DNA of 64,000 nucleotides from Novosphingobium cyanobacteriorum (GTDB lineage: Bacteria > Pseudomonadota > Alphaproteobacteria > Sphingomonadales > Sphingomonadaceae): assembly GCF_029436685.1 (NCBI RefSeq), contig NZ_JAROCY010000001.1, positions 248,001 to 312,000 of the forward strand, written 5' to 3'. The notes beneath the pieces were generated by a model, which saw nothing but the letters and a program-made list of their open reading frames with translations, did not search any database and had not been told where the DNA came from. Both the position numbers and the translations under genes were made by a program. Numbering within the stretch: position 1 is the stretch's first letter; each line of letters starts with the position of its first letter. Below, piece by piece: positions 1 through 64,000 of this stretch.

Positions 1-623
1 CCAGCCACGCTTCGCTGGAGGCGCAGGTGGCGGCGATTTCGGACGACATCGCCTATGACAACCACGACATTGACGACGGGCTGCGCGCCGGGTTCCTGAC
101 GTTGGACGACCTGCTGGAACTGCCATCCATCGCGGCGCAGTGGGCGCGGATCGAGGAGCGGTTTCCGGGTGGCCCGCGCGAGCGCCTGCAGCGCGAGCTG
201 GTGCGTGGGCAGATCGGGCGCATGGTCAACGATGTGCTGGCCGAAACGCAGCGGCGGATCGCGGAAAGCGGGGCGCAGAGCGTGGAGGACGTGCGCGCGG
301 CGGGCCGGGCGCTGTGCGGGTTTTCCGACGGGATGCGCAAGGAAGAGCGCGCGCTGAAGAAGTTCATGTATGCGCGGCTCTATCTCCACCCGGAACAGGT
401 GCAGACGGCGGAGCGGGCCAAGGCGGTGATCGCGGCGCTGTTTGCCGCCTATCGGGACGATCCGGGCCTGTTGCCCGAGGCGTGGCAGGCGGATCTGCCG
501 GCCGAGGAGCCGGGGCGCAGCCGCAGGATTGCGGACTATATCGCGGGCATGACCGATCGCTATGCCATGGACAGCTATGCCCGCGTGTTCGGGCGTGAGG
601 CGGAGGGGCTGCGCAATGTCTGA
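1..623 (+). CDS. dgt: deoxyguanosinetriphosphate triphosphohydrolase (dGTPase-like), 3' part only
   Basis: This is the C-terminal part of a gene that enters from the left edge. The frame is open from base 3, before the first GTG at 27, so the true start lies outside the window. The visible protein begins with SHASLEAQVAAISDDIAYDN and continues NHDIDDGLRAG, which is the conserved segment after the HD metal-binding core in dGTPase-like HD hydrolases. The rest is the helical C-terminal domain. The family hydrolyses dGTP, or other dNTPs in broader relatives, to the nucleoside plus triphosphate in the cytosol. The catalytic HD pair itself is not in the window. Its stop overlaps the start of the next gene by eight bases, so the two are probably co-transcribed. 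Confidence 0.85.
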   Translation, partial: SHASLEAQVAAISDDIAYDNHDIDDGLRAGFLTLDDLLELPSIAAQWARIEERFPGGPRERLQRELVRGQIGRMVNDVLAETQRRIAESGAQSVEDVRAAGRALCGFSDGMRKEERALKKFMYARLYLHPEQVQTAERAKAVIAALFAAYRDDPGLLPEAWQADLPAEEPGRSRRIADYIAGMTDRYAMDSYARVFGREAEGLRNV

Positions 624-1290
624 CACCATCAGGATGGTTCTGGTGGGGGCGACCGGGCTGATCGGGCGATCGGTGATCGAGCGCGCTGTCGGGCAGCCGG
701 GGCTGGAACTGACGGCGGTGGCGCGGCGCGAGATGCCGCTGCCGCCGGGCGCGCGGATGCAGATGCTGCTTTCGGACACCAGCCACTGGGACGACGCCAT
801 AGCAGCGGGACGACCGCATGTGGTGGTGATCGCGCTGGGCACCACGATCAGGACAGTGGGTGGCGACAAGGCCGCGTTCCGCGCGGTGGACCACGACCTG
901 GTGCTGCAGTGCGCGCGGGCGGCCAAGGCGGCGGGGGCGCGGCAGCTGATCGTGGTGTCCTCGGTCGGGGCGCGGATGGCGTCCAAGAACTTCTACCTGC
1001 AGGTGAAGGGGGAGGTGGAGGACCAGCTGGCCAAGCTCCGCTTCGATCGGCTCGATATCCTGCGTCCCGGCCTGCTGCGCGGGCGGCGCGAGGGGCCGGT
1101 GCGCTGGGGTGAGCGGATCGGCATGGTGGTCAGCCCTTTGGCCGACCTGCTGATGCAGGGATCGCTGCGGCCCTATCGATCGGTGAAGGCGGAGCGCCTG
1201 GCCGAGGTGATCCTGGCGCTGGCGGGGGCCAGGGTGAAAGGGCGTTTCGTGCATCAACACGATGAATTCGAACGCCTTTTGCGCCGCTGA
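616..1290 (+). CDS. NAD(P)-binding Rossmann-fold (atypical SDR / NAD(P)H-binding) protein
   Basis: The 224-residue protein starts at ATG 616, inside the end of dgt. The reading frame opens further upstream, but residue 1 as MSDTIRMVLVGATGLIGRSV gives a normal N-terminus for this family. GATGLIG near residue 10 is the dinucleotide-binding glycine motif. A second family-like segment, VVSSVGARMASKNFYLQVKG, follows near residue 120. There is no clear YxxxK pair as in classical SDRs; the SxxxxxxxxxxK arrangement resembles the NmrA/HTATIP2-like atypical group. These proteins are often oxidoreductases or redox sensors of unknown substrate. No function can be assigned beyond the cofactor-binding fold. 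Confidence 0.75.
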   Translation: MSDTIRMVLVGATGLIGRSVIERAVGQPGLELTAVARREMPLPPGARMQMLLSDTSHWDDAIAAGRPHVVVIALGTTIRTVGGDKAAFRAVDHDLVLQCARAAKAAGARQLIVVSSVGARMASKNFYLQVKGEVEDQLAKLRFDRLDILRPGLLRGRREGPVRWGERIGMVVSPLADLLMQGSLRPYRSVKAERLAEVILALAGARVKGRFVHQHDEFERLLRR

Positions 1291-1361
1291 GAGCGGGCAT
1301 TCCACAGCATAGGCGGTCTCAACCTGTTGACTTTGCAGGCGCTGACGGGCGATGGGCGTCC

Positions 1362-1473
1362 CTGTCGCTGATCGCGCGGGAGAGTTCCTGCGATTCGGGT
1401 AACCGGGTTGCAGGGCGCCGAAGGAGCAACCGCCCCGGAATCTCTCAGGCCAAAGGACCGCGTGGATCGACAG
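1362..1473 (+). promoter_or_regulatory. Glycine riboswitch, first aptamer
   Basis: The leader of the glycine cleavage operon carries the class hallmarks: GGGAGAGTTCC, then GCGCCGAAGGAGCAA (from about 1414), then AATCTCTCAGGCCAAAGGACCG (1439-1460; given here as the recognised consensus). An outer helix is visible, with CTGTCG at 1362-1367 pairing with CGACAG at 1468-1473. Glycine aptamers usually come as tandem pairs that activate gcv genes when glycine is plentiful, and a second copy follows directly. Confidence 0.93.
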
Positions 1474-1608
1474 TGACGCTCTGGAAAGTGCCGCTTCCCA
1501 TAAGGGGAGGGCCGCCGAAGGGGTAACCCCAAGCGCCCGCGAGAGGGCGTAGCGCCCTTGCGAGAGGGGGCGTGGGGGAAAGCTCTCAGGTTTCCGTGAC
1601 AGAGGGGG
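1474..1608 (+). promoter_or_regulatory. Glycine riboswitch, second aptamer with adjoining expression region
   Basis: A second copy follows six bases after the first. CTCTGGAAAG at 1479, GCCGCCGAAGGGGTAA near 1511 and AAGCTCTCAGGTTTCC near 1580 match the consensus. P1 is visible as CTCTG (1479-1483) with CAGAG (1600-1604). The P3 region is longer than in the first copy, with a GC-rich hairpin around 1533-1570. The 3' strand of P1 runs into the run of G that would serve as a ribosome site for ATG 1615, so the platform may act on translation, or the real start is further down at GTG 1645. Confidence 0.92.
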
Positions 1609-1644
1609 CACCGAATGGTGCGACCCTGTGCGGAGACCGGATTT

Positions 1645-2781
1645 GTGAGCGACACATACGAAATTTCATCTGACGCAACGCCAGGTCCGCTGACCTTGCC
1701 GCTCGATGCCTGGCACCGTGCGCGTGGTGGGCGGATGGTGCCCTTTGCCGGTTATTCCATGCCGGTGCAGTATGAAGGCATCATCGCGGAGCACCTGTGG
1801 ACGCGCGAAAGCGCCGGGTTCTTCGACGTTTCGCACATGGGGCAGCTCTATGTGGCGGGCGAGGGCGCCGAGGCCGCGCTCGAGGCGCTGCTGCCGATCG
1901 ACCTGCGGACGCTGCGCGTGGGCGGGGTGCGCTATTCGCTGCTGCTCGACGACTTCGGCGGGGTGATCGACGACCTGATGGTAACGCGCTGGGAAAGCGG
2001 GTTCTACCTGGTGGTGAACGGCGCGACCAAGCATGGCGACATCGCGTGGATCGAGGAGCGGCTGCCGGAAAGCGTGAAGTTGACGCACCTGACAGACAAT
2101 GCCTTGTTCGCGCTGCAAGGGCCGAAGGCGGTCGAGGCGCTGGAGCCGTTGGCCGCTGGCGTGGCGGCACTGGGCTTCATGCAAGGCGGAGCGTTCAAGC
2201 TGGGCGGCGTGGACGCGCGGATCAGCCGGTCCGGCTATACCGGCGAGGACGGCTTCGAGATCGCGGTGCCGGCGGCCGAGGCCGAAGCGGTGGCGGAGCT
2301 GATCTGCGCACAGCCGCAGGTCAAGCCGATCGGTTTGGGGGCGCGGGATTCGCTGCGGCTGGAGGCGGGGCTGCCGCTTTATGGCCACGACCTTTCGCGC
2401 GAGATCGAGCCGGTTGAGGCCGGCCTCACCTTTGCCATCGGCAAGCGTCGCCGCGCCGAGGGCGGCTTTCCGGGCGCGGAACGCGTGCAGGAGGCGCTGC
2501 TGGAAGGGCCGGCACGCCGCCGGGTGGGCCTTGTGCTGGAAGGACGGATGGCCGCGCGCGAGGGCGCGGCCGTGCTGATGGGCGCAGAGCGCATCGGCAC
2601 CGTCACTTCGGGCGGGTTCTCGCCCAGCATGGGCCAGCCGATCGCCATGGCGTTCGTCTCAGCCGAGCATGCCGCGCCTGACACCAATCTTCATCTCGAC
2701 GTGCGGGGGCGCAGCATTGCCGCGACCATCGTACCCCTGCCGTTCGTTCCCCATCGCTATGTTCGCAAAGGAGCTGCCTGA
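1645..2781 (+). CDS. gcvT: Glycine cleavage system T protein (aminomethyltransferase)
   Basis: GcvT moves the methylene group from aminomethyl-lipoyl-GcvH to tetrahydrofolate, releasing ammonia. The protein shows [20 protein letters not shown] near the start, FFDVSHMGQ, and [13 protein letters not shown] in the folate-binding part, all typical of the family, with normal length (378 residues). GTG 1645 is chosen because GGAGA sits eight bases upstream and the extra 10 residues from ATG 1615 look unlike the family; ATG 1615 would draw its ribosome site from the riboswitch P1 helix. The stop overlaps gcvH by one base. Expression is expected to rise with glycine through the riboswitch. Confidence 0.95.
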
Positions 2782-3152
2782 TGCCCCGTTATTTCACCCA
2801 GGACCACGAATGGATCGACGTTGACGGCACCGCCGCCACGGTGGGCATCACCGATTACGCGCAGGGCCAGCTGGGCGATATCACGTTTGTTGAACTGCCT
2901 GCCGCTGGTGCGGACCTGGGCAAGGGCGACAGCGTGTGCGTGGTGGATTCGGTGAAGGCCGCCAGCGACGTGTACAGCCCGGTTTCGGGCGCGGTGACCG
3001 ACCTGAACGAGGCGCTGGCGGAGCAGCCTGAGCTGGTGAACAGCGCCGCCGAGAGTGACGGCTGGCTGTGGAAGATGACGCTGGCCGATGCGGGCGAGCT
3101 GGACGCGCTGATGGACGAGGCGGCGTACCAGACCTACGTGGCGGGGCTGTAA
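2781..3152 (+). CDS. gcvH: Glycine cleavage system H protein (lipoyl carrier)
   Basis: GcvH is the small lipoylated shuttle that carries the aminomethyl intermediate between the P, T and L proteins. The 123-residue sequence has the lipoyl site in [10 protein letters not shown], with Lys59 as the modified residue, preceded by GDITFVELP and followed by SDGWLWKM, all conserved in the family. ATG 2781 shares one base with the gcvT stop, and its own stop shares one base with the start of gcvPA, so translation is probably coupled along the operon. Confidence 0.97.
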
Positions 3153-4510
3153 TGCGCTATCTCCCGCTGAGCGATAACGATCGCGCCGGCATGCTGGCGA
3201 CGATCGGCGCAGGGTCCATCGATGACCTGTTCGCCGACGTGTCCGAGGCGGCACGCCTGCCCGGCCCGATCCCGGGGCTGCCCGATCATGCCGGTGAAAT
3301 GGCGGTGGAGCGGCACATGAGCCGGCTTGCCGCGGAAAGCGTGCCGGCGGGTTCCGTGCCGTTCTTCCTGGGCGCGGGCGCCTATCGCCATCATGTGCCG
3401 GCCTCGGTCGATCATCTGATCCAGCGCGGCGAGTTCCTGACCGCGTACACGCCCTACCAGCCCGAGATTGCGCAGGGCACGCTGCAGGTGCTGTTCGAAT
3501 TCCAGACGCAGGTGGCGCGGCTGCTGGGCACGGAAGTGGCCAACGCCTCGCTTTATGACGGATCGACCGCGTGCTGGGAGGCGATTGCCATGGCCGGGCG
3601 GATCACCCGCCGCAGCCGGGCCGTTATTTCCGGCGGGCTGCATCCCCATTATGTGGAAACGGCGCGCACGATGGCGAAGTTCACCGGTGACGTGCTCGAC
3701 ACGCGCCTGCCGGAGCTGAGCGCCGCGACCGACGATGACGCGGTTATCGCAGCCATCGACGGTGCGACATCATGCGTGGTGGTGCAGTATCCCGACGTTT
3801 TGGGCCGCGTGCCCGACCTGAAGCGGATTGCAGCAGCGGCGCAGGCCAACGGCGCGCTGCTGGTGGCGGTGGTGACGGAGCCGGTGGCGCTGGGACTTCT
3901 GGAAAGCCCGGGTGCGCTGGGGGCCGACATTGTGGTGGGCGAAGGCCAGGCGATCGGCGTGGGCCTGCAGTTCGGCGGGCCGTACCTTGGCCTGTTCGGC
4001 TGCCGCGAAAAGTTCGTTCGGCAGATGCCGGGGCGCCTTTGCGGCGAGACGGTGGACGCCGATGGCAAGCGCGGCTTCGTGCTGACGCTGTCCACGCGCG
4101 AACAGCACATCCGGCGCGAAAAGGCGACGAGCAACATCTGCACCAATTCCGGCCTCTGCGCGCTGGCTTTCTCGATCCACCTGACGCTGCTGGGCGGCAC
4201 CGGGCTGGATCGCATGGCGCGCGCGAGCCACGCGCAGGCGGTGAAGACCGCACGCGCGCTGGCGCAGGTGCCGGGCGTTTCGGTTGTGAACGGGGCGTAC
4301 TTCAACGAATTCGCGGTGGTCCTGCCGCGCGATGCGCGCGCCGTGGTGCGCGAGCTGGCCGACCGGCAGGTGCTGGGCGGGGTGTCGCTTGGGCGGCTCT
4401 ATCCGGGGGTGGATGGGCTGGCCAACGGCCTGCTCGTCACCGCCACCGAATGCACCAGCGACGAGGATATCGCGGCGCTGGTTTCCGCACTGAAGGAGGT
4501 GCTGGCATGA
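3152..4510 (+). CDS. gcvPA: Glycine dehydrogenase (decarboxylating) subunit 1
   Basis: This is the N-terminal half of the P protein, made as a separate chain of 452 residues. With subunit 2 it forms the PLP enzyme that decarboxylates glycine. The frame is open upstream, but ATG 3152 overlaps the gcvH stop by one base and begins [15 protein letters not shown], the normal family N-terminus. Further markers are [29 protein letters not shown] and [18 protein letters not shown]. The chain lacks the PLP lysine, which lies in subunit 2. Split GcvP is common in bacteria and archaea; other lineages have a single fused chain. Confidence 0.97.
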
Positions 4511-6060
4511 ACGAGCTGAACCCATCGGGCTGGCGCCCATCGACGGGTGAGATCGGCACTGTAGACGTGCCGCCGACCTTCACCGGCAATCGCGCGCTGC
4601 AGCTGGAAGAACCACTGATCTTCGAGATCGGATCGGTGGACCAATGCGGCGTGGATCTGCCCGATGCCGATGACGAAGTTCTGCCCGGGCTGCCGCTGCG
4701 CGCCGCGCCTGTGGACCTGCCGGGCCTTTCCGAACCGGAAGCGGTGCGGCACTACACGCGCCTTTCGCGGCAGAACTATGCCATCGACCTGGGCCTGTTC
4801 CCGCTGGGCAGCTGCACGATGAAGCACAACCCCCGGCTGAACGAGAAGGTGGCGCGGCTGCCCGGTTTTGCCGATGTGCACCCGCTGCAGCCGCAGCAGA
4901 CCGTTCAGGGCGCGCTGAAAGCCATGAACGAGCTGGCGCACTGGCTGATCACGCTGACCGGCATGCACGGCGTGGCGATGACACCGAAGGCTGGCGCGCA
5001 CGGCGAGCTGTGCGGGCTGCTGTGCATCCGGGCGGCGCTGGAAGCGCGGGGCGACCTGCGCGAAGTGATCCTTGTGCCCGAAAGCGCGCACGGCACCAAT
5101 CCGGCGACGGCGGCATTCGCCGGGTTCCGGGTGGAGAACATCCCGGCGACGGCGGAGGGCCGGGTCGATCTTGCGGCGCTGACGGCGCGGCTGGGGCCGG
5201 ACGTTGCCGGGGTGATGATCACCAACCCCAACACCTGCGGCCTGTTTGAGTGCGACATGAAGGCCATTTCCGACGCGGTGCATGTCGCAGGCGGATACGT
5301 CTATTGCGACGGTGCAAACTTCAACGCGATTGTCGGGCGGGTGCGGCCGGGTGACCTGGGCGTAGACGCCATGCACATCAACCTGCACAAGACCTTTTCC
5401 ACCCCGCATGGCGGTGGTGGGCCGGGGTCCGGGCCGGTGGTTCTGTCCGAAGCGCTGGCGCCGTTCGGGCCGCTGCCGTTCTCGGCGCGGCAGGCAGACG
5501 GTTCGGTGCGTCTGGTGGAGGAAGAGAACGCGGCCGAGGAAGGGCATTCGCAGGCCTTTGGCCGGATGTGCGCTTTCCACGGACAGATGGGCATGTACAC
5601 CCGTGCGCTCGCCTATATCCTCAGCCACGGGGCCGATGGCCTGCGCCAGGTTTCGGGCGATGCGGTGCTCAACGCCAACTATGTGCTGCGCAGCCTGGAC
5701 GATGTGCTGGATGCTCCGTTCGGGGCGGCCGGGCCCTGCATGCACGAGGCGCTGTTCAGCGACGATGGCTTTGCCGAAGGCTTTTCCACGCTGGATCTTG
5801 CCAAGGGTCTGATCGACGAGGGGTTCCACCCGATGACGGTCTATTTCCCGCTGGTGGTGCACGGTGCCATGCTGGTGGAGCCGACCGAGACCGAGAGCAA
5901 GGCGGCGCTGGACCAGTTCATCGGCGCCATGCGGTCACTGGCGCAAAGGGCGAAGGCGGGCGATCCGGCCTTGAAGAGCGCCCCGCACATGGCACCACGG
6001 CGACGGCTGGACGAGACGCTGGCCGCGCGCAAGCCCAAGCTGGTCTGGCGCGAAGCCTGA
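4507..6060 (+). CDS. gcvPB: Glycine dehydrogenase (decarboxylating) subunit 2
   Basis: This is the catalytic half of the P protein, 517 residues. ATG 4507 overlaps the gcvPA stop in an ATGA junction. The PLP-binding lysine is Lys295 in [19 protein letters not shown], followed by the glycine-rich loop typical of Gcv[10 protein letters not shown] and [13 protein letters not shown] are further family blocks. It decarboxylates glycine and loads the aminomethyl group onto lipoyl-GcvH. The operon ends here with a strong hairpin 24 bases downstream. The L protein (dihydrolipoamide dehydrogenase) is not encoded nearby. Confidence 0.97.
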
Positions 6061-6083
6061 TCCGCAGGTCCTTGAGACACAAA

Positions 6084-6117
6084 AAAGCCCCGCCGTGGTC
6101 ATCCACGGCGGGGCTTT
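6084..6117. terminator. Strong intrinsic terminator, probably bidirectional
   Basis: A perfect inverted repeat has 15-base arms, AAAGCCCCGCCGTGG (6084-6098) and its complement at 6103-6117, around a four-base loop. A-run and T-run flanks occur on both sides, so it can stop the gcv operon from the left and the entericidin gene from the right. Confidence 0.92.
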
Positions 6118-6135
6118 CGCGTGACCTGTGAAAGA

Positions 6136-6267
6136 TCAGTGGATGGCGTCGGAGCCAGCCTGGCCGACCGACTGGATATCCTTGCCCGCGCCCTTCACGG
6201 TGTTGCAGGCGGCGGCACCCATCATCAGCGCGCCCATCACGGCGGCCATCATCATCTTGCGCATCAT
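6136..6267 (-). CDS. Entericidin A/B-type small lipoprotein
   Basis: The 43-residue protein begins MMRKMMMAAVMGALMMGAAAC, a very short charged start, a hydrophobic core and a lipobox-like AAAC. Cys21 is the expected lipidated residue. NTVKGAGKDI then follows, which is the core of the entericidin family. It is probably an envelope lipoprotein. In enterobacteria the family includes a toxin/antidote pair expressed in stationary phase, but in alphaproteobacteria a single copy is common and its role is unclear. The frame stays open upstream to 6453, but those extra residues are not protein-like. It stands alone between two terminator-like boundaries. Confidence 0.82.
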   Translation of the reverse strand: MMRKMMMAAVMGALMMGAAACNTVKGAGKDIQSVGQAGSDAIH

Positions 6268-6316
6268 GGCTGTGATCCTTTGTAGCAGTGGTCCGGATGA
6301 GATCCGGTCCGAACGG

Positions 6317-7276
6317 CTAGGCAACGTCTGGCCGGGCCACGTGTTCCACGATGCTCTCGTCTTCGTGCGGAGCGCGTGAGCCGCGTCTGCGGGCAAGGGT
6401 GTGTTCCCGCCAGACGATGAGGAGGCTTGCGCCGATGATGATGGGGGCGCCAACCCATGTTGATGCCGGAGGCAGATGATCGAAGATCAGCCATCCCAGC
6501 AAGGTTGCCCAGGCAAGCTGGACGTAATCGACGACGATGACGCTGGCGACTTTGCCATAGCGCAGCGAAGAGGTCATCGCGATCTGGGCAAACAGCCCGG
6601 TCAGGCCAATCCCGACGATCATCAGCCAGCCAGCCAGATCGTGCCGGGAGCCGGTCAACAAAGCGCCGATGCCCAGAACCGGCGCGCTGATGGCCGAGAA
6701 GTAGAAAACGACGGTCAGTGGTTCCTCGGTCCGGCCCAGATCGCGCACCTGGACGGTGACAAGAGCGGTCATGAATGCTGCGCCGATGCCGACAGCAAGG
6801 CCGAAGGGCGGAATGACCGTCGCACCCGGCGCGGCGATGACCACGACACCCACAAGGCCCATCATCACGGCGCCCCAGCGCCAGATGCCGACGCGTTCAT
6901 TCAGCATGAGCGCCGAGAGGATCACCGCAAACATCGGAGACGTGAAGCCAAGCACGGTGGCTTCGGCCAAGGGCAGGATGCGCACCACGCCGAGGGTGAG
7001 GAACATGCCCGTGCCGCCGATCAACGCACGACGGACATGGATCCACGGGCGCCTGGTCTTCAGGCGGTTTACGTCGCCACGTGAAGCCAGCCATGCCAGG
7101 ATGGCCAAGGCCGGAAAGACCTGTCGCCAGAACAGCGTTTCAGGAAGCGAGATGCCGTGATCGCCGGTGAGCTTGACCAGCACCAGCATGACCGAAAACA
7201 GGACGGTCGCCGCCAGGCGGAGCGCAAGCGCGAGCATCGGGCGGTCGATTGTCTGCATGCAAGGCCCATAGGCCAT
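6317..7276 (-). CDS. EamA-family (DMT superfamily) membrane transporter
   Basis: The protein has up to 319 residues and about ten hydrophobic segments in two repeated halves, the EamA layout. The first half has LALRLAATVLFSVMLVLVKL and the second LGIGALLTGSRHDLAGWLMI with VIVVDYVQLAWATLLGWLIF. Such proteins are inner-membrane exporters or importers of metabolites; the substrate cannot be told. Start choice is uncertain: the 7276 start has no clear ribosome site, and an internal ATG at 7258 (MQTIDRP) is equally likely. The C-terminal tail is charged (RRRGSRAPHEDE). It lies 69 bases downstream of cpaF on the same strand. Confidence 0.85.
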   Translation of the reverse strand: MAYGPCMQTIDRPMLALALRLAATVLFSVMLVLVKLTGDHGISLPETLFWRQVFPALAILAWLASRGDVNRLKTRRPWIHVRRALIGGTGMFLTLGVVRILPLAEATVLGFTSPMFAVILSALMLNERVGIWRWGAVMMGLVGVVVIAAPGATVIPPFGLAVGIGAAFMTALVTVQVRDLGRTEEPLTVVFYFSAISAPVLGIGALLTGSRHDLAGWLMIVGIGLTGLFAQIAMTSSLRYGKVASVIVVDYVQLAWATLLGWLIFDHLPPASTWVGAPIIIGASLLIVWREHTLARRRGSRAPHEDESIVEHVARPDVA

Positions 7277-7345
7277 GAACCGACGCGATCAAGCGCCCAA
7301 TTGACGGCGGTCACGCCCTTAAAGGGATCGCGACCGCCCGATCAT

Positions 7346-8869
7346 TCAGAGGCAGGCTTCGAGATAGGCCTGGTCAAAGCCGAACTGGCGGGCCTTTTCC
7401 AGCGTGTAGGGGCGCAGGCCCGATGCGCGGAATTCGCCGATGATCTTGCCATCCTCGCTCTCATCGAGATACTCGAACTTGAACAGTTCCTGCGTCACGA
7501 TCACATCGCCTTCCATGCCGATCACCTCGGTGATGTTGGTGGTGCGGCGAGAACCATCGCGCAGGCGCTTGACCTGCACGATCAGGTCCACGGATTCGGC
7601 GATCTGGCGGCTGATGGCTTCCTTGGGGATCTTGATGTCGCCCATCAGGATCATGTTTTCCATACGGCCCAGGCATTCGCGCGGGCTGTTGGCGTGCAGC
7701 GTGCACATCGATCCATCGTGGCCGGTGTTCATCGCGGCGAGGAGGTCGAAGCACTCCGCGCCACGGATTTCGCCCAGGATGATGCGGTCAGGACGCATAC
7801 GGAGGGCGTTCTTCACAAGATCGCCGATGGTGATGGCGCCCTGGCCTTCAAGGTTCGGCGGGCGGGTTTCCAGCGGCAGCCAGTGCGGCTGCTGCAGGCG
7901 GAGTTCGGCCGCGTCTTCGATGGTCAGCACGCGTTCGCCCGGGTCGATCATCTTCGACAGGGCGTTGAGCATGGTGGTTTTACCGGAGCCGGTACCGCCC
8001 GAGATCACGATGTTCATGCGGCAGGCGCCGGCAATCTTCAGCGCGGTGGCCATCTTGTCGGACATCGAGCCGAAATCGCGCAGCATGTCGATGGTGATCG
8101 GTTTTTCGGAAAATTTACGGATCGAGATGGCGGTGCCGCGAAGCGACAGCGGCGGGACGATCACGTTGACGCGGCTGCCGTCCTTGAGGCGGGCGTCGGC
8201 CAGCGGCGTGGTCTGGTCGACACGACGGCCGACCTGATTGACGATGCGCTGGGCGATCTGGAACAGGTGGCTTTCGTCGCGGAACCGGATCGGGGCGAGC
8301 TGGAGCTTGCCCTTCTTTTCGATGTAGGTCTGCTCCGGCCCGTTGACCATGATATCGGACACGTCGGGGTCGTTCAGCAGCTCTTCCAGCGGGCCGAAAC
8401 CGAGCAGCTCGTCGATCAGCACCTTTTCCAGGGCGAACTGTTCGCGCCGGTTGAGCGTGACTTTCAGCTCGGCCAGCACTTCCATGATGATCGGGCGGAA
8501 TTCCTCCGACAGCTCTTCCTTGGTGAGCGTGGCGGCGGCTTCGGGATCGACGCGTTCAAGCAGGCGCGGCAGCACCTGTTCCTTGATCTTGTGGACCGAG
8601 GCTTCGAAGCCTTCGGCCTGGTACTGGTTGTCCACCACGCCATTGGCGCGATCGGCCAGCCGGGTCAGCGCGTCGGCCTTGGCCGCGGCGGCGGTGATCG
8701 GCTGATCGACCATGTCCATGGGCGGCAGGGGAGGGAACTGGTCCCCACCCATGGGCACCGGCACCGGCGCGCCCGTTTCTCCCGCCTTCATCGGACGCGC
8801 AACGCCGAACGATGGCCGTCCTGCGGAACTGCCACCCCCGATCCCAGTCTTGCGGCCAAAAGCGCTCAT
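7346..8869 (-). CDS. cpaF: CpaF/TadA-type pilus assembly ATPase
   Basis: CpaF is the hexameric secretion ATPase that powers Flp (Tad) pilus assembly at the inner membrane. The 507-residue protein starts at MSAFGRKTGIGGG; the open frame extends a few codons further. It shows SGGTGSGKTTMLNAL (Walker A, about residue 290), LRMRPDRIILGEIRGAE (Walker B region) and TGHDGSMCTLHANSPRECL (His box), all diagnostic. The N-terminal 60 residues are Pro/Gly rich and probably flexible. No other cpa/tad gene adjoins it: the neighbours are an EamA transporter and a glycosyltransferase. The pilins of this window lie about 50 kb away. Confidence 0.95.
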   Translation of the reverse strand: MSAFGRKTGIGGGSSAGRPSFGVARPMKAGETGAPVPVPMGGDQFPPLPPMDMVDQPITAAAAKADALTRLADRANGVVDNQYQAEGFEASVHKIKEQVLPRLLERVDPEAAATLTKEELSEEFRPIIMEVLAELKVTLNRREQFALEKVLIDELLGFGPLEELLNDPDVSDIMVNGPEQTYIEKKGKLQLAPIRFRDESHLFQIAQRIVNQVGRRVDQTTPLADARLKDGSRVNVIVPPLSLRGTAISIRKFSEKPITIDMLRDFGSMSDKMATALKIAGACRMNIVISGGTGSGKTTMLNALSKMIDPGERVLTIEDAAELRLQQPHWLPLETRPPNLEGQGAITIGDLVKNALRMRPDRIILGEIRGAECFDLLAAMNTGHDGSMCTLHANSPRECLGRMENMILMGDIKIPKEAISRQIAESVDLIVQVKRLRDGSRRTTNITEVIGMEGDVIVTQELFKFEYLDESEDGKIIGEFRASGLRPYTLEKARQFGFDQAYLEACL

Positions 8870-8966
8870 GCAAACAATCCCGTAATCTGGTCCGCCATCA
8901 TCGGCGGGCAATGGTCAGCGAAAGCTTCCTCAGAACGGTGAATACATCGGAAACCTTCATGAAATG

Positions 8967-10538
8967 CTAAGCAGGCCAGGGCTTCGGCAGCACCTTGCCG
9001 CTGCGGGCAGCGGCCGAAGGACATTGACGTCGATCCGGAGCCTGGTTCAGCGCGTAGATGTAGAACGTGAAGCTGTGCTCGAAGTCTGCGCCGGGCAGGG
9101 CGCAGACCAGGGTGTAGCGAGCCGTGACTTCCCGCTGCAGCATGGCGAAGGTGGTGCGGTTGTATTCCGGGCGCAGCGTGTCGGTCACGACGATCGCGTC
9201 CGGCGCCTGCGCCAGGACACGAGCGAGTTCCGCCACCGGATCGACGCCGATGGCAGGGGCCTCGTTGGACATGGCGAGGTGTTCGGGAAACACGAAACGG
9301 CCGGGCAGGCGGGCCTGCGTGGTGTGGTACAGCCATGGCGTGCCATCGTGGATATAGAGCGTGCCGTGCGGCATGTTGGCCCGAAGAACCTGCGTAACCC
9401 GCTCGAAACGCGCGGCGGACTGCGTGGCCTTGTCGAAATCGAACGACTGGCCATAGTGCAGCGCCCAGATCATCGAGACGACCGCGACGACCCTGCCGAC
9501 GAGGCCGTGCGCGAACCACGGTGCTGCCGCGACGGCGAGCACCGGCACGAGCGGCAACGCATAGTGCGAATAGAAGTTTGGTACCGCCAGAAACCCGGCC
9601 AGTGCTGCCATCAGCCATCCGCGTATCAGCAGTGCGAAAGGCGAGCAGCCCTGCTCCTGCCGCGCCCGGACTTGCCCCAGCAAGGCACACGCCGTCAGCG
9701 GCAGACTCAACAGCAGCAGAAAACGCACGGTGTGCGCCCAGACCGCCGCGACCGAGCGCCCCTTGTGGAAGTTCGAGATGACGGTGGCCTGCCAGTAGGC
9801 TTCGAACTGACCATGGGCGATATACCATGCCATAGCGAGCACGGTCGGCAGCGAAGCCGCGACAGCCATGGGCACGAACAGGTGCAGCGTGCTGGATGCG
9901 GAGCGCGTGCGCGACCACTCCCGCCAGGCGAAGGCGAGGACAACGAAAGCGCCTTCGAACAGGGCGGTCGGCTTGAATGACACCGCAATTCCGCACAGCA
10001 GCGCGGCACCTATCGCATGCCGGTGGCGGATGCCGACCGGCAAGTCATCGAGGCCGCGGACCAGCAACGCCACCGCGCCAACCACGAAGAGGTTGTAGTA
10101 AACCGGTGACTGCCCGCCGCCGCCGAGCAATGGCTGCAGCCATGCGATGTAGGTCAAGCCTGCCAGGGCGGCACCGGTGCGGTCTGCCCAGCGCAGGGCA
10201 ATCAGATGGATCAGATAAGCGGTTGCGGCAGTGAAGATGACCGCCGCGATCTGGAACGTCAGGACGGAGGTGGAAATACCGGCCAGCAGCCAGAAGAACG
10301 CGAACAGGCCAGGCGGCTTGCGATCCCAAATGTCGACATAGGGGGCGGCGCCGTGGTGCATGGCATCGCCCACCAGAAGGTAGAACGTCTCGTCCACATG
10401 GTAATCGGGATCGCCCAGCGCGTTGAACCGGACAAAGAGGGTGAAGGCGAGCAGGAGTGCTGGAACGCCAAGGGCCCGGACAGCCATGATGTTAAGGCCA
10501 CGCCCGCCTTGCCCGCCGATGGCCATTGCCCCCGCCAT
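8967..10538 (-). CDS. GT39/ArnT-like polytopic membrane glycosyltransferase
   Basis: The 523-residue protein has about eleven hydrophobic segments. After the first membrane helix comes FNALGDPDYHVDETFYLLVG; the acidic DE pair in the first periplasmic loop is the catalytic signature of the PMT/ArnT (GT-C) fold. WDRKPPGLFAFF follows, also typical. These enzymes move a sugar from a polyprenyl phosphate donor onto protein, lipid A or another lipid outside the inner membrane. Acceptor and sugar are unknown. ATG 10538 is chosen because GGGGGATC lies just upstream; a TTG at 10580 and an ATG at 10487 are alternatives. It ends 97 bases before cpaF, so it could modify pilin, but that is only a guess. 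Confidence 0.78.
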   Translation of the reverse strand: MAGAMAIGGQGGRGLNIMAVRALGVPALLLAFTLFVRFNALGDPDYHVDETFYLLVGDAMHHGAAPYVDIWDRKPPGLFAFFWLLAGISTSVLTFQIAAVIFTAATAYLIHLIALRWADRTGAALAGLTYIAWLQPLLGGGGQSPVYYNLFVVGAVALLVRGLDDLPVGIRHRHAIGAALLCGIAVSFKPTALFEGAFVVLAFAWREWSRTRSASSTLHLFVPMAVAASLPTVLAMAWYIAHGQFEAYWQATVISNFHKGRSVAAVWAHTVRFLLLLSLPLTACALLGQVRARQEQGCSPFALLIRGWLMAALAGFLAVPNFYSHYALPLVPVLAVAAAPWFAHGLVGRVVAVVSMIWALHYGQSFDFDKATQSAARFERVTQVLRANMPHGTLYIHDGTPWLYHTTQARLPGRFVFPEHLAMSNEAPAIGVDPVAELARVLAQAPDAIVVTDTLRPEYNRTTFAMLQREVTARYTLVCALPGADFEHSFTFYIYALNQAPDRRQCPSAAARSGKVLPKPWPA

Positions 10539-10707
10539 GCCGATCCCCCGTTGGAGGCCGACTGCCTCCGAAGCAGGCAAACCTTAGCCAGTAAGTGGTT
10601 AACGCAAGGCAAACTCCTGCCGGTTCGCCCCTTGCAACGCATCGCTTCGGACATTGCCCTTGCCCTCGCGTGCGGCGACAAGGGCTTCAGCGATTCTGGA
10701 GAATGAC

Positions 10708-11610
10708 TTGAAACAGAACGAGCGGTCCGGATTGCTGTTCGCCCTTGCCGGGTTTGCTGCGCTTTCGGTGGGGGACATCATCGTCAAGTCGATGGCGGGG
10801 ATGTGGCCGGGGCCGGCGATCGCCACTTTCCGCTATATCGTCGGCGCATTCGGGCTGGGCACGATCCTGGCCTTCCGTGAAGGACCAGCCGGCTTTGCCC
10901 TGCCGGGGCTGAAGTGGCAGGCCCTGCGCGGGTTTGGCGTGGCGATTTCGGCGATGGCGTTCTTCTCGGCAGTGCAGCTGATGCCACTGGCCGAGGCCAC
11001 GGCGATCCAGTTCACCAGCCCGATGATCACGGCCCTGCTGGCGGCGGCGATCCTGCGCGAACCGGCACGGCGATCGACCTGGATCGCCAGCGTTGTGGCG
11101 TTCATTGGCGTGCTGATCGTGCTGCGGCCCAACTTTGCGGTGCTGGGGGTCGTGGCGCTGCTGCCAGTCCTTTCGGCCTTCGGCATGGGCGTGCTGATGA
11201 TAGGCAACCGTGCCGTGGCGGGCAGGGCCTCCGCGCTATCCATGCAGTTCAGCGTCGCCTTCATCGGGATGCTGTTCATGGGCGCCTTCGCGCTCGCTGG
11301 GCACCTCAGCGGCATTCCGATGCTGCATATCAGCGTGCCGCCATGGAGCGTGCTGGCGCGCGCCGGCTCCATCGCCTTTTCCGCAAGCTTTGCCCACACG
11401 ATGATCTATCTGGCCACAACGCGCGCGGGCGCCGGCACGATTGCACCGATGACCTATATCCAGTTGCTGGTGGCTGGCATGTTCGGCTGGTTCATGTTCG
11501 GGGAACAACCGGATCTGACCGCGCTGGCCGGCGCGGGGATCATCGTTGCAGCGGGGCTTTACCTGTGGCGATCCGGCAAGGTTGTGGCCGAGCCGCAAGG
11601 CACGGACTGA
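10708..11610 (+). CDS. EamA-family (DMT superfamily) membrane transporter
   Basis: The roughly 300-residue protein has ten predicted membrane helices in two EamA repeats. It begins LKQNERSGLLFALAGFAALS, with VKSMAGMWPGPAIATFRYIV in the first repeat and PMTYIQLLVAGMFGWFMFG in the second. TTG 10708 is preferred as start because GGAGA lies six bases before it. A more upstream TTG (10654) gives a non-membrane extension without family character. The substrate is unknown. It is transcribed away from the GT39-like gene and its stop lies one base before the HNH gene, so those two probably form one unit. Confidence 0.84.
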   Translation: MKQNERSGLLFALAGFAALSVGDIIVKSMAGMWPGPAIATFRYIVGAFGLGTILAFREGPAGFALPGLKWQALRGFGVAISAMAFFSAVQLMPLAEATAIQFTSPMITALLAAAILREPARRSTWIASVVAFIGVLIVLRPNFAVLGVVALLPVLSAFGMGVLMIGNRAVAGRASALSMQFSVAFIGMLFMGAFALAGHLSGIPMLHISVPPWSVLARAGSIAFSASFAHTMIYLATTRAGAGTIAPMTYIQLLVAGMFGWFMFGEQPDLTALAGAGIIVAAGLYLWRSGKVVAEPQGTD

Positions 11611-11611
11611 C

Positions 11612-11890
11612 GTGTCGACCCCGACCCCCTGCTGGCTCTGCGCAAGGCCACTGGGCCACAAGGTGGAATGGCATCATCCCGTGCCCAAAAGCCGCGGTGG
11701 GCGAGAGACGGTGCCGCTCCATCCGATCTGCCACCGTACGCTGCATGCGCATTTCACCAATGCAGAGCTGCAGCGCATCGGTGCCGACCATGCGAAGCTG
11801 CGCGACAAGCCGGAACTCTCGCGGTTCCTGGCGTGGATTGCCGACAAGCCGCCGGAGTTCCACGCGCCGACGCGAACCAGGCGCCGTTAG
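11612..11890 (+). CDS. Small HNH endonuclease-family protein
   Basis: The 92-residue protein starts at GTG 11612, directly after the stop of the transporter. It has CWLCARPLG (one zinc CxxC pair) followed by KVEWHHPVPKSRGG and VPLHPICHRTLHAHF, the HH...H...C/H arrangement of the HNH fold, so it probably binds a metal and cuts or nicks nucleic acid. Many small stand-alone HNH proteins in alphaproteobacteria have no known role. Its TAG stop overlaps the TAA stop of the converging HAD gene (shared bases TTAG at 11887-11890). Confidence 0.8.
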   Translation: MSTPTPCWLCARPLGHKVEWHHPVPKSRGGRETVPLHPICHRTLHAHFTNAELQRIGADHAKLRDKPELSRFLAWIADKPPEFHAPTRTRRR

Positions 11891-12729
11891 CCCAGCAGGT
11901 CTACCAGCGGGGCAAGGTCCTGCAGCAGGAGACCTGGCCGGTCCTTTTCCGGCAGCACGGCATCACCCGCCATGATGCCGGTGGCCATGCCGACCGACAG
12001 GGCACCAACGGCATTGGCCATGCGCATTTCCAGCGCCGGATCGTCGCCCACGACCACGATCCTTTGGGCGGCCGAGCGTGGCAGGTCCATCACCTTGCGC
12101 GCCACCTCGAAGGCGACCCGCGACGGCTTGCCCAGAATGCGCGGGCGCTTGCCGGTCATGGCCGTAAGCATGGCGTTGATCGGGTAGCTGGCGCCGATCG
12201 CGCGACCGTTCTCGGTGGCGAAGAAGGGCACGTTGCTGGCGGTGAGCAGGCGTGCGCCGTTCCAGAGGGAATGGCAGGCCGCCTCAAGCGCGTTGAAATC
12301 GAATTCGCGGAACCATCCGGTATAGACGGCCTCGACACCATCTGCCGCTTCAGTGGGGCCAACAACCTCAAGGCCTGCATCAACCAGCGGAGCAGCGCAA
12401 CCGGCATTGCCGAGCACGCGGACCCTGCCAGTGCCCTGCTGCGCCAGCCATGCCGCGGTGGATGATGACGGAGTCAGCATCTGCGCGTCATCCACCGGAA
12501 ACCCGGCGTTGCGCAGCGATGCGGCATAGGCGGCGGGTGGTTTGGCCGTGCCGTTGGTGAAGACCACGAAGGGCATCCCCCGCGCCTTCAACGCCTCCAG
12601 CAGAGCAATCGCATGGGGCAGGGCGCGGTGGCCCCCGCTTTTTGAATCGCCCAAGGCGATCGTGCCATCCATGTCGAAGACGAACCCAGCGGCATCGCGC
12701 AGGCGGGATGATATGTCGGCGGGGATCAA
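11887..12729 (-). CDS. HAD-IIA (NagD-like) phosphatase
   Basis: The 280-residue HAD hydrolase has all four motifs: VFDMDGTIALGD (nucleophile and acid Asp), FVVFTNGT, the GKPSR lysine, and VVVGDDPALEMRMAN. The large cap between motifs II and III is of the NagD/4-nitrophenylphosphatase type. The family removes phosphate from small molecules. It is the last gene of the carboxylase operon: its TTG start overlaps the carboxyltransferase stop (TTGA). In this place it may dephosphorylate a pathway intermediate, which would pair with the ATP-binding first gene of the operon. The substrate is inferred only from context. Confidence 0.85.
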   Translation of the reverse strand: MIPADISSRLRDAAGFVFDMDGTIALGDSKSGGHRALPHAIALLEALKARGMPFVVFTNGTAKPPAAYAASLRNAGFPVDDAQMLTPSSSTAAWLAQQGTGRVRVLGNAGCAAPLVDAGLEVVGPTEAADGVEAVYTGWFREFDFNALEAACHSLWNGARLLTASNVPFFATENGRAIGASYPINAMLTAMTGKRPRILGKPSRVAFEVARKVMDLPRSAAQRIVVVGDDPALEMRMANAVGALSVGMATGIMAGDAVLPEKDRPGLLLQDLAPLVDLLG

Positions 12730-14198
12730 AGCGAAGCTCCGGCATGGAGGGCAAGGCGGAAGCCCGGGCGCTCGATCACCAGATCGCGCGCATCTGGCTT
12801 TGCCGCAAGCGAGCGCAGCAGTGACAGGATCGGCGCGGCCTGCGGGCTGTAGGTCGCGCGCGAAGGGCCGGCGGCAAGCATGGCGTCCACCTGTTCACCC
12901 GGCATCACCGCGCGCAGCAGGAATTCCTCGTCCGGCAGATGATGTCCGAACTGGCGGCGAAGGTCTGCCAGCGCGGGAAATGTCGGTTCGTCCTCCAGTT
13001 CACGCGCGCGGGGCCGATCAAGGATTGTGGCGAGAACGCGCGGATCGACGGGCGAGGTCGGCTTGCCGAACTTGCCCATGCAATAGCGGATGACCTGATC
13101 GGAAACCTGGCCATAGCGTCGATCGCCGATCACGTTGGTCAGCGCCTGGCTCATCACCATCTGCGGAAACGGCGTGACCATGATCGGATAGCCGAGCTCT
13201 GCGCGGACCTGCTCCGTTTCGGCAATCACGGCGGGAAGCCGATCGGACAGGCCCAGCTCATCGAGCTGGCGCGCAGTGGTGGTCATCACCCCGCCGGCGA
13301 TCTGATGACGCAGGAAGCTGGCGTCGAAGTTCTGCGGCGTGCCCGGCGGCAGCCCTTCGGCCAGCGCCACGCGCTTCCAGTAGGTGGTGAGCCGGGCCAG
13401 AGCGTCCTTGTCGATCTCGACGGTATGGCCTGCGTCCTCCAAGTTGGACACCATCCGGTTGGCTTCGGGCAGGGAGGAACCATCGCCGCCGGGACCGACG
13501 CCGACATGGATGGCCGATATGCCGAGCTTGGCCGCCTCCAGGCTGGATAGCATCCCCTGGCCGATGGTGGTGTGGGCATGGATTTCCAGCGGGCGGTTGC
13601 CGATCGCGGCCTTTACCGCGGGCACCAGCGTACGCGCGCGGTCCATTGAAAGCAGGCCGCCCGGATCCTTGATGTAGAACAGGTCGATATCGGGGCTCTG
13701 CCCGACGGCGCGTGCAAAGTCGGCATAGAACTGGTCGGTGTGGAATTCCGAGAGCGTGAAGGTGAGCGCGGCCATGACCTCGGCGTCCCCCTCCTGCTTC
13801 ACCAGCCGCGCGGCTTCGACCACCGCAGGCACTTCGTGCATCGGATCGAGCAGGACGAAGCGGCCAACCCCGTTCGCCTGAAGCGCGCGATAGACCAGCC
13901 GCATGAACTCGGGGTCTGCCTGCTGCCACGCGATGAAGCGCAGGCCCGTGGTGATGAACTGCAGCGGCGTGGTCGGCATCGCGGCAGCCATTCGGCGCAG
14001 GCGCTCCCACGGGTTGTTCTGGAAATAGCGCACCGCCACGGCCATGTGGCTGGACGATGTGAAATCGATGGCGCGGAAGCCGCAGGCTTCGGTCAGTGCC
14101 GCGGCCTGCAGCATGTGGGCCGTGTTCAGGCCCGTGGCACCCCACAGGCTCTGGTTGCCGTCACGCATGGTGACGTCGACAAGGCGGATTGCGGTCAT
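12726..14198 (-). CDS. Biotin-dependent carboxyltransferase subunit (pyruvate carboxylase B / oxaloacetate decarboxylase alpha type)
   Basis: The 490-residue TIM-barrel carboxyltransferase shows DVTMRDGNQS (residues 8-17, metal and substrate site), YIKDPGGLL with Lys177 (the carbamylated metal-ligand lysine in this family) and EIHAHTT with His207 and His209 as metal ligands. The C-terminal part resembles the PYC_OADA domain, but there is no biotinyl domain at the end; that is a separate chain here. It would transfer CO2 from carboxybiotin to an acceptor. Known relatives use pyruvate, but the setting (UPF0261 and HAD partners, IclR control, ketone-type catabolic genes nearby) argues for another acceptor. 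It overlaps the biotin carboxylase gene by four bases. Confidence 0.86.
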   Translation of the reverse strand: MTAIRLVDVTMRDGNQSLWGATGLNTAHMLQAAALTEACGFRAIDFTSSSHMAVAVRYFQNNPWERLRRMAAAMPTTPLQFITTGLRFIAWQQADPEFMRLVYRALQANGVGRFVLLDPMHEVPAVVEAARLVKQEGDAEVMAALTFTLSEFHTDQFYADFARAVGQSPDIDLFYIKDPGGLLSMDRARTLVPAVKAAIGNRPLEIHAHTTIGQGMLSSLEAAKLGISAIHVGVGPGGDGSSLPEANRMVSNLEDAGHTVEIDKDALARLTTYWKRVALAEGLPPGTPQNFDASFLRHQIAGGVMTTTARQLDELGLSDRLPAVIAETEQVRAELGYPIMVTPFPQMVMSQALTNVIGDRRYGQVSDQVIRYCMGKFGKPTSPVDPRVLATILDRPRARELEDEPTFPALADLRRQFGHHLPDEEFLLRAVMPGEQVDAMLAAGPSRATYSPQAAPILSLLRSLAAKPDARDLVIERPGFRLALHAGASL

Positions 14199-15532
14199 GC
14201 CTGAAGTCCCGAAAGGAAGCCGGTGTCCACTCCGCCTGCGGCAAAGCGCGGATCGGCGGCGATGCGGCGGTGGAGGGGGGCCGTGGTGGGCATTACGTCA
14301 ATCTCCAGGCTGGACAGCGCGGCCTGCAGGCGGCGCACCGCCTCCTCGCGCGTGGCGGCGTGGACGATGACCTTGCCCATCAGCGAATCGTAGAACGGAG
14401 GAACCTCGCAACCATTGGCGATGTGGCTGTCCACCCTGACACCCGGGCCGGCAGGCCATGCGGCGCGGATCGCCGTGCCGGGCGAAGGGCGGAAATCGGC
14501 ATCCGGATCCTCTGCGTTGATCCGCACTTCGATGGCGGCGCCTGTCGGGCGGACCATCGACTGCGTCAGCGACAGCGGCTTGCCCATCGCCACCAGCAAT
14601 TGCTGCTCGATCAGGTCCACCCCCGTGATCGCCTCGGTCACCGGGTGTTCAACCTGGATGCGGGCGTTGAGTTCAAGGAAAAAGAACGAGAAGTCGTCGG
14701 CGTCGACAAGGAACTCCGCTGTGCCCGCCCCGCGATAGCCGATGTGGCGGGCAAGGCGCACGGCGGCGGCCTCGATGGCGGCGCGCGCGTCGTCGGGCAT
14801 GGCGGGGGCAGGGGCTTCTTCCACCAGCTTCTGGAAGCGGCGCTGGATCGAACAGTCACGCGTGCCAAGGTGGATGGCACGCACGCCATCGCCCAGAACC
14901 TGCACCTCCACGTGGCGTCCGCGCGCCACGAAGCGTTCGACATAGACGGCCGGGTTGCCGAACGAGGCCTGGGCCTCTGCCTGCGCCATGGCGAGTGCGG
15001 CGTCGAGGTCCTCGGGCCGGTCCACCCGGCGCATGCCCTTGCCGCCGCCCCCGGCCACGGCCTTGAGCAGCAGGGGGTAGCCTGTTTCGGCCGCCCGCTG
15101 GCGCACCGCTTCCGGCGTCTGCGCCTCGCCGCCGGGCAGCACGGGCAGGCCGGCCTCGGTTGCCAGCCTGCGCGCGGCCAGCTTGTCACCCATGCCTTCC
15201 AGCGTGGCGATGCTTGGGCCGACGAAAGTGATGCCGGCCTCGGCCATGGCGCGGGCGAAGTCGGCATTTTCCGACAGGAAGCCATAGCCGGGATGGACGG
15301 CATCGGCGCCCGCAGCCTTTGCCGCGGCCACGACCCGGTCAATCGCGAGATAGCCCTGCGATGAAGGCCCCGGTCCCACGATGGCGACTTCGTCAGCCTC
15401 CAGTGCCGGGAGCGAGGCGGCGTCGGCCTCCGAGGCCCCCAGCACGGTGGCGATGCCCATGCGGCGGGCGGTGCGGATCACCCGCAGCGCAATCTCGCCA
15501 CGGTTCGCGATGAACAGCTTGCGGATCGTCAT
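14195..15532 (-). CDS. Biotin carboxylase subunit
   Basis: The 445-residue ATP-grasp enzyme carboxylates biotin on the carrier protein using ATP and bicarbonate. It begins MTIRKLFIANRGEIALRVIR, the standard start. Further on are HPGYGFLSEN, the ATP loop AVAGGGGKGMRRV and LELNARIQVEHPVTE. It is AccC-like in length, without fused carrier domain. The start ATGA overlaps the carrier gene stop. Being next to a dedicated carrier and carboxyltransferase, it is probably specific for this complex and not the housekeeping acetyl-CoA carboxylase component. The window's accA (55.6 kb) is far away. Confidence 0.92.
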   Translation of the reverse strand: MTIRKLFIANRGEIALRVIRTARRMGIATVLGASEADAASLPALEADEVAIVGPGPSSQGYLAIDRVVAAAKAAGADAVHPGYGFLSENADFARAMAEAGITFVGPSIATLEGMGDKLAARRLATEAGLPVLPGGEAQTPEAVRQRAAETGYPLLLKAVAGGGGKGMRRVDRPEDLDAALAMAQAEAQASFGNPAVYVERFVARGRHVEVQVLGDGVRAIHLGTRDCSIQRRFQKLVEEAPAPAMPDDARAAIEAAAVRLARHIGYRGAGTAEFLVDADDFSFFFLELNARIQVEHPVTEAITGVDLIEQQLLVAMGKPLSLTQSMVRPTGAAIEVRINAEDPDADFRPSPGTAIRAAWPAGPGVRVDSHIANGCEVPPFYDSLMGKVIVHAATREEAVRRLQAALSSLEIDVMPTTAPLHRRIAADPRFAAGGVDTGFLSGLQA

Positions 15533-15978
15533 CGGTTCAGCCGGATCAGGGCCTGGCCCTTGGCCACCATCGCACCATTGGGCGCGATCACTTCGGAAAT
15601 GGTGCCGCTGCGCCCGGCGTGAACGGGGTTCATCAGCTTCATCGTCTCGATGATGCCGACAACCGTTTCCGGCCCCACTTCGTCACCAGGCTGAACAAAT
15701 GGCGGGGCGCCAGGCTGAGGCGCGTGATAGAACGTGCCGGGCAGGGGCGCCGCAATCGCGTCGGGATCGGCCTCCGCGCTTTCTGTCGAAGCTTCGGCTG
15801 CGCCGCTCGCGCCGGCCCACTGCCATTCCTGCGTAAATCCCGCATCATCGCCATCCCCCCGCGCAAGGCGCAGGTGAAAGCGGCGGGTGGACAGGTCCAG
15901 TTCGCGGTAGCCCGAGTTTTCGAGGATCGCGGTGATTTCCGCGATATCCTCGTGGGTGAGGGGAAGGTCGTCGCTCAT
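15529..15978 (-). CDS. Biotin carboxyl carrier protein
   Basis: The 149-residue carrier has the biotinyl site IIETMKLMNPV, with Lys114 as the modified residue. The N-terminal third (LTHEDIAEITAILENSGYRE) is an AccB-like helical region, followed by an acidic/Ala-rich linker and the AccB-style segment FYHAPQPGAPPFVQPGDEVG. The motif reads ETMKLMN where housekeeping AccB usually has EAMKMMN or ESMKMMN. It overlaps the UPF0261 gene upstream and the biotin carboxylase gene downstream by four bases each, so the four proteins are probably made in fixed proportion. Confidence 0.92.
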   Translation of the reverse strand: MSDDLPLTHEDIAEITAILENSGYRELDLSTRRFHLRLARGDGDDAGFTQEWQWAGASGAAEASTESAEADPDAIAAPLPGTFYHAPQPGAPPFVQPGDEVGPETVVGIIETMKLMNPVHAGRSGTISEVIAPNGAMVAKGQALIRLNR

Positions 15979-17192
15979 AGGTCTTTCAACATCTGGCGCG
16001 CGGCGGCGATGACCGCGTCGGAAAAGGCTTCATCGTTGAAGTGCGCGTCGACCGCGGTAACCGGCACATGTCCGGGCATCACCTGACGCAGGTATTCGGC
16101 AAAGGGCGGCGGCACGGACGGGTCCATCAGGTGCCCCGCCGGGCTGTCATGGCTGGAAAATCCATGCAGCGGCGTGAACACCTGCACCGGCCCTTGCGCT
16201 TCGGCCACGTTGGCGGCGAGGTGATCGGCCAGCTTCTTCAGGTCGTCCAGCGTGGTGCGCACCGCCGTCAGCTGCGGGTTGTGTTCGTGATAGCGACGAC
16301 CGGGGAACTGGACGCGGGAAACGTCGATCGGCCCGCCGATGATGAAGTCCGCATTGCCGGGAGCGAGAATGGTGGGAATGCCCTTGCGCAGCGCCGCCTT
16401 GCCGCGATCCGGCCCGGTGTCAGCAAGGCCTCCGAAGATATGGTCGAGGATTTCGGTCTGTGAAAGATCGAGGACCAGCGCCACATCCTTGCTTTCGGCG
16501 AGGCCGTCGAGCGTCGGGCCGCCCGCGCCCGAGGAGTGGAAGACCATGACCTCGCAGCCATCCGTTTCCAGCGCCTGGCGGATGCGCTTCACACTCGCTT
16601 CCGTTGTGCCCAGCGTGGTGATCAGGACCAGCGGCTTTTCGGCCGGCGCCGCACGGTCATAGCCCCTGGCCATGCCGGCCACGGCGAAGGCGGCGTTGCG
16701 GAAGACATCGCGGCTGATCGTGTTGATGCCGGAAATGTCGGTCACCGCGTTCATCATCGCGATGTCCTTCACCCCCATGTAGGGCTTGGTGAAGCCGGAG
16801 GCCATCGTCGAGACGATCATCTTGGGCAGGCCATAGGGAAAGCTCTGCATCAGCGCGCCCGCCAGCGCCGACCCCATCGAGCCGCCCACCGCCAGCACGC
16901 CGGAGATCGGGTCCCGGGCGTCCCAGGCATGGGCGGCGGCGATCGATCCGCGGATCATCGCGTCCTGGCACTTGCCTTCGTGGCCCAGTGCGCGGACCTG
17001 TTCGATGGTCATTCCCGCAGCTGCGGCAACGTCTTCCGGCGAGATTTCCGCGCCTCCCACCGTGCGCCGCACGCTCGGGTCCAGATGGATCACCCGCACG
17101 CCCGCCGCTTCCAGTGCGGCGCGGGTGAAGCGGGCTTCTTCTTCCTTGGTGTCTTGCGTGATGATCAGCATCACGCTCGGCTGTTGGGTCAT
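15975..17192 (-). CDS. UPF0261 / Tm-1-like ATP-binding domain protein
   Basis: The 405-residue protein starts at MTQQPSVMLIITQDTKEEEA with GGGAGAGAG just upstream; the frame opens further up but that part is not protein-like. It has PISGVLAVGGSMGSALAGAL, MIVSTMASGFTKPYMGVKDI and STGAGGPTLDGLAESKD-like blocks (here HSSGAGGPTLDGLAESKDVA), matching the UPF0261 family. That family shares its N-terminal fold with the tomato Tm-1 ATP-binding domain. No enzyme activity is firmly established for bacterial members to my knowledge. It leads the carboxylase operon, which suggests a role in preparing the substrate, for example ATP-dependent activation. Confidence 0.85.
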   Translation of the reverse strand: MTQQPSVMLIITQDTKEEEARFTRAALEAAGVRVIHLDPSVRRTVGGAEISPEDVAAAAGMTIEQVRALGHEGKCQDAMIRGSIAAAHAWDARDPISGVLAVGGSMGSALAGALMQSFPYGLPKMIVSTMASGFTKPYMGVKDIAMMNAVTDISGINTISRDVFRNAAFAVAGMARGYDRAAPAEKPLVLITTLGTTEASVKRIRQALETDGCEVMVFHSSGAGGPTLDGLAESKDVALVLDLSQTEILDHIFGGLADTGPDRGKAALRKGIPTILAPGNADFIIGGPIDVSRVQFPGRRYHEHNPQLTAVRTTLDDLKKLADHLAANVAEAQGPVQVFTPLHGFSSHDSPAGHLMDPSVPPPFAEYLRQVMPGHVPVTAVDAHFNDEAFSDAVIAAARQMLKDL

Positions 17193-17286
17193 GGTCGTTC
17201 TCTCTCCCGTTGCCCCGACAGTGCGACAGATGGCTTGACTTTGCAAAATGCTATGCAAAGCATACGTTCCATAAGGTGAAACGAGG
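17193..17286. promoter_or_regulatory. Divergent promoter region with inverted repeats (IclR operator candidate)
   Basis: The 94-base gap between the divergent carboxylase operon and the IclR gene is AT-richer than its surroundings. TTGACT at 17235 looks like a -35 element. Two overlapping inverted repeats are visible: CTTTGCA (17239-17245) with TGCAAAG (17254-17260), and ATGCT (17248-17252) with AGCAT (17259-17263). IclR proteins commonly bind such sites between their own gene and a divergent target. No convincing -10 was found. Confidence 0.55.
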
Positions 17287-18123
17287 ATGATGCTGGAACG
17301 CAAGGTCAAGACGGTCCGCGCGCTTGAACGCGGGCTCGACGTGCTGCTGGAGGTGCAGGCCCGCCGCGCCGCCAGTCTCCATGAACTCCATGTCGCACTG
17401 GGACTGCCCAAGGCGACCTTGTTGCGCATGCTGTTGACGCTGGGGCGCAAGGGGCTTGTGTGGCAGCGGCTGGCGGATGGCGCCTACCTGCCGCATGTCG
17501 ACGCCCTGGCCCGCAGTCCGTCGGCCGCCATCGAGCATGTTGCCGAGGTGGCCTCACCGCATATGAAGGCGCTGTCCACCAAGGTCGCCTGGCCATCCGT
17601 GCTGGCCGTCCCCCGGCTTGACCACATGGAGATCCTTGAAACCAACAGCCCTCTCTTCCGGCTCGATTCCGCCATTCTGGGCCCAGTGGGCGTAAAGCTG
17701 TCCTACATCCACACGGCGACCGGCCGGGCCTATCTGTCCGCTTGCGACGAGAGCGAGCGCGAGGCAATCATCGCCCGTCTGCGCCCGCGCGATTCGACCG
17801 AAGCCGCCGAGGAAGACCTGCGCGCCATCCTCGCCGAAACACGCTCTCGTGGTTATGCCGCGCGTGAACCGCTGCACCCATGGCCGGATCGATCAAAGCA
17901 GCTGGTGCTGCGCGATGGACGGCGGTCGATGGCCGTGCCGATCATGGCCGGCGGCAGCCCCGTGGCTACCATCAACCTTACCTGGCCGGCCAAGCGCGGG
18001 ACGGACGAAGCCGTTGTCCTGCGCCATCTCGATGCCCTGCAGCAGACCGCTGCGGCTATCGGTCGCGCGGTGGAAGCGCAGGCGGCAATGGCATCGGGCA
18101 CCACTGTTAATTTCACCATATGA
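17287..18123 (+). CDS. IclR-family transcriptional regulator
   Basis: The 278-residue protein has an N-terminal winged helix (VRALERGLDVLLEVQ, then LHELHVALGLPKATLLRMLL as the helix-turn-helix) and a C-terminal effector domain with LSYIHTATGRAYLSACDESE and RRSMAVPIMAGGSPVATINL, typical of IclR. Such regulators sense small aromatic or keto acids. It is divergent from the carboxylase operon and heads the plus-strand catabolic genes, so it probably controls the minus-strand operon and perhaps the next genes. Two adjacent ATGs (17287, 17290) make the start uncertain by one codon. Confidence 0.92.
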   Translation: MMLERKVKTVRALERGLDVLLEVQARRAASLHELHVALGLPKATLLRMLLTLGRKGLVWQRLADGAYLPHVDALARSPSAAIEHVAEVASPHMKALSTKVAWPSVLAVPRLDHMEILETNSPLFRLDSAILGPVGVKLSYIHTATGRAYLSACDESEREAIIARLRPRDSTEAAEEDLRAILAETRSRGYAAREPLHPWPDRSKQLVLRDGRRSMAVPIMAGGSPVATINLTWPAKRGTDEAVVLRHLDALQQTAAAIGRAVEAQAAMASGTTVNFTI

Positions 18124-18196
18124 AATCTGTTTGTGTTGCTCATTAAATCCGCCACCCACTGTGCCATGATCGGCTTCAGGGAAGAGGAAGCATAAG

Positions 18197-19210
18197 ATGC
18201 GTCAGTGGGTTATCAGGCAGGGGGCAACCTCGCTCCAGGATCTGGAACTTCGCGAAGTTCCCGATCCGGTGGCTGGGCCGGGCGAGGTGCTCGTCCGTGT
18301 GCGCGCCTGCTCGCTGAATTTTCGGGACCAGATCATTCCGCTCGGGTTTTACATGGGCGGAACCGTGGATCGCGATACCGTGCCACTTTCGGATGGTGCC
18401 GGTGAAGTCATAGCCGTGGGTGATGGGGTGACCTCGGTTGGTGTCGGCGATCGTGTTGCCGGCATCTTCTTCCAGGACTGGATGGATGGTCCACCCAATC
18501 CGGCTGCGGGTGTGGCGCTGGGCGCGCCACCGGCACCCGGCATGTTGCAGGATCTTGTCGTGCTGCCTGAACGCGGGGTGGTGCCCATCGCGGCCAGTCT
18601 TTCGTTCGAAGAGGCCGCCTGCCTGCCTTGCGCAGGGGTGACGGCGTGGAACGCCTTGATGGAAGGCCCGCACCCCCTGCGCGAAGGGGAAAGCGTTCTG
18701 GTGCTCGGCACCGGCGGCGTGTCGCTGCTTGCCCTTCAGATTGCCAGGGCCGCGGGCGCACGGGTGATCGCCACGTCGTCGTCGGATGAAAAGCTGGAGC
18801 GGGCCAGGGCGCTCGGCGCGCAGCAGACGATCAATTACCGCAATGTTCCCGAATGGGGCGCCGAAGCGGCAGCGCTGGCGGGCGGGGGTGTTGACCATGT
18901 CGTGGAGGTCGGCGGGGCCGGAACGCTGAAACAGTCGATCACCGCGGTCGGTTTCAACGGGGAAATCGCGCTGATCGGCGTGCTGACGCGCGAAGGGGAC
19001 ACCAATCCGCACGCGCTGATGTTCAAGGGGGGAAGCATCCGGGGCATTTTCGTGGGGTCAAAGGGTATGGCGCAGCGTCTCAATGCCTTCATCGATCGGC
19101 ACGGGATCAAACCCGTGGTCGATCGCACTTTCCCGATGGAGCAGGCGCTGGATGCCTATGCCTACCAGCAATCAGGCAGCCTGTTCGGCAAGGTGGTGAT
19201 CACGCTTTGA
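18197..19210 (+). CDS. Zinc-independent alcohol dehydrogenase / quinone oxidoreductase-like MDR protein
   Basis: The 337-residue medium-chain reductase has the GroES-like half at the N-terminus (SLNFRDQIIPLGFYMGG) and LVLGTGGVSLLALQIA as the NAD(P)-binding glycine motif near residue 173. The usual structural-zinc cysteine cluster is absent, so it is probably a zinc-free reductase of the quinone oxidoreductase or enoyl-reductase kind. It probably reduces a carbonyl or enone, or oxidises an alcohol, in the neighbouring pathway. ATG 18197 has GGGAAGAGGAAG just upstream. A 177-base spacer separates it from the VOC gene. Confidence 0.87.
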   Translation: MRQWVIRQGATSLQDLELREVPDPVAGPGEVLVRVRACSLNFRDQIIPLGFYMGGTVDRDTVPLSDGAGEVIAVGDGVTSVGVGDRVAGIFFQDWMDGPPNPAAGVALGAPPAPGMLQDLVVLPERGVVPIAASLSFEEAACLPCAGVTAWNALMEGPHPLREGESVLVLGTGGVSLLALQIARAAGARVIATSSSDEKLERARALGAQQTINYRNVPEWGAEAAALAGGGVDHVVEVGGAGTLKQSITAVGFNGEIALIGVLTREGDTNPHALMFKGGSIRGIFVGSKGMAQRLNAFIDRHGIKPVVDRTFPMEQALDAYAYQQSGSLFGKVVITL

Positions 19211-19387
19211 CATCAGATTCGGGCCTTCACCTGGCCCGCATGTTTGCACCGTGGTCCCTGTCGGGATGCGCTGTGGTTCAAGCGGAGCAGGTGCCGGCAC
19301 GGTAAGGAATGGGCGCAAGGCTCGGACAAGGGCCACGTTCAGGCGATCGGACCATCGGTTCGGAAGTCGCGGCAATGGGAGAGAGAT

Positions 19388-19933
19388 ATGACCCAGGCGC
19401 TGGGGTATGGGCAACCTGTGGGCGGGATATGCCAGACCGCCTTCGTGGTGGAGGATGTGCATGCCTCAATCGACCACTTCATCCGCGATTGCGGGGCGGG
19501 GCCGTTCTTCCTGCTCGACCACTTTCTGGCCGAGGGGCAGGTCTATCGCGGCGCGGTGTCCAAGGCTGATGTCACCATCGCCATGGGCTTTGCCGGGCAC
19601 ATGCAGATTGAACTGATACAGCCGCTTGATGCCAATCCTTCCGTCTATCGGGAGACGATCGAGAAGACGGGCTATGGCTTCCACCACTTCGGCATCGCCT
19701 CAATCGATGTGGAGGCCGATCTTGCCAACTACGAAGCGCGGGGCTTTTCGCTTGCATTCAAGGCCCCGGTGCCGACCGGAGGCTCGGTCGCCTACCTTGA
19801 GGGCGGTCATGCCGCGCAGCCCGGCTTTGTCGAACTGATCCCGGTGACCGACATGATGGACCAGCATTTCACCGGCATGTGGCAGGCATCGCAGGGCTGG
19901 AACGGCCGCGATCCGATCAGGCCCTTCCTGTGA
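19388..19933 (+). CDS. VOC-superfamily (glyoxalase/dioxygenase fold) protein
   Basis: The 181-residue protein starts at ATG 19388 with GGGAGAGAT directly before it. It contains QTAFVVEDVHASIDHFIRD at the N-terminus and HHFGIASIDVEADLANYEA in the second half, the two beta-alpha-beta modules of the VOC fold. GHMQIELIQPLD carries a likely metal-ligand Glu. VOC enzymes include epimerases, isomerases, glyoxalases and extradiol dioxygenases, and the reaction cannot be settled from sequence. Its last four bases overlap the MFS start (GTGA), so the two are translationally linked. Confidence 0.83.
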   Translation: MTQALGYGQPVGGICQTAFVVEDVHASIDHFIRDCGAGPFFLLDHFLAEGQVYRGAVSKADVTIAMGFAGHMQIELIQPLDANPSVYRETIEKTGYGFHHFGIASIDVEADLANYEARGFSLAFKAPVPTGGSVAYLEGGHAAQPGFVELIPVTDMMDQHFTGMWQASQGWNGRDPIRPFL

Positions 19934-21183
19934 GCAGCGCGGTGCAGGCGGGGGCCCAGAACATGCAGGCCAGTGGCAAGTACCAGGCATGGGTGGTGGG
20001 GCTGCTCAGCCTCAACTTCGGCATCCTGTTCTTCGATCGCAACGCGCTCAATTTCCTGATGCCGTTCGTGCAGCCGGATCTGCAGCTCTCGAATACGCAG
20101 GTGGGCATGTTCAGCTCGGCACTGTCGCTCACCTGGGCGCTTTCGGGCCTCGCGGTCGGGCGGATATCGGACCGGCTCGGATCGCGAAAGCCGGTGATCG
20201 TGGTGGCGACCATCGCCTTCTGCCTCTGCTCGGTCGTTTCCGGCCTCGCCACCTCGTTCTTCATGCTGCTCGGCGCCCGGCTTCTCATGGGGGCGGCGGA
20301 AGGCGGGGTCATGCCCGTCAGCCACTCGCTGATCGTCAGCGAGGTCGCGCCGGAGCGGCGTGGCATGGCGATGGGCGTGGCGCAGAACCTGGGGTCCAAC
20401 CTTCTGGGTTCGGGCCTTGCGCCGATCCTGCTGGTGCCGGTGGCCGCAGCCTATGGCTGGCGCGAAGGGTTCTACCTCGCGGCTGCGCCGGGCCTGATCA
20501 CCGCCGCGCTGATCTGGTTCACCCTGCGCGAACCGCCCGTCACCGCGCATGACGATGGCGGGCCGAAGGTTACGCTGCGTGAGGCCTTTGCCCACCGCAA
20601 CGTGCTGCTCTGCGCCCTGATCGCCATCCTGCTCGTGTCCTATCTCGTCGTCTGCTGGGCCTTCATGCCACTGTTCCTCACCAAGGGGCGCGGGTTTGAT
20701 CCCGATACGATGAGCTGGCTGATGGCGACGCTGGGCATATCGGCGGGCCTCGGCAGCTTTGTCGTCCCTGCCATTTCCGATGCCGTCGGTCGTCGGCCGG
20801 TGATGATCTTCTTCGCCTTCCTTGGTGTGATCCTGCCACTCGGCGGGTTGTTCTACAGCGGCTCGACGCTGGTTCTCGCGGCCATCTTCTTCTTCGGGTG
20901 GGGGCTGAACGGCCTGTTCCCGATGTTCATGGCCACCATCCCGGCCGAATCCGTCGATCCCCGGCTAACCGCAACGCTGACCGGCGTGGTCATGGGCACG
21001 GGCGAAGTGCTCGGCGGCGTGCTGGCGCCGTTCCTCGCCGGCACATTGGCAGATCGCTTTGGCATCGCCGCGCCGCTGTGGCTCATGCTGGTGCTCACCA
21101 TCCTTGCCGGACTGTGCGCCCTTGGACTCGTCGAATCCGCCCCGCGCGTGGTGGCCCGCCGCAGCGCACCAGCCATCGTCTGA
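19930..21183 (+). CDS. MFS transporter (aromatic acid / organic acid type)
   Basis: The roughly 417-residue protein has 12 predicted membrane helices. GRISDRLGSRKPVIVV between helices 2 and 3 and AISDAVGRRPVMIFF in the second half are the MFS loop signatures. The helix-1 segment FGILFFDRNALNFLMPFVQ resembles the anion:cation symporter and aromatic acid:H+ symporter groups, where an acidic residue in helix 1 matters. It is likely the inner-membrane importer for the substrate of this locus. Start GTG 19930 overlaps the VOC stop; ATG 19963 is an alternative. Confidence 0.9.
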   Translation: MSSAVQAGAQNMQASGKYQAWVVGLLSLNFGILFFDRNALNFLMPFVQPDLQLSNTQVGMFSSALSLTWALSGLAVGRISDRLGSRKPVIVVATIAFCLCSVVSGLATSFFMLLGARLLMGAAEGGVMPVSHSLIVSEVAPERRGMAMGVAQNLGSNLLGSGLAPILLVPVAAAYGWREGFYLAAAPGLITAALIWFTLREPPVTAHDDGGPKVTLREAFAHRNVLLCALIAILLVSYLVVCWAFMPLFLTKGRGFDPDTMSWLMATLGISAGLGSFVVPAISDAVGRRPVMIFFAFLGVILPLGGLFYSGSTLVLAAIFFFGWGLNGLFPMFMATIPAESVDPRLTATLTGVVMGTGEVLGGVLAPFLAGTLADRFGIAAPLWLMLVLTILAGLCALGLVESAPRVVARRSAPAIV

Positions 21184-21205
21184 TTTTGCAGAAGGAACCG
21201 TCGTG

Positions 21206-22132
21206 ATGACTGCCGTCCGCAAGTTCGATACCGAAGGCATCGCCCCGCCAGAGCGCCTGCGTTACTGGAACGAGCTGGTCGACCGCATTTATGGCGGCAC
21301 GTTCGTCCGGGCGCAGGACAACCAGTTCCAGGGCGCGATGCTGGCGTGGAGCCTGGGGGATCTCGACATGATCCGGCCGCGTTCGACCGCATCCTTTGTC
21401 GGACGGCAGGCTGCACTGGGCAGTGACGAGCGGCTGATCCTTCACCTGCAGTGTCGGGGCGAAAGCCTGCATCGTCAGGGGCGGTTCGAAAGCCGGCTTG
21501 AAGCGGGAGACTTCGTGATCGGCTCCTCGCATGAAAGCTACAGCCTGGATCTCACCGCACATCAGCTGCTTGTCGTGGAGTTTCCGCGCGCGCCCCTGGA
21601 AGAGCGGTTGCCCGGCGTCAACGACCTGCTCAGCCGCCGGATGAGCGGCGCCAGCGCCGGCGGGCGCGTGTTCCGCGATTTCCTGCTGTCGCTCTGGCAG
21701 AACGCCGAGCAGGCGACTGACAGCGAATGGTGCGAGGGTGTGAATGCCGTGTTCTATGACATGGTCGCCCTGGCCATGCGGGGCGCGCAAAAGCCGCATG
21801 AGGCGATTGGTGACACCGGCCTGCGCAATCGCGTGCTGGCGCTTGTGGATGCCCATCTCGCGGATCCTGACCTCAAGACGCTTACCCTTGCGCAGGCCTG
21901 CAACACGTCGATCCGGACGGTGCAGAATGTGTTCGCCGCGATGGGCACCACACCCAGCGCCTATATTCTCGAACAACGCCTGTCTCGTGCGGCGGATCGG
22001 CTGGTCGCTGCACCCGATTCCAGCATCACCGATGTCGCCTTCGAACTCGGGTTCAACGACAGTGGATATTTCACCAGGTGCTTTCGCCAGCGTTTTGGTG
22101 CCGCGCCACGCGACTGGCGCAGCGGACGCTAG
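21206..22132 (+). CDS. AraC-family transcriptional regulator
   Basis: The 308-residue protein has a C-terminal AraC DNA-binding domain with both helix-turn-helix units: TLTLAQACNTSIRTVQNVF and SITDVAFELGFNDSGYFTRCF, followed by FGAAPRDWR. The N-terminal part resembles the cupin-like ligand-binding domain of the AraC/NahR-plasmid (XylS-like) group, with APPERLRYWNELV. Start is ATG 21206 with AAGGAA upstream; a GTG three bases earlier is possible. Located directly before the TonB receptor and the cupin genes, it is probably their activator. Confidence 0.92.
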   Translation: MTAVRKFDTEGIAPPERLRYWNELVDRIYGGTFVRAQDNQFQGAMLAWSLGDLDMIRPRSTASFVGRQAALGSDERLILHLQCRGESLHRQGRFESRLEAGDFVIGSSHESYSLDLTAHQLLVVEFPRAPLEERLPGVNDLLSRRMSGASAGGRVFRDFLLSLWQNAEQATDSEWCEGVNAVFYDMVALAMRGAQKPHEAIGDTGLRNRVLALVDAHLADPDLKTLTLAQACNTSIRTVQNVFAAMGTTPSAYILEQRLSRAADRLVAAPDSSITDVAFELGFNDSGYFTRCFRQRFGAAPRDWRSGR

Positions 22133-22154
22133 CCTCGTCTGCGCGCCTGTCCCG

Positions 22155-22176
22155 GTCGCTTGCGCTCCAGTGCAAG
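22155..22176. promoter_or_regulatory. Small inverted repeat in the regulator-receptor gap
   Basis: CGCTTGC (22155-22161) and GCAAGCG (22170-22176) form a 7-base inverted repeat with an 8-base spacer. There is no T-run, so it could be an operator or a weak hairpin after the AraC gene. The receptor's promoter must lie between here and 22268; an AT-rich CAAATATACTTTCGC stretch (22189-22203) is the best candidate site. Confidence 0.35.
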
Positions 22177-22267
22177 CGGATTGGGCGGCGCAAATATACT
22201 TTCGCTTGATGAAACTGGCGTACCGCAGGGGGCGGCCGCCTGAAAACGACAAAAGGGAGTGGCAACA

Positions 22268-24826
22268 ATGAAGTTCGCACCGGTTTCACTCGCCGTGCTT
22301 GCGGCCGCGCTGGCAACGCCGGCGGTGGCGCAGGAACAGGCCCAGACCGATGACAGCGGCAGTTCCGGGGGCATCCAGGAAATCGTCGTCACCGCGCAGA
22401 AGCGTGCGGAAAATGTCCAGGACGTGCCGATCTCGATCTCGGCCTTCACGGCCGGGGCGCTGCAGGAACGCGCCGTCACCAGCGTTGCCTCGCTATCCAA
22501 CATTGCGCCCAACGTCACGCTCGATGCGGGAACGCCATTCTCGGGCTCGTCGTCGGTGCTGTCCGCCTATATTCGCGGCATCGGCGCCAACGACTTCGCC
22601 TTCAACATCGATCCGGGCGTGGGCATCTACCTCGATGGCGTCTATCTCGCCCGCTCGGTCGGCGCGAACCAGGAACTTCCCGACGTGGAACGCGTCGAAG
22701 TGCTGAAGGGGCCGCAAGGCACGCTGTTCGGCCGCAACACGATCGGCGGCGCGATCTCGATCGTCACCCACGATCCGGGCAACGAATTCCGCTTCCGCGG
22801 TGATGTGACCACTGGCAGCTACAAGCTGTTCTCCGCACGCGGCACGGTCGATATCCCGCTCGCCGAAAGCCTCTCCTCTTCGGTCGCCTTCTCGATCAAG
22901 ACGCGCAACGGCTATCTGCGCCGCCTGCCGTTCCCCGGCGCTGAAAACTTTGCCAGCGATCCGATCACCTCGTTCAAGGCGGCGGGTTACAACAACGTCG
23001 GCCTCGGCACCGAAGGTGGTGACAACAACTGGAACCTGCGCGGCAAGATCCGCTACGATGGCGGCGCCTTCCGCGCAGTGCTGTCGGGCGACTACTCCAA
23101 CGTCGATACCTCGCAGATCGCCAACAAGGTCATCTCGGTCTTCGCGCCGGTCTTCGCCTCTACCTACAACTGCGCGATCGCTGGCGTTATCGCCGCACCG
23201 GGTGACACCACCACCTGCGGTGGCGGTCCTCCCTCGTTCGCGCTGTTCGGCAACCGTGGCGGCCTGAACTCGATCAACGATCTGCCGTCGATCTTCGGCG
23301 TCAACGCCGATGCCAACCCCAACAACAACCGCCTGCCCTATGACAGCCGGTTCGTCACCAACAACATCGACACCAGCTATGCCAACGGCAACAACTATTC
23401 CAAGCTGAAGTCTGGCGGAGGCGCGCTGACGCTGGAATACGATATCGGTGATGCCACGCTGAAGTCGATAACCGCCTATCGCGAGCTCCACTGGAACACC
23501 GGCATGGATCTCGACAACTCGCCGCTGAACTTCCTGCACACCAGCTTCACCATGAACCAGAAGCAGTTCAGCCAGGAACTGCAGCTGGCCGGCAGCGCGA
23601 TGGACAAGAAGCTCAACTATGTTCTTGGCGCCTACTACTTCACGGAATCGGGCGACCTGCACGATTACGTGACCTTCGCCGAAGGCCTGCTGCAGGTTGA
23701 CGGGCCCAACGATCTCAAGACCAAGAACTATGCCTTCTACGGCCAGGTGGACTACAAGTTCACCGATCAGTTCGCGATCACGCTGGGCGGTCGTTACACG
23801 CACGAAGATAAGGAGTTCGAAGGCTTCCAGTCCGATCGCAACGGCCTGAACTACAAGATCCTGAACTTCCTCGGCGTACCGGGTTGCGAGGACATTTCCA
23901 CGATCTCCGCCGCGTGTCAGGCCGCTGCCGGCTTCCCCAACCCGGGCGAGCCGCTGCGATACTACATCGCGGGCAGGCAGAAGAAGGTGTTCAACAACTT
24001 CGCACCCAAGGTCGGCCTGCAGTTCCACCCCACCGACGACGTCATGCTCTATGGCAGCTGGTCGAAGGGCTACAAGACCGGCGGCTGGACCACCCGTCTG
24101 TCGGCCCCGTTGGATTATGCCCCAGGCTTCGGTCCTGAAAAGGCCACCACCTGGGAAATCGGTGTGAAGTCCGAGCTGCTCGACCGGCACCTGCAGGTCA
24201 ACGCGGCCGCCTTTACCACCAACTACACCGGCATTCAGCTGAACTCGCAGAAGGGCATTTCGCCCACTGTGCAGAACACTGGCAACGCCCGCATCCGCGG
24301 CTTCGAGGTCGAGGTTGTGGCCGCGCCTGTTCCGGGCCTCACCTTCACCGGCTCGGTGGGTTACACCGATGCCAAGTACACGGTGATCTGTGGCGAGAAC
24401 AACGAGTTCCCGGCGTTCTGCGAAGGCAACAACTCCTATGTCGCGCCAACGCCCATCCAGGCCGGTGTGTTCAAGGGGGCCCCGCTGCCCAAGACGCCGA
24501 AGTTCAAGTGGAACTTCAGCCCGCGTTATGAAGCGAAGCTCGGCAGCCATGGCACGCTGGTGTTCCTGGGTGACATCACGCTCACCAGCAGCATGTGGAA
24601 CGATACCGAGCGCACCTTCCTGCTGCAGCGTCCGGGAACCACGGTGATCAACGCCAGCGTGACCTACAGGGACCCGAGTGACCACTGGGAGATCACCGGT
24701 GGCGGCACCAACCTTACCGACGAGCGCTATCTGACCACCGGTCAGGCCCAGCTCGCCGGCGGCCAGATCTACGGCACCTACAGCCGTCCGGCCGAATGGT
24801 ACGTGCGGCTTGGCGTGAAGTTCTGA
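22268..24826 (+). CDS. TonB-dependent outer membrane receptor (catabolic locus)
   Basis: The 852-residue protein has a signal peptide (MKFAPVSLAVLAAALATPAVA, cleavage about residue 21-23), a TonB-box-like EIVVTAQKRAENVQDVPISI, a plug domain with YIRGIGANDF and VEVLKGPQGTLFGRNTIGGA, and a beta-barrel ending in Phe (VRLGVKF). It resembles the sphingomonad receptors often called iron-complex receptors, many of which bring in aromatic or other organic molecules. ATG 22268 has GGGAG eight bases before it. Its position between an AraC regulator and the cupin genes suggests it captures the pathway's substrate. Confidence 0.94.
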   Translation: MKFAPVSLAVLAAALATPAVAQEQAQTDDSGSSGGIQEIVVTAQKRAENVQDVPISISAFTAGALQERAVTSVASLSNIAPNVTLDAGTPFSGSSSVLSAYIRGIGANDFAFNIDPGVGIYLDGVYLARSVGANQELPDVERVEVLKGPQGTLFGRNTIGGAISIVTHDPGNEFRFRGDVTTGSYKLFSARGTVDIPLAESLSSSVAFSIKTRNGYLRRLPFPGAENFASDPITSFKAAGYNNVGLGTEGGDNNWNLRGKIRYDGGAFRAVLSGDYSNVDTSQIANKVISVFAPVFASTYNCAIAGVIAAPGDTTTCGGGPPSFALFGNRGGLNSINDLPSIFGVNADANPNNNRLPYDSRFVTNNIDTSYANGNNYSKLKSGGGALTLEYDIGDATLKSITAYRELHWNTGMDLDNSPLNFLHTSFTMNQKQFSQELQLAGSAMDKKLNYVLGAYYFTESGDLHDYVTFAEGLLQVDGPNDLKTKNYAFYGQVDYKFTDQFAITLGGRYTHEDKEFEGFQSDRNGLNYKILNFLGVPGCEDISTISAACQAAAGFPNPGEPLRYYIAGRQKKVFNNFAPKVGLQFHPTDDVMLYGSWSKGYKTGGWTTRLSAPLDYAPGFGPEKATTWEIGVKSELLDRHLQVNAAAFTTNYTGIQLNSQKGISPTVQNTGNARIRGFEVEVVAAPVPGLTFTGSVGYTDAKYTVICGENNEFPAFCEGNNSYVAPTPIQAGVFKGAPLPKTPKFKWNFSPRYEAKLGSHGTLVFLGDITLTSSMWNDTERTFLLQRPGTTVINASVTYRDPSDHWEITGGGTNLTDERYLTTGQAQLAGGQIYGTYSRPAEWYVRLGVKF

Positions 24827-24884
24827 AGAAGGCGGGGCGGACGCACCGGCGCCCGCCCCGTTTCCGTCATTGGGAGAGAGAAAC

Positions 24885-25418
24885 GTGCCCGAAACCGCCC
24901 ATTCCGAATTCTGGAAAGACATCAAGCCGGTCGAGAAGGTCTTCCGCGAAGGTGGGCTGCCCGAAGTCTATATGCCCAAGATCGCCGAGGGCGACGAACG
25001 CTATTGGGTGCCGATTTCCGAGACGGTCAGCTCGAAGCCGGTGTGGATCAGCCCGTCGAAGAACATGTGGGCCGACGTGCTGATGAGCAAGCAGGCGGGC
25101 CTGGTGAACCGCCACTATCATCCGCATCCGATCTGGGCCTACACCATCAGCGGCAAGTGGGCCTATCTCGAACACAGCTGGACCGCCACCGCGGGCGATT
25201 TCATCTATGAGACCCCGGGCGAAAGCCATACGCTGGTCTGCTATGAACACGAAGATCCGATGAAGGTGTTCTTCGTCGTTTCCGGCCCGCTGATGTGGCT
25301 GGACGAGGAAGGCAACACCATCGGCCACTACGACGTGTTTGATTACATGAAGGCCGCGCGCGAACATTACGACAAGGTCGGCATCGGTGCGGATTACGTC
25401 GACACCCTGATCCGTTGA
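24885..25418 (+). CDS. Cupin dioxygenase-like protein 1 (2,4'-dihydroxyacetophenone dioxygenase family)
   Basis: The 177-residue cupin starts at GTG 24885, with GGGAGAGAG just upstream. Motif 1 is NRHYHPHPIWAYTISGKWAY and motif 2 is DFIYETPGESHTLV; the HxH and later His are the expected Fe(II) ligands. The pattern WLDEEGNTIGHYDVFDYM after the second motif is that of the 2,4'-dihydroxyacetophenone dioxygenase (DAD) family. Its known members cleave the C-C bond of a hydroxy-ketone using O2. It is the most divergent of three tandem paralogues, lacking the SPWVPFGDNA block of the other two. Confidence 0.82.
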   Translation: MPETAHSEFWKDIKPVEKVFREGGLPEVYMPKIAEGDERYWVPISETVSSKPVWISPSKNMWADVLMSKQAGLVNRHYHPHPIWAYTISGKWAYLEHSWTATAGDFIYETPGESHTLVCYEHEDPMKVFFVVSGPLMWLDEEGNTIGHYDVFDYMKAAREHYDKVGIGADYVDTLIR

Positions 25419-25431
25419 GAGGAGCCTGCAA

Positions 25432-25968
25432 ATGGCCGTGATGACTGCCCCACCATCCAGCAAGGCCGCCATCGTCGATGTGCCTTTCGCACACAAGGAA
25501 CTGGTCGCAAGGCTCAGCCCCGGCGGGCGCTACATCGATGCGCAAAGCGACGTGGACAGCCCGTGGGTGCCTTTCGGTGACAACGCCGCGATCAAGCATC
25601 TCGCCTTCGATGTGCGGCAGAACCTGTTCTCCAACATCCTGTGGGTAAAGGGGCCGGGCGTGATCGGCACGCACCTGCATCGCGGCACCATCACCATGGT
25701 CTGCCTCGAAGGCAGCGTGCGCTATCTCGAATACGATTGGGTCGCGTCTCCGGGCGGCCTGATCCTTGAAGTACCGGGCGAGAGCCACACCCTCGTCACC
25801 GAACATCCGCAGGGCACCAAGCTGTTCGGATGGATGCAGGGCCCGATCGATTTCTTCGACGAACATGGCGTGCTGGTCGATACGGCGGACGTGTGGTGGT
25901 ACATCAACCACTACGAGACCTACTGCCGCGATAACGGCATCGCCATCAATCCCAAGCTCTATCTCTGA
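25432..25968 (+). CDS. Cupin dioxygenase-like protein 2 (DAD family)
   Basis: The 178-residue paralogue of the next gene. It has DSPWVPFGDNAAIKHLAFDV, then cupin motif 1 GVIGTHLHRGTITMVCLEGS with the HxH ligand pair, then motif 2 EVPGESHTLV with the third His. It ends WWYINHYETYC..., the tail shared with gene 3. The family acts as non-haem Fe dioxygenases on aryl hydroxy-ketones or related diketones. GAGGAG lies before ATG 25432, 13 bases after the first cupin. The C-terminal WW(Y/F) block may be a dimer or substrate surface; that is inference. Confidence 0.82.
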   Translation: MAVMTAPPSSKAAIVDVPFAHKELVARLSPGGRYIDAQSDVDSPWVPFGDNAAIKHLAFDVRQNLFSNILWVKGPGVIGTHLHRGTITMVCLEGSVRYLEYDWVASPGGLILEVPGESHTLVTEHPQGTKLFGWMQGPIDFFDEHGVLVDTADVWWYINHYETYCRDNGIAINPKLYL

Positions 25969-25975
25969 GGCTGCA

Positions 25976-26509
25976 ATGGGCACGATGAAGGCGCCCCCTT
26001 CCGGGGCATACAAGATCGTCAACGTACCGGAACTCTATGGCGACCTGATCCGGGGCAAGGGCGTGGAAGGCACCTATGTCGGCGCGTCCGAGGCCGAAAG
26101 CCCCTGGGTTCCCTTTGGCGACAACGCCGCGATCCGCCACCTGGCCTTCGACGTGCGTGACAACGTCTACGTCAACATCCTGTGGATCAAGGGCCCCGGC
26201 GTGATCGGCACGCACAAGCATCGCGGCCGGGTCTGGGCGGTCGGGCTCGAAGGCTCGTTCCGCTATCTGGAATACGACTGGGTGTGCCGCCCCGGCGAAT
26301 TCATCACCGAAACGCCCGGCACGGCGCACACGCTCGTCACCGACGATCCCAACGGCATGAAGGCGCTGTTCCACATGCAGGGCGCCAACGAATTCTTCGA
26401 TGAGAACGGCAACCATGTCGAAACGCTCGACGTGTGGTGGTTCATGAACCACTACGAAACCTACTGCCGCGAGAACGATATCCCGATCAACAAACAGCTT
26501 TACCTGTAG
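25976..26509 (+). CDS. Cupin dioxygenase-like protein 3 (DAD family)
   Basis: The 177-residue third copy is close to cupin 2: SPWVPFGDNAAIRHLAFDVR, GVIGTHKHRGRVWAVGLEGS (motif 1) and TETPGTAHTLVTDD (motif 2). Motif 2 reads GTAH where copies 1 and 2 have GESH, so the Glu before the third His ligand is missing here. That could alter catalysis or mark a regulatory or subunit role. ATG 25976 is seven bases after the stop of copy 2. The tail WWFMNHYETYCRENDIPINK matches copy 2. Confidence 0.82.
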   Translation: MGTMKAPPSGAYKIVNVPELYGDLIRGKGVEGTYVGASEAESPWVPFGDNAAIRHLAFDVRDNVYVNILWIKGPGVIGTHKHRGRVWAVGLEGSFRYLEYDWVCRPGEFITETPGTAHTLVTDDPNGMKALFHMQGANEFFDENGNHVETLDVWWFMNHYETYCRENDIPINKQLYL

Positions 26510-26519
26510 GGACAGGTCT

Positions 26520-27584
26520 ATGGGCGAGCCAACGAGCCCGGTGCCCAAGCTCGGCGCGAAACCAGCCGGCACGTACCTGCGCAATTGCTGGTACGTGGCC
26601 TGCTGGGCCGATGCACTGGGTGAAAAGCCGCTGTCGCGCGTCTTTCTCGAAGAGCCGGTTGCCCTGTTCCGCGATGGTGATGGGATTGCTCATGCCATCG
26701 CCGGGCGCTGCCCGCACCGCTTCGCTCCGCTCGGCCATGGCACGGTGGTGGATGGCGCGCTGATGTGCCCCTACCACGGGTTGCGTTTTGATGGATCGGG
26801 CGCCTGCATCCACAATCCGCACCCTGGCGGGCATTTGCCCGACGGGCGCCAGCAGGTCTATCCTCTGGAGGAGCGGCACGCCCTGCTGTGGATATGGATG
26901 GGCGATCCTGCGAAGGCCGATCCTGCGCTGATCCCGGACTTCTCGTGGCTCACCGATCCTCGCTGGGAAGCGGTGCGAGGGGCCACGCTGGCTGAGGGGC
27001 ATTACGAGCTCTACAGCGACAACATCCTCGATCTCAGCCACGCCAACTTCGTCCACCCGGCGCTTGTCGCCAGTGCCTTTGTCGAGGGTGAGCGCCGCTT
27101 CTGGCAGGACGGGGAAACTGTCCATGCTGAATACGTGCGCCTGGACGATACCCTGTCCGAAGGCATTGGCGGGATGCTCGGCCGGCTGGGCCAGAAGCAG
27201 GATTTCTATGGCGAGGTGGTGTGGCACGCGCCCGCCGTGCTCTATTTCGATTTCCGCGCGGGCGAACCCGGCACTGCGCGGCAGGAATGCACGCTGCTGC
27301 CTTCGCTCCACGCCTTCACGCCCGAAACGCCGGACACCACGCACTACATCTGGGCCACGGCACGGGATTTCGCTCTGGGAAACGCTGAGTTCGCAAGCGG
27401 CATGCGCGCGGCGCTGGAATATGCTTTCCAACAGGAAGACATGCCGATCATCCGGGACAGTCATCGTCTGATGCGCGGGCAGGATTTCTGGGACCTTCGC
27501 CCCCTGATCCTCAATGGAGACGGGGGCGGGGTGCGGGCCCGGCGGATGCTGCAGCGGATGATCGATCGCGAAAGCGCGTCATAG
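26520..27584 (+). CDS. Rieske non-haem iron oxygenase, O-demethylase/monooxygenase type
   Basis: The 354-residue oxygenase has a Rieske [2Fe-2S] site, CPHRFAPLGHGTVVDG...CPYHG, with ligands Cys64, His66, Cys83 and His86, and a mononuclear iron site DNILDLSHANFVHP with His174 and His179. The single-chain layout with an early Rieske domain is that of vanillate O-demethylase (VanA) and dicamba-type monooxygenases, not of two-subunit ring dioxygenases. It may demethylate a methoxy-aryl group or hydroxylate. No reductase or ferredoxin partner is encoded within this cluster, so electrons must come from a partner elsewhere. Confidence 0.9.
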   Translation: MGEPTSPVPKLGAKPAGTYLRNCWYVACWADALGEKPLSRVFLEEPVALFRDGDGIAHAIAGRCPHRFAPLGHGTVVDGALMCPYHGLRFDGSGACIHNPHPGGHLPDGRQQVYPLEERHALLWIWMGDPAKADPALIPDFSWLTDPRWEAVRGATLAEGHYELYSDNILDLSHANFVHPALVASAFVEGERRFWQDGETVHAEYVRLDDTLSEGIGGMLGRLGQKQDFYGEVVWHAPAVLYFDFRAGEPGTARQECTLLPSLHAFTPETPDTTHYIWATARDFALGNAEFASGMRAALEYAFQQEDMPIIRDSHRLMRGQDFWDLRPLILNGDGGGVRARRMLQRMIDRESAS

Positions 27585-27631
27585 CATTTGGGCCGAAGCC
27601 TGAACGGCACGGCAGGAGAGGGAAACAGCTT

Positions 27632-28471
27632 ATGGGCACATTGGATCGCTTCGACATAAAGGGAAGGAGCGCGCTGGTCACGGGCGCGGCCTCGGGCATC
27701 GGGCTCGCCTATGCAGAGGCGATGGCCGAAGCCGGCGCCGCCGTAACGCTTGCCGATATCGATATCGAAGGAGCCGAACGCGAAGCCGCCCGCCTGCGCG
27801 CCGAAGGGCATGATGCCCGCGCCGAGCGCTGCGACGTTTCTGACTTCGACGCCGTGGCGGCTGCCTTCGATGCGCATGACAAGGCCTATGGCGGGCTGGA
27901 CATCTGCTTCGCCAACGCCGGCATCGATGCAGGTGCGGGGTTCTGGAACCCTGCGGGTCACCGCAACCCTGATGGCCAGGTCGATACCTACGATCCCAAG
28001 CGGTGGGACAAGTCGATCTCGGTCAACCTGTCGGGCGTGTTCTACACCATCAGCAACGCCGTGCGGATCATGAAGAAGGAAGGCCGCGCCAACGGTCGCA
28101 CCGGCGGATCGGTGATCTGCACCGCCTCAAACGCCGGCTTGGTGACCGAACCCATCGTTGGCCTGCCCTATATGCCGGCAAAGGCGGGGGTGCTGCACAT
28201 GGTGCGGGCGCTGGGGCTTGAACTGGCCGAATTCCGCATCCGCATCAACGCCATCGCGCCGGGGCCGTTCGTCACCAACATAGGCGGTGGCTGGCTCAAG
28301 AAGGACCCGGTCGCGCGCAATGCGTGGGACGCCATTGTCCCGCTGGGAAAGCTGGCTGAAACCGACCAGCTCAAGCCACTGGCCCTGCTGCTGGCGTCGG
28401 ATGCATCGGATTACATGACGGGAAGCCACGTCGTGATCGACGGCGGCATGATGCTGGGGAAATATCAATGA
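27632..28471 (+). CDS. Short-chain dehydrogenase/reductase
   Basis: The 279-residue classical SDR has LVTGAASGIGLAYAEAMAEA at the cofactor site, NAGIDAG in the strand-4 position, and the active-site pair in LPYMPAKAG (YxxxK), with a preceding Ser in ICTASNAG. ADIDIEG after strand 2 suggests NAD(H) preference because an acidic residue ends that strand. Length is slightly above typical (about 250) owing to an insert FWNPAGHRNPDGQVDTYDPK. It probably oxidises or reduces a hydroxyl/keto intermediate of the local pathway. Its stop overlaps the next start in ATGA. Confidence 0.9.
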   Translation: MGTLDRFDIKGRSALVTGAASGIGLAYAEAMAEAGAAVTLADIDIEGAEREAARLRAEGHDARAERCDVSDFDAVAAAFDAHDKAYGGLDICFANAGIDAGAGFWNPAGHRNPDGQVDTYDPKRWDKSISVNLSGVFYTISNAVRIMKKEGRANGRTGGSVICTASNAGLVTEPIVGLPYMPAKAGVLHMVRALGLELAEFRIRINAIAPGPFVTNIGGGWLKKDPVARNAWDAIVPLGKLAETDQLKPLALLLASDASDYMTGSHVVIDGGMMLGKYQ

Positions 28472-29364
28472 TTGGCAAGACTTTGCTCGCGGCGCTGGCC
28501 GCCATCGCCCTGCCGCTCGCACCCGCTGCGGCGCAGGCACAGCAGAAACCCCTGACGGTCGAGGTGCTTCGCACCAGCGGCGGCTCGCTCTTCGCCAACA
28601 TCGCCCTGATCGAGGGCGAGAGGGACGCGGTGCTGGTCGATGCGCCCTTCACCATTGCCGATGCGCACCGCGTGGTGGCCATGGTGCTGGACAGCGGCAA
28701 GCATCTCACCACGCTGTTCATCACGCACGATCACCCCGATCACTTCTTCGCGATGGAAGTGATCAAGGATGCCTTCCCCGATGTGAAGATCGTGGCGCAT
28801 CCTACGGTTGCGGCCGACATCTGGAAGTCGCTGCCGTTCAAGGTCAAGCGCTGGAACCCGGTGCTTGGCGTCAACGCCCCGCGCCATCCCACCGCGCCGG
28901 CGCCGCTTGAAGGCGATACCATCATGCTGGAAGGCAGGGAGCTGAAGGTCATCCCGCCGATGAATGGCGACCATGTCCACGCCACCGCGCTGTGGGCGCC
29001 GTCGATCAAGGCTCTGTTCCCCGGTGACCTCGTCTATAACCAGATGTTCCTGTGGTTCGGGGAGCATGATCCCGCCGCCATCGCCGCCTGGGGCAAGGCG
29101 GTCGACCAGCTGATCGCGCTCAAGCCCGAACTTGTCGTGGCCGGCCACAGCAAGCCGGGCCTGCCCAATGACACCACTGGGCTGGACTTCTCCAAGCGCT
29201 ATATCGCCGAATGGCCCAAGCTCGTCGCGGCGAGCAAGGACAGCGCCGACCTGCGCGCACGGGTGCAGAAAGCCTATCCGGAAGCCGTTGATGTGCTGGG
29301 CGATTTCCTGCTCGGAAACTCGTCGCGCGTGGCCAAGGGGGAACAGGCGGCATGGCAGGAATGA
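28468..29364 (+). CDS. Exported metallo-beta-lactamase-fold hydrolase
   Basis: The 298-residue protein starts with a clear signal peptide, MIGKTLLAALAAIALPLAPA followed by AAQAQ, so it should act in the periplasm. The metal motif is HDHPDH, with His87, His89, Asp91 and His92. A second His block is MNGDHVHATALW. LFPGDLVYNQ and VVAGHSKPG are the remaining MBL-fold metal-ligand regions. It is likely a zinc hydrolase for an ester, lactone or related bond. It is embedded between two SDR genes with ATGA overlaps on both sides, so a periplasmic step belongs to the same transcript as cytosolic enzymes. Confidence 0.87.
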   Translation: MIGKTLLAALAAIALPLAPAAAQAQQKPLTVEVLRTSGGSLFANIALIEGERDAVLVDAPFTIADAHRVVAMVLDSGKHLTTLFITHDHPDHFFAMEVIKDAFPDVKIVAHPTVAADIWKSLPFKVKRWNPVLGVNAPRHPTAPAPLEGDTIMLEGRELKVIPPMNGDHVHATALWAPSIKALFPGDLVYNQMFLWFGEHDPAAIAAWGKAVDQLIALKPELVVAGHSKPGLPNDTTGLDFSKRYIAEWPKLVAASKDSADLRARVQKAYPEAVDVLGDFLLGNSSRVAKGEQAAWQE

Positions 29365-30110
29365 CCTATGAAGGCAAAGCGGTGCTCGTCACCGGCGGCG
29401 CCACCGGCATCGGCCGCGCGGCTTCGGTCGCGTTCGCCGGGCAGGGGGCAAAGGTCATGATCGGTGACAAGGATGATCGCGCCGAGGAGACGGTGGCGAT
29501 CATCCGCCAGGCCGGCGGTATTGCCGAGTTCAAGCCGACCGACGTGACCGACCCCGCTGCGGTGGAAGCGCTCGTCGCGGCCTGCGTCAGCGGCTTCGGC
29601 GGGCTGCATGCGGCGTTCAACAACGCCGGCGTGCTGCCGCCGCAGCGGCCGATCCATGAAGTGACGATCGAGGAAATGAACCTTGCCATCGATGTCGACT
29701 TCAAGGGCGTGTTCTACTGCATGCAGCAGGAAATCCGCCATTTCCTGAAGGTTGGCGGCGGGGCGATCGTCAACACCGCCTCGGTCGGGGCGCTGATCGC
29801 AGACCCGAACATGAGCGTCTATTGCGCGATGAAGCACGCCGTCTCCGGCCTGACCAAGGCGGCGGCGGTGGAATATGCGCAGCAGGGCATCCGGGTGAAT
29901 GCCATCGCGCCCGGTTTCGTCGTCACCCCGATGACGCAGCACTGGGCTGACAGCGCCGAGTTCCGCGCGGCGTTCTTTGCCGGCAACGTATCGGGCCGGG
30001 CGGCGGTGCCAGACGAGATCGCGGGCACCGTGCTGCACCTGTGTTCGGATGCGGCCAGCTTCATCAATGGCGCCACGATCCCGATCGACGGGGGGCAGAC
30101 CGCCCATTGA
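29361..30110 (+). CDS. Short-chain dehydrogenase/reductase
   Basis: The 249-residue classical SDR has LVTGGATGIGRAASVAFAGQ at the cofactor site, NNAGVLPPQ, and YCAMKHA with the active-site Tyr and Lys. IGDKDDR after strand 2 suggests NAD(H). ATG 29361 is preferred because it overlaps the hydrolase stop (ATGA) and gives the usual short start MTYEGKAVLVTGG; ATG 29352 adds three residues. It is the second SDR in the operon and differs in sequence from the first, so the two probably act on different intermediates. Confidence 0.9.
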   Translation: MTYEGKAVLVTGGATGIGRAASVAFAGQGAKVMIGDKDDRAEETVAIIRQAGGIAEFKPTDVTDPAAVEALVAACVSGFGGLHAAFNNAGVLPPQRPIHEVTIEEMNLAIDVDFKGVFYCMQQEIRHFLKVGGGAIVNTASVGALIADPNMSVYCAMKHAVSGLTKAAAVEYAQQGIRVNAIAPGFVVTPMTQHWADSAEFRAAFFAGNVSGRAAVPDEIAGTVLHLCSDAASFINGATIPIDGGQTAH

Positions 30111-30118
30111 GGCCGTAC

Positions 30119-30182
30119 ATTGAGAACGACTGAGAGGGGGTTGAGATCGATTGAGAGCGACTGAGACCGGTCTGAACCCCCT
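30119..30182 (+). repeat. Direct and inverted repeats before the zinc dehydrogenase gene
   Basis: Two 17-base direct repeats differ at one base: ATTGAGAACGACTGAGA (30119-30135) and ATTGAGAGCGACTGAGA (30150-30166), starting 31 bases apart. Between them lies a partial copy, TTGAGATCG (30141-30149). In the same stretch AGGGGGTT (30135-30142) and AACCCCCT (30175-30182) form an inverted repeat. The spacing of about three helical turns fits a protein binding two sites on one face, and the inverted repeat could form a hairpin in RNA. Confidence 0.6.
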
Positions 30183-30206
30183 TGAACCGGATAGGAAACA
30201 AGCACG

Positions 30207-31214
30207 ATGCGAGCAGCCGTGATGCAGGGCCTGCACAAGCCCCTGGCCGTGGAGACAGTCCCTGACCCGGTGCCCGAAGAGGGCGATGTCGTGGTCAAGG
30301 TGGGCCGCTGCGGCATCTGCGGATCGGACTTGCACATGACCGAGGACCCCGCCTATGGCCAGGGCGCCGGATCGGTGCTGGGGCACGAATTCGCGGGCGA
30401 GGTGGTGGAGATCGGCCGCGGGGTGGAGGGGCTGGCCAAGGGCGATCTCGTCTCGGTCATCCCCTTGCAAAGCTGCGGAAAATGCCATGCCTGCCGAACC
30501 GGCGCGGTGCAGTGGTGCGATGCCTTCGGCCTGCAGGGCGGCGGCTATGCCGAATATGCGCTGACCCGCCCCAACCAGTGCGTGCGCCTGCCCAGAAGCG
30601 CCAGCCTGGCCGATGGCGCGATCGTGGAGCCGCTGGCCGTTGCGCTGCATGGCGTGGCGCTCAGCGGCATGAAAATAGGCGATAAAGTTCTGGTCCTCGG
30701 TGCCGGCCCGATCGGCCTCGCCGTCGCCTTCTGGGCGCGGCGCCATGGGGCGGGGCGGGTGGTGGTGCAGGACCTCGCCACCTTCCAGCAGGACCGCGCG
30801 CTGGCGATGGGGGCGCACGATTTCGTGGTCGATCCCGCCGATCCCGTCGGCTCTGCCGAGCGGGCGCTGGGGGGCAAGGCGGACGTGGTATTCGAATGCG
30901 TAGGCGTCCCCGGCCTGATTGCGCAGGGGGTGGAGCAGGTGCGGGCCGATGGCACCATCGTGCTGCTGGGCCTGTGCACCCGGCCCGATACGTTCAACAG
31001 CTTCGCCATGCTGTCAAAGCAGGTGAAGCTGGTGACCTCCGCCTTCTTCACGCGGCAGGAATACGAGGCCGCGCTGGATGCGCTGGATCGCGGAGCGGCG
31101 GAACCGCGCCTGCTGGTGACGGACACCGTCTCGCTGGATGCAACACCCGACGTGTTCGAGAGCCTGCGCAGGCGGACGAACCAGTGCAAGGTGCTGATTC
31201 AGCCGGATATGTAG
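30207..31214 (+). CDS. Zinc-dependent alcohol dehydrogenase (MDR family)
   Basis: The 335-residue enzyme has the catalytic zinc residues in GRCGICGSDLHM and GHEFAGEVVE, and the structural zinc cluster SCGKCHACRTGAVQWC with four Cys. The cofactor motif is VLGAGPIGLAVAFWA. It resembles the sorbitol/threonine dehydrogenase-like MDR branch. It is the last gene of the plus-strand catabolic run, separated by 96 bases holding unusual repeats, so it may have its own control. It ends nine bases before the converging MFS gene. Confidence 0.92.
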   Translation: MRAAVMQGLHKPLAVETVPDPVPEEGDVVVKVGRCGICGSDLHMTEDPAYGQGAGSVLGHEFAGEVVEIGRGVEGLAKGDLVSVIPLQSCGKCHACRTGAVQWCDAFGLQGGGYAEYALTRPNQCVRLPRSASLADGAIVEPLAVALHGVALSGMKIGDKVLVLGAGPIGLAVAFWARRHGAGRVVVQDLATFQQDRALAMGAHDFVVDPADPVGSAERALGGKADVVFECVGVPGLIAQGVEQVRADGTIVLLGLCTRPDTFNSFAMLSKQVKLVTSAFFTRQEYEAALDALDRGAAEPRLLVTDTVSLDATPDVFESLRRRTNQCKVLIQPDM

Positions 31215-31223
31215 CCCGCTGGC

Positions 31224-32699
31224 TCAGGCCTTTGCCGGGCCTTCGTGCAGGCGCAGCATGGCCAGTGCGGCGAAGGCCATCACGCCCGCGCCGATCAGCA
31301 TGGTGAATTCGGGCGCTTGCGGAAAGAAGCTGCGCATCACGCCGCCCATGACCGTGGCCACCATCAGCTGCGGGATCACGATGAAGAAGTTGAACACGCC
31401 GATGTAGATGCCGAACTTGTGCGGTGGCAGCACGCGGGTGAGGATCACGTAGGGCATGCCAAGGATGGAGGCCCAGGCGAGACCGACCAGCGCCATCGGC
31501 ACCAGCAGCAGCGTCTGGTCACGGATCACGAAGAGCAGCAGGAACGCGGCGGCCCCGGCCATCAGGCAGACCATGTGGGTGAGGGCATTGCCGATCCGCC
31601 GCGCCAGCATGGGCAGGGCAAAGGCGGCGAGCGCGGCGACTCCGTTGTAGAACGCGAACATGACGCCGACCCAGTCCGCCCCCGCGTTATAGGCCGCGCC
31701 GGTGGTGTCGGTGGCGTGGAACACGGTGCGGGTGACGACGGGCGTGGTGTAGATCCACAGGATGAACAGCGCGATCCAGGTAAAGAACTGGACGAGCGCG
31801 AGCTGCTTCATCTGCTGGGGCATCTGCGCCAGATCGCTGACGATATGGGCCAGCGCGCCGGTGCTGCGGAACGCGCGCACCGTCGCCTGCACCAGCCCGA
31901 AGGCGACGAGCCCGCCGCCCAAGACATAGAGCTGCTTGTCCAGCGCCAGCGCGAAGACGAGCGCAAGCAGGGCCGCGCCGCCAGCGATCCACAGCACGCC
32001 GCGCGCAGGATAGACCAGTGGCTGGTTCGCCTCGGCTCCGGCCGGTTCGTCGCCAAATGCGGCCAGTTCCTGCGGGCTATATTCACGCACGGAGAAGGCG
32101 GTCCAGGCCACGGCGGCGATGATGGCGAAGGCGCCGAGATAGAAGCTGTAGCGCACCGAGGGCGGCACCACGCCTTCGGGCGCGGTATTGGGAATGCCCA
32201 GGGCGTTGAAGATGACCGGGGCGAGCGAGCCGAGCACCGCGCCCGCGCCGATGAACCAGGTCTGCAGCGCGAACCCTTGGGCGCGCTGGTCGGGCGGGGT
32301 CATGTCTCCGACGAAGGCGCGGAACGGCTCCATCGCCACGTTGAGCGAGGCATCGAGCAGCCAGAGGAACACGGCGGCGGCGAAGAGCATCCCGGCATTG
32401 GGCAGGCCGAGCAGCGCCAGCCCGGCGAGCAGCGCGCCAGCCACGAAATAGGGCCGGCGGCGGCCGAAGCGGCCCCACGTGCGGTCAGACCAGTGGCCGA
32501 TCAACGGCTGCACGATCAGGCCGGTGACCGGCCCGGCGATCCACAGGAAGGCGAGGTTGTCCACGCTGCTGCCCAGCGACTGGAAGATGCGGCTGACATT
32601 GGCGTTCTGCAGCGCGAAGGCGAGCTGGATGCCGAAGAAGCCGAAGCTGGTGTTCCACAGCCCGGCGAAGCTCTGGGCCGGCTTGGTGCTGGCGCGCAT
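31224..32699 (-). CDS. MFS sugar transporter (SLC45-like alpha-glucoside permease)
   Basis: The 491-residue protein has 12 membrane helices. It begins MRASTKPAQSFAGLWNTSFG and continues LAFLWIAGPVTGLIVQPLIG and GHWSDRTWGRFGRRRPYF, strong marks of the sucrose/maltose H+ symporter group (GPH/SLC45-like). Such permeases often sit in TonB-receptor glucan loci of sphingomonads and Caulobacter. It probably takes maltose or short maltodextrins into the cytosol. ATG 32699 has GAGGATA nine to ten bases before it; the frame opens upstream but without protein character. It lies downstream of the LacI gene on the same strand. Confidence 0.88.
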   Translation of the reverse strand: MRASTKPAQSFAGLWNTSFGFFGIQLAFALQNANVSRIFQSLGSSVDNLAFLWIAGPVTGLIVQPLIGHWSDRTWGRFGRRRPYFVAGALLAGLALLGLPNAGMLFAAAVFLWLLDASLNVAMEPFRAFVGDMTPPDQRAQGFALQTWFIGAGAVLGSLAPVIFNALGIPNTAPEGVVPPSVRYSFYLGAFAIIAAVAWTAFSVREYSPQELAAFGDEPAGAEANQPLVYPARGVLWIAGGAALLALVFALALDKQLYVLGGGLVAFGLVQATVRAFRSTGALAHIVSDLAQMPQQMKQLALVQFFTWIALFILWIYTTPVVTRTVFHATDTTGAAYNAGADWVGVMFAFYNGVAALAAFALPMLARRIGNALTHMVCLMAGAAAFLLLFVIRDQTLLLVPMALVGLAWASILGMPYVILTRVLPPHKFGIYIGVFNFFIVIPQLMVATVMGGVMRSFFPQAPEFTMLIGAGVMAFAALAMLRLHEGPAKA

Positions 32700-32760
32700 G
32701 GTGGTATATCCTCTGTGTTCCCTGCCATTCGCATGGCGGGAACGGGTACTCTGCGCGAGA

Positions 32761-32789
32761 TGCATACGAATGTCATGCATGCATGCATG
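32761..32789. promoter_or_regulatory. CATG tandem repeat and GCATAC element before the sugar transporter
   Basis: The 106-base gap between LacI and the transporter contains (CATG)4 at 32774-32789, which is a perfect palindrome, and GCATAC at 32762-32767 next to it. Both lie 60-90 bases before the transporter start. They could be operators for the adjacent LacI protein. No clear sigma-70 pair was seen. Confidence 0.45.
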
Positions 32790-32805
32790 GGGTGTGCGCT
32801 TGGCC

Positions 32806-33840
32806 CTATCCCCCCGTACTCGCCCGCACCACCAACCTGGTCGGCAGCACTGGCGAAGGCGCAGCGCGGTCTTCCACCTGGGCCAGCACGGCCTCCACCA
32901 GCGCTTCTCCCGCAAGGCGCATGTCCTGCATCACGGTGGTCAGCGGCGGGGCGGTGAAGCTGGCGGCGGGGATGTCGTCGAAGCCGACCACGGCGACGTC
33001 ATTGGGCACAGTGAGGCCGACTTCTGCGAGTGCGCGCATCGCGCCGATGGCGATGAGGTCGCTTGCCGCAAAGATGGCGTCAAACTTCTTGCCGCGGGCG
33101 AGGAGCTGCTGCGCGGCGGCATGGCCGGATTCCTCGGAGGATATCGCGTCCACCACCAGTTCGGGGTCCGGCGTCAGGCCGGCAGTCTCTATGGCGCGGG
33201 TGAGGCCGGCGTAGCGTTTCTGGAATTCAGGGTAGTGGACGTCGGCCTGGCCGAGGAAGGCGATGGTGCGGCGGCCGCGGGCGAGCAGGTGTTCGCCGGC
33301 AAGGCGGCCCGCGCCGAAATTGTCCGAGCCGACCGTGGCACCGATGGTGCCTTCGTCCACCGAGCCCCAGCGCACGAAGTGGGTGCCGCTGCGCACCAGC
33401 TGGCGCAGGCGGGTTTCGTAGAGCGTGTAATCGCCATAGCCGAGCAGGATCAGGCCATCGGCGCGGTGGCTTTCCTGATAGCGCTTGTGCCAATCGTCAT
33501 CGAGTTTCTGGAATGAAATCAACAGGTCAAGCCCGCGCGCGGCGCAGTGGCGGGTGATCGAGCCGAGCATCGACAGGAAGAAGGGGTTGATGTTGGATTC
33601 GTCGGGCGTCGGGTCTTCGAAGAACAGCAGGGCAAGCGTGTTTGCGCGCTGCGAGCGCAGGGACGAGGCGTTCTTGTCTACGGTATAGTTCAGCTGGCGG
33701 GCGATCGCCTCGATCTTCTGGCGCGTTTGCAGGCTGACCGACTTGTGCCCGCGCAGGGCGCGGCTGACTGTGGGCTGCGAGACCCCGGCGAGATAGGCGA
33801 TGTCGAAGCTGGTCGGCTTGTTGGATGGGGTGCGCCCCAT
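32806..33840 (-). CDS. LacI-family transcriptional regulator of alpha-glucan use
   Basis: The 344-residue protein starts at MGRTPSNKPTSFDIAYLAGV, with GGGAGA six bases before the ATG; an in-frame upstream extension is not family-like. SFDIAYLAGVSQPTVSRALR is the LacI helix-turn-helix, followed by the hinge-helix region LNYTVDKNASSLRSQRA. The rest is a periplasmic-binding-protein-like sensor domain with FAASDLIAIGAMRALAEVGL and AVVGFDDIPAASFTAPPLTT. It sits between the transporter and the TonB receptor, so it probably represses both until a maltose-type sugar appears. Confidence 0.94.
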   Translation of the reverse strand: MGRTPSNKPTSFDIAYLAGVSQPTVSRALRGHKSVSLQTRQKIEAIARQLNYTVDKNASSLRSQRANTLALLFFEDPTPDESNINPFFLSMLGSITRHCAARGLDLLISFQKLDDDWHKRYQESHRADGLILLGYGDYTLYETRLRQLVRSGTHFVRWGSVDEGTIGATVGSDNFGAGRLAGEHLLARGRRTIAFLGQADVHYPEFQKRYAGLTRAIETAGLTPDPELVVDAISSEESGHAAAQQLLARGKKFDAIFAASDLIAIGAMRALAEVGLTVPNDVAVVGFDDIPAASFTAPPLTTVMQDMRLAGEALVEAVLAQVEDRAAPSPVLPTRLVVRASTGG

Positions 33841-33877
33841 GATCGGTCTCCCGCGCCTGCAGGTTTGGCCCCAAAGC

Positions 33878-33904
33878 ATGGCATAACGAAGTTACCATGT
33901 ATGC
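33878..33904. promoter_or_regulatory. Imperfect palindrome upstream of the LacI gene
   Basis: ATGG-CA-TAAC-GAA-GTTA-CCAT (33878-33898) is an inverted repeat interrupted by two bases in the left arm, 38-58 bases before the LacI start. GTATGC follows at 33899-33904. It fits an autoregulatory operator, but this is inference from position and symmetry. Confidence 0.4.
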
Positions 33905-34007
33905 GTTCCTATGCAACGAGCCGTGCGGGCAGTTGCGCCCGTTAACCGGACAACGCGCCGTTTCCGCAGCGTAAATGGCGGAATTGCGTGGGTCCGGCGG
34001 GGAGGGG

Positions 34008-34026
34008 ATACGTATAGTATACGTAT
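34008..34026. promoter_or_regulatory. Perfect palindrome, LacI operator candidate before the TonB receptor
   Basis: ATACGTATA-G-TATACGTAT is a perfect 9+1+9 inverted repeat in the 356-base gap between the divergent LacI and receptor genes. It contains ATACGTAT twice, each with a central CG as is usual for LacI-family operators. A TATAGT hexamer (34013-34018) inside it could be part of a -10 element, although no good -35 lies at the right distance. The rest of this gap holds no gene I can recognise. Confidence 0.65.
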
Positions 34027-34196
34027 GCCATATTCGCGGCAGCCGCCCCGCGTTCTAATTCTGAACCCGCAGCAAGACAGCCCCAGGGGGCCAAAGGCTG
34101 TGTTGCATCGATCCGGCGCGCCGCGCCGGGAAAAGGGTTCAGGCCGGCAAGGACCAGCAATCGGTTCGGGGCTGGCGAGGGAGAGTGGAAAACACC

Positions 34197-37004
34197 ATGA
34201 CCAATCGGGGTATTGTCGCGCACCGCCTTGGCGGTTCGCTTGTAGCATTGACCGTGGCACTGGCCGCGGCGCCTGCCGTTGCGCAGGAAGCGGCGCAGCA
34301 GGCACAGGATGCAGCGGCTGCTGCTCCGGCCGACGAAGGTGGGATCGTGGTGACCGGCATCCGTGCATCGCTGAACGCATCGGCCTCGATCAAGCGCATT
34401 TCACCCTCCATCGTGGAAGCGGTTTCGGCCGAGGACATCGGCAAGCTGCCCGACGTTTCGATCGCGGATTCGCTTGCACGCCTGCCGGGCGTGACCTCGC
34501 AGCGTCTGGAAGGGCGCGACCAGCGCCTGTCGATCCGTGGCCTTGGCCCCGATTTTTCCACGACGCTGCTGAACGGGCGCGAGCAGGTGACCGTGGGTGA
34601 CAACCGCGGCGTGGAATACGACCAGTATCCGGCCGAGTTCTTCAAGAACGTGGTGGTCTACAAGGCGGCGAACCCATCGCTGGTGGCGGCGGGCATCGCC
34701 GGCACGGTGGACCTGCGCATGCTGCGGCCACTGGCCCAGCGCGACCGCATCGTGGCGGTGCAGGTGCGCGGCCAGATGAACGGCATGAAGAAGCTGAACC
34801 CCGACGGCAGCCGCTATGGCTATCGCGCTTCGGCGACGTATGTCGACAAGTTCGCCGACGACACCTTCGGCATCGCCATCGGCGTTTCGGCCACGGACGC
34901 GCCTTCGCAGAACGAGCGCTACAACGCCTGGGGCTTCCCCAATTCGACCGCGACCGGTGGCGCGCTGCTGCTGGGTGGTGCCAAGCCCTATGTCCAGTCG
35001 AACAAGCTGCAGCGCTATGGCGCGGTGGCGACGCTGGAATACCAGCCGAGCGACAATTTCCATTCGACGCTCGACGTGCTCTATTCCAAGTTCAAGGAAA
35101 CGCAGCGCCTGCGCGGCATCGAATTCCCGATCGCGCCGGACTGGGGTTCGGGCGCAACGGTGCAGCCGGGCTACACCGTCGAGAACGGGCTGGTGACCAA
35201 TGCCACGCTGACCAACATCCACGCGGTGCAGCGCAACGACTACAACAAGCGTGACGCCGACAACTTCTCGGTGGGCTGGAACAACGTGATCGGGATCGGG
35301 GAGAAGACCCACCTGACCATCGACGCCAGCTACAGCCACGCCAAGCGCACCGACTTCCTGCTGGAGACCTATACCGGCACGGGCTACGGCGCGACCGGTC
35401 CGGCTGACACGATCCACATCAGCGCCAATCCCAACGGCACGTTCGATATCGTGCCGACGCTGGACTATGCCGACGACACGCTGTTCGGCATCACCGACCC
35501 GCGCGGATGGGGCTATAACGGCACGAGCGCCGTGGTGCAGGCGGGCTTCCTCAACCGGCCGAGCTTCAAGGACGACCTTGCCTCGCTGCGGGCAAGCCTC
35601 GACGGCGAGATCAGCAATGCCGGTCCGATTGCGGGCTGGGAAGTGGGCGTGAACTACAGCCACCGCAAGAAGACCTCGGCCTTCAAGTCGTACTTCCTGT
35701 GCCCGGATGGCGCCGGCACCAACTGCACGGTGGCGAGCGGGACGACCCAGTTCGCGCCGATCCCGCAGGAAGCGATCGTCGGTTCGGTGCCGCTGGGTTA
35801 CCTCGGCGTGCCCTCGATGCTCGCGCTGAACCCGGTGTACCTCTACAACAACGCGCTGAGCAGCGTTTACGACAACCGCCCGGTTTCGCTGGTGCGCGAC
35901 AACTCGGTGACCGAGAAGGTCTGGACCGGCTATGCCATGATCAAGCTGGACGGCGATCTTGGCGGGCGGAAGATCACCGGTGGCTTCGGCGTGCAAGCGG
36001 TGCATACCGACCAGAGCTCGGTCGGTTCGATCTCGAACTTCTCGAACGGCGTGGTCTCGATCATCCCGACCACCGGCGGCGACAAGTACTGGCGCGTTCT
36101 GCCCAGCGCGAACGTTTCGATCGAGGTGGCCAATTCCAGCTACCTGAAGCTGGCGACCTCGCTGACGATGGTGCGGCCGCGCCTCGATCAGGAGCGCGTG
36201 AACCAGGAGTTCGGCATCGATCCGACGCGGATTGAATCGACCGATCCGGCGTTCAGCGCGTTCACCTCGAACGGCGGCAACCCGCGCCTGCGGCCCTACC
36301 GCTCGTTCAACATCGACGGGTCGGTGGAGCACTACTTCAGCAAGGGCGGCTATGTCTCGGTGGCCGGCTACTTCAAGCGGCTGACCGACTATGTCGATCC
36401 GAGCGCGAGCTTCATCTTCGACTTCAAGGATGCCGCTTCGCTGCTTTCGCCTGCCGATCAGGCGCGGCTGGGCACCTCGCTGGGCCTGGTGAAGGCGCCG
36501 GACAACGGCGGCAAGGGCACGGTGAAGGGTGCGGAAATCACGCTGTCGATGCCGTTTGCGGAGTTCTCGCAGTCGCTTGACGGGTTCGGCTTCTTCGGCA
36601 GCGCTTCCTACACCAAGAGCAAGATCGAGCTGGCCAGCAATCCGGGCAATTCGATCACATTGCCGGGTCTTTCGGCCTGGGTGGGCAATGCCTCGCTCTA
36701 CTACGAAAAGCGTGGGTTCCAGGTGCGCGCCTCGTACCGCTATCGTTCGAAGTTCCTGGCCGAGGTGGCAGGCCTTTCCGCCAACCCGACCTATCGCACG
36801 GCAAAGGCGGAAGGCATCCTCGACGCGCAGATCGGCTATGAATTCCAGCCGGACTCCGCGCTGGCCGGCCTTTCCGTGATGTTCCAGGCGAAGAACCTGA
36901 CCGACCGTCCGTTCATCACCTACCAGAACGACGATCCGCGTCAGGTGATCGACTACCAGCGTTATGGACGCGACTACTACATCAGCCTCAACTACAAGTT
37001 CTGA
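34197..37004 (+). CDS. TonB-dependent receptor for alpha-glucans / maltodextrin
   Basis: The 935-residue receptor has a signal peptide (LGGSLVALTVALAAAPAVAQ, cleavage about residue 30), a TonB-box-like EGGIVVTGIRASLNASASIK, a plug with VEAVSAEDIGKLPDVSIADS and RLSIRGLGPDFSTTLLNGRE, and a barrel ending YYISLNYKF. The GIRASL...IK...VEAVSAEDIGKLPD form is that of the sugar-type receptors found with glycoside hydrolases. Start ATG 34197 is preferred; GGGAGAG lies 12 bases before it, and a GTG at 34185 is the alternative. It leads an operon with a halogenase and three hydrolases. Confidence 0.94.
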   Translation: MTNRGIVAHRLGGSLVALTVALAAAPAVAQEAAQQAQDAAAAAPADEGGIVVTGIRASLNASASIKRISPSIVEAVSAEDIGKLPDVSIADSLARLPGVTSQRLEGRDQRLSIRGLGPDFSTTLLNGREQVTVGDNRGVEYDQYPAEFFKNVVVYKAANPSLVAAGIAGTVDLRMLRPLAQRDRIVAVQVRGQMNGMKKLNPDGSRYGYRASATYVDKFADDTFGIAIGVSATDAPSQNERYNAWGFPNSTATGGALLLGGAKPYVQSNKLQRYGAVATLEYQPSDNFHSTLDVLYSKFKETQRLRGIEFPIAPDWGSGATVQPGYTVENGLVTNATLTNIHAVQRNDYNKRDADNFSVGWNNVIGIGEKTHLTIDASYSHAKRTDFLLETYTGTGYGATGPADTIHISANPNGTFDIVPTLDYADDTLFGITDPRGWGYNGTSAVVQAGFLNRPSFKDDLASLRASLDGEISNAGPIAGWEVGVNYSHRKKTSAFKSYFLCPDGAGTNCTVASGTTQFAPIPQEAIVGSVPLGYLGVPSMLALNPVYLYNNALSSVYDNRPVSLVRDNSVTEKVWTGYAMIKLDGDLGGRKITGGFGVQAVHTDQSSVGSISNFSNGVVSIIPTTGGDKYWRVLPSANVSIEVANSSYLKLATSLTMVRPRLDQERVNQEFGIDPTRIESTDPAFSAFTSNGGNPRLRPYRSFNIDGSVEHYFSKGGYVSVAGYFKRLTDYVDPSASFIFDFKDAASLLSPADQARLGTSLGLVKAPDNGGKGTVKGAEITLSMPFAEFSQSLDGFGFFGSASYTKSKIELASNPGNSITLPGLSAWVGNASLYYEKRGFQVRASYRYRSKFLAEVAGLSANPTYRTAKAEGILDAQIGYEFQPDSALAGLSVMFQAKNLTDRPFITYQNDDPRQVIDYQRYGRDYYISLNYKF

Positions 37005-37081
37005 GGTCGGGTCGCACGGCCGGGTAGCGGTTACGCACCGCCGCCCGGCCGCCTGATCCGGTGAATGTGGGAGAGCTGGCC

Positions 37082-38599
37082 GTGACAGAAGCATCGCCAT
37101 TATCGATCGTCATCGTGGGAGGTGGGACCGCCGGCTGGATGACGGCGGCTGCATTCGGCCACTTCCTGGGCCCCGGCTTTACCGTGCGCCTGATCGAATC
37201 CGAACAGATCGGCACGATCGGGGTGGGCGAAGCGACGATCCCGCAGATCCGCATGTTCAACGATGCGCTGGGGATCGACGAGAACCAGTTCATCCGCGAG
37301 ACGCAGGCGACGTTCAAGCTGGGCATCGAATTCGTGGGCTGGCTGCGGCCCGGCAGCCATTACATGCACGCCTTTGGCGATGTGGGACGGCCGATCGGAC
37401 TGTGCGGGTTCCAGCATTACTGGTCGCGCGCCAGGCGGCTCGGCTTTGGCGGTCCGACCCACGATTACTGCCTTAACGACATTGCCGGCAAGCAGAACCG
37501 GATGCACCGTGGGGCACCGCTGACGGCGCGCAACGTGCCGGAGATGCCGCATGCCTTCCATTTCGACGCGGGGTTTTATGCCGCGTTCCTGCGCCGCTTT
37601 GCCGAAGCGCGCGGGGTGGTGCGGACCGAGGGACGGATCGACGAGGTCCTGCGCGATGGCGAGCAGGGGAACGTGACCGGCGTACGCCTGCAATCGGGCG
37701 AGGTCGTGACCGGGGACCTGTTCATCGACTGTTCGGGCATGCGGGCGCTGCTGATGTCGGCGCTCGGCGTGGGGTACGAGGACTGGACGCACTGGCTGCC
37801 GTGCGACCGTGCGCTGGCGGTGCCGAGTGGGCGGGTGGAGGACTTCACGCCCTATACCCGGTCCACCGCCCACGATGCCGGGTGGCAGTGGCGCATCCCG
37901 CTGCAGCATCGCACCGGCAATGGCCGCGTCTATTGCAGCAGCTTCGTTTCCGACGACGACGCGGCGGCCAGCCTGTTGGCGCATCTCGACGCGCCAGCGC
38001 TGGACGATCCACGCCCGATCCGTTTCACCACCGGCCGACGCCGCGAAGCATGGAGCCACAACGTTATCGCAGTCGGGCTTTCGAGCGGGTTTCTGGAGCC
38101 GCTTGAATCGACTTCTATCCACCTGATCCAGTCGGCCATTTCGCGCATCCTGAAGTTCATGCCCGGCAGGGTGCAGGCGCAGGCGGACCGAGACGAGTAC
38201 AACCGCCAGTTCACCTTCGAGATGGAGCGCATCCGCGACTTCATCGTGCTGCACTACCACCTGAACGCGCGCGACGAACCGTTCTGGCGGGCCTGCCGCG
38301 AAATGGCGCTGCCCGACAGCCTGACCCACCGCATCGAGCTGTTCCGCGCCAACGGCCACATCTTCCGCGACGCGGACGAACTGTTCAGTGAGGTTGCGTG
38401 GTTCCAGGTGATGGCGGGGCAGGGCATCGTGCCTGCCGGCAGCCATGCGCTGGCCGAGGCGATCCCCGAGACTGACCTGAAGGACTACATGGCAGCCCTG
38501 AACCAACTCTATAGCCGGGAGGCGGGCCGGTATCCCAGCCACGCCGACTACATCGCCCGCCATTGCGCCGCCCGTCCGCTTGATGCGGTGCCGGCATGA
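37082..38599 (+). CDS. Flavin-dependent (tryptophan-halogenase-like) halogenase in a glucan operon
   Basis: The 505-residue enzyme has the FAD motif VIVGGGTAGWMTAAAF (GxGxxG at residues 13-18), IGVGEATIP, the halogenase lysine Lys79 in TFKLGIEFVGW, and the WxWxIP block at residues 268-273. All three are the accepted signature of flavin-dependent halogenases that chlorinate or brominate an electron-rich ring. GTG 37082 is chosen because GGGAGAG lies six bases before it; GTG 37061 is the alternative. Its stop overlaps the amylase start by four bases, so it is co-translated with sugar enzymes. The real substrate in such loci is unknown. Confidence 0.93.
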   Translation: MTEASPLSIVIVGGGTAGWMTAAAFGHFLGPGFTVRLIESEQIGTIGVGEATIPQIRMFNDALGIDENQFIRETQATFKLGIEFVGWLRPGSHYMHAFGDVGRPIGLCGFQHYWSRARRLGFGGPTHDYCLNDIAGKQNRMHRGAPLTARNVPEMPHAFHFDAGFYAAFLRRFAEARGVVRTEGRIDEVLRDGEQGNVTGVRLQSGEVVTGDLFIDCSGMRALLMSALGVGYEDWTHWLPCDRALAVPSGRVEDFTPYTRSTAHDAGWQWRIPLQHRTGNGRVYCSSFVSDDDAAASLLAHLDAPALDDPRPIRFTTGRRREAWSHNVIAVGLSSGFLEPLESTSIHLIQSAISRILKFMPGRVQAQADRDEYNRQFTFEMERIRDFIVLHYHLNARDEPFWRACREMALPDSLTHRIELFRANGHIFRDADELFSEVAWFQVMAGQGIVPAGSHALAEAIPETDLKDYMAALNQLYSREAGRYPSHADYIARHCAARPLDAVPA

Positions 38600-40422
38600 A
38601 GATGCGCTCCCTCCTGCTCCCGGTGCTGTTCGCCTGCCAATCCCTCCCGGCAGTCGCTGAACCGTACCGGGAGCGACCCGCTGCGGGTGAGACGGTGTAC
38701 TTCGTGCTGCCCGACCGCTTCGAGAACGGGGACAAGGCCAACGACACCGGCGGGCTGAAAGGGGACAGGCTGCAGACCGGGTTCGACCCCACATCCAAGG
38801 CTTTCTACAACGGCGGCGACATCAAAGGGCTGATGTCGCGGCTCGACTATATTCAGGGGCTTGGGGCGACGGCGATCTGGGTGGGGCCGATCTTCAAGAA
38901 CAAGCCGGTGCAGGGCGCGCCGGGGCAGGAAAGCGGCGGATACCACGGATACTGGATCACCGATTTCACGCAGGTCGATCCGCACTTCGGCACCAATGCC
39001 GACTTCAGGAAGCTGGTCGATGCGGCACATGCGCGGGGCATGAAGGTCTACATGGACATCGTGGCCAACCACACGGCCGATGTGATCCAGTATCGCGAAG
39101 GGGCGGCCAGCGGCTTTGCCTATCGCAGCAGGGCCGACTATCCCTATTCGCGGAAGGGCGGACTTGGCGGCAAGGCGATCAATCCGGGATTTGCGGGCGA
39201 CCAGATTTCAACCGATGCGAACTTTGCCAGGCTGACCGATCCGACCTGGGCCTATACGCCCTATGTCCCCAAGGGCGAGGAACACGCCAAGGTTCCGGAC
39301 TGGCTGAACGATCCCTTGGTTTACCACAACCGGGGCAATACGACGTTTTCCGGAGAGAACAGCCAGTTCGGTGACTTCGTGGGGCTGGATGACCTGTTCA
39401 CCGAGAGCCCCCGCGTGCGGCAGGGCATGATCGCAATCTACGCCAAGTGGATCGACGACTTTGGCGTGGACGGGTTCCGCATCGATACGGCGCGCCATGT
39501 CGATTCCGGGTTCTGGCAGGCGTTCGTGCCGGCGATGCAGGCTGAAGCCAGAAAGCGCGGCATTCCCAACTTCCACATCTTTGGCGAGGTGGCGCGGGAG
39601 AACCCTGACAACGGTTTCATCGCACAGTTCACGCGCCGCGACGGCTATCCGGCAGTGCTGGACTTTGCCTTCCATGCATCGGTCCGCGCGGTTCTGGGAG
39701 CCGGGCAGGGCACCGAGGTGCTGGCGCAACTGTTTGACGGCGACGTGCTCTACAAGGGCGGAGAGAAGGCGGCGATGGCCATGCCGACCTTCATCGGAAA
39801 CCATGATATCGGCCGCTTTTCCACACTGGTGCGCCATGATCGACCGGGCATTTCAGATAAGGAGTTGCTTGAGCGGGTCGCGCTCGGCCACGTGATGCTG
39901 ATGACGCTGCGCGGTTCACCGGTGATCTATTATGGCGACGAGCAGGGCTTCGTGGGCGATGGCAACGACCAGGACGCGCGCGAGGACATGTTTGCCAGCC
40001 AGGTGGCAAGCTATAACGACAACCGCCTGATCGGTACGACCAAGACGACCGCCACCGCCAGCTTTGCCACCGATCATCCGCTTTATCGCCTGATCTCCTC
40101 GCTTGCCACGTTGCGCAAGGCGCATCCGGCACTGATCAGCGGCCGCCAGGTGACACGCGGCTATTCGGACAAGCCGGGGCTGTTCAGTGTATCGCGGTTC
40201 GATCCGGCTACGGGCATGGAATACCTGATCGCCTTCAATACGAGTGACCAGCCACTGCATGCGGCCAGCGTCATCGGTGGCCGGGTCACTGCATTGCAAT
40301 CGTTGTTCGGTAACTGCCCGGCGCAGGTTTCGGCACCGGGTTCCGTTATACTCGATCTTCCTCCGTTCGGCAGCGCCGTCTGCCGGGCTGTCTCCTCCCC
40401 AGACAAGCACGCAGGCCAATGA
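38596..40422 (+). CDS. Secreted GH13 alpha-amylase-family hydrolase
   Basis: The 608-residue enzyme has a signal peptide (about residues 1-21) so it should act in the periplasm. The GH13 triad is present: nucleophile Asp297 in GVDGFRIDTARH, acid/base Glu331 in HIFGEVARE, and Asp404 in FIGNHDIGRF. DIVANHTAD is conserved region I. The extended N-terminal portion and YYGDEQGFVGDGNDQDARED suggest the cyclomaltodextrinase-like or maltodextrin-cleaving alpha-amylases found in Bacteroidetes and sphingomonads. It probably shortens imported maltodextrin. It overlaps both neighbours in ATGA junctions. Confidence 0.93.
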   Translation: MKMRSLLLPVLFACQSLPAVAEPYRERPAAGETVYFVLPDRFENGDKANDTGGLKGDRLQTGFDPTSKAFYNGGDIKGLMSRLDYIQGLGATAIWVGPIFKNKPVQGAPGQESGGYHGYWITDFTQVDPHFGTNADFRKLVDAAHARGMKVYMDIVANHTADVIQYREGAASGFAYRSRADYPYSRKGGLGGKAINPGFAGDQISTDANFARLTDPTWAYTPYVPKGEEHAKVPDWLNDPLVYHNRGNTTFSGENSQFGDFVGLDDLFTESPRVRQGMIAIYAKWIDDFGVDGFRIDTARHVDSGFWQAFVPAMQAEARKRGIPNFHIFGEVARENPDNGFIAQFTRRDGYPAVLDFAFHASVRAVLGAGQGTEVLAQLFDGDVLYKGGEKAAMAMPTFIGNHDIGRFSTLVRHDRPGISDKELLERVALGHVMLMTLRGSPVIYYGDEQGFVGDGNDQDAREDMFASQVASYNDNRLIGTTKTTATASFATDHPLYRLISSLATLRKAHPALISGRQVTRGYSDKPGLFSVSRFDPATGMEYLIAFNTSDQPLHAASVIGGRVTALQSLFGNCPAQVSAPGSVILDLPPFGSAVCRAVSSPDKHAGQ

Positions 40423-42053
40423 CCCGATCCTCCCCGATGAAAATTGCCCCCAAGGCCGAGCCGGCTGAAACGCCGTGGTGGCGAGGCGCAACGATCTACC
40501 AGATCTATCCCCGCAGTTTCTGCGATTCCAATGGCGATGGGATCGGCGACCTGCCGGGCATCACTTCGCGGCTTGAGCATGTGGCGCGGCTGGGCGCGGA
40601 CGCGATCTGGATCTCGCCGTTCTTCAAGAGCCCGATGGACGATTTCGGATATGACGTGTCAGACTATTGCGACGTCGATCCGATCTTCGGCACGCTTGAG
40701 GACTTCGACGCGCTGGTGAAGCGGGCCCACGAACTGGGGCTGAAGGTCACCATCGATCAGGTCTATGCCCACACATCGGAACAGCATCCGTGGTTTGTGG
40801 AAAGCCGTCAGTCGAAGGACAACGCCAAGGCGGACTGGTATGTCTGGGCCGATCCGAAGCCGGACGGCTCACCTCCTTCCAACTGGCAATCAGTGTTCGG
40901 CGGGCCGGCGTGGAAGTGGGATGCGCGGCGCTGCCAGTATTACCTGCACAACTTTCTTTCCAGCCAGCCGCAGATGAACGCGCACAATCCCGATGTGCAG
41001 GAAGCGCTGCTGGGGGTGATGCAGTTCTGGCTGGACCGGGGCGTTGACGGGTTCCGCATCGATGCGCTGAACTTCCTGATGCATGACCCGACGCTGCGCG
41101 ACAATCCGCCCGCGCCCTATGACGGGCGGCGACGGACGCGGCCCTTCGACTACCAGCTGAAGATCTACAACCAGTCGCACCCCGATATCGTGAAGTTCAT
41201 CGAGCGGATCCGTGGCCTTTGTGACCGGTATGGCGCGGTGTTCACCGTGGCCGAAGTGGGCGGCGACCTGGCCGAGACCGAGATGAAGGAGTTCACGGCC
41301 GGGGAGGGCCGGCTGAACAGCGCCTATGGCTTCGATTTCCTCTATGCGCCTGCGATCACGCCCGCGCTGGTGGAAAGCGTGCTGGCCAAGTGGCCCGACG
41401 AGGACGGCCTCGGCTGGCCAAGCTGGGCCTTCGAAAACCACGATGCGCCGCGTGCCCTGTCGCGCTGGTGCGCTCCGGAACAGGTGGATGCCTTTGCGCG
41501 GATGAAGGCGGTGCTGTTCGCTTCGCTGCGTGGCAACATCATCGTCTACCAAGGCGAGGAACTGGGCCTGACGCAGGTGGACATCCCGTTCGAGCAGCTG
41601 CAGGACCCGGAGGCGATCGCCAACTGGCCGCTGACCCTGTCTCGCGACGGAGCGCGGACGCCGTTGCCGTGGGCGGCGCAGGCGGGAGAGGGTGGCTTTA
41701 CCGACGGCGCGCCGTGGCTGCCGCTGGGCGAAGAGAACCTGGCCCGCGCGGTGGACCGGCAGGAAGCCGATCCCGCATCGGTCCTGAACCTGACCACGCA
41801 GCTCATCACGCTGCGGCGTGACCATCCGGCATTGCGCCGGGGCTCGTTCGACGTGTTGCTGGTGGATGAGGCGCGCCTGGTCGTACGGCGGCAGGCCGAG
41901 GGTGAGAGTGTGCTCGCCCTGCTCAACATGGGCGGTGTCGCCGCCGAATGGCCCGCTGCCATGCCGATGAAGGGCAAGGTGCTGGCAAGCGTCAACGGGG
42001 CCGAATTCGGCCACCTGCCGCCGTTTGCGGCGATGATCGTTCAGGATGGATAG
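40419..42053 (+). CDS. Cytoplasmic GH13 alpha-glucosidase
   Basis: The 544-residue enzyme has no signal peptide and begins ETPWWRGATIYQIYPRSFCD, the form of the oligo-1,6-glucosidase/alpha-glucosidase (GH13_23-like) group. The triad is Asp215 (GVDGFRIDALNF), Glu279 (FTVAEVGG) and Asp342 (FENHDAPR). VYQGEELGLTQVD is conserved near the C-terminus. It should release glucose from maltose or short dextrins in the cytosol, feeding the glucokinase encoded downstream. ATG 40419 overlaps the amylase stop; ATG 40437 is possible. Confidence 0.93.
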   Translation: MTRSSPMKIAPKAEPAETPWWRGATIYQIYPRSFCDSNGDGIGDLPGITSRLEHVARLGADAIWISPFFKSPMDDFGYDVSDYCDVDPIFGTLEDFDALVKRAHELGLKVTIDQVYAHTSEQHPWFVESRQSKDNAKADWYVWADPKPDGSPPSNWQSVFGGPAWKWDARRCQYYLHNFLSSQPQMNAHNPDVQEALLGVMQFWLDRGVDGFRIDALNFLMHDPTLRDNPPAPYDGRRRTRPFDYQLKIYNQSHPDIVKFIERIRGLCDRYGAVFTVAEVGGDLAETEMKEFTAGEGRLNSAYGFDFLYAPAITPALVESVLAKWPDEDGLGWPSWAFENHDAPRALSRWCAPEQVDAFARMKAVLFASLRGNIIVYQGEELGLTQVDIPFEQLQDPEAIANWPLTLSRDGARTPLPWAAQAGEGGFTDGAPWLPLGEENLARAVDRQEADPASVLNLTTQLITLRRDHPALRRGSFDVLLVDEARLVVRRQAEGESVLALLNMGGVAAEWPAAMPMKGKVLASVNGAEFGHLPPFAAMIVQDG

Positions 42054-42057
42054 ACCC

Positions 42058-44118
42058 ATGCGCATTTCTGCCGGTTTCACAGCGCCGCTGGCGCTGGCGC
42101 TTTCCTGCGCCCTGCTTCCGCAAGCATCGCTGGCGCAGGAGGCGGCGAAGGTGACCGCCGCTTCGCCCGATGGATCGATGGTGCTGACGGTCACGACCGA
42201 CGCCGACGGGCGCCCCACCTACAGCCTGAGCCGCAAGGGCAAGCTGCTGGTGGGCGCATCGTCGCTCGGCTTCATTCTGGCAGACGGGCCGACCATGGTG
42301 CGCGGCAACCGCATCGTCGGTTCAGACATCGGCAGCGGCAAGGAGACGTGGGAGCAGCCGTGGGGTGAGCGGCGCTTCGTGACCGACGAGCACAACGATC
42401 TGGTGGTGAAGTTCGAGCAGGTGCCCGAATGGGGCGGGCGGCGCATGAACGTGCGCTTCCGCCTGTTCAACAACGGCTTCGGCTTCCGCTATGAACTGCC
42501 CGAGCAGGCGGCGATGAAGACCATGAAGATCGCCGACGAGCTGAGCGAGTTCGCGCTGACGCAGAACGGCAGCGCGTGGTGGATCCCCGGCGGCGAATGG
42601 AACCGGTATGAGCAGGTGTACCAGAAGACGCCGATCGATGGCGTTTCCACCGCGCACACGCCGATCACCATGAAGCTGGACGATGGCACGCACATCGCCA
42701 TCCACGAAGCCGCACTGGTGGATTACTCCGGCATGTGGCTGAAGCGGATCACCGGGACCACGTTCCGCTCAACACTTTCGCCTTCGCCCAACGGGCCGAA
42801 GGTGGTGCGCGACCTGCCGTTCAACACGCCGTGGCGCACGATGCGGATTGCCGACAACGCGGCCGGTCTGGTGGAGAACGATCTGGAGCTGAACCTGAAC
42901 GAGCCGAACAAGCTGGGCGATGTCAGCTGGTTCAAGCCGATGAAGTACATCGGCATCTGGTGGGGCATGATCAGGGGCGACTGGACCTGGGCCGAAGGGC
43001 CCAAGCATGGCGCCACCACCGAACGGACCAAGCAATACATGGACTTTGCCGCCAGGCACCACTTCGGGGGCGTGCTGGTGGAAGGCTGGGACAAGGGCTG
43101 GAACGGCAACTGGTTCGGCAATGGCAAGGACTTCAGCTATACCCAGGCCACGCCGGATTTCGATCTGAAGGCGGTGACCGCCTATGGCGCGAAGAAGGGC
43201 GTTCAGCTGATCGGCCACCATGAGACTGGCGGCAACATCGCCAACTATGAGGCGCAGCTGGACGATGCGATGAAGCTCTATGCTTCGCTGGGCGTGCATG
43301 CGGTGAAGACCGGGTATGTCGCCGATGCAGGGGGCATCCTGACACCGGGGGATGGCCCGGGCACCTATCGCATGGAGTATCACGACGGGCAGCGGCAGGT
43401 GGAGCATCACCTGAAGGTGGTGGAAACGGCGGCGAAATACCGCATCGCCATCAATGCGCACGAGCCGGTGAAGGATACCGGCCTGCGCCGCACCTATCCC
43501 AACTGGATCGACCGGGAAGGCGCGCGGGGCATGGAATACAACGCGTGGGGGCAGTTCGCCAACGGGCCCAGCCACGAACCGACGCTGGTCTATACCCGCA
43601 TGCTGTCAGGCCCGATGGACTTCACTCCGGGCGTGCTGAGCCTGGAGGGCGCGAACCAGGTGCCGCTGGCCTCCACGCTGGCCAAGCAGCTGGGGCTTTA
43701 TCTCGCGCTCTATTCACCGATCCAGATGGCGGCGGATTTCATCGAGAACCTTGAGGCGCATCCGAGGGAACTTGCCTTCATCGAGCAGGTGCCGGCCGAC
43801 TGGGCGGAAAGCCACCTGATCGCCGGCGAAGTGGGCGAATATGCGATCTTTGCCCGCAAGGACCGCAACAGCGCCGACTGGTATATGGGCGGGGTGAACG
43901 ACGCTACTGCGCGCGACCTTGCGCTGAAGCTCGATTTCCTTGATCCCGGCATGACCTATACCGCCACGATCTGGAAGGATGGCGAAGGCGCCACTTACGC
44001 CACGCAGGCACGCCACCGCATCGCCTATGAAACGCGCAAGGTGAGGAAGGGCGATGTCATCCCGTTGTGGCTGGCGCCCGGCGGGGGTGCGGCGGTGCGA
44101 CTGCATCCGGGGAAATAA
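42058..44118 (+). CDS. Secreted GH97 alpha-glucosidase, inverting (SusB-like) type
   Basis: The 686-residue enzyme has a signal peptide (about residues 1-26), an N-terminal beta-sandwich and a (beta/alpha)8 domain. Three Glu motifs are seen: Glu389 in GHHETGGN, Glu469 in INAHEPVKDTG and Glu493 in RGMEYNAWG. The 24-residue gap between the last two equals that between the SusB Glu508 and Glu532, which supports the inverting subgroup with Glu bases; retaining members have an Asp nucleophile instead. It would trim glucose from maltodextrin ends in the periplasm. ATG 42058 is preferred over ATG 42046. Confidence 0.93.
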   Translation: MRISAGFTAPLALALSCALLPQASLAQEAAKVTAASPDGSMVLTVTTDADGRPTYSLSRKGKLLVGASSLGFILADGPTMVRGNRIVGSDIGSGKETWEQPWGERRFVTDEHNDLVVKFEQVPEWGGRRMNVRFRLFNNGFGFRYELPEQAAMKTMKIADELSEFALTQNGSAWWIPGGEWNRYEQVYQKTPIDGVSTAHTPITMKLDDGTHIAIHEAALVDYSGMWLKRITGTTFRSTLSPSPNGPKVVRDLPFNTPWRTMRIADNAAGLVENDLELNLNEPNKLGDVSWFKPMKYIGIWWGMIRGDWTWAEGPKHGATTERTKQYMDFAARHHFGGVLVEGWDKGWNGNWFGNGKDFSYTQATPDFDLKAVTAYGAKKGVQLIGHHETGGNIANYEAQLDDAMKLYASLGVHAVKTGYVADAGGILTPGDGPGTYRMEYHDGQRQVEHHLKVVETAAKYRIAINAHEPVKDTGLRRTYPNWIDREGARGMEYNAWGQFANGPSHEPTLVYTRMLSGPMDFTPGVLSLEGANQVPLASTLAKQLGLYLALYSPIQMAADFIENLEAHPRELAFIEQVPADWAESHLIAGEVGEYAIFARKDRNSADWYMGGVNDATARDLALKLDFLDPGMTYTATIWKDGEGATYATQARHRIAYETRKVRKGDVIPLWLAPGGGAAVRLHPGK

Positions 44119-44175
44119 CAAGCCGCCTGCGGGTTGCCCTCGTGCATGGTGCAGTGCAAAACCGGGCCTCGGATT

Positions 44176-44212
44176 TTGGCACGCATAGCTATCACCTGCA
44201 TACTTATGCGTG
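44176..44212 (+). promoter_or_regulatory. Putative zwf operon promoter with overlapping palindrome
   Basis: TTGGCA (44176-44181), a 17-base spacer and CATACT (44199-44204) make a reasonable sigma-70-type promoter for the zwf operon. The -10 lies inside the palindrome GCATA-CT-TATGC (44198-44209). A wider repeat, CACGCATA (44180-44187) and TATGCGTG (44205-44212), embraces both elements. A repressor bound there would block the promoter; the LacI protein of the glucan locus is the nearest candidate. Confidence 0.55.
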
Positions 44213-44290
44213 CTGAAGGGACCGGCGTTCCGGTATAGTCCGGGCGCCGCGCCGGGCTTTGCCCGCACATGCAAGGGAGAATTCGCGTCG

Positions 44291-45739
44291 ATGGCCGAGA
44301 CAAGCTGCTCCGCCCTGCTTCTGTTCGGCGCGACCGGGGACCTATCCCGCCGCATGCTGCTGCCCTCGCTCTATGCGCTGCATGAGGACGGGCTGATCGA
44401 TCCCACATTGCGGATTGTAGGTACCGCACGCTCGGAACACGACGATGCCGAGTTTCGCGAATTTGCGGCGCAGGCACTGTCGGAGTTCCTGCCGCCAGAC
44501 CGCAAGGACGAGACCAAGCTCGCCAGCTTCCTCGACCGGCTGCAATACCAGACGCTCGACGCCTCGAACGTCGATGGGTTCGGCGATCTGGCGAAGAAGC
44601 TGGGTGACACCAGCTGCGGCCTCTCGATCTTCCTGTCGACGGCACCCGCCCTGTTCGAGCCGACCATACAGGGTCTGCGCAACGCAGGCCTTGCGCATGA
44701 CAATGTGCGGATCGGCCTGGAAAAGCCGCTGGGCAACGATCTCGCATCCAGCCGCCGGATCAACGATGCGGTGGCAGCCGGGTTCTCGGAAAACCAGATC
44801 TTCCGCATCGATCATTACCTGGGCAAGGAAACGGTGCAGAACCTGATGGCTCTGCGCTTTGCCAACATGATGTTCGAACCGCTGTGGAATTCCGCGGGGA
44901 TCGACCACGTGCAGATCACCGTCAGCGAGACCGTGGGCCTTGAAGGGCGCAAGGGGTTCTATGACGATACCGGCGCGCTGCGTGACATGGTGCAGAACCA
45001 CATGCTGCAACTGCTGGCGCTTACCGCGATGGAGCCGCCGCGCGATTATGACGCGACCTCGATCCGCGACGAGAAGGTGAAGCTGCTGCGCGCGCTGCGC
45101 CCGGTAAAGCCGGAAGAGATGGTGCGCGGCCAGTATCGCGCCGGGGCGGTGAAGGGCGAAAGCGTCAACGGTTACCTTGAAGACCTTGGCCAGCAGTCTG
45201 ACACCGAGACGTTCGTGGCGATCAAGGCGCATGTCGACAACTGGCGCTGGCAGGGCGTGCCATTCTACCTGCGCACGGGCAAGCGACTGGCCGAACGGCG
45301 CAGCGAGATCGTGCTGCAGTTCAAGCAGGTGCCGCACAACATCTTTGCCGAACGTGGCGGCCGGCTGCGCGCCAACCGTCTGGTGATCCGCCTGCAGCCC
45401 GAGGAATATGTGCGGCTTCAGGTGATGGCCAAGGAACCGGGGCTCGATCGCGGTGGCATCGTGCTGCGTGAGGTGAACCTTGATCTGTCGCTGACCACCG
45501 CCTTTGCAAAAGCGCGCCGCCGCATCGCCTATGAGCGCCTGCTGTTGGACCTGATCGAGGGCGAGCAGACCCTGTTCGTGCGACGGGACGAGGTGGAAGC
45601 ACAGTGGAAGTGGGTCGACGCGATCCGCAAGGTCTGGGAAAGCGGCGACCATGAAGTGAAGCCCTATGCCTCCGGCGGATGGGGGCCGAATGCCGCCATC
45701 GCCCTGACCGAGCGTGACGGGCGCAGCTGGAATGACTGA
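44291..45739 (+). CDS. zwf: Glucose-6-phosphate 1-dehydrogenase
   Basis: This enzyme oxidises glucose 6-phosphate to 6-phosphogluconolactone, the first step of the Entner-Doudoroff and pentose phosphate routes. The 482-residue protein begins [20 protein letters not shown] (NAD(P) motif GATGDLS), and carries [13 protein letters not shown], the substrate site with the catalytic His region, and [11 protein letters not shown] near the C-terminal half. Start is ATG 44291, ten bases after GGGAGA; the frame opens earlier without family character. Its stop lies within the first codons of pgl. Confidence 0.96.
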
Positions 45740-46352
45740 TCCGGTCAAGGTCCGCTGGGCCGATCCGGGCGATGCCGCCGCCGTGGCGGACCGCATCGCG
45801 GCTGAGTTGGCCAAGCCGGGGCCAAAGCGCATCGCCTTCACCGGGGGAAGCACCCCGATCAAGGTGCTGTCGCTGCTGAAGGACCAGCCGCTCGACTGGT
45901 CCAGCGTGACGATTGCACTGACCGACGATCGTGTGGTGCCCGACGATCATCCTGCCTCCAACTTCGGCAAGATCCACGCCGCGTTGGGGGGAAGTGGCGC
46001 GAGGTTCGAGCGACTGGTGGAAGGCGCGGAGGTAGAACCTTTCGACCTGGTATGGCTTGGCATGGGCGAGGACGGGCATGTCGCGTCGATCTTCCCCCAT
46101 ATGCACGCCCTGCTGCGCCCGGGACCGACGGTGATCGCCACCACCCCGGTGCCGTTGCCACCCGAGGCGCCGTTCGACCGGTTGAGCCTGAACAAGCGGG
46201 CGCTGAAGGCAACGAAGGAGATCATCCTTGTTGTTACCGGCAAGAGCAAGAAAGCGCTGATCCAGAAGGTGCTTGCCGGCTCCGACGCCTATCCCGTTTC
46301 CGATTTCCTGCGTGGCTATGGCCCGCCTGTGACCATTTACTGGAGCGAATGA
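45732..46352 (+). CDS. pgl: 6-phosphogluconolactonase
   Basis: The lactonase opens 6-phosphogluconolactone to 6-phosphogluconate. The 206-residue protein starts at [20 protein letters not shown] and shows [13 protein letters not shown] (phosphate-binding loop), [16 protein letters not shown] and [15 protein letters not shown], the family signatures. It is somewhat shorter than the roughly 230-residue average. The start overlaps the zwf stop by eight bases and its stop overlaps the edd start. Confidence 0.95.
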
Positions 46353-48172
46353 TGCCGCTGAACCCCACAGTCGCCAAGGTGACCGAGCGGATCGTGGAAC
46401 GCTCGCGCAAGAGCCGTTCCGCCTACCTTGACCTGATCGAGCGGCAGCGCGGCGATGGCCTGAACCGGCCCCGCCTCTCATGCGGCAACCTGGCCCACGG
46501 CTTTGCCGCATCGGGCGAGGACAAGCCGGTGATCCGCAGCGGCAATGCCATGAACATCGGCATCGTCACCGCCTATAACGACATGCTGTCCGCGCATCAG
46601 CCCTATGGTCGCTACCCCGAGCAGATCAAGGTGTTCGCCCGTGAAGTGGGCGCGACGGCGCAGGTCGCAGGCGGCACCCCGGCGATGTGCGATGGGGTGA
46701 CTCAGGGGCAGGATTCGATGGAACTGTCGCTGTTCAGCCGCGACGTGATCGCCATGTCCACGGCGGTGGCGCTGAGCCATGCGATGTTCGAATCCACGCT
46801 GCTTCTGGGCATATGCGACAAGATCGTGCCCGGTCTGTTGATTGGATCGCTGCGTTTCGGCCACCTGCCGACCATCCTGATCCCGGCCGGCCCGATGCCC
46901 AGCGGCCTTGCCAACAAGGAAAAGGTCCGCGTCCGCCAGCTTTATGCCGAGGGCAAGGTGGGGCGAGAAGAACTGCTGGAAAGCGAAAGCGCGAGCTACC
47001 ACTCCGCCGGCACCTGCACCTTCTATGGCACGGCCAATTCCAACCAGATGATGATGGAAATGATGGGCCTGCACATGCCGGGCTCGTCGTTCGTGCTGCC
47101 GGGCACCAAGCTGCGGCAGGAACTGACCCGCGCCGCCGTGCACCGCATCGCCCAGATCGGTTGGGATGGCGATGATTACCGTCCGCTTGGCCACTGCGTG
47201 GATGAAAAGGCCATCGTGAACGCCATCGTCGGTCTGCTCGCCACGGGTGGATCGACAAACCACGTCATCCACCTGCCGGCAATTGCGCGGGCTGCGGGCG
47301 TGCAGATCGACTGGGATGATATGGACGAGCTGTCCTCGGTCGTGCCTCTGATCGCCAGCATCTATCCCAACGGGGCCGGCGAAGTGAATTACTTCCACGC
47401 GGCGGGCGGCATGCCCTATGTGATCAAGGAACTGGTCGGGTCCGGCCTTGCCCATGCCGACATTCGCACGGTCTATGGCAAATCGCTTGAAGAGGGCGCG
47501 CAGAACCCCGTGATGGATGGTGACACGCTGTGCTGGACACCCGCACCGGAAGCCAGCGGTGACGACAAGATGCTGCGTCCGGTTGCCGCACCTTTCCAGG
47601 CGGAAGGCGGCTTTCGGCTGCTCAAGGGCAACCTCGGGCGCGGGACGATCAAGGTCAGCGCAGTCGACCGTTCGCGCTGGACGATCGAGGCCCCCTGCCG
47701 CGTGTTCCATGACCAGAACGATGTGCTCAAGGCCTTCAAGGCGGGCGATCTGGAACGCGACGTGGTCGTGGTGGTCCGCTTCCAGGGGCCGGCGGCCAAC
47801 GGCATGCCGGAACTGCACAAGCTGACCCCGCCGTTGGGTGTGCTGCAGGACCGTGGCTTCAAGGTGGCGCTGGTGACCGACGGGCGCATGTCCGGGGCAT
47901 CGGGCAAGGTGCCCGCAGCCATCCACATCTCGCCCGAGGCCAAGCTGGATGGCCCCCTCGCACGCCTGCGCGATGGCGACGTCGTGAGGGTCTGCGCCGA
48001 GACGGGCGAACTGGCGGCTCTTGTTCCGCAGGCGGAATGGGATGCACGCACGCCGGCCGAGGCACCTGTTGCCGGGATGGGCGTGGGGCGTGAGCTGTTC
48101 GCCATGATGCGCCATTATGCCGACCCCGCCGAGCGCGGCGGTTCGGCGATGCTGGCGTCTGCCGGGCTTTGA
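46349..48172 (+). CDS. edd: Phosphogluconate dehydratase
   Basis: This [4Fe-4S] dehydratase turns 6-phosphogluconate into KDPG, the committed step of the Entner-Doudoroff path. The 607-residue protein begins [20 protein letters not shown] and carries [20 protein letters not shown] with a cluster-binding Cys, [20 protein letters not shown] and [20 protein letters not shown]. Length matches the Edd branch (about 600) rather than dihydroxy-acid dehydratase (about 560-615). Two in-frame ATGs (46349, 46352) adjoin the pgl stop. The partner aldolase eda is not in the window. Confidence 0.95.
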
Positions 48173-48197
48173 TGGCCAGTTTGCAGGGATGGGAACG

Positions 48198-49163
48198 ATG
48201 AAGCTGGTTTCGGTGGATATTGGCGGCACGCACGCGCGCTTTGCCATGGCCGAAGTGGCCGAGGGGCGCGTGGTTTCGCTGGGCGATGCCGTCACGCTGA
48301 AGACAGCGGACCATGCGAGCTTCCAGTTGGCATGGCAGGAATATGAACGGTTGAACGGTGCGCCTCTGCCTGCGGCTGCTGCCATTGCAGTGGCCGGTCC
48401 TGTGGGGGGCGAGATCATCAAGTTCACGAACAACCCGTGGATCATTCGTCCCGCGCTGATCCCCGAAAGGCTTGGGGCCGACACGTTTGTGGTGGTGAAC
48501 GACTTTGCCGCCGTGGCGCACGCGGTGGCGCAGGCGGATGACGAACATTTCGTCCACCTGACCGGTCCCGACATGCCGCTGCCCGCCGAAGGGACGATCA
48601 GCGTGGTCGGCCCGGGCACGGGGCTGGGTGTCGCGCAGTTGTGGCGCAACGCGGCGGGCTATCATGTTCAGCCCACCGAAGGTGGCCATATCGATTTCGC
48701 GCCGCTTGATGCGATCGAGGATGCAATCCTTGCCCGCCTGCGCAAGCGGCATCGGCGGGTTTCGGTGGAGCGTGTTGTCGCGGGGCCTGGCATAGTCGAC
48801 ATCTACGAGACGCTGGCCGGTATCGAAGGCCGCGCCATCGTCGCGCAGGAGGACAAGGCGTTGTGGGCGGCAGGCACCGGGGGGGAAGACAGCCTTGCCG
48901 CAGCGGCCGTTGATCGCTTTTGCCTTTCGCTGGGCAGCGTCGCAGGGGACCTTGCGTTGGCGCACGGCGCTTCTGCGCTGGTGATGGCTGGTGGCCTTGG
49001 CCTCAGGATCAAGGATACCCTGCTGCGATCTGGCTTTGCCGACCGGTTCCAGGCGAAAGGGCGCTTCGAAGGGCTGATGGCGGCCATGCCGGTGAAGCTG
49101 ATCACGCATCCCCAGCCCGGCCTGTTCGGCGCGGCGGCGGCGTTTGCGCAGGCCTATCGCTAA
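48198..49163 (+). CDS. glk: Glucokinase
   Basis: Glucokinase phosphorylates glucose with ATP, which links the alpha-glucosidases to zwf. The 321-residue protein has MKLVSVDIGGTHARFAMAEV (phosphate loop), IAVAGPVGGEIIKFTNNPW, VVVNDFAAVAHAV (catalytic Asp) and VVGPGTGLGVAQLW with GYHVQPTEGGHIDFAP, the proteobacterial Glk set. It has no ROK zinc motif. ATG 48198 follows GGGATGGGAACG; ATG 48189 would be three codons longer. It is the last gene of zwf-pgl-edd-glk. Confidence 0.95.
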   Translation: MKLVSVDIGGTHARFAMAEVAEGRVVSLGDAVTLKTADHASFQLAWQEYERLNGAPLPAAAAIAVAGPVGGEIIKFTNNPWIIRPALIPERLGADTFVVVNDFAAVAHAVAQADDEHFVHLTGPDMPLPAEGTISVVGPGTGLGVAQLWRNAAGYHVQPTEGGHIDFAPLDAIEDAILARLRKRHRRVSVERVVAGPGIVDIYETLAGIEGRAIVAQEDKALWAAGTGGEDSLAAAAVDRFCLSLGSVAGDLALAHGASALVMAGGLGLRIKDTLLRSGFADRFQAKGRFEGLMAAMPVKLITHPQPGLFGAAAAFAQAYR

Positions 49164-49196
49164 AGCCACCTTGCCAAGCTGGAAGCGCTCGCCTAG

Positions 49197-49224
49197 CCAC
49201 TCTTAATCAAGCGATTAAGAGTGG
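49197..49224. promoter_or_regulatory. Perfect 12-bp palindrome overlapping a ribosome site
   Basis: CCACTCTTAATC (49197-49208) and GATTAAGAGTGG (49213-49224) are perfect complements around the 4-base loop AAGC. There is no T-run after it, so it is a poor terminator. It lies 11 bases before ATG 49235 of the crotonase gene, and the G-rich ribosome site GTGGGGA (49221-49227) begins in its 3' arm. It could be a repressor site or an RNA hairpin that limits translation. Confidence 0.7.
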
Positions 49225-49234
49225 GGATGCCATC

Positions 49235-50017
49235 ATGGATTTCGAGTGTATTCGCCTGGAGCGCGTCGGTGATGTTGCACGGATCGTGCTGAATCGGCCC
49301 GAACGGCTCAACGCCTGTCCGCCGCACATGGCGATCGAGATTTCAGATGCGCTCAGCCTTCTTGGCGATGCGCGCGCCTTGCTGGTGACGGGCGAGGGGC
49401 GCGCGTTCTGTTCGGGTGCAGATCTGGCCGGGGCTGGAGGGGCGCCGATCAGCCCCGGGGCAGGCAGCTACAAGTCGTTGACCGAAGCCTATAATCCCAT
49501 GATCCTCAAGTTTTCCCGCCTGCCGATCCCGGTGGTGATGGCGGTGAACGGGCCCGCGGCCGGTGTCGGCTGCCCCCTGGCCTTGGCCGGTGATTTCACG
49601 CTCGCCGGACGCAGCGCCTATTTCCTGCAGGCGTTCGTCAACATCGGGCTGGTGCCTGATGGCGGATCGAGCTGGATCCTGCCCCGCCTGATCGGGAAGG
49701 CGCGCGCGCTGCAAATGATGATGCTGGGCGAAAAGATTTCGGCTGAGAAGGCCGAGGACTGGGGCCTGATCTACAAGTGCGTGGACGATGCTGCACTGGC
49801 GGACGAGGCCATGGCGCTGGCGGAGCGGCTTGCCGCCGGACCTACCGTTGCCCTGGGTGCGATGCGCCAGGTGATGGCGAAGGGGCTTGAATCGGACCTG
49901 TCGTCAACGTTGCTGATGGAAGCCGAAGCGCAGCAACGTGCAGGCGACAGTGCCGATGCCGCTGAAGGAATCGCTGCCTTCCTTGAGAAGCGCAAAGCGT
50001 CCTTCGCCGGGAAGTAA
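49235..50017 (+). CDS. Enoyl-CoA hydratase/isomerase (crotonase) family protein
   Basis: The 260-residue crotonase has ARIVLNRPERLNACPPHMAI, the oxyanion-hole segments RAFCSGADLAG and NGPAAGVGCPLALAGDFTL, and VNIGLVPDGGSSWILPRLIG. The second catalytic Glu position of hydratases is not conserved here (VPDGG), as in PaaG-like isomerases and some hydratases, so hydration is not certain. It probably acts on an enoyl-CoA in beta-oxidation or aromatic degradation. No acyl-CoA dehydrogenase or thiolase gene is adjacent. A strong palindrome covers its start region. Confidence 0.88.
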   Translation: MDFECIRLERVGDVARIVLNRPERLNACPPHMAIEISDALSLLGDARALLVTGEGRAFCSGADLAGAGGAPISPGAGSYKSLTEAYNPMILKFSRLPIPVVMAVNGPAAGVGCPLALAGDFTLAGRSAYFLQAFVNIGLVPDGGSSWILPRLIGKARALQMMMLGEKISAEKAEDWGLIYKCVDDAALADEAMALAERLAAGPTVALGAMRQVMAKGLESDLSSTLLMEAEAQQRAGDSADAAEGIAAFLEKRKASFAGK

Positions 50018-50056
50018 GGCGTTTGTCCGGCCGCGTGCGGCATCGTATCAGGTGCC

Positions 50057-50428
50057 ATGCACCTCGATCACGATCCCGCCGCGCCGCCTGCCGAACCGAT
50101 TGGCTTTGATGACTTCCTCAAGGTGGACATTCGCATCGGCACGATCGTGTCCGCCGAACCCTATCCACAGGCGCGCAAGCCCAGCCTGATCCTGCAGATC
50201 GACTTTGGCCCGGCCATTGGCGTGCGGAAATCGAGCGCGCAGGTCGCGTCTCTCTATGTTCCCGCAGAGCTGCCGGGGCGGCAGGTGGCGGCGGTGGTCA
50301 ATTTCCCACCCCGCCAGGTGGGCAAGATCATGTCCGAAGTGCTGACGCTGGGTTTTGCCGACGCAGAGGGGCGGGTCGTGCTGTTTTCGCCCGATAATCC
50401 CGTTCCCAACGGATCCCGCCTGTTCTGA
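50057..50428 (+). CDS. csaA: CsaA-like tRNA-binding protein
   Basis: The 123-residue protein is an OB-fold (Trbp111-type) domain. It has FDDFLKVDIRIGTIVSAEPY at the start of the fold and GVRKSSAQVASLY and RQVAAVVNFPPRQVGKIMSE further on, matching CsaA. Such proteins bind tRNA and, in Bacillus, have been linked to protein secretion as a chaperone-like factor. It appears as a single gene 39 bases after the crotonase gene and 38 before the DUF488 gene. Confidence 0.9.
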   Translation: MHLDHDPAAPPAEPIGFDDFLKVDIRIGTIVSAEPYPQARKPSLILQIDFGPAIGVRKSSAQVASLYVPAELPGRQVAAVVNFPPRQVGKIMSEVLTLGFADAEGRVVLFSPDNPVPNGSRLF

Positions 50429-50466
50429 CCCTTGCAGGCCGGGCCAGCGGTGACCACCTGCGCTGC

Positions 50467-50907
50467 ATGCCCAAGCCCAAGATCTGGACCATCGGATACG
50501 AGCAGACGACAATGCCTGCCTTCGTGGCCGCGTTGCAGGAAGCCGGGGTGGAAGTGGTGGCCGATGTGCGCGCCCTGCCGCTTTCACGAAGGCCGGGGTT
50601 CTCCAAGTCTTCGCTCGCCGCAAATCTGCAGGAAGCGGGGATTGGTTACGCCCACTTCCGCGCATTGGGGACGCCACCCGAGGGCAGGGCTGCCGCACGC
50701 CGCAACGATCACAAGACCTTGGAACGGGTTTACGCGGGCCAGCTCGAACTGCCCGAAGCCATGGTTGCCGGAGCGCAGCTGGCTGAACTGGCGCGCGATC
50801 GCAAGGTGGCTCTGCTGTGTTATGAGCGGCAGGCCTGCGGGTGCCACCGCACGCTCCTGCGCGAGGCGGTGCTGCCGGATTTCGAACCTGTTGACCTGCT
50901 GCCTTAG
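50467..50907 (+). CDS. DUF488 family protein
   Basis: The 146-residue protein has KIWTIGYEQTTMPAFVAALQ at the start, VVADVRALPLSRRPGFSKSS (the conserved DVR...S...F segment) and VALLCYERQACGCHRTLL near the end, which identify the DUF488 family. Its function is unknown; the conserved Cys/His block may bind a metal. Its TAG stop overlaps the TAA stop of aroB on the other strand (TTAG at 50904-50907). Confidence 0.88.
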   Translation: MPKPKIWTIGYEQTTMPAFVAALQEAGVEVVADVRALPLSRRPGFSKSSLAANLQEAGIGYAHFRALGTPPEGRAAARRNDHKTLERVYAGQLELPEAMVAGAQLAELARDRKVALLCYERQACGCHRTLLREAVLPDFEPVDLLP

Positions 50908-52010
50908 GCGGCCAGTTCCTCGTCGAGGAACGCGGCCACTTCACTGAGGTCCACGTCCTTGGCCAGGAAAGTCTGCCCGATCCCGCGCATCAGCAGGAAA
51001 GGCAGGGTGCCGGCATCCATCTTCTTGTCATGCAGCATGTGATCGGCCAGCCGACGCCCGTCACAATCGAGGCCGAGCGCCGCAAGCGAGGCGGGAAGGC
51101 CGATCGCGCCGATGTGCGCCGCCACGCGCTGCGCATCCTGCCCGGTCATCAGACCCAGCCGCGCAGAGAAGCGTGCCGCCAGAACCATGCCCAGCGCCAC
51201 GCCTTCGCCATGCAGCAGCCGGTCGGAAAATCCTGTCTCCGCCTCAAGCGCATGGCCAAAGGTGTGGCCCAGGTTGAGCAAAGCGCGCACGCCTGCCGTT
51301 TCCTTTTCATCCGCCGCCACGATGCGCGCCTTGGCAGCCACGCTCTTGGCGATGGCAGTCTCGCGGGCCTGCGGATCGCCCTTGAGCAGCGCGGGCCCGT
51401 ATTGCTCGCACCACTCGAAGAACCCGGCATCGTCGATCAGGCCGTACTTTACCACTTCGGCGTATCCCGCGCGCGTGTCGCGCAGCGACAGGGTGTCGAG
51501 CGCATCCGGATCGGCAAGCACGAGCGAGGGCTGATGGAATGCGCCGACCAGGTTCTTGCCCAGCGCGGTGTTGATCGCGGTCTTGCCGCCAACGCTGGAA
51601 TCGACCTGCGCCAGCAAGGTCGTGGGAATCTGGATGAAACCGCAGCCACGCTTCACCATCGAAGCGGCAAAGCCGGTGAGATCGCCGATCACGCCACCGC
51701 CCAGCGCGATCACATTGTCCTTCCGTTCGATTTCCTGCTCCAACAGGAAGTCGACCACCCGGGCCAGATGCTCCCACGATTTGGTGGCTTCCCCGGCGGG
51801 CAGCACCAGCCAGGCGCTGGCCAGACCGGCCGCGGTCAGCGAGGCTTCCACTACCTCGCGCCATTGCGCGGCGACATTGGCGTCGGTGACGACCGGAACG
51901 CTGCCCTTGCGGATGAACGGACGCACTTCGGAGCCGAGGCGGCGCAGCAGCCCCGCTTCGATCCGCACTTCGTAAGGTGCGCCGGCAATGGCGACGGGGA
52001 TTACAGCCAT
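50904..52010 (-). CDS. aroB: 3-dehydroquinate synthase
   Basis: AroB converts DAHP to 3-dehydroquinate, step two of the shikimate pathway. The 368-residue protein has VTDANVAAQW, LPAGEATKSW (NAD site), IALGGGVIGDLTGFAASMV, IQIPTTLLAQVDSSVGGKTA and the metal-binding LLNLGHTFGHALE, all diagnostic. Its start ATG at 52010 overlaps the end of aroK by ten bases, the common aroK-aroB arrangement. Confidence 0.97.
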   Translation of the reverse strand: MAVIPVAIAGAPYEVRIEAGLLRRLGSEVRPFIRKGSVPVVTDANVAAQWREVVEASLTAAGLASAWLVLPAGEATKSWEHLARVVDFLLEQEIERKDNVIALGGGVIGDLTGFAASMVKRGCGFIQIPTTLLAQVDSSVGGKTAINTALGKNLVGAFHQPSLVLADPDALDTLSLRDTRAGYAEVVKYGLIDDAGFFEWCEQYGPALLKGDPQARETAIAKSVAAKARIVAADEKETAGVRALLNLGHTFGHALEAETGFSDRLLHGEGVALGMVLAARFSARLGLMTGQDAQRVAAHIGAIGLPASLAALGLDCDGRRLADHMLHDKKMDAGTLPFLLMRGIGQTFLAKDVDLSEVAAFLDEELAA

Positions 52011-52582
52011 GCGTCAATAGCCCTCAGGATCGCGTGTGCGGTAACCTGATGAGGCTGGTTGCCGCTGGTTATGTGGATGGCGGCCTGCGCATAGTGAGGC
52101 TGCCGCTCGTTTCTCAGGCGCGTAAGGATCTCGCGCGGATCCCCCTGCTTCAAGAGGGGGCGGTTGTCCTTGCGGCCCACCCGATCCATCAGCGTTTCAA
52201 CATCGCTGTCGAGCCAGACCGAAATGCCGCGGGCAAGGATCAGTCCGCGCGTTTCAGGATCGACAAAGGCGCCACCCCCGGTCGCCAGCACCTTGCGGTC
52301 CTCGCGCGCGCCTTCTCCCACCAGCCGCGCGATCACCCGGCGCTCGCCGCTGCGGAAATAGGGTTCGCCATACTGTGCGAAGATTTCGGGGATGGACATC
52401 TGCGCCGCCCGTTCGATCTCTTCGTCCGCATCGACGAATGGCAGTCCCAGCAGCATGGCCAGCTTGCGGCCCACCGTGGTCTTGCCCACGCCCATCATCC
52501 CCACCAGCACGACCGGACGGTCGATGCGCGCTGCAATGCGCGCGACTTCGGCAGAAGAAAGGAGAGGGCTGTCGTGCTCCAT
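52001..52582 (-). CDS. aroK: Shikimate kinase
   Basis: AroK phosphorylates shikimate. The 193-residue protein has VVLVGMMGVGKTTVGRKLAM (Walker A), LPFVDADEEIERAAQMSIPE (substrate Asp region) and VLATGGGAFVDPETRGLI. The N-terminal 20 residues before the kinase core are an extension common in alphaproteobacteria. The frame stays open far upstream on this strand, but ATG 52582 gives the only family-like start. It is translationally tied to aroB. Confidence 0.96.
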   Translation of the reverse strand: MEHDSPLLSSAEVARIAARIDRPVVLVGMMGVGKTTVGRKLAMLLGLPFVDADEEIERAAQMSIPEIFAQYGEPYFRSGERRVIARLVGEGAREDRKVLATGGGAFVDPETRGLILARGISVWLDSDVETLMDRVGRKDNRPLLKQGDPREILTRLRNERQPHYAQAAIHITSGNQPHQVTAHAILRAIDAWL

Positions 52583-52649
52583 TGCCGCGCCGCCTATACA
52601 TGCGCTAGGGCCAGTGCAAGCGCCGTTGCGGCGCACGTGGCGAGGTCGC

Positions 52650-52808
52650 GTGGACAGACGATTTGTGGTGGCGGGCGCCGGCGTTCTCCTGGGCCTGCTG
52701 GTGGCGATATTGATGGTGGCTTGGATGATGGGGGGAACCCAACCGATGCGCTGGATCGAAACGCCGGTTTCCGTGCCGCCATCCGCCGTGGCGGGAGGCC
52801 AGCAGTGA
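52650..52808 (+). CDS. Small single-helix membrane protein, unknown
   Basis: The 52-residue protein starts at GTG 52650 with VDRRFVVAGAGVLLGLLVAI and has one membrane helix (about residues 6-26), then GGTQPMRWIETPVSVPPSA. Its stop overlaps the start of the next gene (GTGA at 52805-52808), a sign of real coupling. It is divergent from aroK. It is probably an inner-membrane partner of the following unknown protein. I do not recognise a family; the start is tentative. Confidence 0.5.
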   Translation: MDRRFVVAGAGVLLGLLVAILMVAWMMGGTQPMRWIETPVSVPPSAVAGGQQ

Positions 52809-54691
52809 CGCGCGGCCAATTCCGTCTCGCGATCCTGGGATGCGTGGCCAGCGTCGGGCTTTCTGGCGCGGTTATCGCGCAGCAGTCGTTGCTGCCGCCC
52901 GGCTTCGATGATGACAAGCCTGCACCGACGCCGAGCCGCAGTCCAAGGCCAACGCCCAGTGCAAGCGCCCGGCCATCCGCCCCTGCCAAGCCGCAGGCAG
53001 CTGCTGCCGCCGCACCAGCGCCTGCTCCCGCACCTGCGACAACATCTACCGCAGTCATCCAACCTCTGCCCGAGGACACGCGCGTTTCCGGCCCCGTGGC
53101 CGCGCGGGTGGACAACCTCGACGACATCGACCCCGCGCTGATCGACCAGCTGATCCAGAGTGCCACGCCCAAGTACGACATTCCGCCCCAGGCGCAGCGC
53201 AGCCTTGAGCGTGTCGGCTTCCTTGCCGAACAGGATGGTGGCCTGCCGGCCACTTCGACGCATTACCTCAATGGCGAATACGTCTCCGGCGTGCTCGGCA
53301 AGATCGAAGGCCGGCTCGTTTCGCGCTGGGGCCACATCCTTCTGCGTCGTACGTTGGCCAGCCGGCTTGATACGCCGGTGGGCATGAACGGTGCGGATTG
53401 GGCCGCGCTGCGCGCCAGCCTGCTGCTCCGCATGGGTGAAGCCGATGCTGCGCGCGAACTGATACAATCGGTGGACAGCGGCTTCTACACGCGCAGCCTG
53501 GAAGACGCGGCGCTCGGATCCTTTCTTGCAACGGCCGATCCCGTGGGCATCTGCCCCGTGGCTGCGCTGACCGCCGCAGGCCACCCGGGCTGGGAGTGGG
53601 ATCTGTCGCGCTCCATCTGTCAGGCCTTCACCGGCGGCGAGGGCGCCCCCGCGCTGGCGCAGCTTGATCGCGCAATGCGGCGCGGCACGGGTGCCAAGAT
53701 CGACATCCTGCTGGCGCAGAAGTTTGCTGGCGCCGCCGCCAATGCGCGCCGGGCGGTGACAATCGAATGGAAGGATGTGGACCGCCTGACGCCGTGGCGC
53801 ACCGGCATGTCCTTCGCCACCGGGATCGAACCGCCCGAGACCCTGCGCAAGGCTTCGGGCGCGGCCTATTCGCTGTTGGCCACGCGTGCGCCGATGCTGC
53901 CACTGGCCAGTCGCGCGGGAGCCGCCGATGTCGCCGCCGGGCGTGGGGTGCTCTCGAGCGCGGCGATGGTCGATCTCTATGCCGAGATTGCCGCGCTGGA
54001 TGAGCCCGACTCCACCTGGGGTCCGCTCGCAGCGCAACTGCGCAATGCCTATGTGGCCGAGAGCGAAAGCGAGCGGCTTGCGGCGATCAAGGCCCTGTGG
54101 GGTGATGGCGGCGATGCCGATCATGCCTATTCGCGCCAGGTGCTGACCGCCTATGCCGCTGCACGGATGGTGCCGAACCAGGAACTGGCCGATGACGCCG
54201 CCAGCCTGATCGCCTCAATGCTTTCCGCCGGGCTGGATCGCAACGCCATCCGCTGGGCATCCGTGGTGCCTGCAGGCAGCAAGGCCTGGGGTCTGCTCGC
54301 CCTGTCCGCTCCCGCCAAGCCAAGCGCGATCAGTGCCGACAACCTTTCGGCCTTCAGCAGCGATGACGACAGCAGTGGCAGCCTGCGCAGCCAGTTCCTG
54401 CTTGCCGGTCTTCTGGGACTTGGCCGCGTCGATCCCGCAACCGGGCAGGAGTTTGCCGGCAAGATCAAGGTCGATCTCGGGCGGCAGACCCGCTGGACCA
54501 AGGCCATCGATTCTGCCGCCGATTCCGGCAACCCGGCGCTCGTCTCGATGCTTGCCGCCTTCGGCATGCAGGCCTCGGGCTGGGACAAGATGACGGCGGT
54601 CCACCTCTATCACATCGTGTCCGCGCTGCGACGGGTGGGCATGGATGCCGAAGCCCGCATGATCGCGGTGGAGGCCGTGGCGCGGGCCTGA
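52805..54691 (+). CDS. Exported 628-residue protein of unknown function
   Basis: The protein begins VTRGQFRLAILGCVASVGLS followed by GAVIAQQ, a probable signal peptide or anchor. Residues of about 38-90 are a low-complexity Pro/Ala/Ser stretch (PTPSRSPRPTPSASARPSAP). The rest is a long, mostly helical domain with alpha-solenoid-like repeats (MGEADAARELIQSVD, AEARMIAVEAVARA). No catalytic motif was found. GTG 52805 is coupled to the small gene before it. Its neighbours are aroK (divergent) and xerD; proteins in this location are common in sphingomonads, to my recollection, and uncharacterised. Confidence 0.8.
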   Translation: MTRGQFRLAILGCVASVGLSGAVIAQQSLLPPGFDDDKPAPTPSRSPRPTPSASARPSAPAKPQAAAAAAPAPAPAPATTSTAVIQPLPEDTRVSGPVAARVDNLDDIDPALIDQLIQSATPKYDIPPQAQRSLERVGFLAEQDGGLPATSTHYLNGEYVSGVLGKIEGRLVSRWGHILLRRTLASRLDTPVGMNGADWAALRASLLLRMGEADAARELIQSVDSGFYTRSLEDAALGSFLATADPVGICPVAALTAAGHPGWEWDLSRSICQAFTGGEGAPALAQLDRAMRRGTGAKIDILLAQKFAGAAANARRAVTIEWKDVDRLTPWRTGMSFATGIEPPETLRKASGAAYSLLATRAPMLPLASRAGAADVAAGRGVLSSAAMVDLYAEIAALDEPDSTWGPLAAQLRNAYVAESESERLAAIKALWGDGGDADHAYSRQVLTAYAAARMVPNQELADDAASLIASMLSAGLDRNAIRWASVVPAGSKAWGLLALSAPAKPSAISADNLSAFSSDDDSSGSLRSQFLLAGLLGLGRVDPATGQEFAGKIKVDLGRQTRWTKAIDSAADSGNPALVSMLAAFGMQASGWDKMTAVHLYHIVSALRRVGMDAEARMIAVEAVARA

Positions 54692-54696
54692 CAGGA

Positions 54697-55578
54697 ATGG
54701 CCGAGCCCGCTGTCGAAGCCTTCCTCACCATGCTGGCGGCCGAGCGCGGGGCTGCCGCCAACACGCTGGCCGCCTACCGTCGCGACCTGACCGGCGCGCG
54801 GTCCGTGATCGGCGATCTGGCGCAAGCGGATGCTGCATCGCTCGAACGCCTTGCCCAGGCGTGGTCCGATCTGGCGCCCTCCAGCCTGGCCCGCAAGTCC
54901 TCCGCCCTGCGCCAGTTCTACGGATTCCTGCAGGATGAAGGCCTGCGTGCCGACGATCCTTCGCCGGCGTTGCCCCGCCCGAAGGCGCGCCGCCCGTTGC
55001 CCCGCCTGCTGGACCATGCAGAGATCGCGGCCCTGTTCGTTCTGGCCGAAGAGGATGCCGCCGCCGGAACGCCGGAAGGTCTGCGCCTGCTCGCGCTGGT
55101 TGAATTGCTCTATGGCTCGGGCCTGCGCGCGACGGAGCTGGTCTCGCTGCCGTTGACGGCCGTCCCGCGCGATGCGCCATTCCTGCCTATCACCGGCAAG
55201 GGCGGGCAGCAGCGCATGGTGCCGGTCAGCGCCCGCGCCGGCGCAGCCCTGCGCAACTGGCTGCGGGTGCGGCCCTCGGGCGGTCGCTTCGTCTTTCCCT
55301 CGCCCCGCGGCGGGCACCTCAGCCGCGTTCGCCTGTTTCAGCTGCTGCGCGATCTGGCGGCGCGCGCCGGGCTCGATCCCGAAAAGGTCAGCCCGCACGT
55401 GCTGCGCCACGCCTTCGCCACGCACCTGCTTGAAGGCGGTGCGGACCTGCGCGTGCTGCAGACCCTGCTTGGCCATGCCGACATCGCCACCACGCAGATC
55501 TACACCCATGTCGATTCTGCGCGGCTTGTGGCTCTGGTCAATGAACGCCATCCCCTGCGCCATGCAGCGCGGAGTTGA
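54697..55578 (+). CDS. xerD: XerD-type tyrosine recombinase
   Basis: The 293-residue recombinase has an N-terminal SAM-like core-binding domain ([20 protein letters not shown]) and a C-terminal catalytic domain with all active-site residues: Arg144 (GLRATEL), Lys168 (TGKGGQQ), His234 and Arg237 (HVLRHAF), His260 (LGHADI) and Tyr269 (IYTHV). With XerC it resolves chromosome dimers at dif. XerC/XerD assignment rests on length and general appearance; the neighbours (accA, aroBK) are housekeeping, so it is not a phage integrase. Confidence 0.9.
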
Positions 55579-55610
55579 CCGGAACGCGCACTGCCCGTAG
55601 CGCAGCGCGC

Positions 55611-56555
55611 ATGATTTCCTATCTCGAATTTGAAAAGCCGGTCGCCGCGCTCGAAGCCCGCATTGCAGAGCTGCGCGCCACGGCGGAGAGCGGCGAGCTG
55701 GACATCGCCAGTGAGATCCGCCGCCTCGAAGCCAAGAGCGCCGAACTGCTCGCCAGCACCTATCGCGCGCTCACGCCCTGGCAGAAGACGCAGGTCGCCC
55801 GCCATCCCTCACGCCCGCATTTCCGCGACTACGTGGATAAGGCCTTCACCGACTTCGTGCCGCTGGGCGGGGACCGCCTGTTTGGCGAGGACCAGGCCAT
55901 CGTTGGCGGCTTTGCCACGCTCGGTGGGCGCAAGGTGATGCTGATCGGCCATGAAAAGGGCAACGACACGCAAAGCCGCATCCGCCACAACTTCGGCATG
56001 GGCAAGCCTGAGGGCTACCGCAAGGCCGTTCGCCTGATGGAAACGGCGAGCCGCTTTGGCCTGCCGGTGGTCACGCTGGTCGATACGTCGGGCGCCTTTC
56101 CCGGGGTTGAGGCCGAGGAACGCGGGCAGGCCGAAGCGATCGCCCGGTCCACCGAGGCCTGCCTCGCACTGGGCGTGCCGATGGTGGCGACCATCGTGGG
56201 TGAGGGCGGCTCGGGCGGTGCGGTGGCGCTTGCCAGTGCTGAACGCGTGCTGATGCTGGAACACGCGGTCTATTCGGTCATCTCGCCCGAAGGCTGCGCC
56301 TCGATCCTGTGGCGCACCGCTGAAAAGGCACCAGACGCCGCCGAGGCGATGAAGGTGACCGCGCAGGACCTGCTGTCGCTGGGCGTGATTGACAGGATCG
56401 TGCCGGAGCCGGTGGGCGGCGCCCATCGCGATCCATCCGCGATGGCCATGGCGCTGGGCAAGGCCATCGGCGAGGAGCTGGACAAGCTTGCGGGTAAGGA
56501 CCCGCAGGCTTTGCGTGCCCTGCGGGCAGACCGTTTTCTCCGCATCGGCGCATAA
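55611..56555 (+). CDS. accA: Acetyl-CoA carboxylase carboxyltransferase subunit alpha
   Basis: AccA with AccD transfers CO2 from carboxybiotin to acetyl-CoA, starting fatty acid synthesis. The 314-residue protein begins [20 protein letters not shown] and has [39 protein letters not shown] and [20 protein letters not shown], typical. ATG 55611 is the family start, although the frame is open 12 codons earlier. It lies 32 bases after xerD. It is distinct from the carboxyltransferase of the catabolic locus. Confidence 0.97.
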
Positions 56556-56660
56556 CTTTTACCCATAACGTGACGTCATGGCTGGCGTTGCGGAACCGGA
56601 ATTGGCAGGATGGCGTTCGTTGGGCGCGCGGGGTTGGCCGCGCGCCATGGGGAGACCATC

Positions 56661-58136
56661 ATGTTCCGCACGCGCACGCGCGCCGTTATCCTGTCCGCCA
56701 GTTCCGCGCTTGTGCTGTTCGCGGCACAGTCCAGTTCCCCCGCCGGTGCGCAGCAGGGCGCGGTCCAGTCGATCAGCGCAGCTGACAAGGCCGAGGGCGC
56801 CAAGGCGCATCCGCAGCTGCTGCAGGAGTTTGGTGGTGCCGTCACCGGCACCCAGGCCACCTATGTCGAGACCGTGGGCAAGACCATTGCCGTCCAGTCA
56901 GGCCTTTCGAATGCACGGGGCGATTTCACCGTCACGTTGCTGAATTCCCCTGTGAACAACGCCTTCGCGATTCCCGGCGGTTATGTCTACGTCACCCGCC
57001 AGCTGGTGGCGCTGATGAACAACGAGGCCGAGCTTGCCGGCGTGCTCGGCCACGAAGTGGGCCATGTCGCCGCCCGCCACGCCGCCAAGCGCCAGAGCGC
57101 CGCCACGCGCAATTCGATCATCGGCGTGCTGGGCCAGGTGCTGGCCGGCGCGGTGTTCGGGGCCAATTCCGCGATCGGCCAGATCGGTGCGCAGATCTTT
57201 TCCACCGGCAGCCAGCTGCTGACGCTCAAGTATTCACGGGGACAGGAAACCGAAGCGGATAATCTGGGAGTCACTTATCTGCGTCGCGCTGGCTATGATC
57301 CGCGCGCCATGTCCACCGTTCTGCAAAGCCTGGCCGCGCAGAATGCGCTGGATCAGCAGCTTTCCGGCTCGACCGACAAGATGCCGGAATGGGCCAGCAC
57401 CCACCCCGATCCTGCCTCGCGCGTGCGCGCCGCTCTGTACCAGGCTGGTGCAAATGCAAAGGGCATGCTGAACCGGGACATGTTCCTCACCAAGGTCGGC
57501 GGGCTTGTCTATGGCGATGATCCGCAGCAGGGCGTGGTCGATGGGCGCAAGTTCATCCACCCCGGTTTCCGCATGGCGTTTGCTGCGCCCGAAGGGTTCT
57601 ATCTCGTCAACGGCACCCGCTCCGTCGCCATTTCGGGCCAGGCGGGGAAGGGCGAGCTATCGAGCGCGCCCTACAAGGGTGACTTGGATGGCTATGTGCG
57701 GCAGGTCTTCGCCAAGCTGAGCGATCAGGGCAATCTCGCGCCCGACCGAATCACCACGACCACGGTGAACGGCATTCCCGCCGCCTGGGGCGTGGTTCGC
57801 ACCAACAGCAACGGCGGGCAGGTCGATGTCGTGGTCTTCGCCTATGCCTGGGGGCCCGAGCAGGCGTTCCATTTCAGCGTCATCACCCCGGCAGGGCAGG
57901 CGCAGCCATTCGATGCGATGTTCCGATCGATGCGCCGAATCAGTGGCGACGAAGCCGGTGCCGTAAAGGCGCGGAAGCTGCAGGTGGTGACTGTAAAATC
58001 CGGCGACACGTTGCAGGGCATGGCCGCACGCATGGCCTATACCGATCGCGCACTGGATCGTTTTCTGGTGCTCAATGGCCTGTCGGCCACCAGTCGGCTC
58101 GTGCCGGGTCAGCGCGTGAAGATCGTCGTCTACTGA
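56661..58136 (+). CDS. Periplasmic M48-family metalloprotease with C-terminal LysM domain
   Basis: The 491-residue protein has a signal peptide (MFRTRTRAVILSASSALVLF and following AQ), then a BepA/Oma1-like peptidase domain with HEVGH (His131, Glu132, His135) and SRGQETEADNLGVTYLRRAG, in which the third ligand Glu lies. A variable middle domain is followed by VKSGDTLQGMAARMAYTDRA, a LysM peptidoglycan-binding motif. It probably degrades damaged envelope proteins. ATG 56661 has GGGGAGA six bases before it. A hairpin terminator follows at 58172. Confidence 0.93.
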   Translation: MFRTRTRAVILSASSALVLFAAQSSSPAGAQQGAVQSISAADKAEGAKAHPQLLQEFGGAVTGTQATYVETVGKTIAVQSGLSNARGDFTVTLLNSPVNNAFAIPGGYVYVTRQLVALMNNEAELAGVLGHEVGHVAARHAAKRQSAATRNSIIGVLGQVLAGAVFGANSAIGQIGAQIFSTGSQLLTLKYSRGQETEADNLGVTYLRRAGYDPRAMSTVLQSLAAQNALDQQLSGSTDKMPEWASTHPDPASRVRAALYQAGANAKGMLNRDMFLTKVGGLVYGDDPQQGVVDGRKFIHPGFRMAFAAPEGFYLVNGTRSVAISGQAGKGELSSAPYKGDLDGYVRQVFAKLSDQGNLAPDRITTTTVNGIPAAWGVVRTNSNGGQVDVVVFAYAWGPEQAFHFSVITPAGQAQPFDAMFRSMRRISGDEAGAVKARKLQVVTVKSGDTLQGMAARMAYTDRALDRFLVLNGLSATSRLVPGQRVKIVVY

Positions 58137-58171
58137 AGCTTGTTCTTTATCGCTTCGTGCGCGCAAACGAA

Positions 58172-58198
58172 AACGGGCGGGGAAAACCCCCGCCCGTT
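58172..58198. terminator. Bidirectional intrinsic terminator
   Basis: AACGGGCGGGG (58172-58182) and CCCCGCCCGTT (58188-58198) form an 11-base hairpin with a 5-base loop between the converging protease and Flp pilin genes. CGAAA flanks the left side. It can serve both strands, though the T-run is short. Confidence 0.8.
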
Positions 58199-58224
58199 CG
58201 TAAACAGCAAGAACGCTGCCAGGA

Positions 58225-58407
58225 TTAGAACTTGCCGTCCTGGGCGTTGTTCATGTCGTTCGACACCAGGTTGAAGGTGTTCGACAGCGAGTTGCCGAGC
58301 GAACCCATGGCGGTGATCGCGGCAACGGCGATGAGAGCGGCAATCAGGCCGTATTCGATCGCGGTGGCGCCGTCTTCGTTCTTGAACAGATCACGGAAAA
58401 GCTTCAT
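58225..58407 (-). CDS. Flp-type pilin 1
   Basis: The 60-residue protein MKLFRDLFKNEDGATAIEYG then LIAALIAVAAITAMGSLGNS is a Flp/Fap pilin. The prepilin peptidase site is G-ATAIEYGL, with cleavage after Gly13 and Glu18 as the conserved +5 Glu, and one hydrophobic helix follows. It would be the subunit of the Tad (Flp) pilus used for surface attachment. GGAGA lies six bases before the ATG. It lies beyond a second pilin gene, and both may come from one transcript. Confidence 0.93.
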   Translation of the reverse strand: MKLFRDLFKNEDGATAIEYGLIAALIAVAAITAMGSLGNSLSNTFNLVSNDMNNAQDGKF

Positions 58408-58506
58408 GGTCAGTCTCCTGTAAGAAAAGTCTTCTTCTTCCCGTCCCACTCCATTTGTCCCCGGAGCGAGCATTCGTAGATCTACGATGGAAAACCTAAG
58501 GAGCCG

Positions 58507-58692
58507 TTAATTGTGGCTCTTCAGGGCCTTGTTGCTGTTATTTTCCACCGCATGCCACAAGTTGTAGAGCTGATTGGTGAGCGAACGCGCGCCAAAGGTC
58601 ATGCCAATGGCGAACACCCCCACGAGAAGGCCGTACTCGACCGCCGTGGCAGCCGAATTGTCCTTCATCAGCTCGTGGAGCTTACGCAGCAT
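58507..58692 (-). CDS. Flp-type pilin 2
   Basis: The 61-residue protein MLRKLHELMKDNSAATAVEY has the leader plus the ATAVEYG core with the +5-type Glu, and a hydrophobic segment LLVGVFAIGMTFGARSL. In place of the Gly before the cleavage point seen in pilin 1 it has Ala (SAATAVEYG), so processing by the same peptidase is uncertain. Its C-terminal half, TNQLYNLWHAVENNSNKALK, is polar. ATG 58692 follows GGGGA; an ATG at 58710 would add six residues. It may be a minor pilin. Confidence 0.83.
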   Translation of the reverse strand: MLRKLHELMKDNSAATAVEYGLLVGVFAIGMTFGARSLTNQLYNLWHAVENNSNKALKSHN

Positions 58693-58787
58693 CCAATAAT
58701 CCCCATGCATTGCGACAGCCTCGGTTCTAGGAACTCAGGGCTAACAAAAAGTTAGGAAGTGGGCCGTCCTTGGCAAAAAATCCGACA

Positions 58788-59216
58788 ATGAAATCAGTGC
58801 TGCTGCCCGTCGTCGCGCTTGCGATGATCGATTCGGTGGGGCGTGTGCTCATGCAGCAGCGTCCCCAGGCAAAGGAGCATGGCGGGCTGTGGGAGTTTCC
58901 CGGCGGCAAACCCGAATCGGGCGAGGGGCCCCGCACTGCGCTGGTTCGTGAAATCGCCGAAGAGCTCGGGGTCGTGGTTGATCCGTCCCAGATGTTCGAG
59001 ATCACCTTCGCCAGCCAGGAGTCCGGCCCGGATCAACGGGCGATCGTCCTGCTGCTCTATGGTTGCCGGAACTGGGAGGGGGAGCCGCAATGCCTTGAAC
59101 CTGGCGCCCGGATTGCCTGGGTCGATCGCGCTGCGATGCTCGCGCTGCCCATGCCGCCGCTTGACGTACCTCTCGCGCGGGCGCTTGCGCCCATTCTCGA
59201 TTCCGTCATGAAATGA
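58788..59216 (+). CDS. mutT: MutT-type Nudix hydrolase (8-oxo-dGTP diphosphatase-like)
   Basis: The roughly 142-residue Nudix enzyme has GGKPESGEGPRTALVREIAE followed by ELG, the full Nudix box (GX5EX7REUXEEXGU) with the metal-binding Glu residues. LLPVVALAMIDSVGRVLMQQ and WEFPGG precede it, as in MutT. It probably hydrolyses 8-oxo-dGTP and prevents A:T to C:G mutations. The start is uncertain: ATG 58788 gives a normal MutT start, whereas TTG 58770 has a better ribosome site (AGGAAG, AGTGGG). Confidence 0.88.
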   Translation: MKSVLLPVVALAMIDSVGRVLMQQRPQAKEHGGLWEFPGGKPESGEGPRTALVREIAEELGVVVDPSQMFEITFASQESGPDQRAIVLLLYGCRNWEGEPQCLEPGARIAWVDRAAMLALPMPPLDVPLARALAPILDSVMK

Positions 59217-59258
59217 CTTGCCAACCCTTTTTGGGACTCCTAAAGGCGCGTCTCCCAA

Positions 59259-59335
59259 GCACCCGTAGCTCAGCTGGATAGAGCATCAGACTACGAATCT
59301 GAGGGTCGGACGTTCGAATCGTTCCGGGTGCGCCA
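59259..59335 (+). tRNA. tRNA-Arg (anticodon ACG), copy 1
   Basis: The 77-base sequence folds as a complete cloverleaf. The acceptor stem is GCACCCG with CGGGTGC, the anticodon loop is CTACGAA with ACG at 59293-59295, the T-arm contains GTTCGAATC, and GCCA ends the gene (encoded discriminator G and CCA). The A of ACG is normally edited to inosine to read CGU, CGC and CGA. A short hairpin ACCTTCC/GGAAGGT (59335-59355) follows directly. Confidence 0.97.
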
Positions 59336-59403
59336 CCTTCCTTTCGCGGGAAGGTATTGGGTCCAGAGGCTGTCCGGTCCGCCGGGCGCTTCGGGAAGGG
59401 CAC

Positions 59404-59480
59404 GCACCCGTAGCTCAGCTGGATAGAGCATCAGACTACGAATCTGAGGGTCGGACGTTCGAATCGTTCCGGGTGCGCCA
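59404..59480 (+). tRNA. tRNA-Arg (anticodon ACG), copy 2
   Basis: This is base-for-base identical to the first copy over all 77 bases, including the encoded CCA, and begins 68 bases after the end of copy 1. The identity shows a recent duplication or ongoing conversion. The flanks differ. Confidence 0.97.
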
Positions 59481-59490
59481 TTCCCCCTTC

Positions 59491-59506
59491 AGCCGGCAAC
59501 CCGGCT
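59491..59506 (+). terminator. Weak hairpin after tRNA-Arg copy 2
   Basis: AGCCGG (59491-59496) and CCGGCT (59501-59506) form a 6-base hairpin with a 4-base loop, 10 bases after the second tRNA. Without a T-run it is a weak terminator at best. It also precedes the stop of the converging oxygenase gene. Confidence 0.4.
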
Positions 59507-59510
59507 CTCG

Positions 59511-60599
59511 TCAGGCAGGCTTGTACTCACCGATCTCCGGCGCGAGATAGGCGTTGTTCGCCTCGCGGATTTTCGCTGCGGCATCGTCATAGAGAAACGG
59601 CAGCGTGGCGAAGCGCCGTCCTCGCGTAACCGGCGTCGCCTCGTGCAGCAGCCCGCAGCCGAACACCACGGCGCCCCCCACCGGCGGGCGATAGGTCTTG
59701 TGCCCGAACTCGGGAAAGCGCAGGTCGCCCCCGTCGAAATCGTCGTTGAGGTTGATCGACACGGCAAACCGCCGGTGCGCGGTGCCCTTGGTGGTATTGT
59801 CGCGATGCGGGCGGAAATAACCGCCCGTGGTCGAATCATAGCAGGAGACGATGAAACGCTCGATCCGGCTCGCATCGAAGTTGAAGGCCTGCTGGATCAA
59901 CGGGCGCAGGCGCATGTTGATGCTGCCGCTGATCGCATTGCGCAGTGCTTCGTCCTCGATGGAACAATCGCTGCGCAGCTTGTGCATCGGGTCTTCCTTC
60001 ACCATCGTCTGGCCGTCCACTTCCACGGTGAACCCTGATGGTTCGCCGCCGGTCCTTGCATAATAGTCGGTCAGTTCCTGGCAGAGCGCGGGTTCGAGGA
60101 TGCGTGGTGCCACAAGGACCGGGGCAGGAACGTCGCCGGCCATTTCGCCACTCAAACGGCGAATCTCCGCCAAGGCTGCCTTCCAGTCCCCCGGGATGAA
60201 CTTTGCCGTCACGCGCAGCCTATGGTCCAGCGTGATGAGATAGGGTTCGTAGATCTTCTGTTCGGCCGCCGCGGCGCCGAACATGGTGCTGACTGCGGCG
60301 TTGGCATCGAGGATGTACCGCCTGCCCGGAATGCGCGTGTTCAGGCGCTTCTCGCTCTGGTCGCTCGGATCAACGCTGACGCCGAAGTAGCATGCGTTCA
60401 TGTCATCGAAGATCGGGTCGCTGCCCAGCGCGTCGTCCACAGCGCGAACCATCTCATGGCCGGCCGACATCATGAAGAACAACAGCACCGGCCGTCCCGC
60501 CACGGTGTGGAAGGCATAGTTGGGATGCCCATCCAACACAGCTGCCCGGAAACCCGGCGCAAGCAGGCCGTATGCGGGTTTTGGAATTCTGAAGCTCAT
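59511..60599 (-). CDS. Two-domain protein: peroxiredoxin-like head plus 2OG-Fe(II) oxygenase
   Basis: The 362-residue protein starts at MSFRIPKPAYGLLAPGFRAA with GGGGGA just before the ATG. Residues of about 10-150 follow the AhpC/TSA thioredoxin-like pattern (LLFFMMSAGHEMVRAVDDAL, ACYFGVSVDPSDQSEK), but the peroxidatic Cys of real peroxiredoxins is missing, with SAGHE in its place. The C-terminal half is a prolyl-4-hydroxylase-type dioxygenase: His265 and Asp267 in FRPHRDN, distal His319 in LLHEATP and Arg in TRGRRFATLP for 2-oxoglutarate. Its substrate is unknown; it may hydroxylate a protein. Confidence 0.86.
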   Translation of the reverse strand: MSFRIPKPAYGLLAPGFRAAVLDGHPNYAFHTVAGRPVLLFFMMSAGHEMVRAVDDALGSDPIFDDMNACYFGVSVDPSDQSEKRLNTRIPGRRYILDANAAVSTMFGAAAAEQKIYEPYLITLDHRLRVTAKFIPGDWKAALAEIRRLSGEMAGDVPAPVLVAPRILEPALCQELTDYYARTGGEPSGFTVEVDGQTMVKEDPMHKLRSDCSIEDEALRNAISGSINMRLRPLIQQAFNFDASRIERFIVSCYDSTTGGYFRPHRDNTTKGTAHRRFAVSINLNDDFDGGDLRFPEFGHKTYRPPVGGAVVFGCGLLHEATPVTRGRRFATLPFLYDDAAAKIREANNAYLAPEIGEYKPA

Positions 60600-60880
60600 G
60601 GTCCCCCGTCTCGCTCGATGGCGGTGTCCACGATAGGCGAAACAAGAAACAGCGCAACGCGATGCCTCCGGTCGCCGAAGGAGGAAAGCATCCGAGTTGG
60701 GTAAATGTCCTATATGGTTATGAGATTTGGCTATTTTGGTTAGTTCGTCGAATAGGTATCCGGATCGGCCAACGTGGACGCATGGGCCGTTGCGAAAAAG
60801 GCATTGCTCGTCCAAAAGGCCAATGATCCTGCGTCATCTTCGCGGGATGAGGCTGCCCGAACCAAAAGAGGAAATCAGTC

Positions 60881-62002
60881 TTGGCCAAACCCGCCGCGCC
60901 GCGCAAACCGCGTGCACGCAAGCCCGCCGCAACCCCTCCCCAGGTCACGGCTCCCGAAACCATTGCCGCAGAGGACGAAGCCACCTTCGCCCTGCGCAGC
61001 CTTCAGCAGGCGCATGCAAACAACAAGCGCTTCGATGCGAGCGACGAGGAACTGCTCAAGTTCTACGAACAGATGGTCCTCATCCGCCGCTTCGAGGAAA
61101 AGGCGGGCCAGCTTTACGGCCTCGGCCTGATCGGTGGCTTCTGCCACCTCTACATAGGGCAGGAAGCGGTTGCGGTCGGCCTGCAGTCGGCGCTCAAGGA
61201 AGGGCACGATAGCGTCATCACCGGCTACCGCGATCATGGCCACATGCTGGCCTATGGCATCGATCCCAAGGTGATCATGGCCGAACTGACCGGTCGCGCC
61301 GCGGGCATCTCGCGCGGCAAGGGCGGCTCGATGCACATGTTCAGCACCGAGCACAAGTTCTACGGCGGCCATGGCATCGTCGGCGCGCAGGTGCCACTCG
61401 GCGCCGGTCTCGCGTTCGGTCACAAGTATCGTGACGATGGCGGCGTGTGCATGGCCTACTTCGGCGATGGCGCGTCGAACCAGGGCCAGGTTTATGAAAC
61501 CTTCAACATGGCCGCGCTGTGGAAGCTGCCGATCGTGTTCGTGGTGGAAAACAACGGCTATGCCATGGGCACCGCGGTGAAGCGCGGCTCGGCCGAGACG
61601 CACTTCTATCGCCGCGGCACCGCCTTCCGCATTCCCGGCATGGACGTGAACGGCATGGACGTTCTCGAAGTGCGCCAGGCTGCCGAAGTCGCGCTCGAAT
61701 ATGTCCGCGCCGGCAATGGTCCTGTGCTGATGGAGCTCAACACCTATCGCTATCGCGGCCACTCGATGTCTGACCCTGCCAAGTATCGCAGCCGCGAGGA
61801 AGTGCAGGAAATGCGCGAGAAGCACGATCCCATCGAGGGCGCCAAGCAGGAACTGCTCAAGCGCGGCGTGACCGAGGACCGGATCAAGGAGATCGACAAG
61901 AAGATCCGCCAGCAGGTGGCCGAAGCCGCCGACTTCGCAGAAAGCTCGCCCGAGCCGCAGGCCGGCGAACTCTACACCGACGTGCTGGTAGGGACCTACT
62001 GA
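60881..62002 (+). CDS. pdhA: Pyruvate dehydrogenase E1 component, alpha subunit
   Basis: PdhA is part of the thiamine-pyrophosphate enzyme that decarboxylates pyruvate. The 373-residue protein has an N-terminal Pro/Ala/Arg-rich stretch, then [60 protein letters not shown] and the TPP motif [20 protein letters not shown] followed by VVENN. TTG 60881 follows AGAGGAAATC, a good site. The 281-base gap before it holds no gene I can recognise; TTGGCT near 60727 might be a -35. Confidence 0.94.
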
Positions 62003-62003
62003 G

Positions 62004-63392
62004 ATGGCGATCGACCTTAAGATGCCCGCGCTTTCTCCCACCATGGAGGAAGGCACCCTCGCCAAGTGGCTGGTCAAGCCCGGCGACGAAGTGAAATCCG
62101 GCGATATCCTTGCCGAGATCGAGACCGACAAGGCCACGATGGAGTTCGAGGCCGTCGACGAAGGCACGATTGCCGAGATCGTGGTTGCCGAAGGCACCGA
62201 AGGCGTGAAGGTCGGCACCGTGATCGCCCGGATTGCCGGCGATGACGAGGCCGCAGCTCCCGCGCCCGCCGCAGCGCCGGTCGTTGCGCCGAAGGCCACC
62301 GAGAGTGAAGCCCCAGCCGGAACCGATGCCAAGGCACAGGCCGCAGCCGCCATCGCGCCAGCCGCCGCGGTCAAGCCCGCAGCGGATCCGGAACTGCCCG
62401 CGGGCACCGCGATGGTTTCCACCACCGTGCGCGAAGCCCTGCGCGACGCCATGGCCGAGGAAATGCGCGCCGACGACCGCATTTTCGTGATGGGCGAGGA
62501 AGTGGCCGAATACCAGGGCGCCTACAAGGTGACGCAAGGCCTGCTCGAAGAGTTCGGCCCCAAGCGCGTGATCGACACGCCGATCACCGAATACGGCTTT
62601 GCCGGCATCGGCACCGGCGCGGCCATGGGCGGCCTGCGCCCGGTGATCGAGTTCATGACGTTCAACTTCGCCATGCAGGCGATTGACCACATCATCAACT
62701 CGGCGGCCAAGACCAACTACATGTCGGGCGGCCAGATGCGCTGCCCCATCGTGTTCCGCGGTCCCAACGGCGCGGCCAGCCGCGTCGGCGCACAGCACAG
62801 CCAGAACTATGGCCCGTGGTATGCCAATGTGCCAGGCCTGATCGTGATCGCGCCCTATGACAGCGCCGATGCCAAGGGCCTGCTCAAGGCCGCGATCCGC
62901 AGCGAGGACCCGGTCGTCTTCCTTGAAAACGAACTGGTCTATGGCCGCAGCTTCGACGTGCCGCAGATCGATGATTTCGTCCTGCCCATCGGCAAGGCGC
63001 GCATTGTCCGCCCGGGCAAGGACGTGACGATCGTGTCCTATTCGATCGGCGTCGGCTTCGCGCTGGAAGCGGCCGAGACGCTTGCCGCCGAAGGCATCGA
63101 TGCCGAAGTGGTGGACCTGCGCACTCTGCGCCCGCTGGACAAGGAAACGGTGTTGGCAAGCCTCGCCAAGACCAACCGCATGGTCGTGGCCGAGGAAGGC
63201 TTCCCGGTCTGCTCCATCGCGTCGGAAATCATCGCCATCGCCATGGAGGAAGGCTTCGACCACCTCGACGCCCCCGTCCTGCGCGTGTGCAACGAAGACG
63301 TGCCTCTGCCCTATGCCGCCAATCTCGAAAAGGCGGCGCTGATCAACGCGGGCAAGATCGCCGAGGCCGTGCGCAAGGTCTGCTACAACTGA
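62004..63392 (+). CDS. pdhB: Pyruvate dehydrogenase E1 component, beta subunit with N-terminal lipoyl domain
   Basis: The 462-residue protein has a lipoyl domain (residues 1-80) with Lys43 in [13 protein letters not shown] as the lipoylated residue, an Ala/Pro-rich linker (about 84-135) and the E1-beta domain from about residue 140 ([40 protein letters not shown]). A lipoyl domain on E1 beta is a known trait of several alphaproteobacteria. It lies one base after the pdhA stop. The E2 and E3 genes are not in the window. Confidence 0.94.
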
Positions 63393-63414
63393 TCACGGCG
63401 CTGATGCAAAAGGG

Positions 63415-63440
63415 AAGGGGGCCTTCGCGGGCCCCCTTTT
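63415..63440. terminator. Bidirectional intrinsic terminator
   Basis: AAGGGGGCC (63415-63423) and GGCCCCCTT (63430-63438) form a 9-base hairpin with a 6-base loop, preceded by AAAAGGG and followed by TT. It separates pdhB from the converging TadE-like gene. Confidence 0.82.
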
Positions 63441-63450
63441 CCATTGGGCC

Positions 63451-64000
63451 TCAGGCGTTGAAGACATCGCACTTCGCCACCGGATCGGGGCTTGCCGCAT
63501 TGCGCTGGAAGATCTGCGCCAGATCGCGGTCATCGCGCACGTTGAACGCCGCCGTGGTGTGGATCGTCCGGGCTGCATTGCTGCCGGTGAAGACGTTGGC
63601 GATCAGCGGCTGATAGTCATAGCTGATCTCCACGAAGATCACCGCGTCGCCCGCGCTCGCCTTCACCTCTTCGCCCAGCGGCCCCATGCCCGCGAGCGAT
63701 CCATCCAGCCCCTTGCCCTCGCCGCCATAGCTGGAGGAGAAGTGCTTGGCCCCGCGGCACCGCTGCCAGTGGATGTACTGCTGCCCAGCCGTGCCCGGCA
63801 CCGCTTCCAGGCTGGAGACGATCACCCGCCCGTGCGTGTACAGGTCGAGATGCCCCGCCTGGATCGCTGCGCCCTGCAGCACGTCGTCGATGTCGGATTC
63901 ATAGACCTTGCGATCCACCAGCACCGACTGGTCACCGATGCGTGATCCGTTGTCGGCAATCTGCATCGCCAACTGGCTGATGCGCATGTTGGTGACGGTG
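63451..64000 (-). CDS. TadE-like pilus assembly protein, C-terminal part
   Basis: The gene runs off the right edge: the frame is open up to base 64000, and the Met at 63987 is probably internal (TVTNMRISQLAMQIADNGSR). The visible 183 residues include IADNGSRIGDQSVLVDRKVY, FSSSYGGEGKGLDGSLAGMG and DAVIFVEISYDYQPLIANVF near the C-terminus. The last is characteristic of TadE/TadG-like pseudopilins of alphaproteobacteria. The membrane helix and processing site would be to the right of the window. It would fit a Tad locus continuing beyond the edge. Confidence 0.62.
   Translation of the reverse strand, partial: TVTNMRISQLAMQIADNGSRIGDQSVLVDRKVYESDIDDVLQGAAIQAGHLDLYTHGRVIVSSLEAVPGTAGQQYIHWQRCRGAKHFSSSYGGEGKGLDGSLAGMGPLGEEVKASAGDAVIFVEISYDYQPLIANVFTGSNAARTIHTTAAFNVRDDRDLAQIFQRNAASPDPVAKCDVFNA

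Follow-up and report, generated by a model that had tools for sequence, protein, structure and literature searches.

A predicted flavin-dependent halogenase gene in a sugar-uptake locus of Novosphingobium cyanobacteriorum, and its recurrent association with TonB-dependent receptors

Flavin-dependent halogenases are defined by their GxGxxG and WxWxIP motifs, and use FADH2, O2 and halide in a chemistry established for the family to run through a lysine and a glutamate. In the tryptophan halogenases PrnA, RebH, PyrH and Thal, free tryptophan is bound by substrate-closing loops. BrvH from Brevundimonas, by contrast, is described in the available text of PMC5945002 as not halogenating tryptophan and as turning over indole slowly, with its authors questioning whether indole is its substrate in nature. 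Xcc4156 from Xanthomonas campestris brominates indole derivatives but not tryptophan; its site is open, and the authors suggest larger substrates, possibly peptides (PMC7336383, in part). Open sites that do not accept tryptophan are reported for both enzymes (PMC5945002, PMC7336383), the loops of BrvH and of the Xanthomonas enzyme being described as short and open (PMC7336383), and the available portions of the two papers state that neither for BrvH nor for the Xanthomonas enzymes is the native substrate known (PMC5945002, PMC7336383). In a study combining t-SNE and a tree, both BrvH and the Xcc enzymes fall among the halogenases that do not act on tryptophan (PMC8269204, in excerpt). The brvH gene is preceded by another halogenase gene (PMC5945002, same portion), as in some of the tandem loci surveyed here. 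In a colony-morphology transposon screen of a freshwater Sphingomonas, a single insertion fell in a gene named tryptophan halogenase (PMC11340318, in excerpt).

We analyzed a 64,000-nucleotide stretch of the N. cyanobacteriorum genome (hereafter the window), which carries a gene of this family. The closest solved relative of the window protein was the tryptophan halogenase of Pseudoalteromonas sp. L11 (9luq; 51% identity, TM 0.93/0.96), on which no paper was found in our literature search, followed by Xcc4156 (6y1w; 47% identity, TM 0.94) and BrvH (6frl; 44% identity, TM 0.91/0.94). The same three led the PDB sequence search (E 1.6e-164, 2.3e-145 and 5.8e-132, respectively, with tryptophan halogenases at 7e-82 and weaker) and, in that order, the Foldseek matches of the halogenase model. 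Xcc4156 and the window protein have in common a C-terminal motif region (ELF-E-xxW-xQVM-GQG) and short loops around the active site, whereas BrvH has a loop 1 of equal length but a C-terminal motif that differs in the alignment. PrnA, RebH, PyrH and Thal have the fold and catalytic residues of the window protein at 31-34% identity; however, the window protein aligns without the loops that close over free tryptophan, its loop 2 being ungapped to Xcc4156 and its loop 1 of BrvH length. On these alignments, the window gene is predicted to encode a halogenase of the already known BrvH/Xcc4156 type.

For the locus as a whole, the closest described system is the malA cluster of Caulobacter crescentus, in which, as in the window, a TonB-dependent receptor (TBDR) and two amylase-family genes serve maltodextrin uptake (PMC3917699). 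Unlike the window locus, the six genes listed for that cluster in the available text include no halogenase. The features of the window locus are as follows.

31224-32915 (mechanical ORF start), minus strand: MFS transporter, probable inner-membrane sugar permease (PF07690, E 4.7e-20)
32806-33879, minus strand: divergent LacI-family regulator (PF00356, E 4.5e-14; PF13377, E 7.4e-35)
34185-37004, plus strand: TBDR of the TonB-Xanth-Caul type (Pfam Plug, E 1.3e-16; TIGR01782)
37005-37081, plus strand: receptor-halogenase gap, with a G+C-rich stem-loop (37005-37060) and a ribosome site (sequence)
37082-38599, plus strand: predicted flavin-dependent halogenase of the BrvH/Xcc4156/9luq type, 505 aa (PF04820, PDB matches, AlphaFold2, Foldseek)
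38596-40422, plus strand: GH13 alpha-amylase-family protein with a hydrophobic, signal-like N-terminus (PF00128, E 5.9e-67)
40419-42053, plus strand: second GH13 protein, with DUF3459 (PF00128, E 5.2e-117)
42046-44118, plus strand: GH97 protein (PF10566, E 5.5e-100)
44210-49163, plus strand, 3' of the maltodextrin genes: G6PD, ILVD/EDD-family dehydratase and glucokinase (Pfam)

Because the G6PD, dehydratase and glucokinase genes come downstream, the region reads as starch/maltodextrin uptake feeding glucose catabolism. Uptake and Entner-Doudoroff catabolism are seemingly neighbours here (window 44210-49163). The upstream TBDR scored 535.8 bits against the TIGR01782 cut-off of 310; the start of its ORF at 34185 is mechanical, with an in-frame ATG at 34197. 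Apart from sugar genes, Pfam revealed no biosynthetic genes in this operon.

The halogenase gene was assigned a GTG start at 37082, 77 bases past the TBDR stop and preceded by a ribosome-site-like GGGAGAG stretch, in preference to the mechanical first start of the ORF (GTG at 37061). Its TGA stop at 38597-38599 overlaps the GH13 ATG at 38596 by 4 bases. The preliminary description of this DNA had placed the gene between a TonB receptor and an amylase gene with just such an overlap, and its coordinates, frame and stop proved right. It was equally correct that no flavin reductase is encoded beside the gene, i.e., the two PF01613 genes of the genome lie about 283 kb away on the same contig and on another contig. 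A scan of the receptor-halogenase gap (36990-37100) detected no small open frame 12 to 90 codons long and no candidate for a RiPP-type precursor peptide gene, and a few ORFs of 12-90 codons were present in two other gaps of the operon. Across 105 paired loci, the distance from the receptor stop to the GxGxxG codon had a median of 134 nt and a maximum of 342, too short for a precursor peptide of the usual size to be encoded in between. The window gap has a predicted MFE of -42.6 kcal/mol, with a z of only -1.67 against dinucleotide shuffles. A hairpin specific to the halogenase was considered and rejected, since z fell below -2 after 80/105 paired receptors but also after 38/68 unpaired ones (mononucleotide shuffles for the paired set). 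Stem-loop-type folding potential was seen 3' of the majority of the TBDR genes compared, whether or not a halogenase was paired with them, and perhaps limits downstream expression.

The protein matched PF04820 over profile positions 2-457 of 458 (E 3.1e-184; 613.5 bits against a cut-off of 21). GxGxxG was located at G13-G18 and WxWxIP at W268-P273, while K79 corresponds to PrnA Lys79 and E342 aligns with PrnA Glu346. An uninterrupted 505-aa reading frame carrying GxGxxG, K79 and WxWxIP bears out the earlier claim of an intact gene with its catalytic residues. No signal peptide is apparent, as had also been claimed, the first Rossmann strand beginning at residue 7, and the protein is probably cytosolic. 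The observation of a halogenase gene at this position is confirmed as real. An AlphaFold2 model built on a 49-sequence alignment reached a pLDDT of 94.4, with only the block of residues 41-50, in the region of the FAD loop, scoring low (63). Among 148 non-identical family members, K79 was kept in 146, E342 in 145, W268 in 148 and W270 in 145. Judged by these residues and the predicted fold, the window protein is very probably an active halogenase.

Alternatively, the fold might have been kept in a repurposed, non-halogenating flavoprotein that now serves in redox sensing or as a flavin monooxygenase of a different sort, and the low activities reported for BrvH would fit such a change (PMC5945002, in part). 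Against this, the lysine, the glutamate and WxWxIP are retained almost everywhere in the 148 members, and both BrvH and Xcc4156 do brominate indole in the available accounts (PMC5945002, PMC7336383); we consider the repurposing quite improbable. Pairwise comparison with eight related loci (Nei-Gojobori) gave dN/dS values of 0.155-0.325 for the halogenase, which are close to the 0.180-0.429 obtained for the receptor and the 0.156-0.388 for the nearest GH13 gene. The window halogenase is under clear purifying selection. Chance is excluded because 80 related loci (the best of 591) encode proteins at 51-84% identity and dN/dS lies at 0.155-0.325.

In order to compare gene neighbourhoods, genes were labelled with home-made profiles, checked against Pfam for selected proteins. 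Set A comprised the best 80 of 591 confirmed loci, chosen for similarity to the window protein (51-84% identity). In 70/80 of these best matches, a same-strand TBDR ended no more than 700 bases 5' of the halogenase; two further loci (L044, L054) had a TonB barrel of another subfamily directly 5' by Pfam, giving a total of 72/80. Among the exceptions, one gene separated receptor and halogenase in L060 and L079, the receptor was divergent in L068 and only distant in L043, and L066 was cut by a contig end. Two halogenases lay in maltodextrin-type loci in which no TBDR was found (L042, L048). In the 21-kb locus L065, where a TBDR was likewise not detected, the halogenase directly followed a sugar ABC-transporter operon (L065:5634-11500; Pfam matches to a permease and a MalK-like ATPase). 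A same-strand GH13 gene stood directly 3' in only 28/80 of the same best matches, and a GH13 gene anywhere in the locus in 67/80. The coupling to alpha-glucan hydrolases that the preliminary description had put first is thus local (28/80 against 72/80). That description laid misplaced emphasis on the hydrolases; what is conserved beside the halogenase is the receptor rather than the amylase.

Two other samples were compared. In set B, i.e., 28 loci from 11 related genomes, 34/37 halogenase ORFs were within 5 kb of a receptor and 18 came directly after one. Set C was an even draw of 150 Pseudomonadota genomes with ten halogenase candidates scored per genome; a halogenase match (E up to 1e-60) was present in at least 15/150, the N. 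cyanobacteriorum genome included. Excluding the latter, 45/54 halogenase ORFs and 29/34 loci in 14 genomes lay within 5 kb of a TBDR, 13 of these halogenases directly following a same-strand TBDR, and 5/34 loci had no TBDR within 5 kb. Set against a rough expectation of 18%, a background we call generous and which was taken from the receptor density of the N. cyanobacteriorum genome alone, 29/34 has a binomial probability of about 2e-17. TIGR01782 receptors were found in at least 13 of the 15 halogenase genomes and in at least 8/135 of those without a halogenase, these counts being lower bounds with five candidates scored per genome (Fisher 1e-11, which ignores kinship). On the same scoring of five candidates, G135 and G157 had a halogenase without a TIGR01782 receptor. 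The earlier remark that halogenase genes recur beside TonB receptors thus extends well beyond sphingomonads. In all, the loci fetched contained 204 PF04820 ORFs, the majority of those counted lying close to a TBDR. The receptor link implies that many PF04820 genes annotated as tryptophan halogenases are unlikely to serve secondary metabolism. No description of the receptor-halogenase pair, or of the association of SapC with Cupin_8 treated below, was present among the open-licence literature matches listed. Two proteobacterial-type TBDR-halogenase loci bore the labels Verrucomicrobiaceae (L018) and Singulisphaera (L078), and are probably mis-binned contigs.

We are highly confident that the halogenase is a dedicated accessory of receptor-driven uptake loci. 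It is also a common but optional partner of TIGR01782 receptors, because across 21 genomes 26/87 such receptors had a halogenase within 8 kb (45/55 halogenase rows used, weak ones left out; 87 receptors from 89 rows, two merged and one partial omitted) and because two maltodextrin loci of the genus do not have the gene. In these (L174 in G005 and L175 in G002), the receptor is followed by GH13, with neither a halogenase nor a remnant detected by tblastn. Their receptors nest inside the clade of halogenase-paired receptors, which indicates that the halogenase was lost. A passenger gene that plays no part in sugar use and rides with receptor loci by chance or mobility could be dispensed with in this way, and could also be missing from the six genes listed for the C. 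crescentus malA cluster (PMC3917699, in part); strong purifying selection (dN/dS) and the same post-receptor position across alpha-, beta- and gammaproteobacteria make this highly improbable.

Of the six PF04820 matches in the N. cyanobacteriorum genome itself, five are full-length and the other is weak and partial. The five full-length genes form four clusters, each with a TBDR directly before the first halogenase, in a genome with 68 plug matches in 4.8 Mb. Four of its receptors exceeded the TIGR01782 cut-off, three of them halogenase-paired, while the receptor at the fifth halogenase locus (L087) is of another kind. Elsewhere in the family, halogenases accompanied receptors beside GH3 genes, or occurred with SapC and Cupin_8 and no GH13. 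Different paralogue clades were matched with distinct types of receptor and hydrolase. This matching, together with the fact that the gene follows the importer rather than the hydrolases, would fit an enzyme that detoxifies or tags an aromatic entering with the glycan, such as a plant or algal phenolic substituent. Starch and maltodextrins, however, bear no aromatic group, the window operon contains no aromatic-degradation gene by Pfam, and halogenation would be an unlikely means of detoxification; we think a role on the cargo rather improbable.

We know of no halogenated TBDR. Among aligned receptors (seven of other subfamilies, five paired and two unpaired, were left out), Trp442 was present in 0.89 of 70 paired and 0.18 of 60 unpaired sequences, a pattern that follows receptor kinship. 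Trp442, Trp365 and Trp249 were each rejected as a common target, being kept where the halogenase was lost and absent from other paired clades. Within the maltodextrin clade, no receptor Trp column separated loci with and without the halogenase, in a test of low power, and one Tyr column separated them weakly, with two loss loci only. Halogenase and receptor co-diverged with r 0.81 across 57 loci (partial r 0.75 when the nearest GH13 was controlled for), more strongly than the halogenase did with GH13a, GH13b or GH97; LacI and MFS tracked it as well or better. Co-divergence was not taken as proof.

The co-divergence of LacI and MFS with the halogenase, and the persistence of sugar-locus membership without a TBDR in L042, L048 and L065, speak for a small-molecule product, i.e., a halogenated indole or phenol made in a sugar-dependent manner as a signal or a weak antimicrobial guarding shared food, with co-regulation as the only link to the locus. 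BrvH and Xcc4156 also act weakly on free indole in vitro (PMC5945002, PMC7336383, as available). This reading fits less well with a window operon in which only sugar genes, and no other biosynthetic genes, were identified. Furthermore, a search of the genome for tryptophanase (TIGR02617) was negative, so that the usual source of free indole is missing, and a single metabolite would not be expected to need several paralogues in one genome, every one of them paired with a receptor of its own. We regard the small-molecule reading as possible but no better than tentative, and about as likely as the explanation that we favour.

The favoured explanation, which we also put forward tentatively, is a working halogenase on the receptor side of the sugar-uptake locus, whose substrate would be a bulky aromatic that is linked to the receptor and is probably peptidyl. 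LacI-controlled induction would, on the gene order, cause receptor, halogenase and hydrolases to be made together, and FADH2 would be supplied in trans by one of the two flavin reductases encoded elsewhere. FADH2, O2 and halide would then yield a hypohalous species, directed to the substrate by Lys79 and Glu342. Given an active site without tryptophan-clamping loops, a bulky substrate would be expected, the best candidate being an aromatic residue within a peptide or protein. Inheritance of the gene with the TBDR, and not with particular hydrolases, would make the partner receptor before export, or a protein or peptide made with it, the likeliest such substrate. We place the chance that the substrate is peptidyl or a protein somewhat short of even, and consider it unlikely that it is the receptor itself. 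Counted against the favoured explanation are the lack of a common receptor Trp, the three loci without a TBDR (L042, L048, L065), the 5/34 set C loci with none within 5 kb, the pairing of just 26/87 receptors, the loss of the halogenase from two maltodextrin loci, the unspecific co-divergence and the lack of SapC and Cupin_8 genes in the window locus. The receptor linkage nevertheless narrows the search for the substrate to a short list, i.e., the receptor, its cargo, or whatever is produced together with the receptor, and makes halogenase function easier to test. Should the target be a protein, such halogenation would add a new type to the modifications of bacterial surface proteins.

Sister loci carry further candidate components, although the window operon has neither a SapC nor a Cupin_8 gene. 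Genes for SapC (PF07277) and Cupin_8 (PF13621) lay between or beside receptor and halogenase in L132, L134, L211, L217, L221, L229 and L239. In the N. cyanobacteriorum genome, a Cupin_8 and SapC pair on contig C34 (L089:3952-5692, minus strand) is divergent from a TBDR-halogenase-GH3 set (L089:5772-10592). Across the 21 genomes, 8/11 strong Cupin_8 matches (E up to 1e-40) fell within 8 kb of a halogenase, against a rough expectation below 1%, as did 7/21 SapC matches, the others being mainly single unlinked copies, one per genome (42 halogenase rows used; three partial or weak rows omitted). The nearest solved relatives of one Cupin_8 protein were mostly protein hydroxylases (FIH, JMJD5 and JMJD7), and also included TYW5 (the JmjC protein C2orf60), which acts on tRNA. 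The Cupin_8 linkage and these relatives count towards the favoured explanation. SapC as a peptide-recognition fold was tried and rejected, there being no PDB match by Foldseek (E up to 0.001), VIA-align (Z at least 2) or profile. The AlphaFold2 model of one SapC (L132:8383-9099, minus strand) reached a pLDDT of 94.9, and the SapC proteins of these loci possibly represent an unsolved fold. That the halogenase, joined in sister loci by an FIH-like Cupin_8 oxygenase and SapC, would form a cytosolic system modifying outer-membrane receptors or a co-made peptide before export is a reading to which we give little credence; if true, halogenation and hydroxylation of bacterial receptors would be a means of tuning nutrient uptake. 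In L210, L214, L218, L235, L123 and L068, three or four halogenase paralogues are clustered divergently from one TBDR, in most cases together with Cupin_8, and one paralogue clade of these clusters is very divergent, with 21-32% identity to the window protein.
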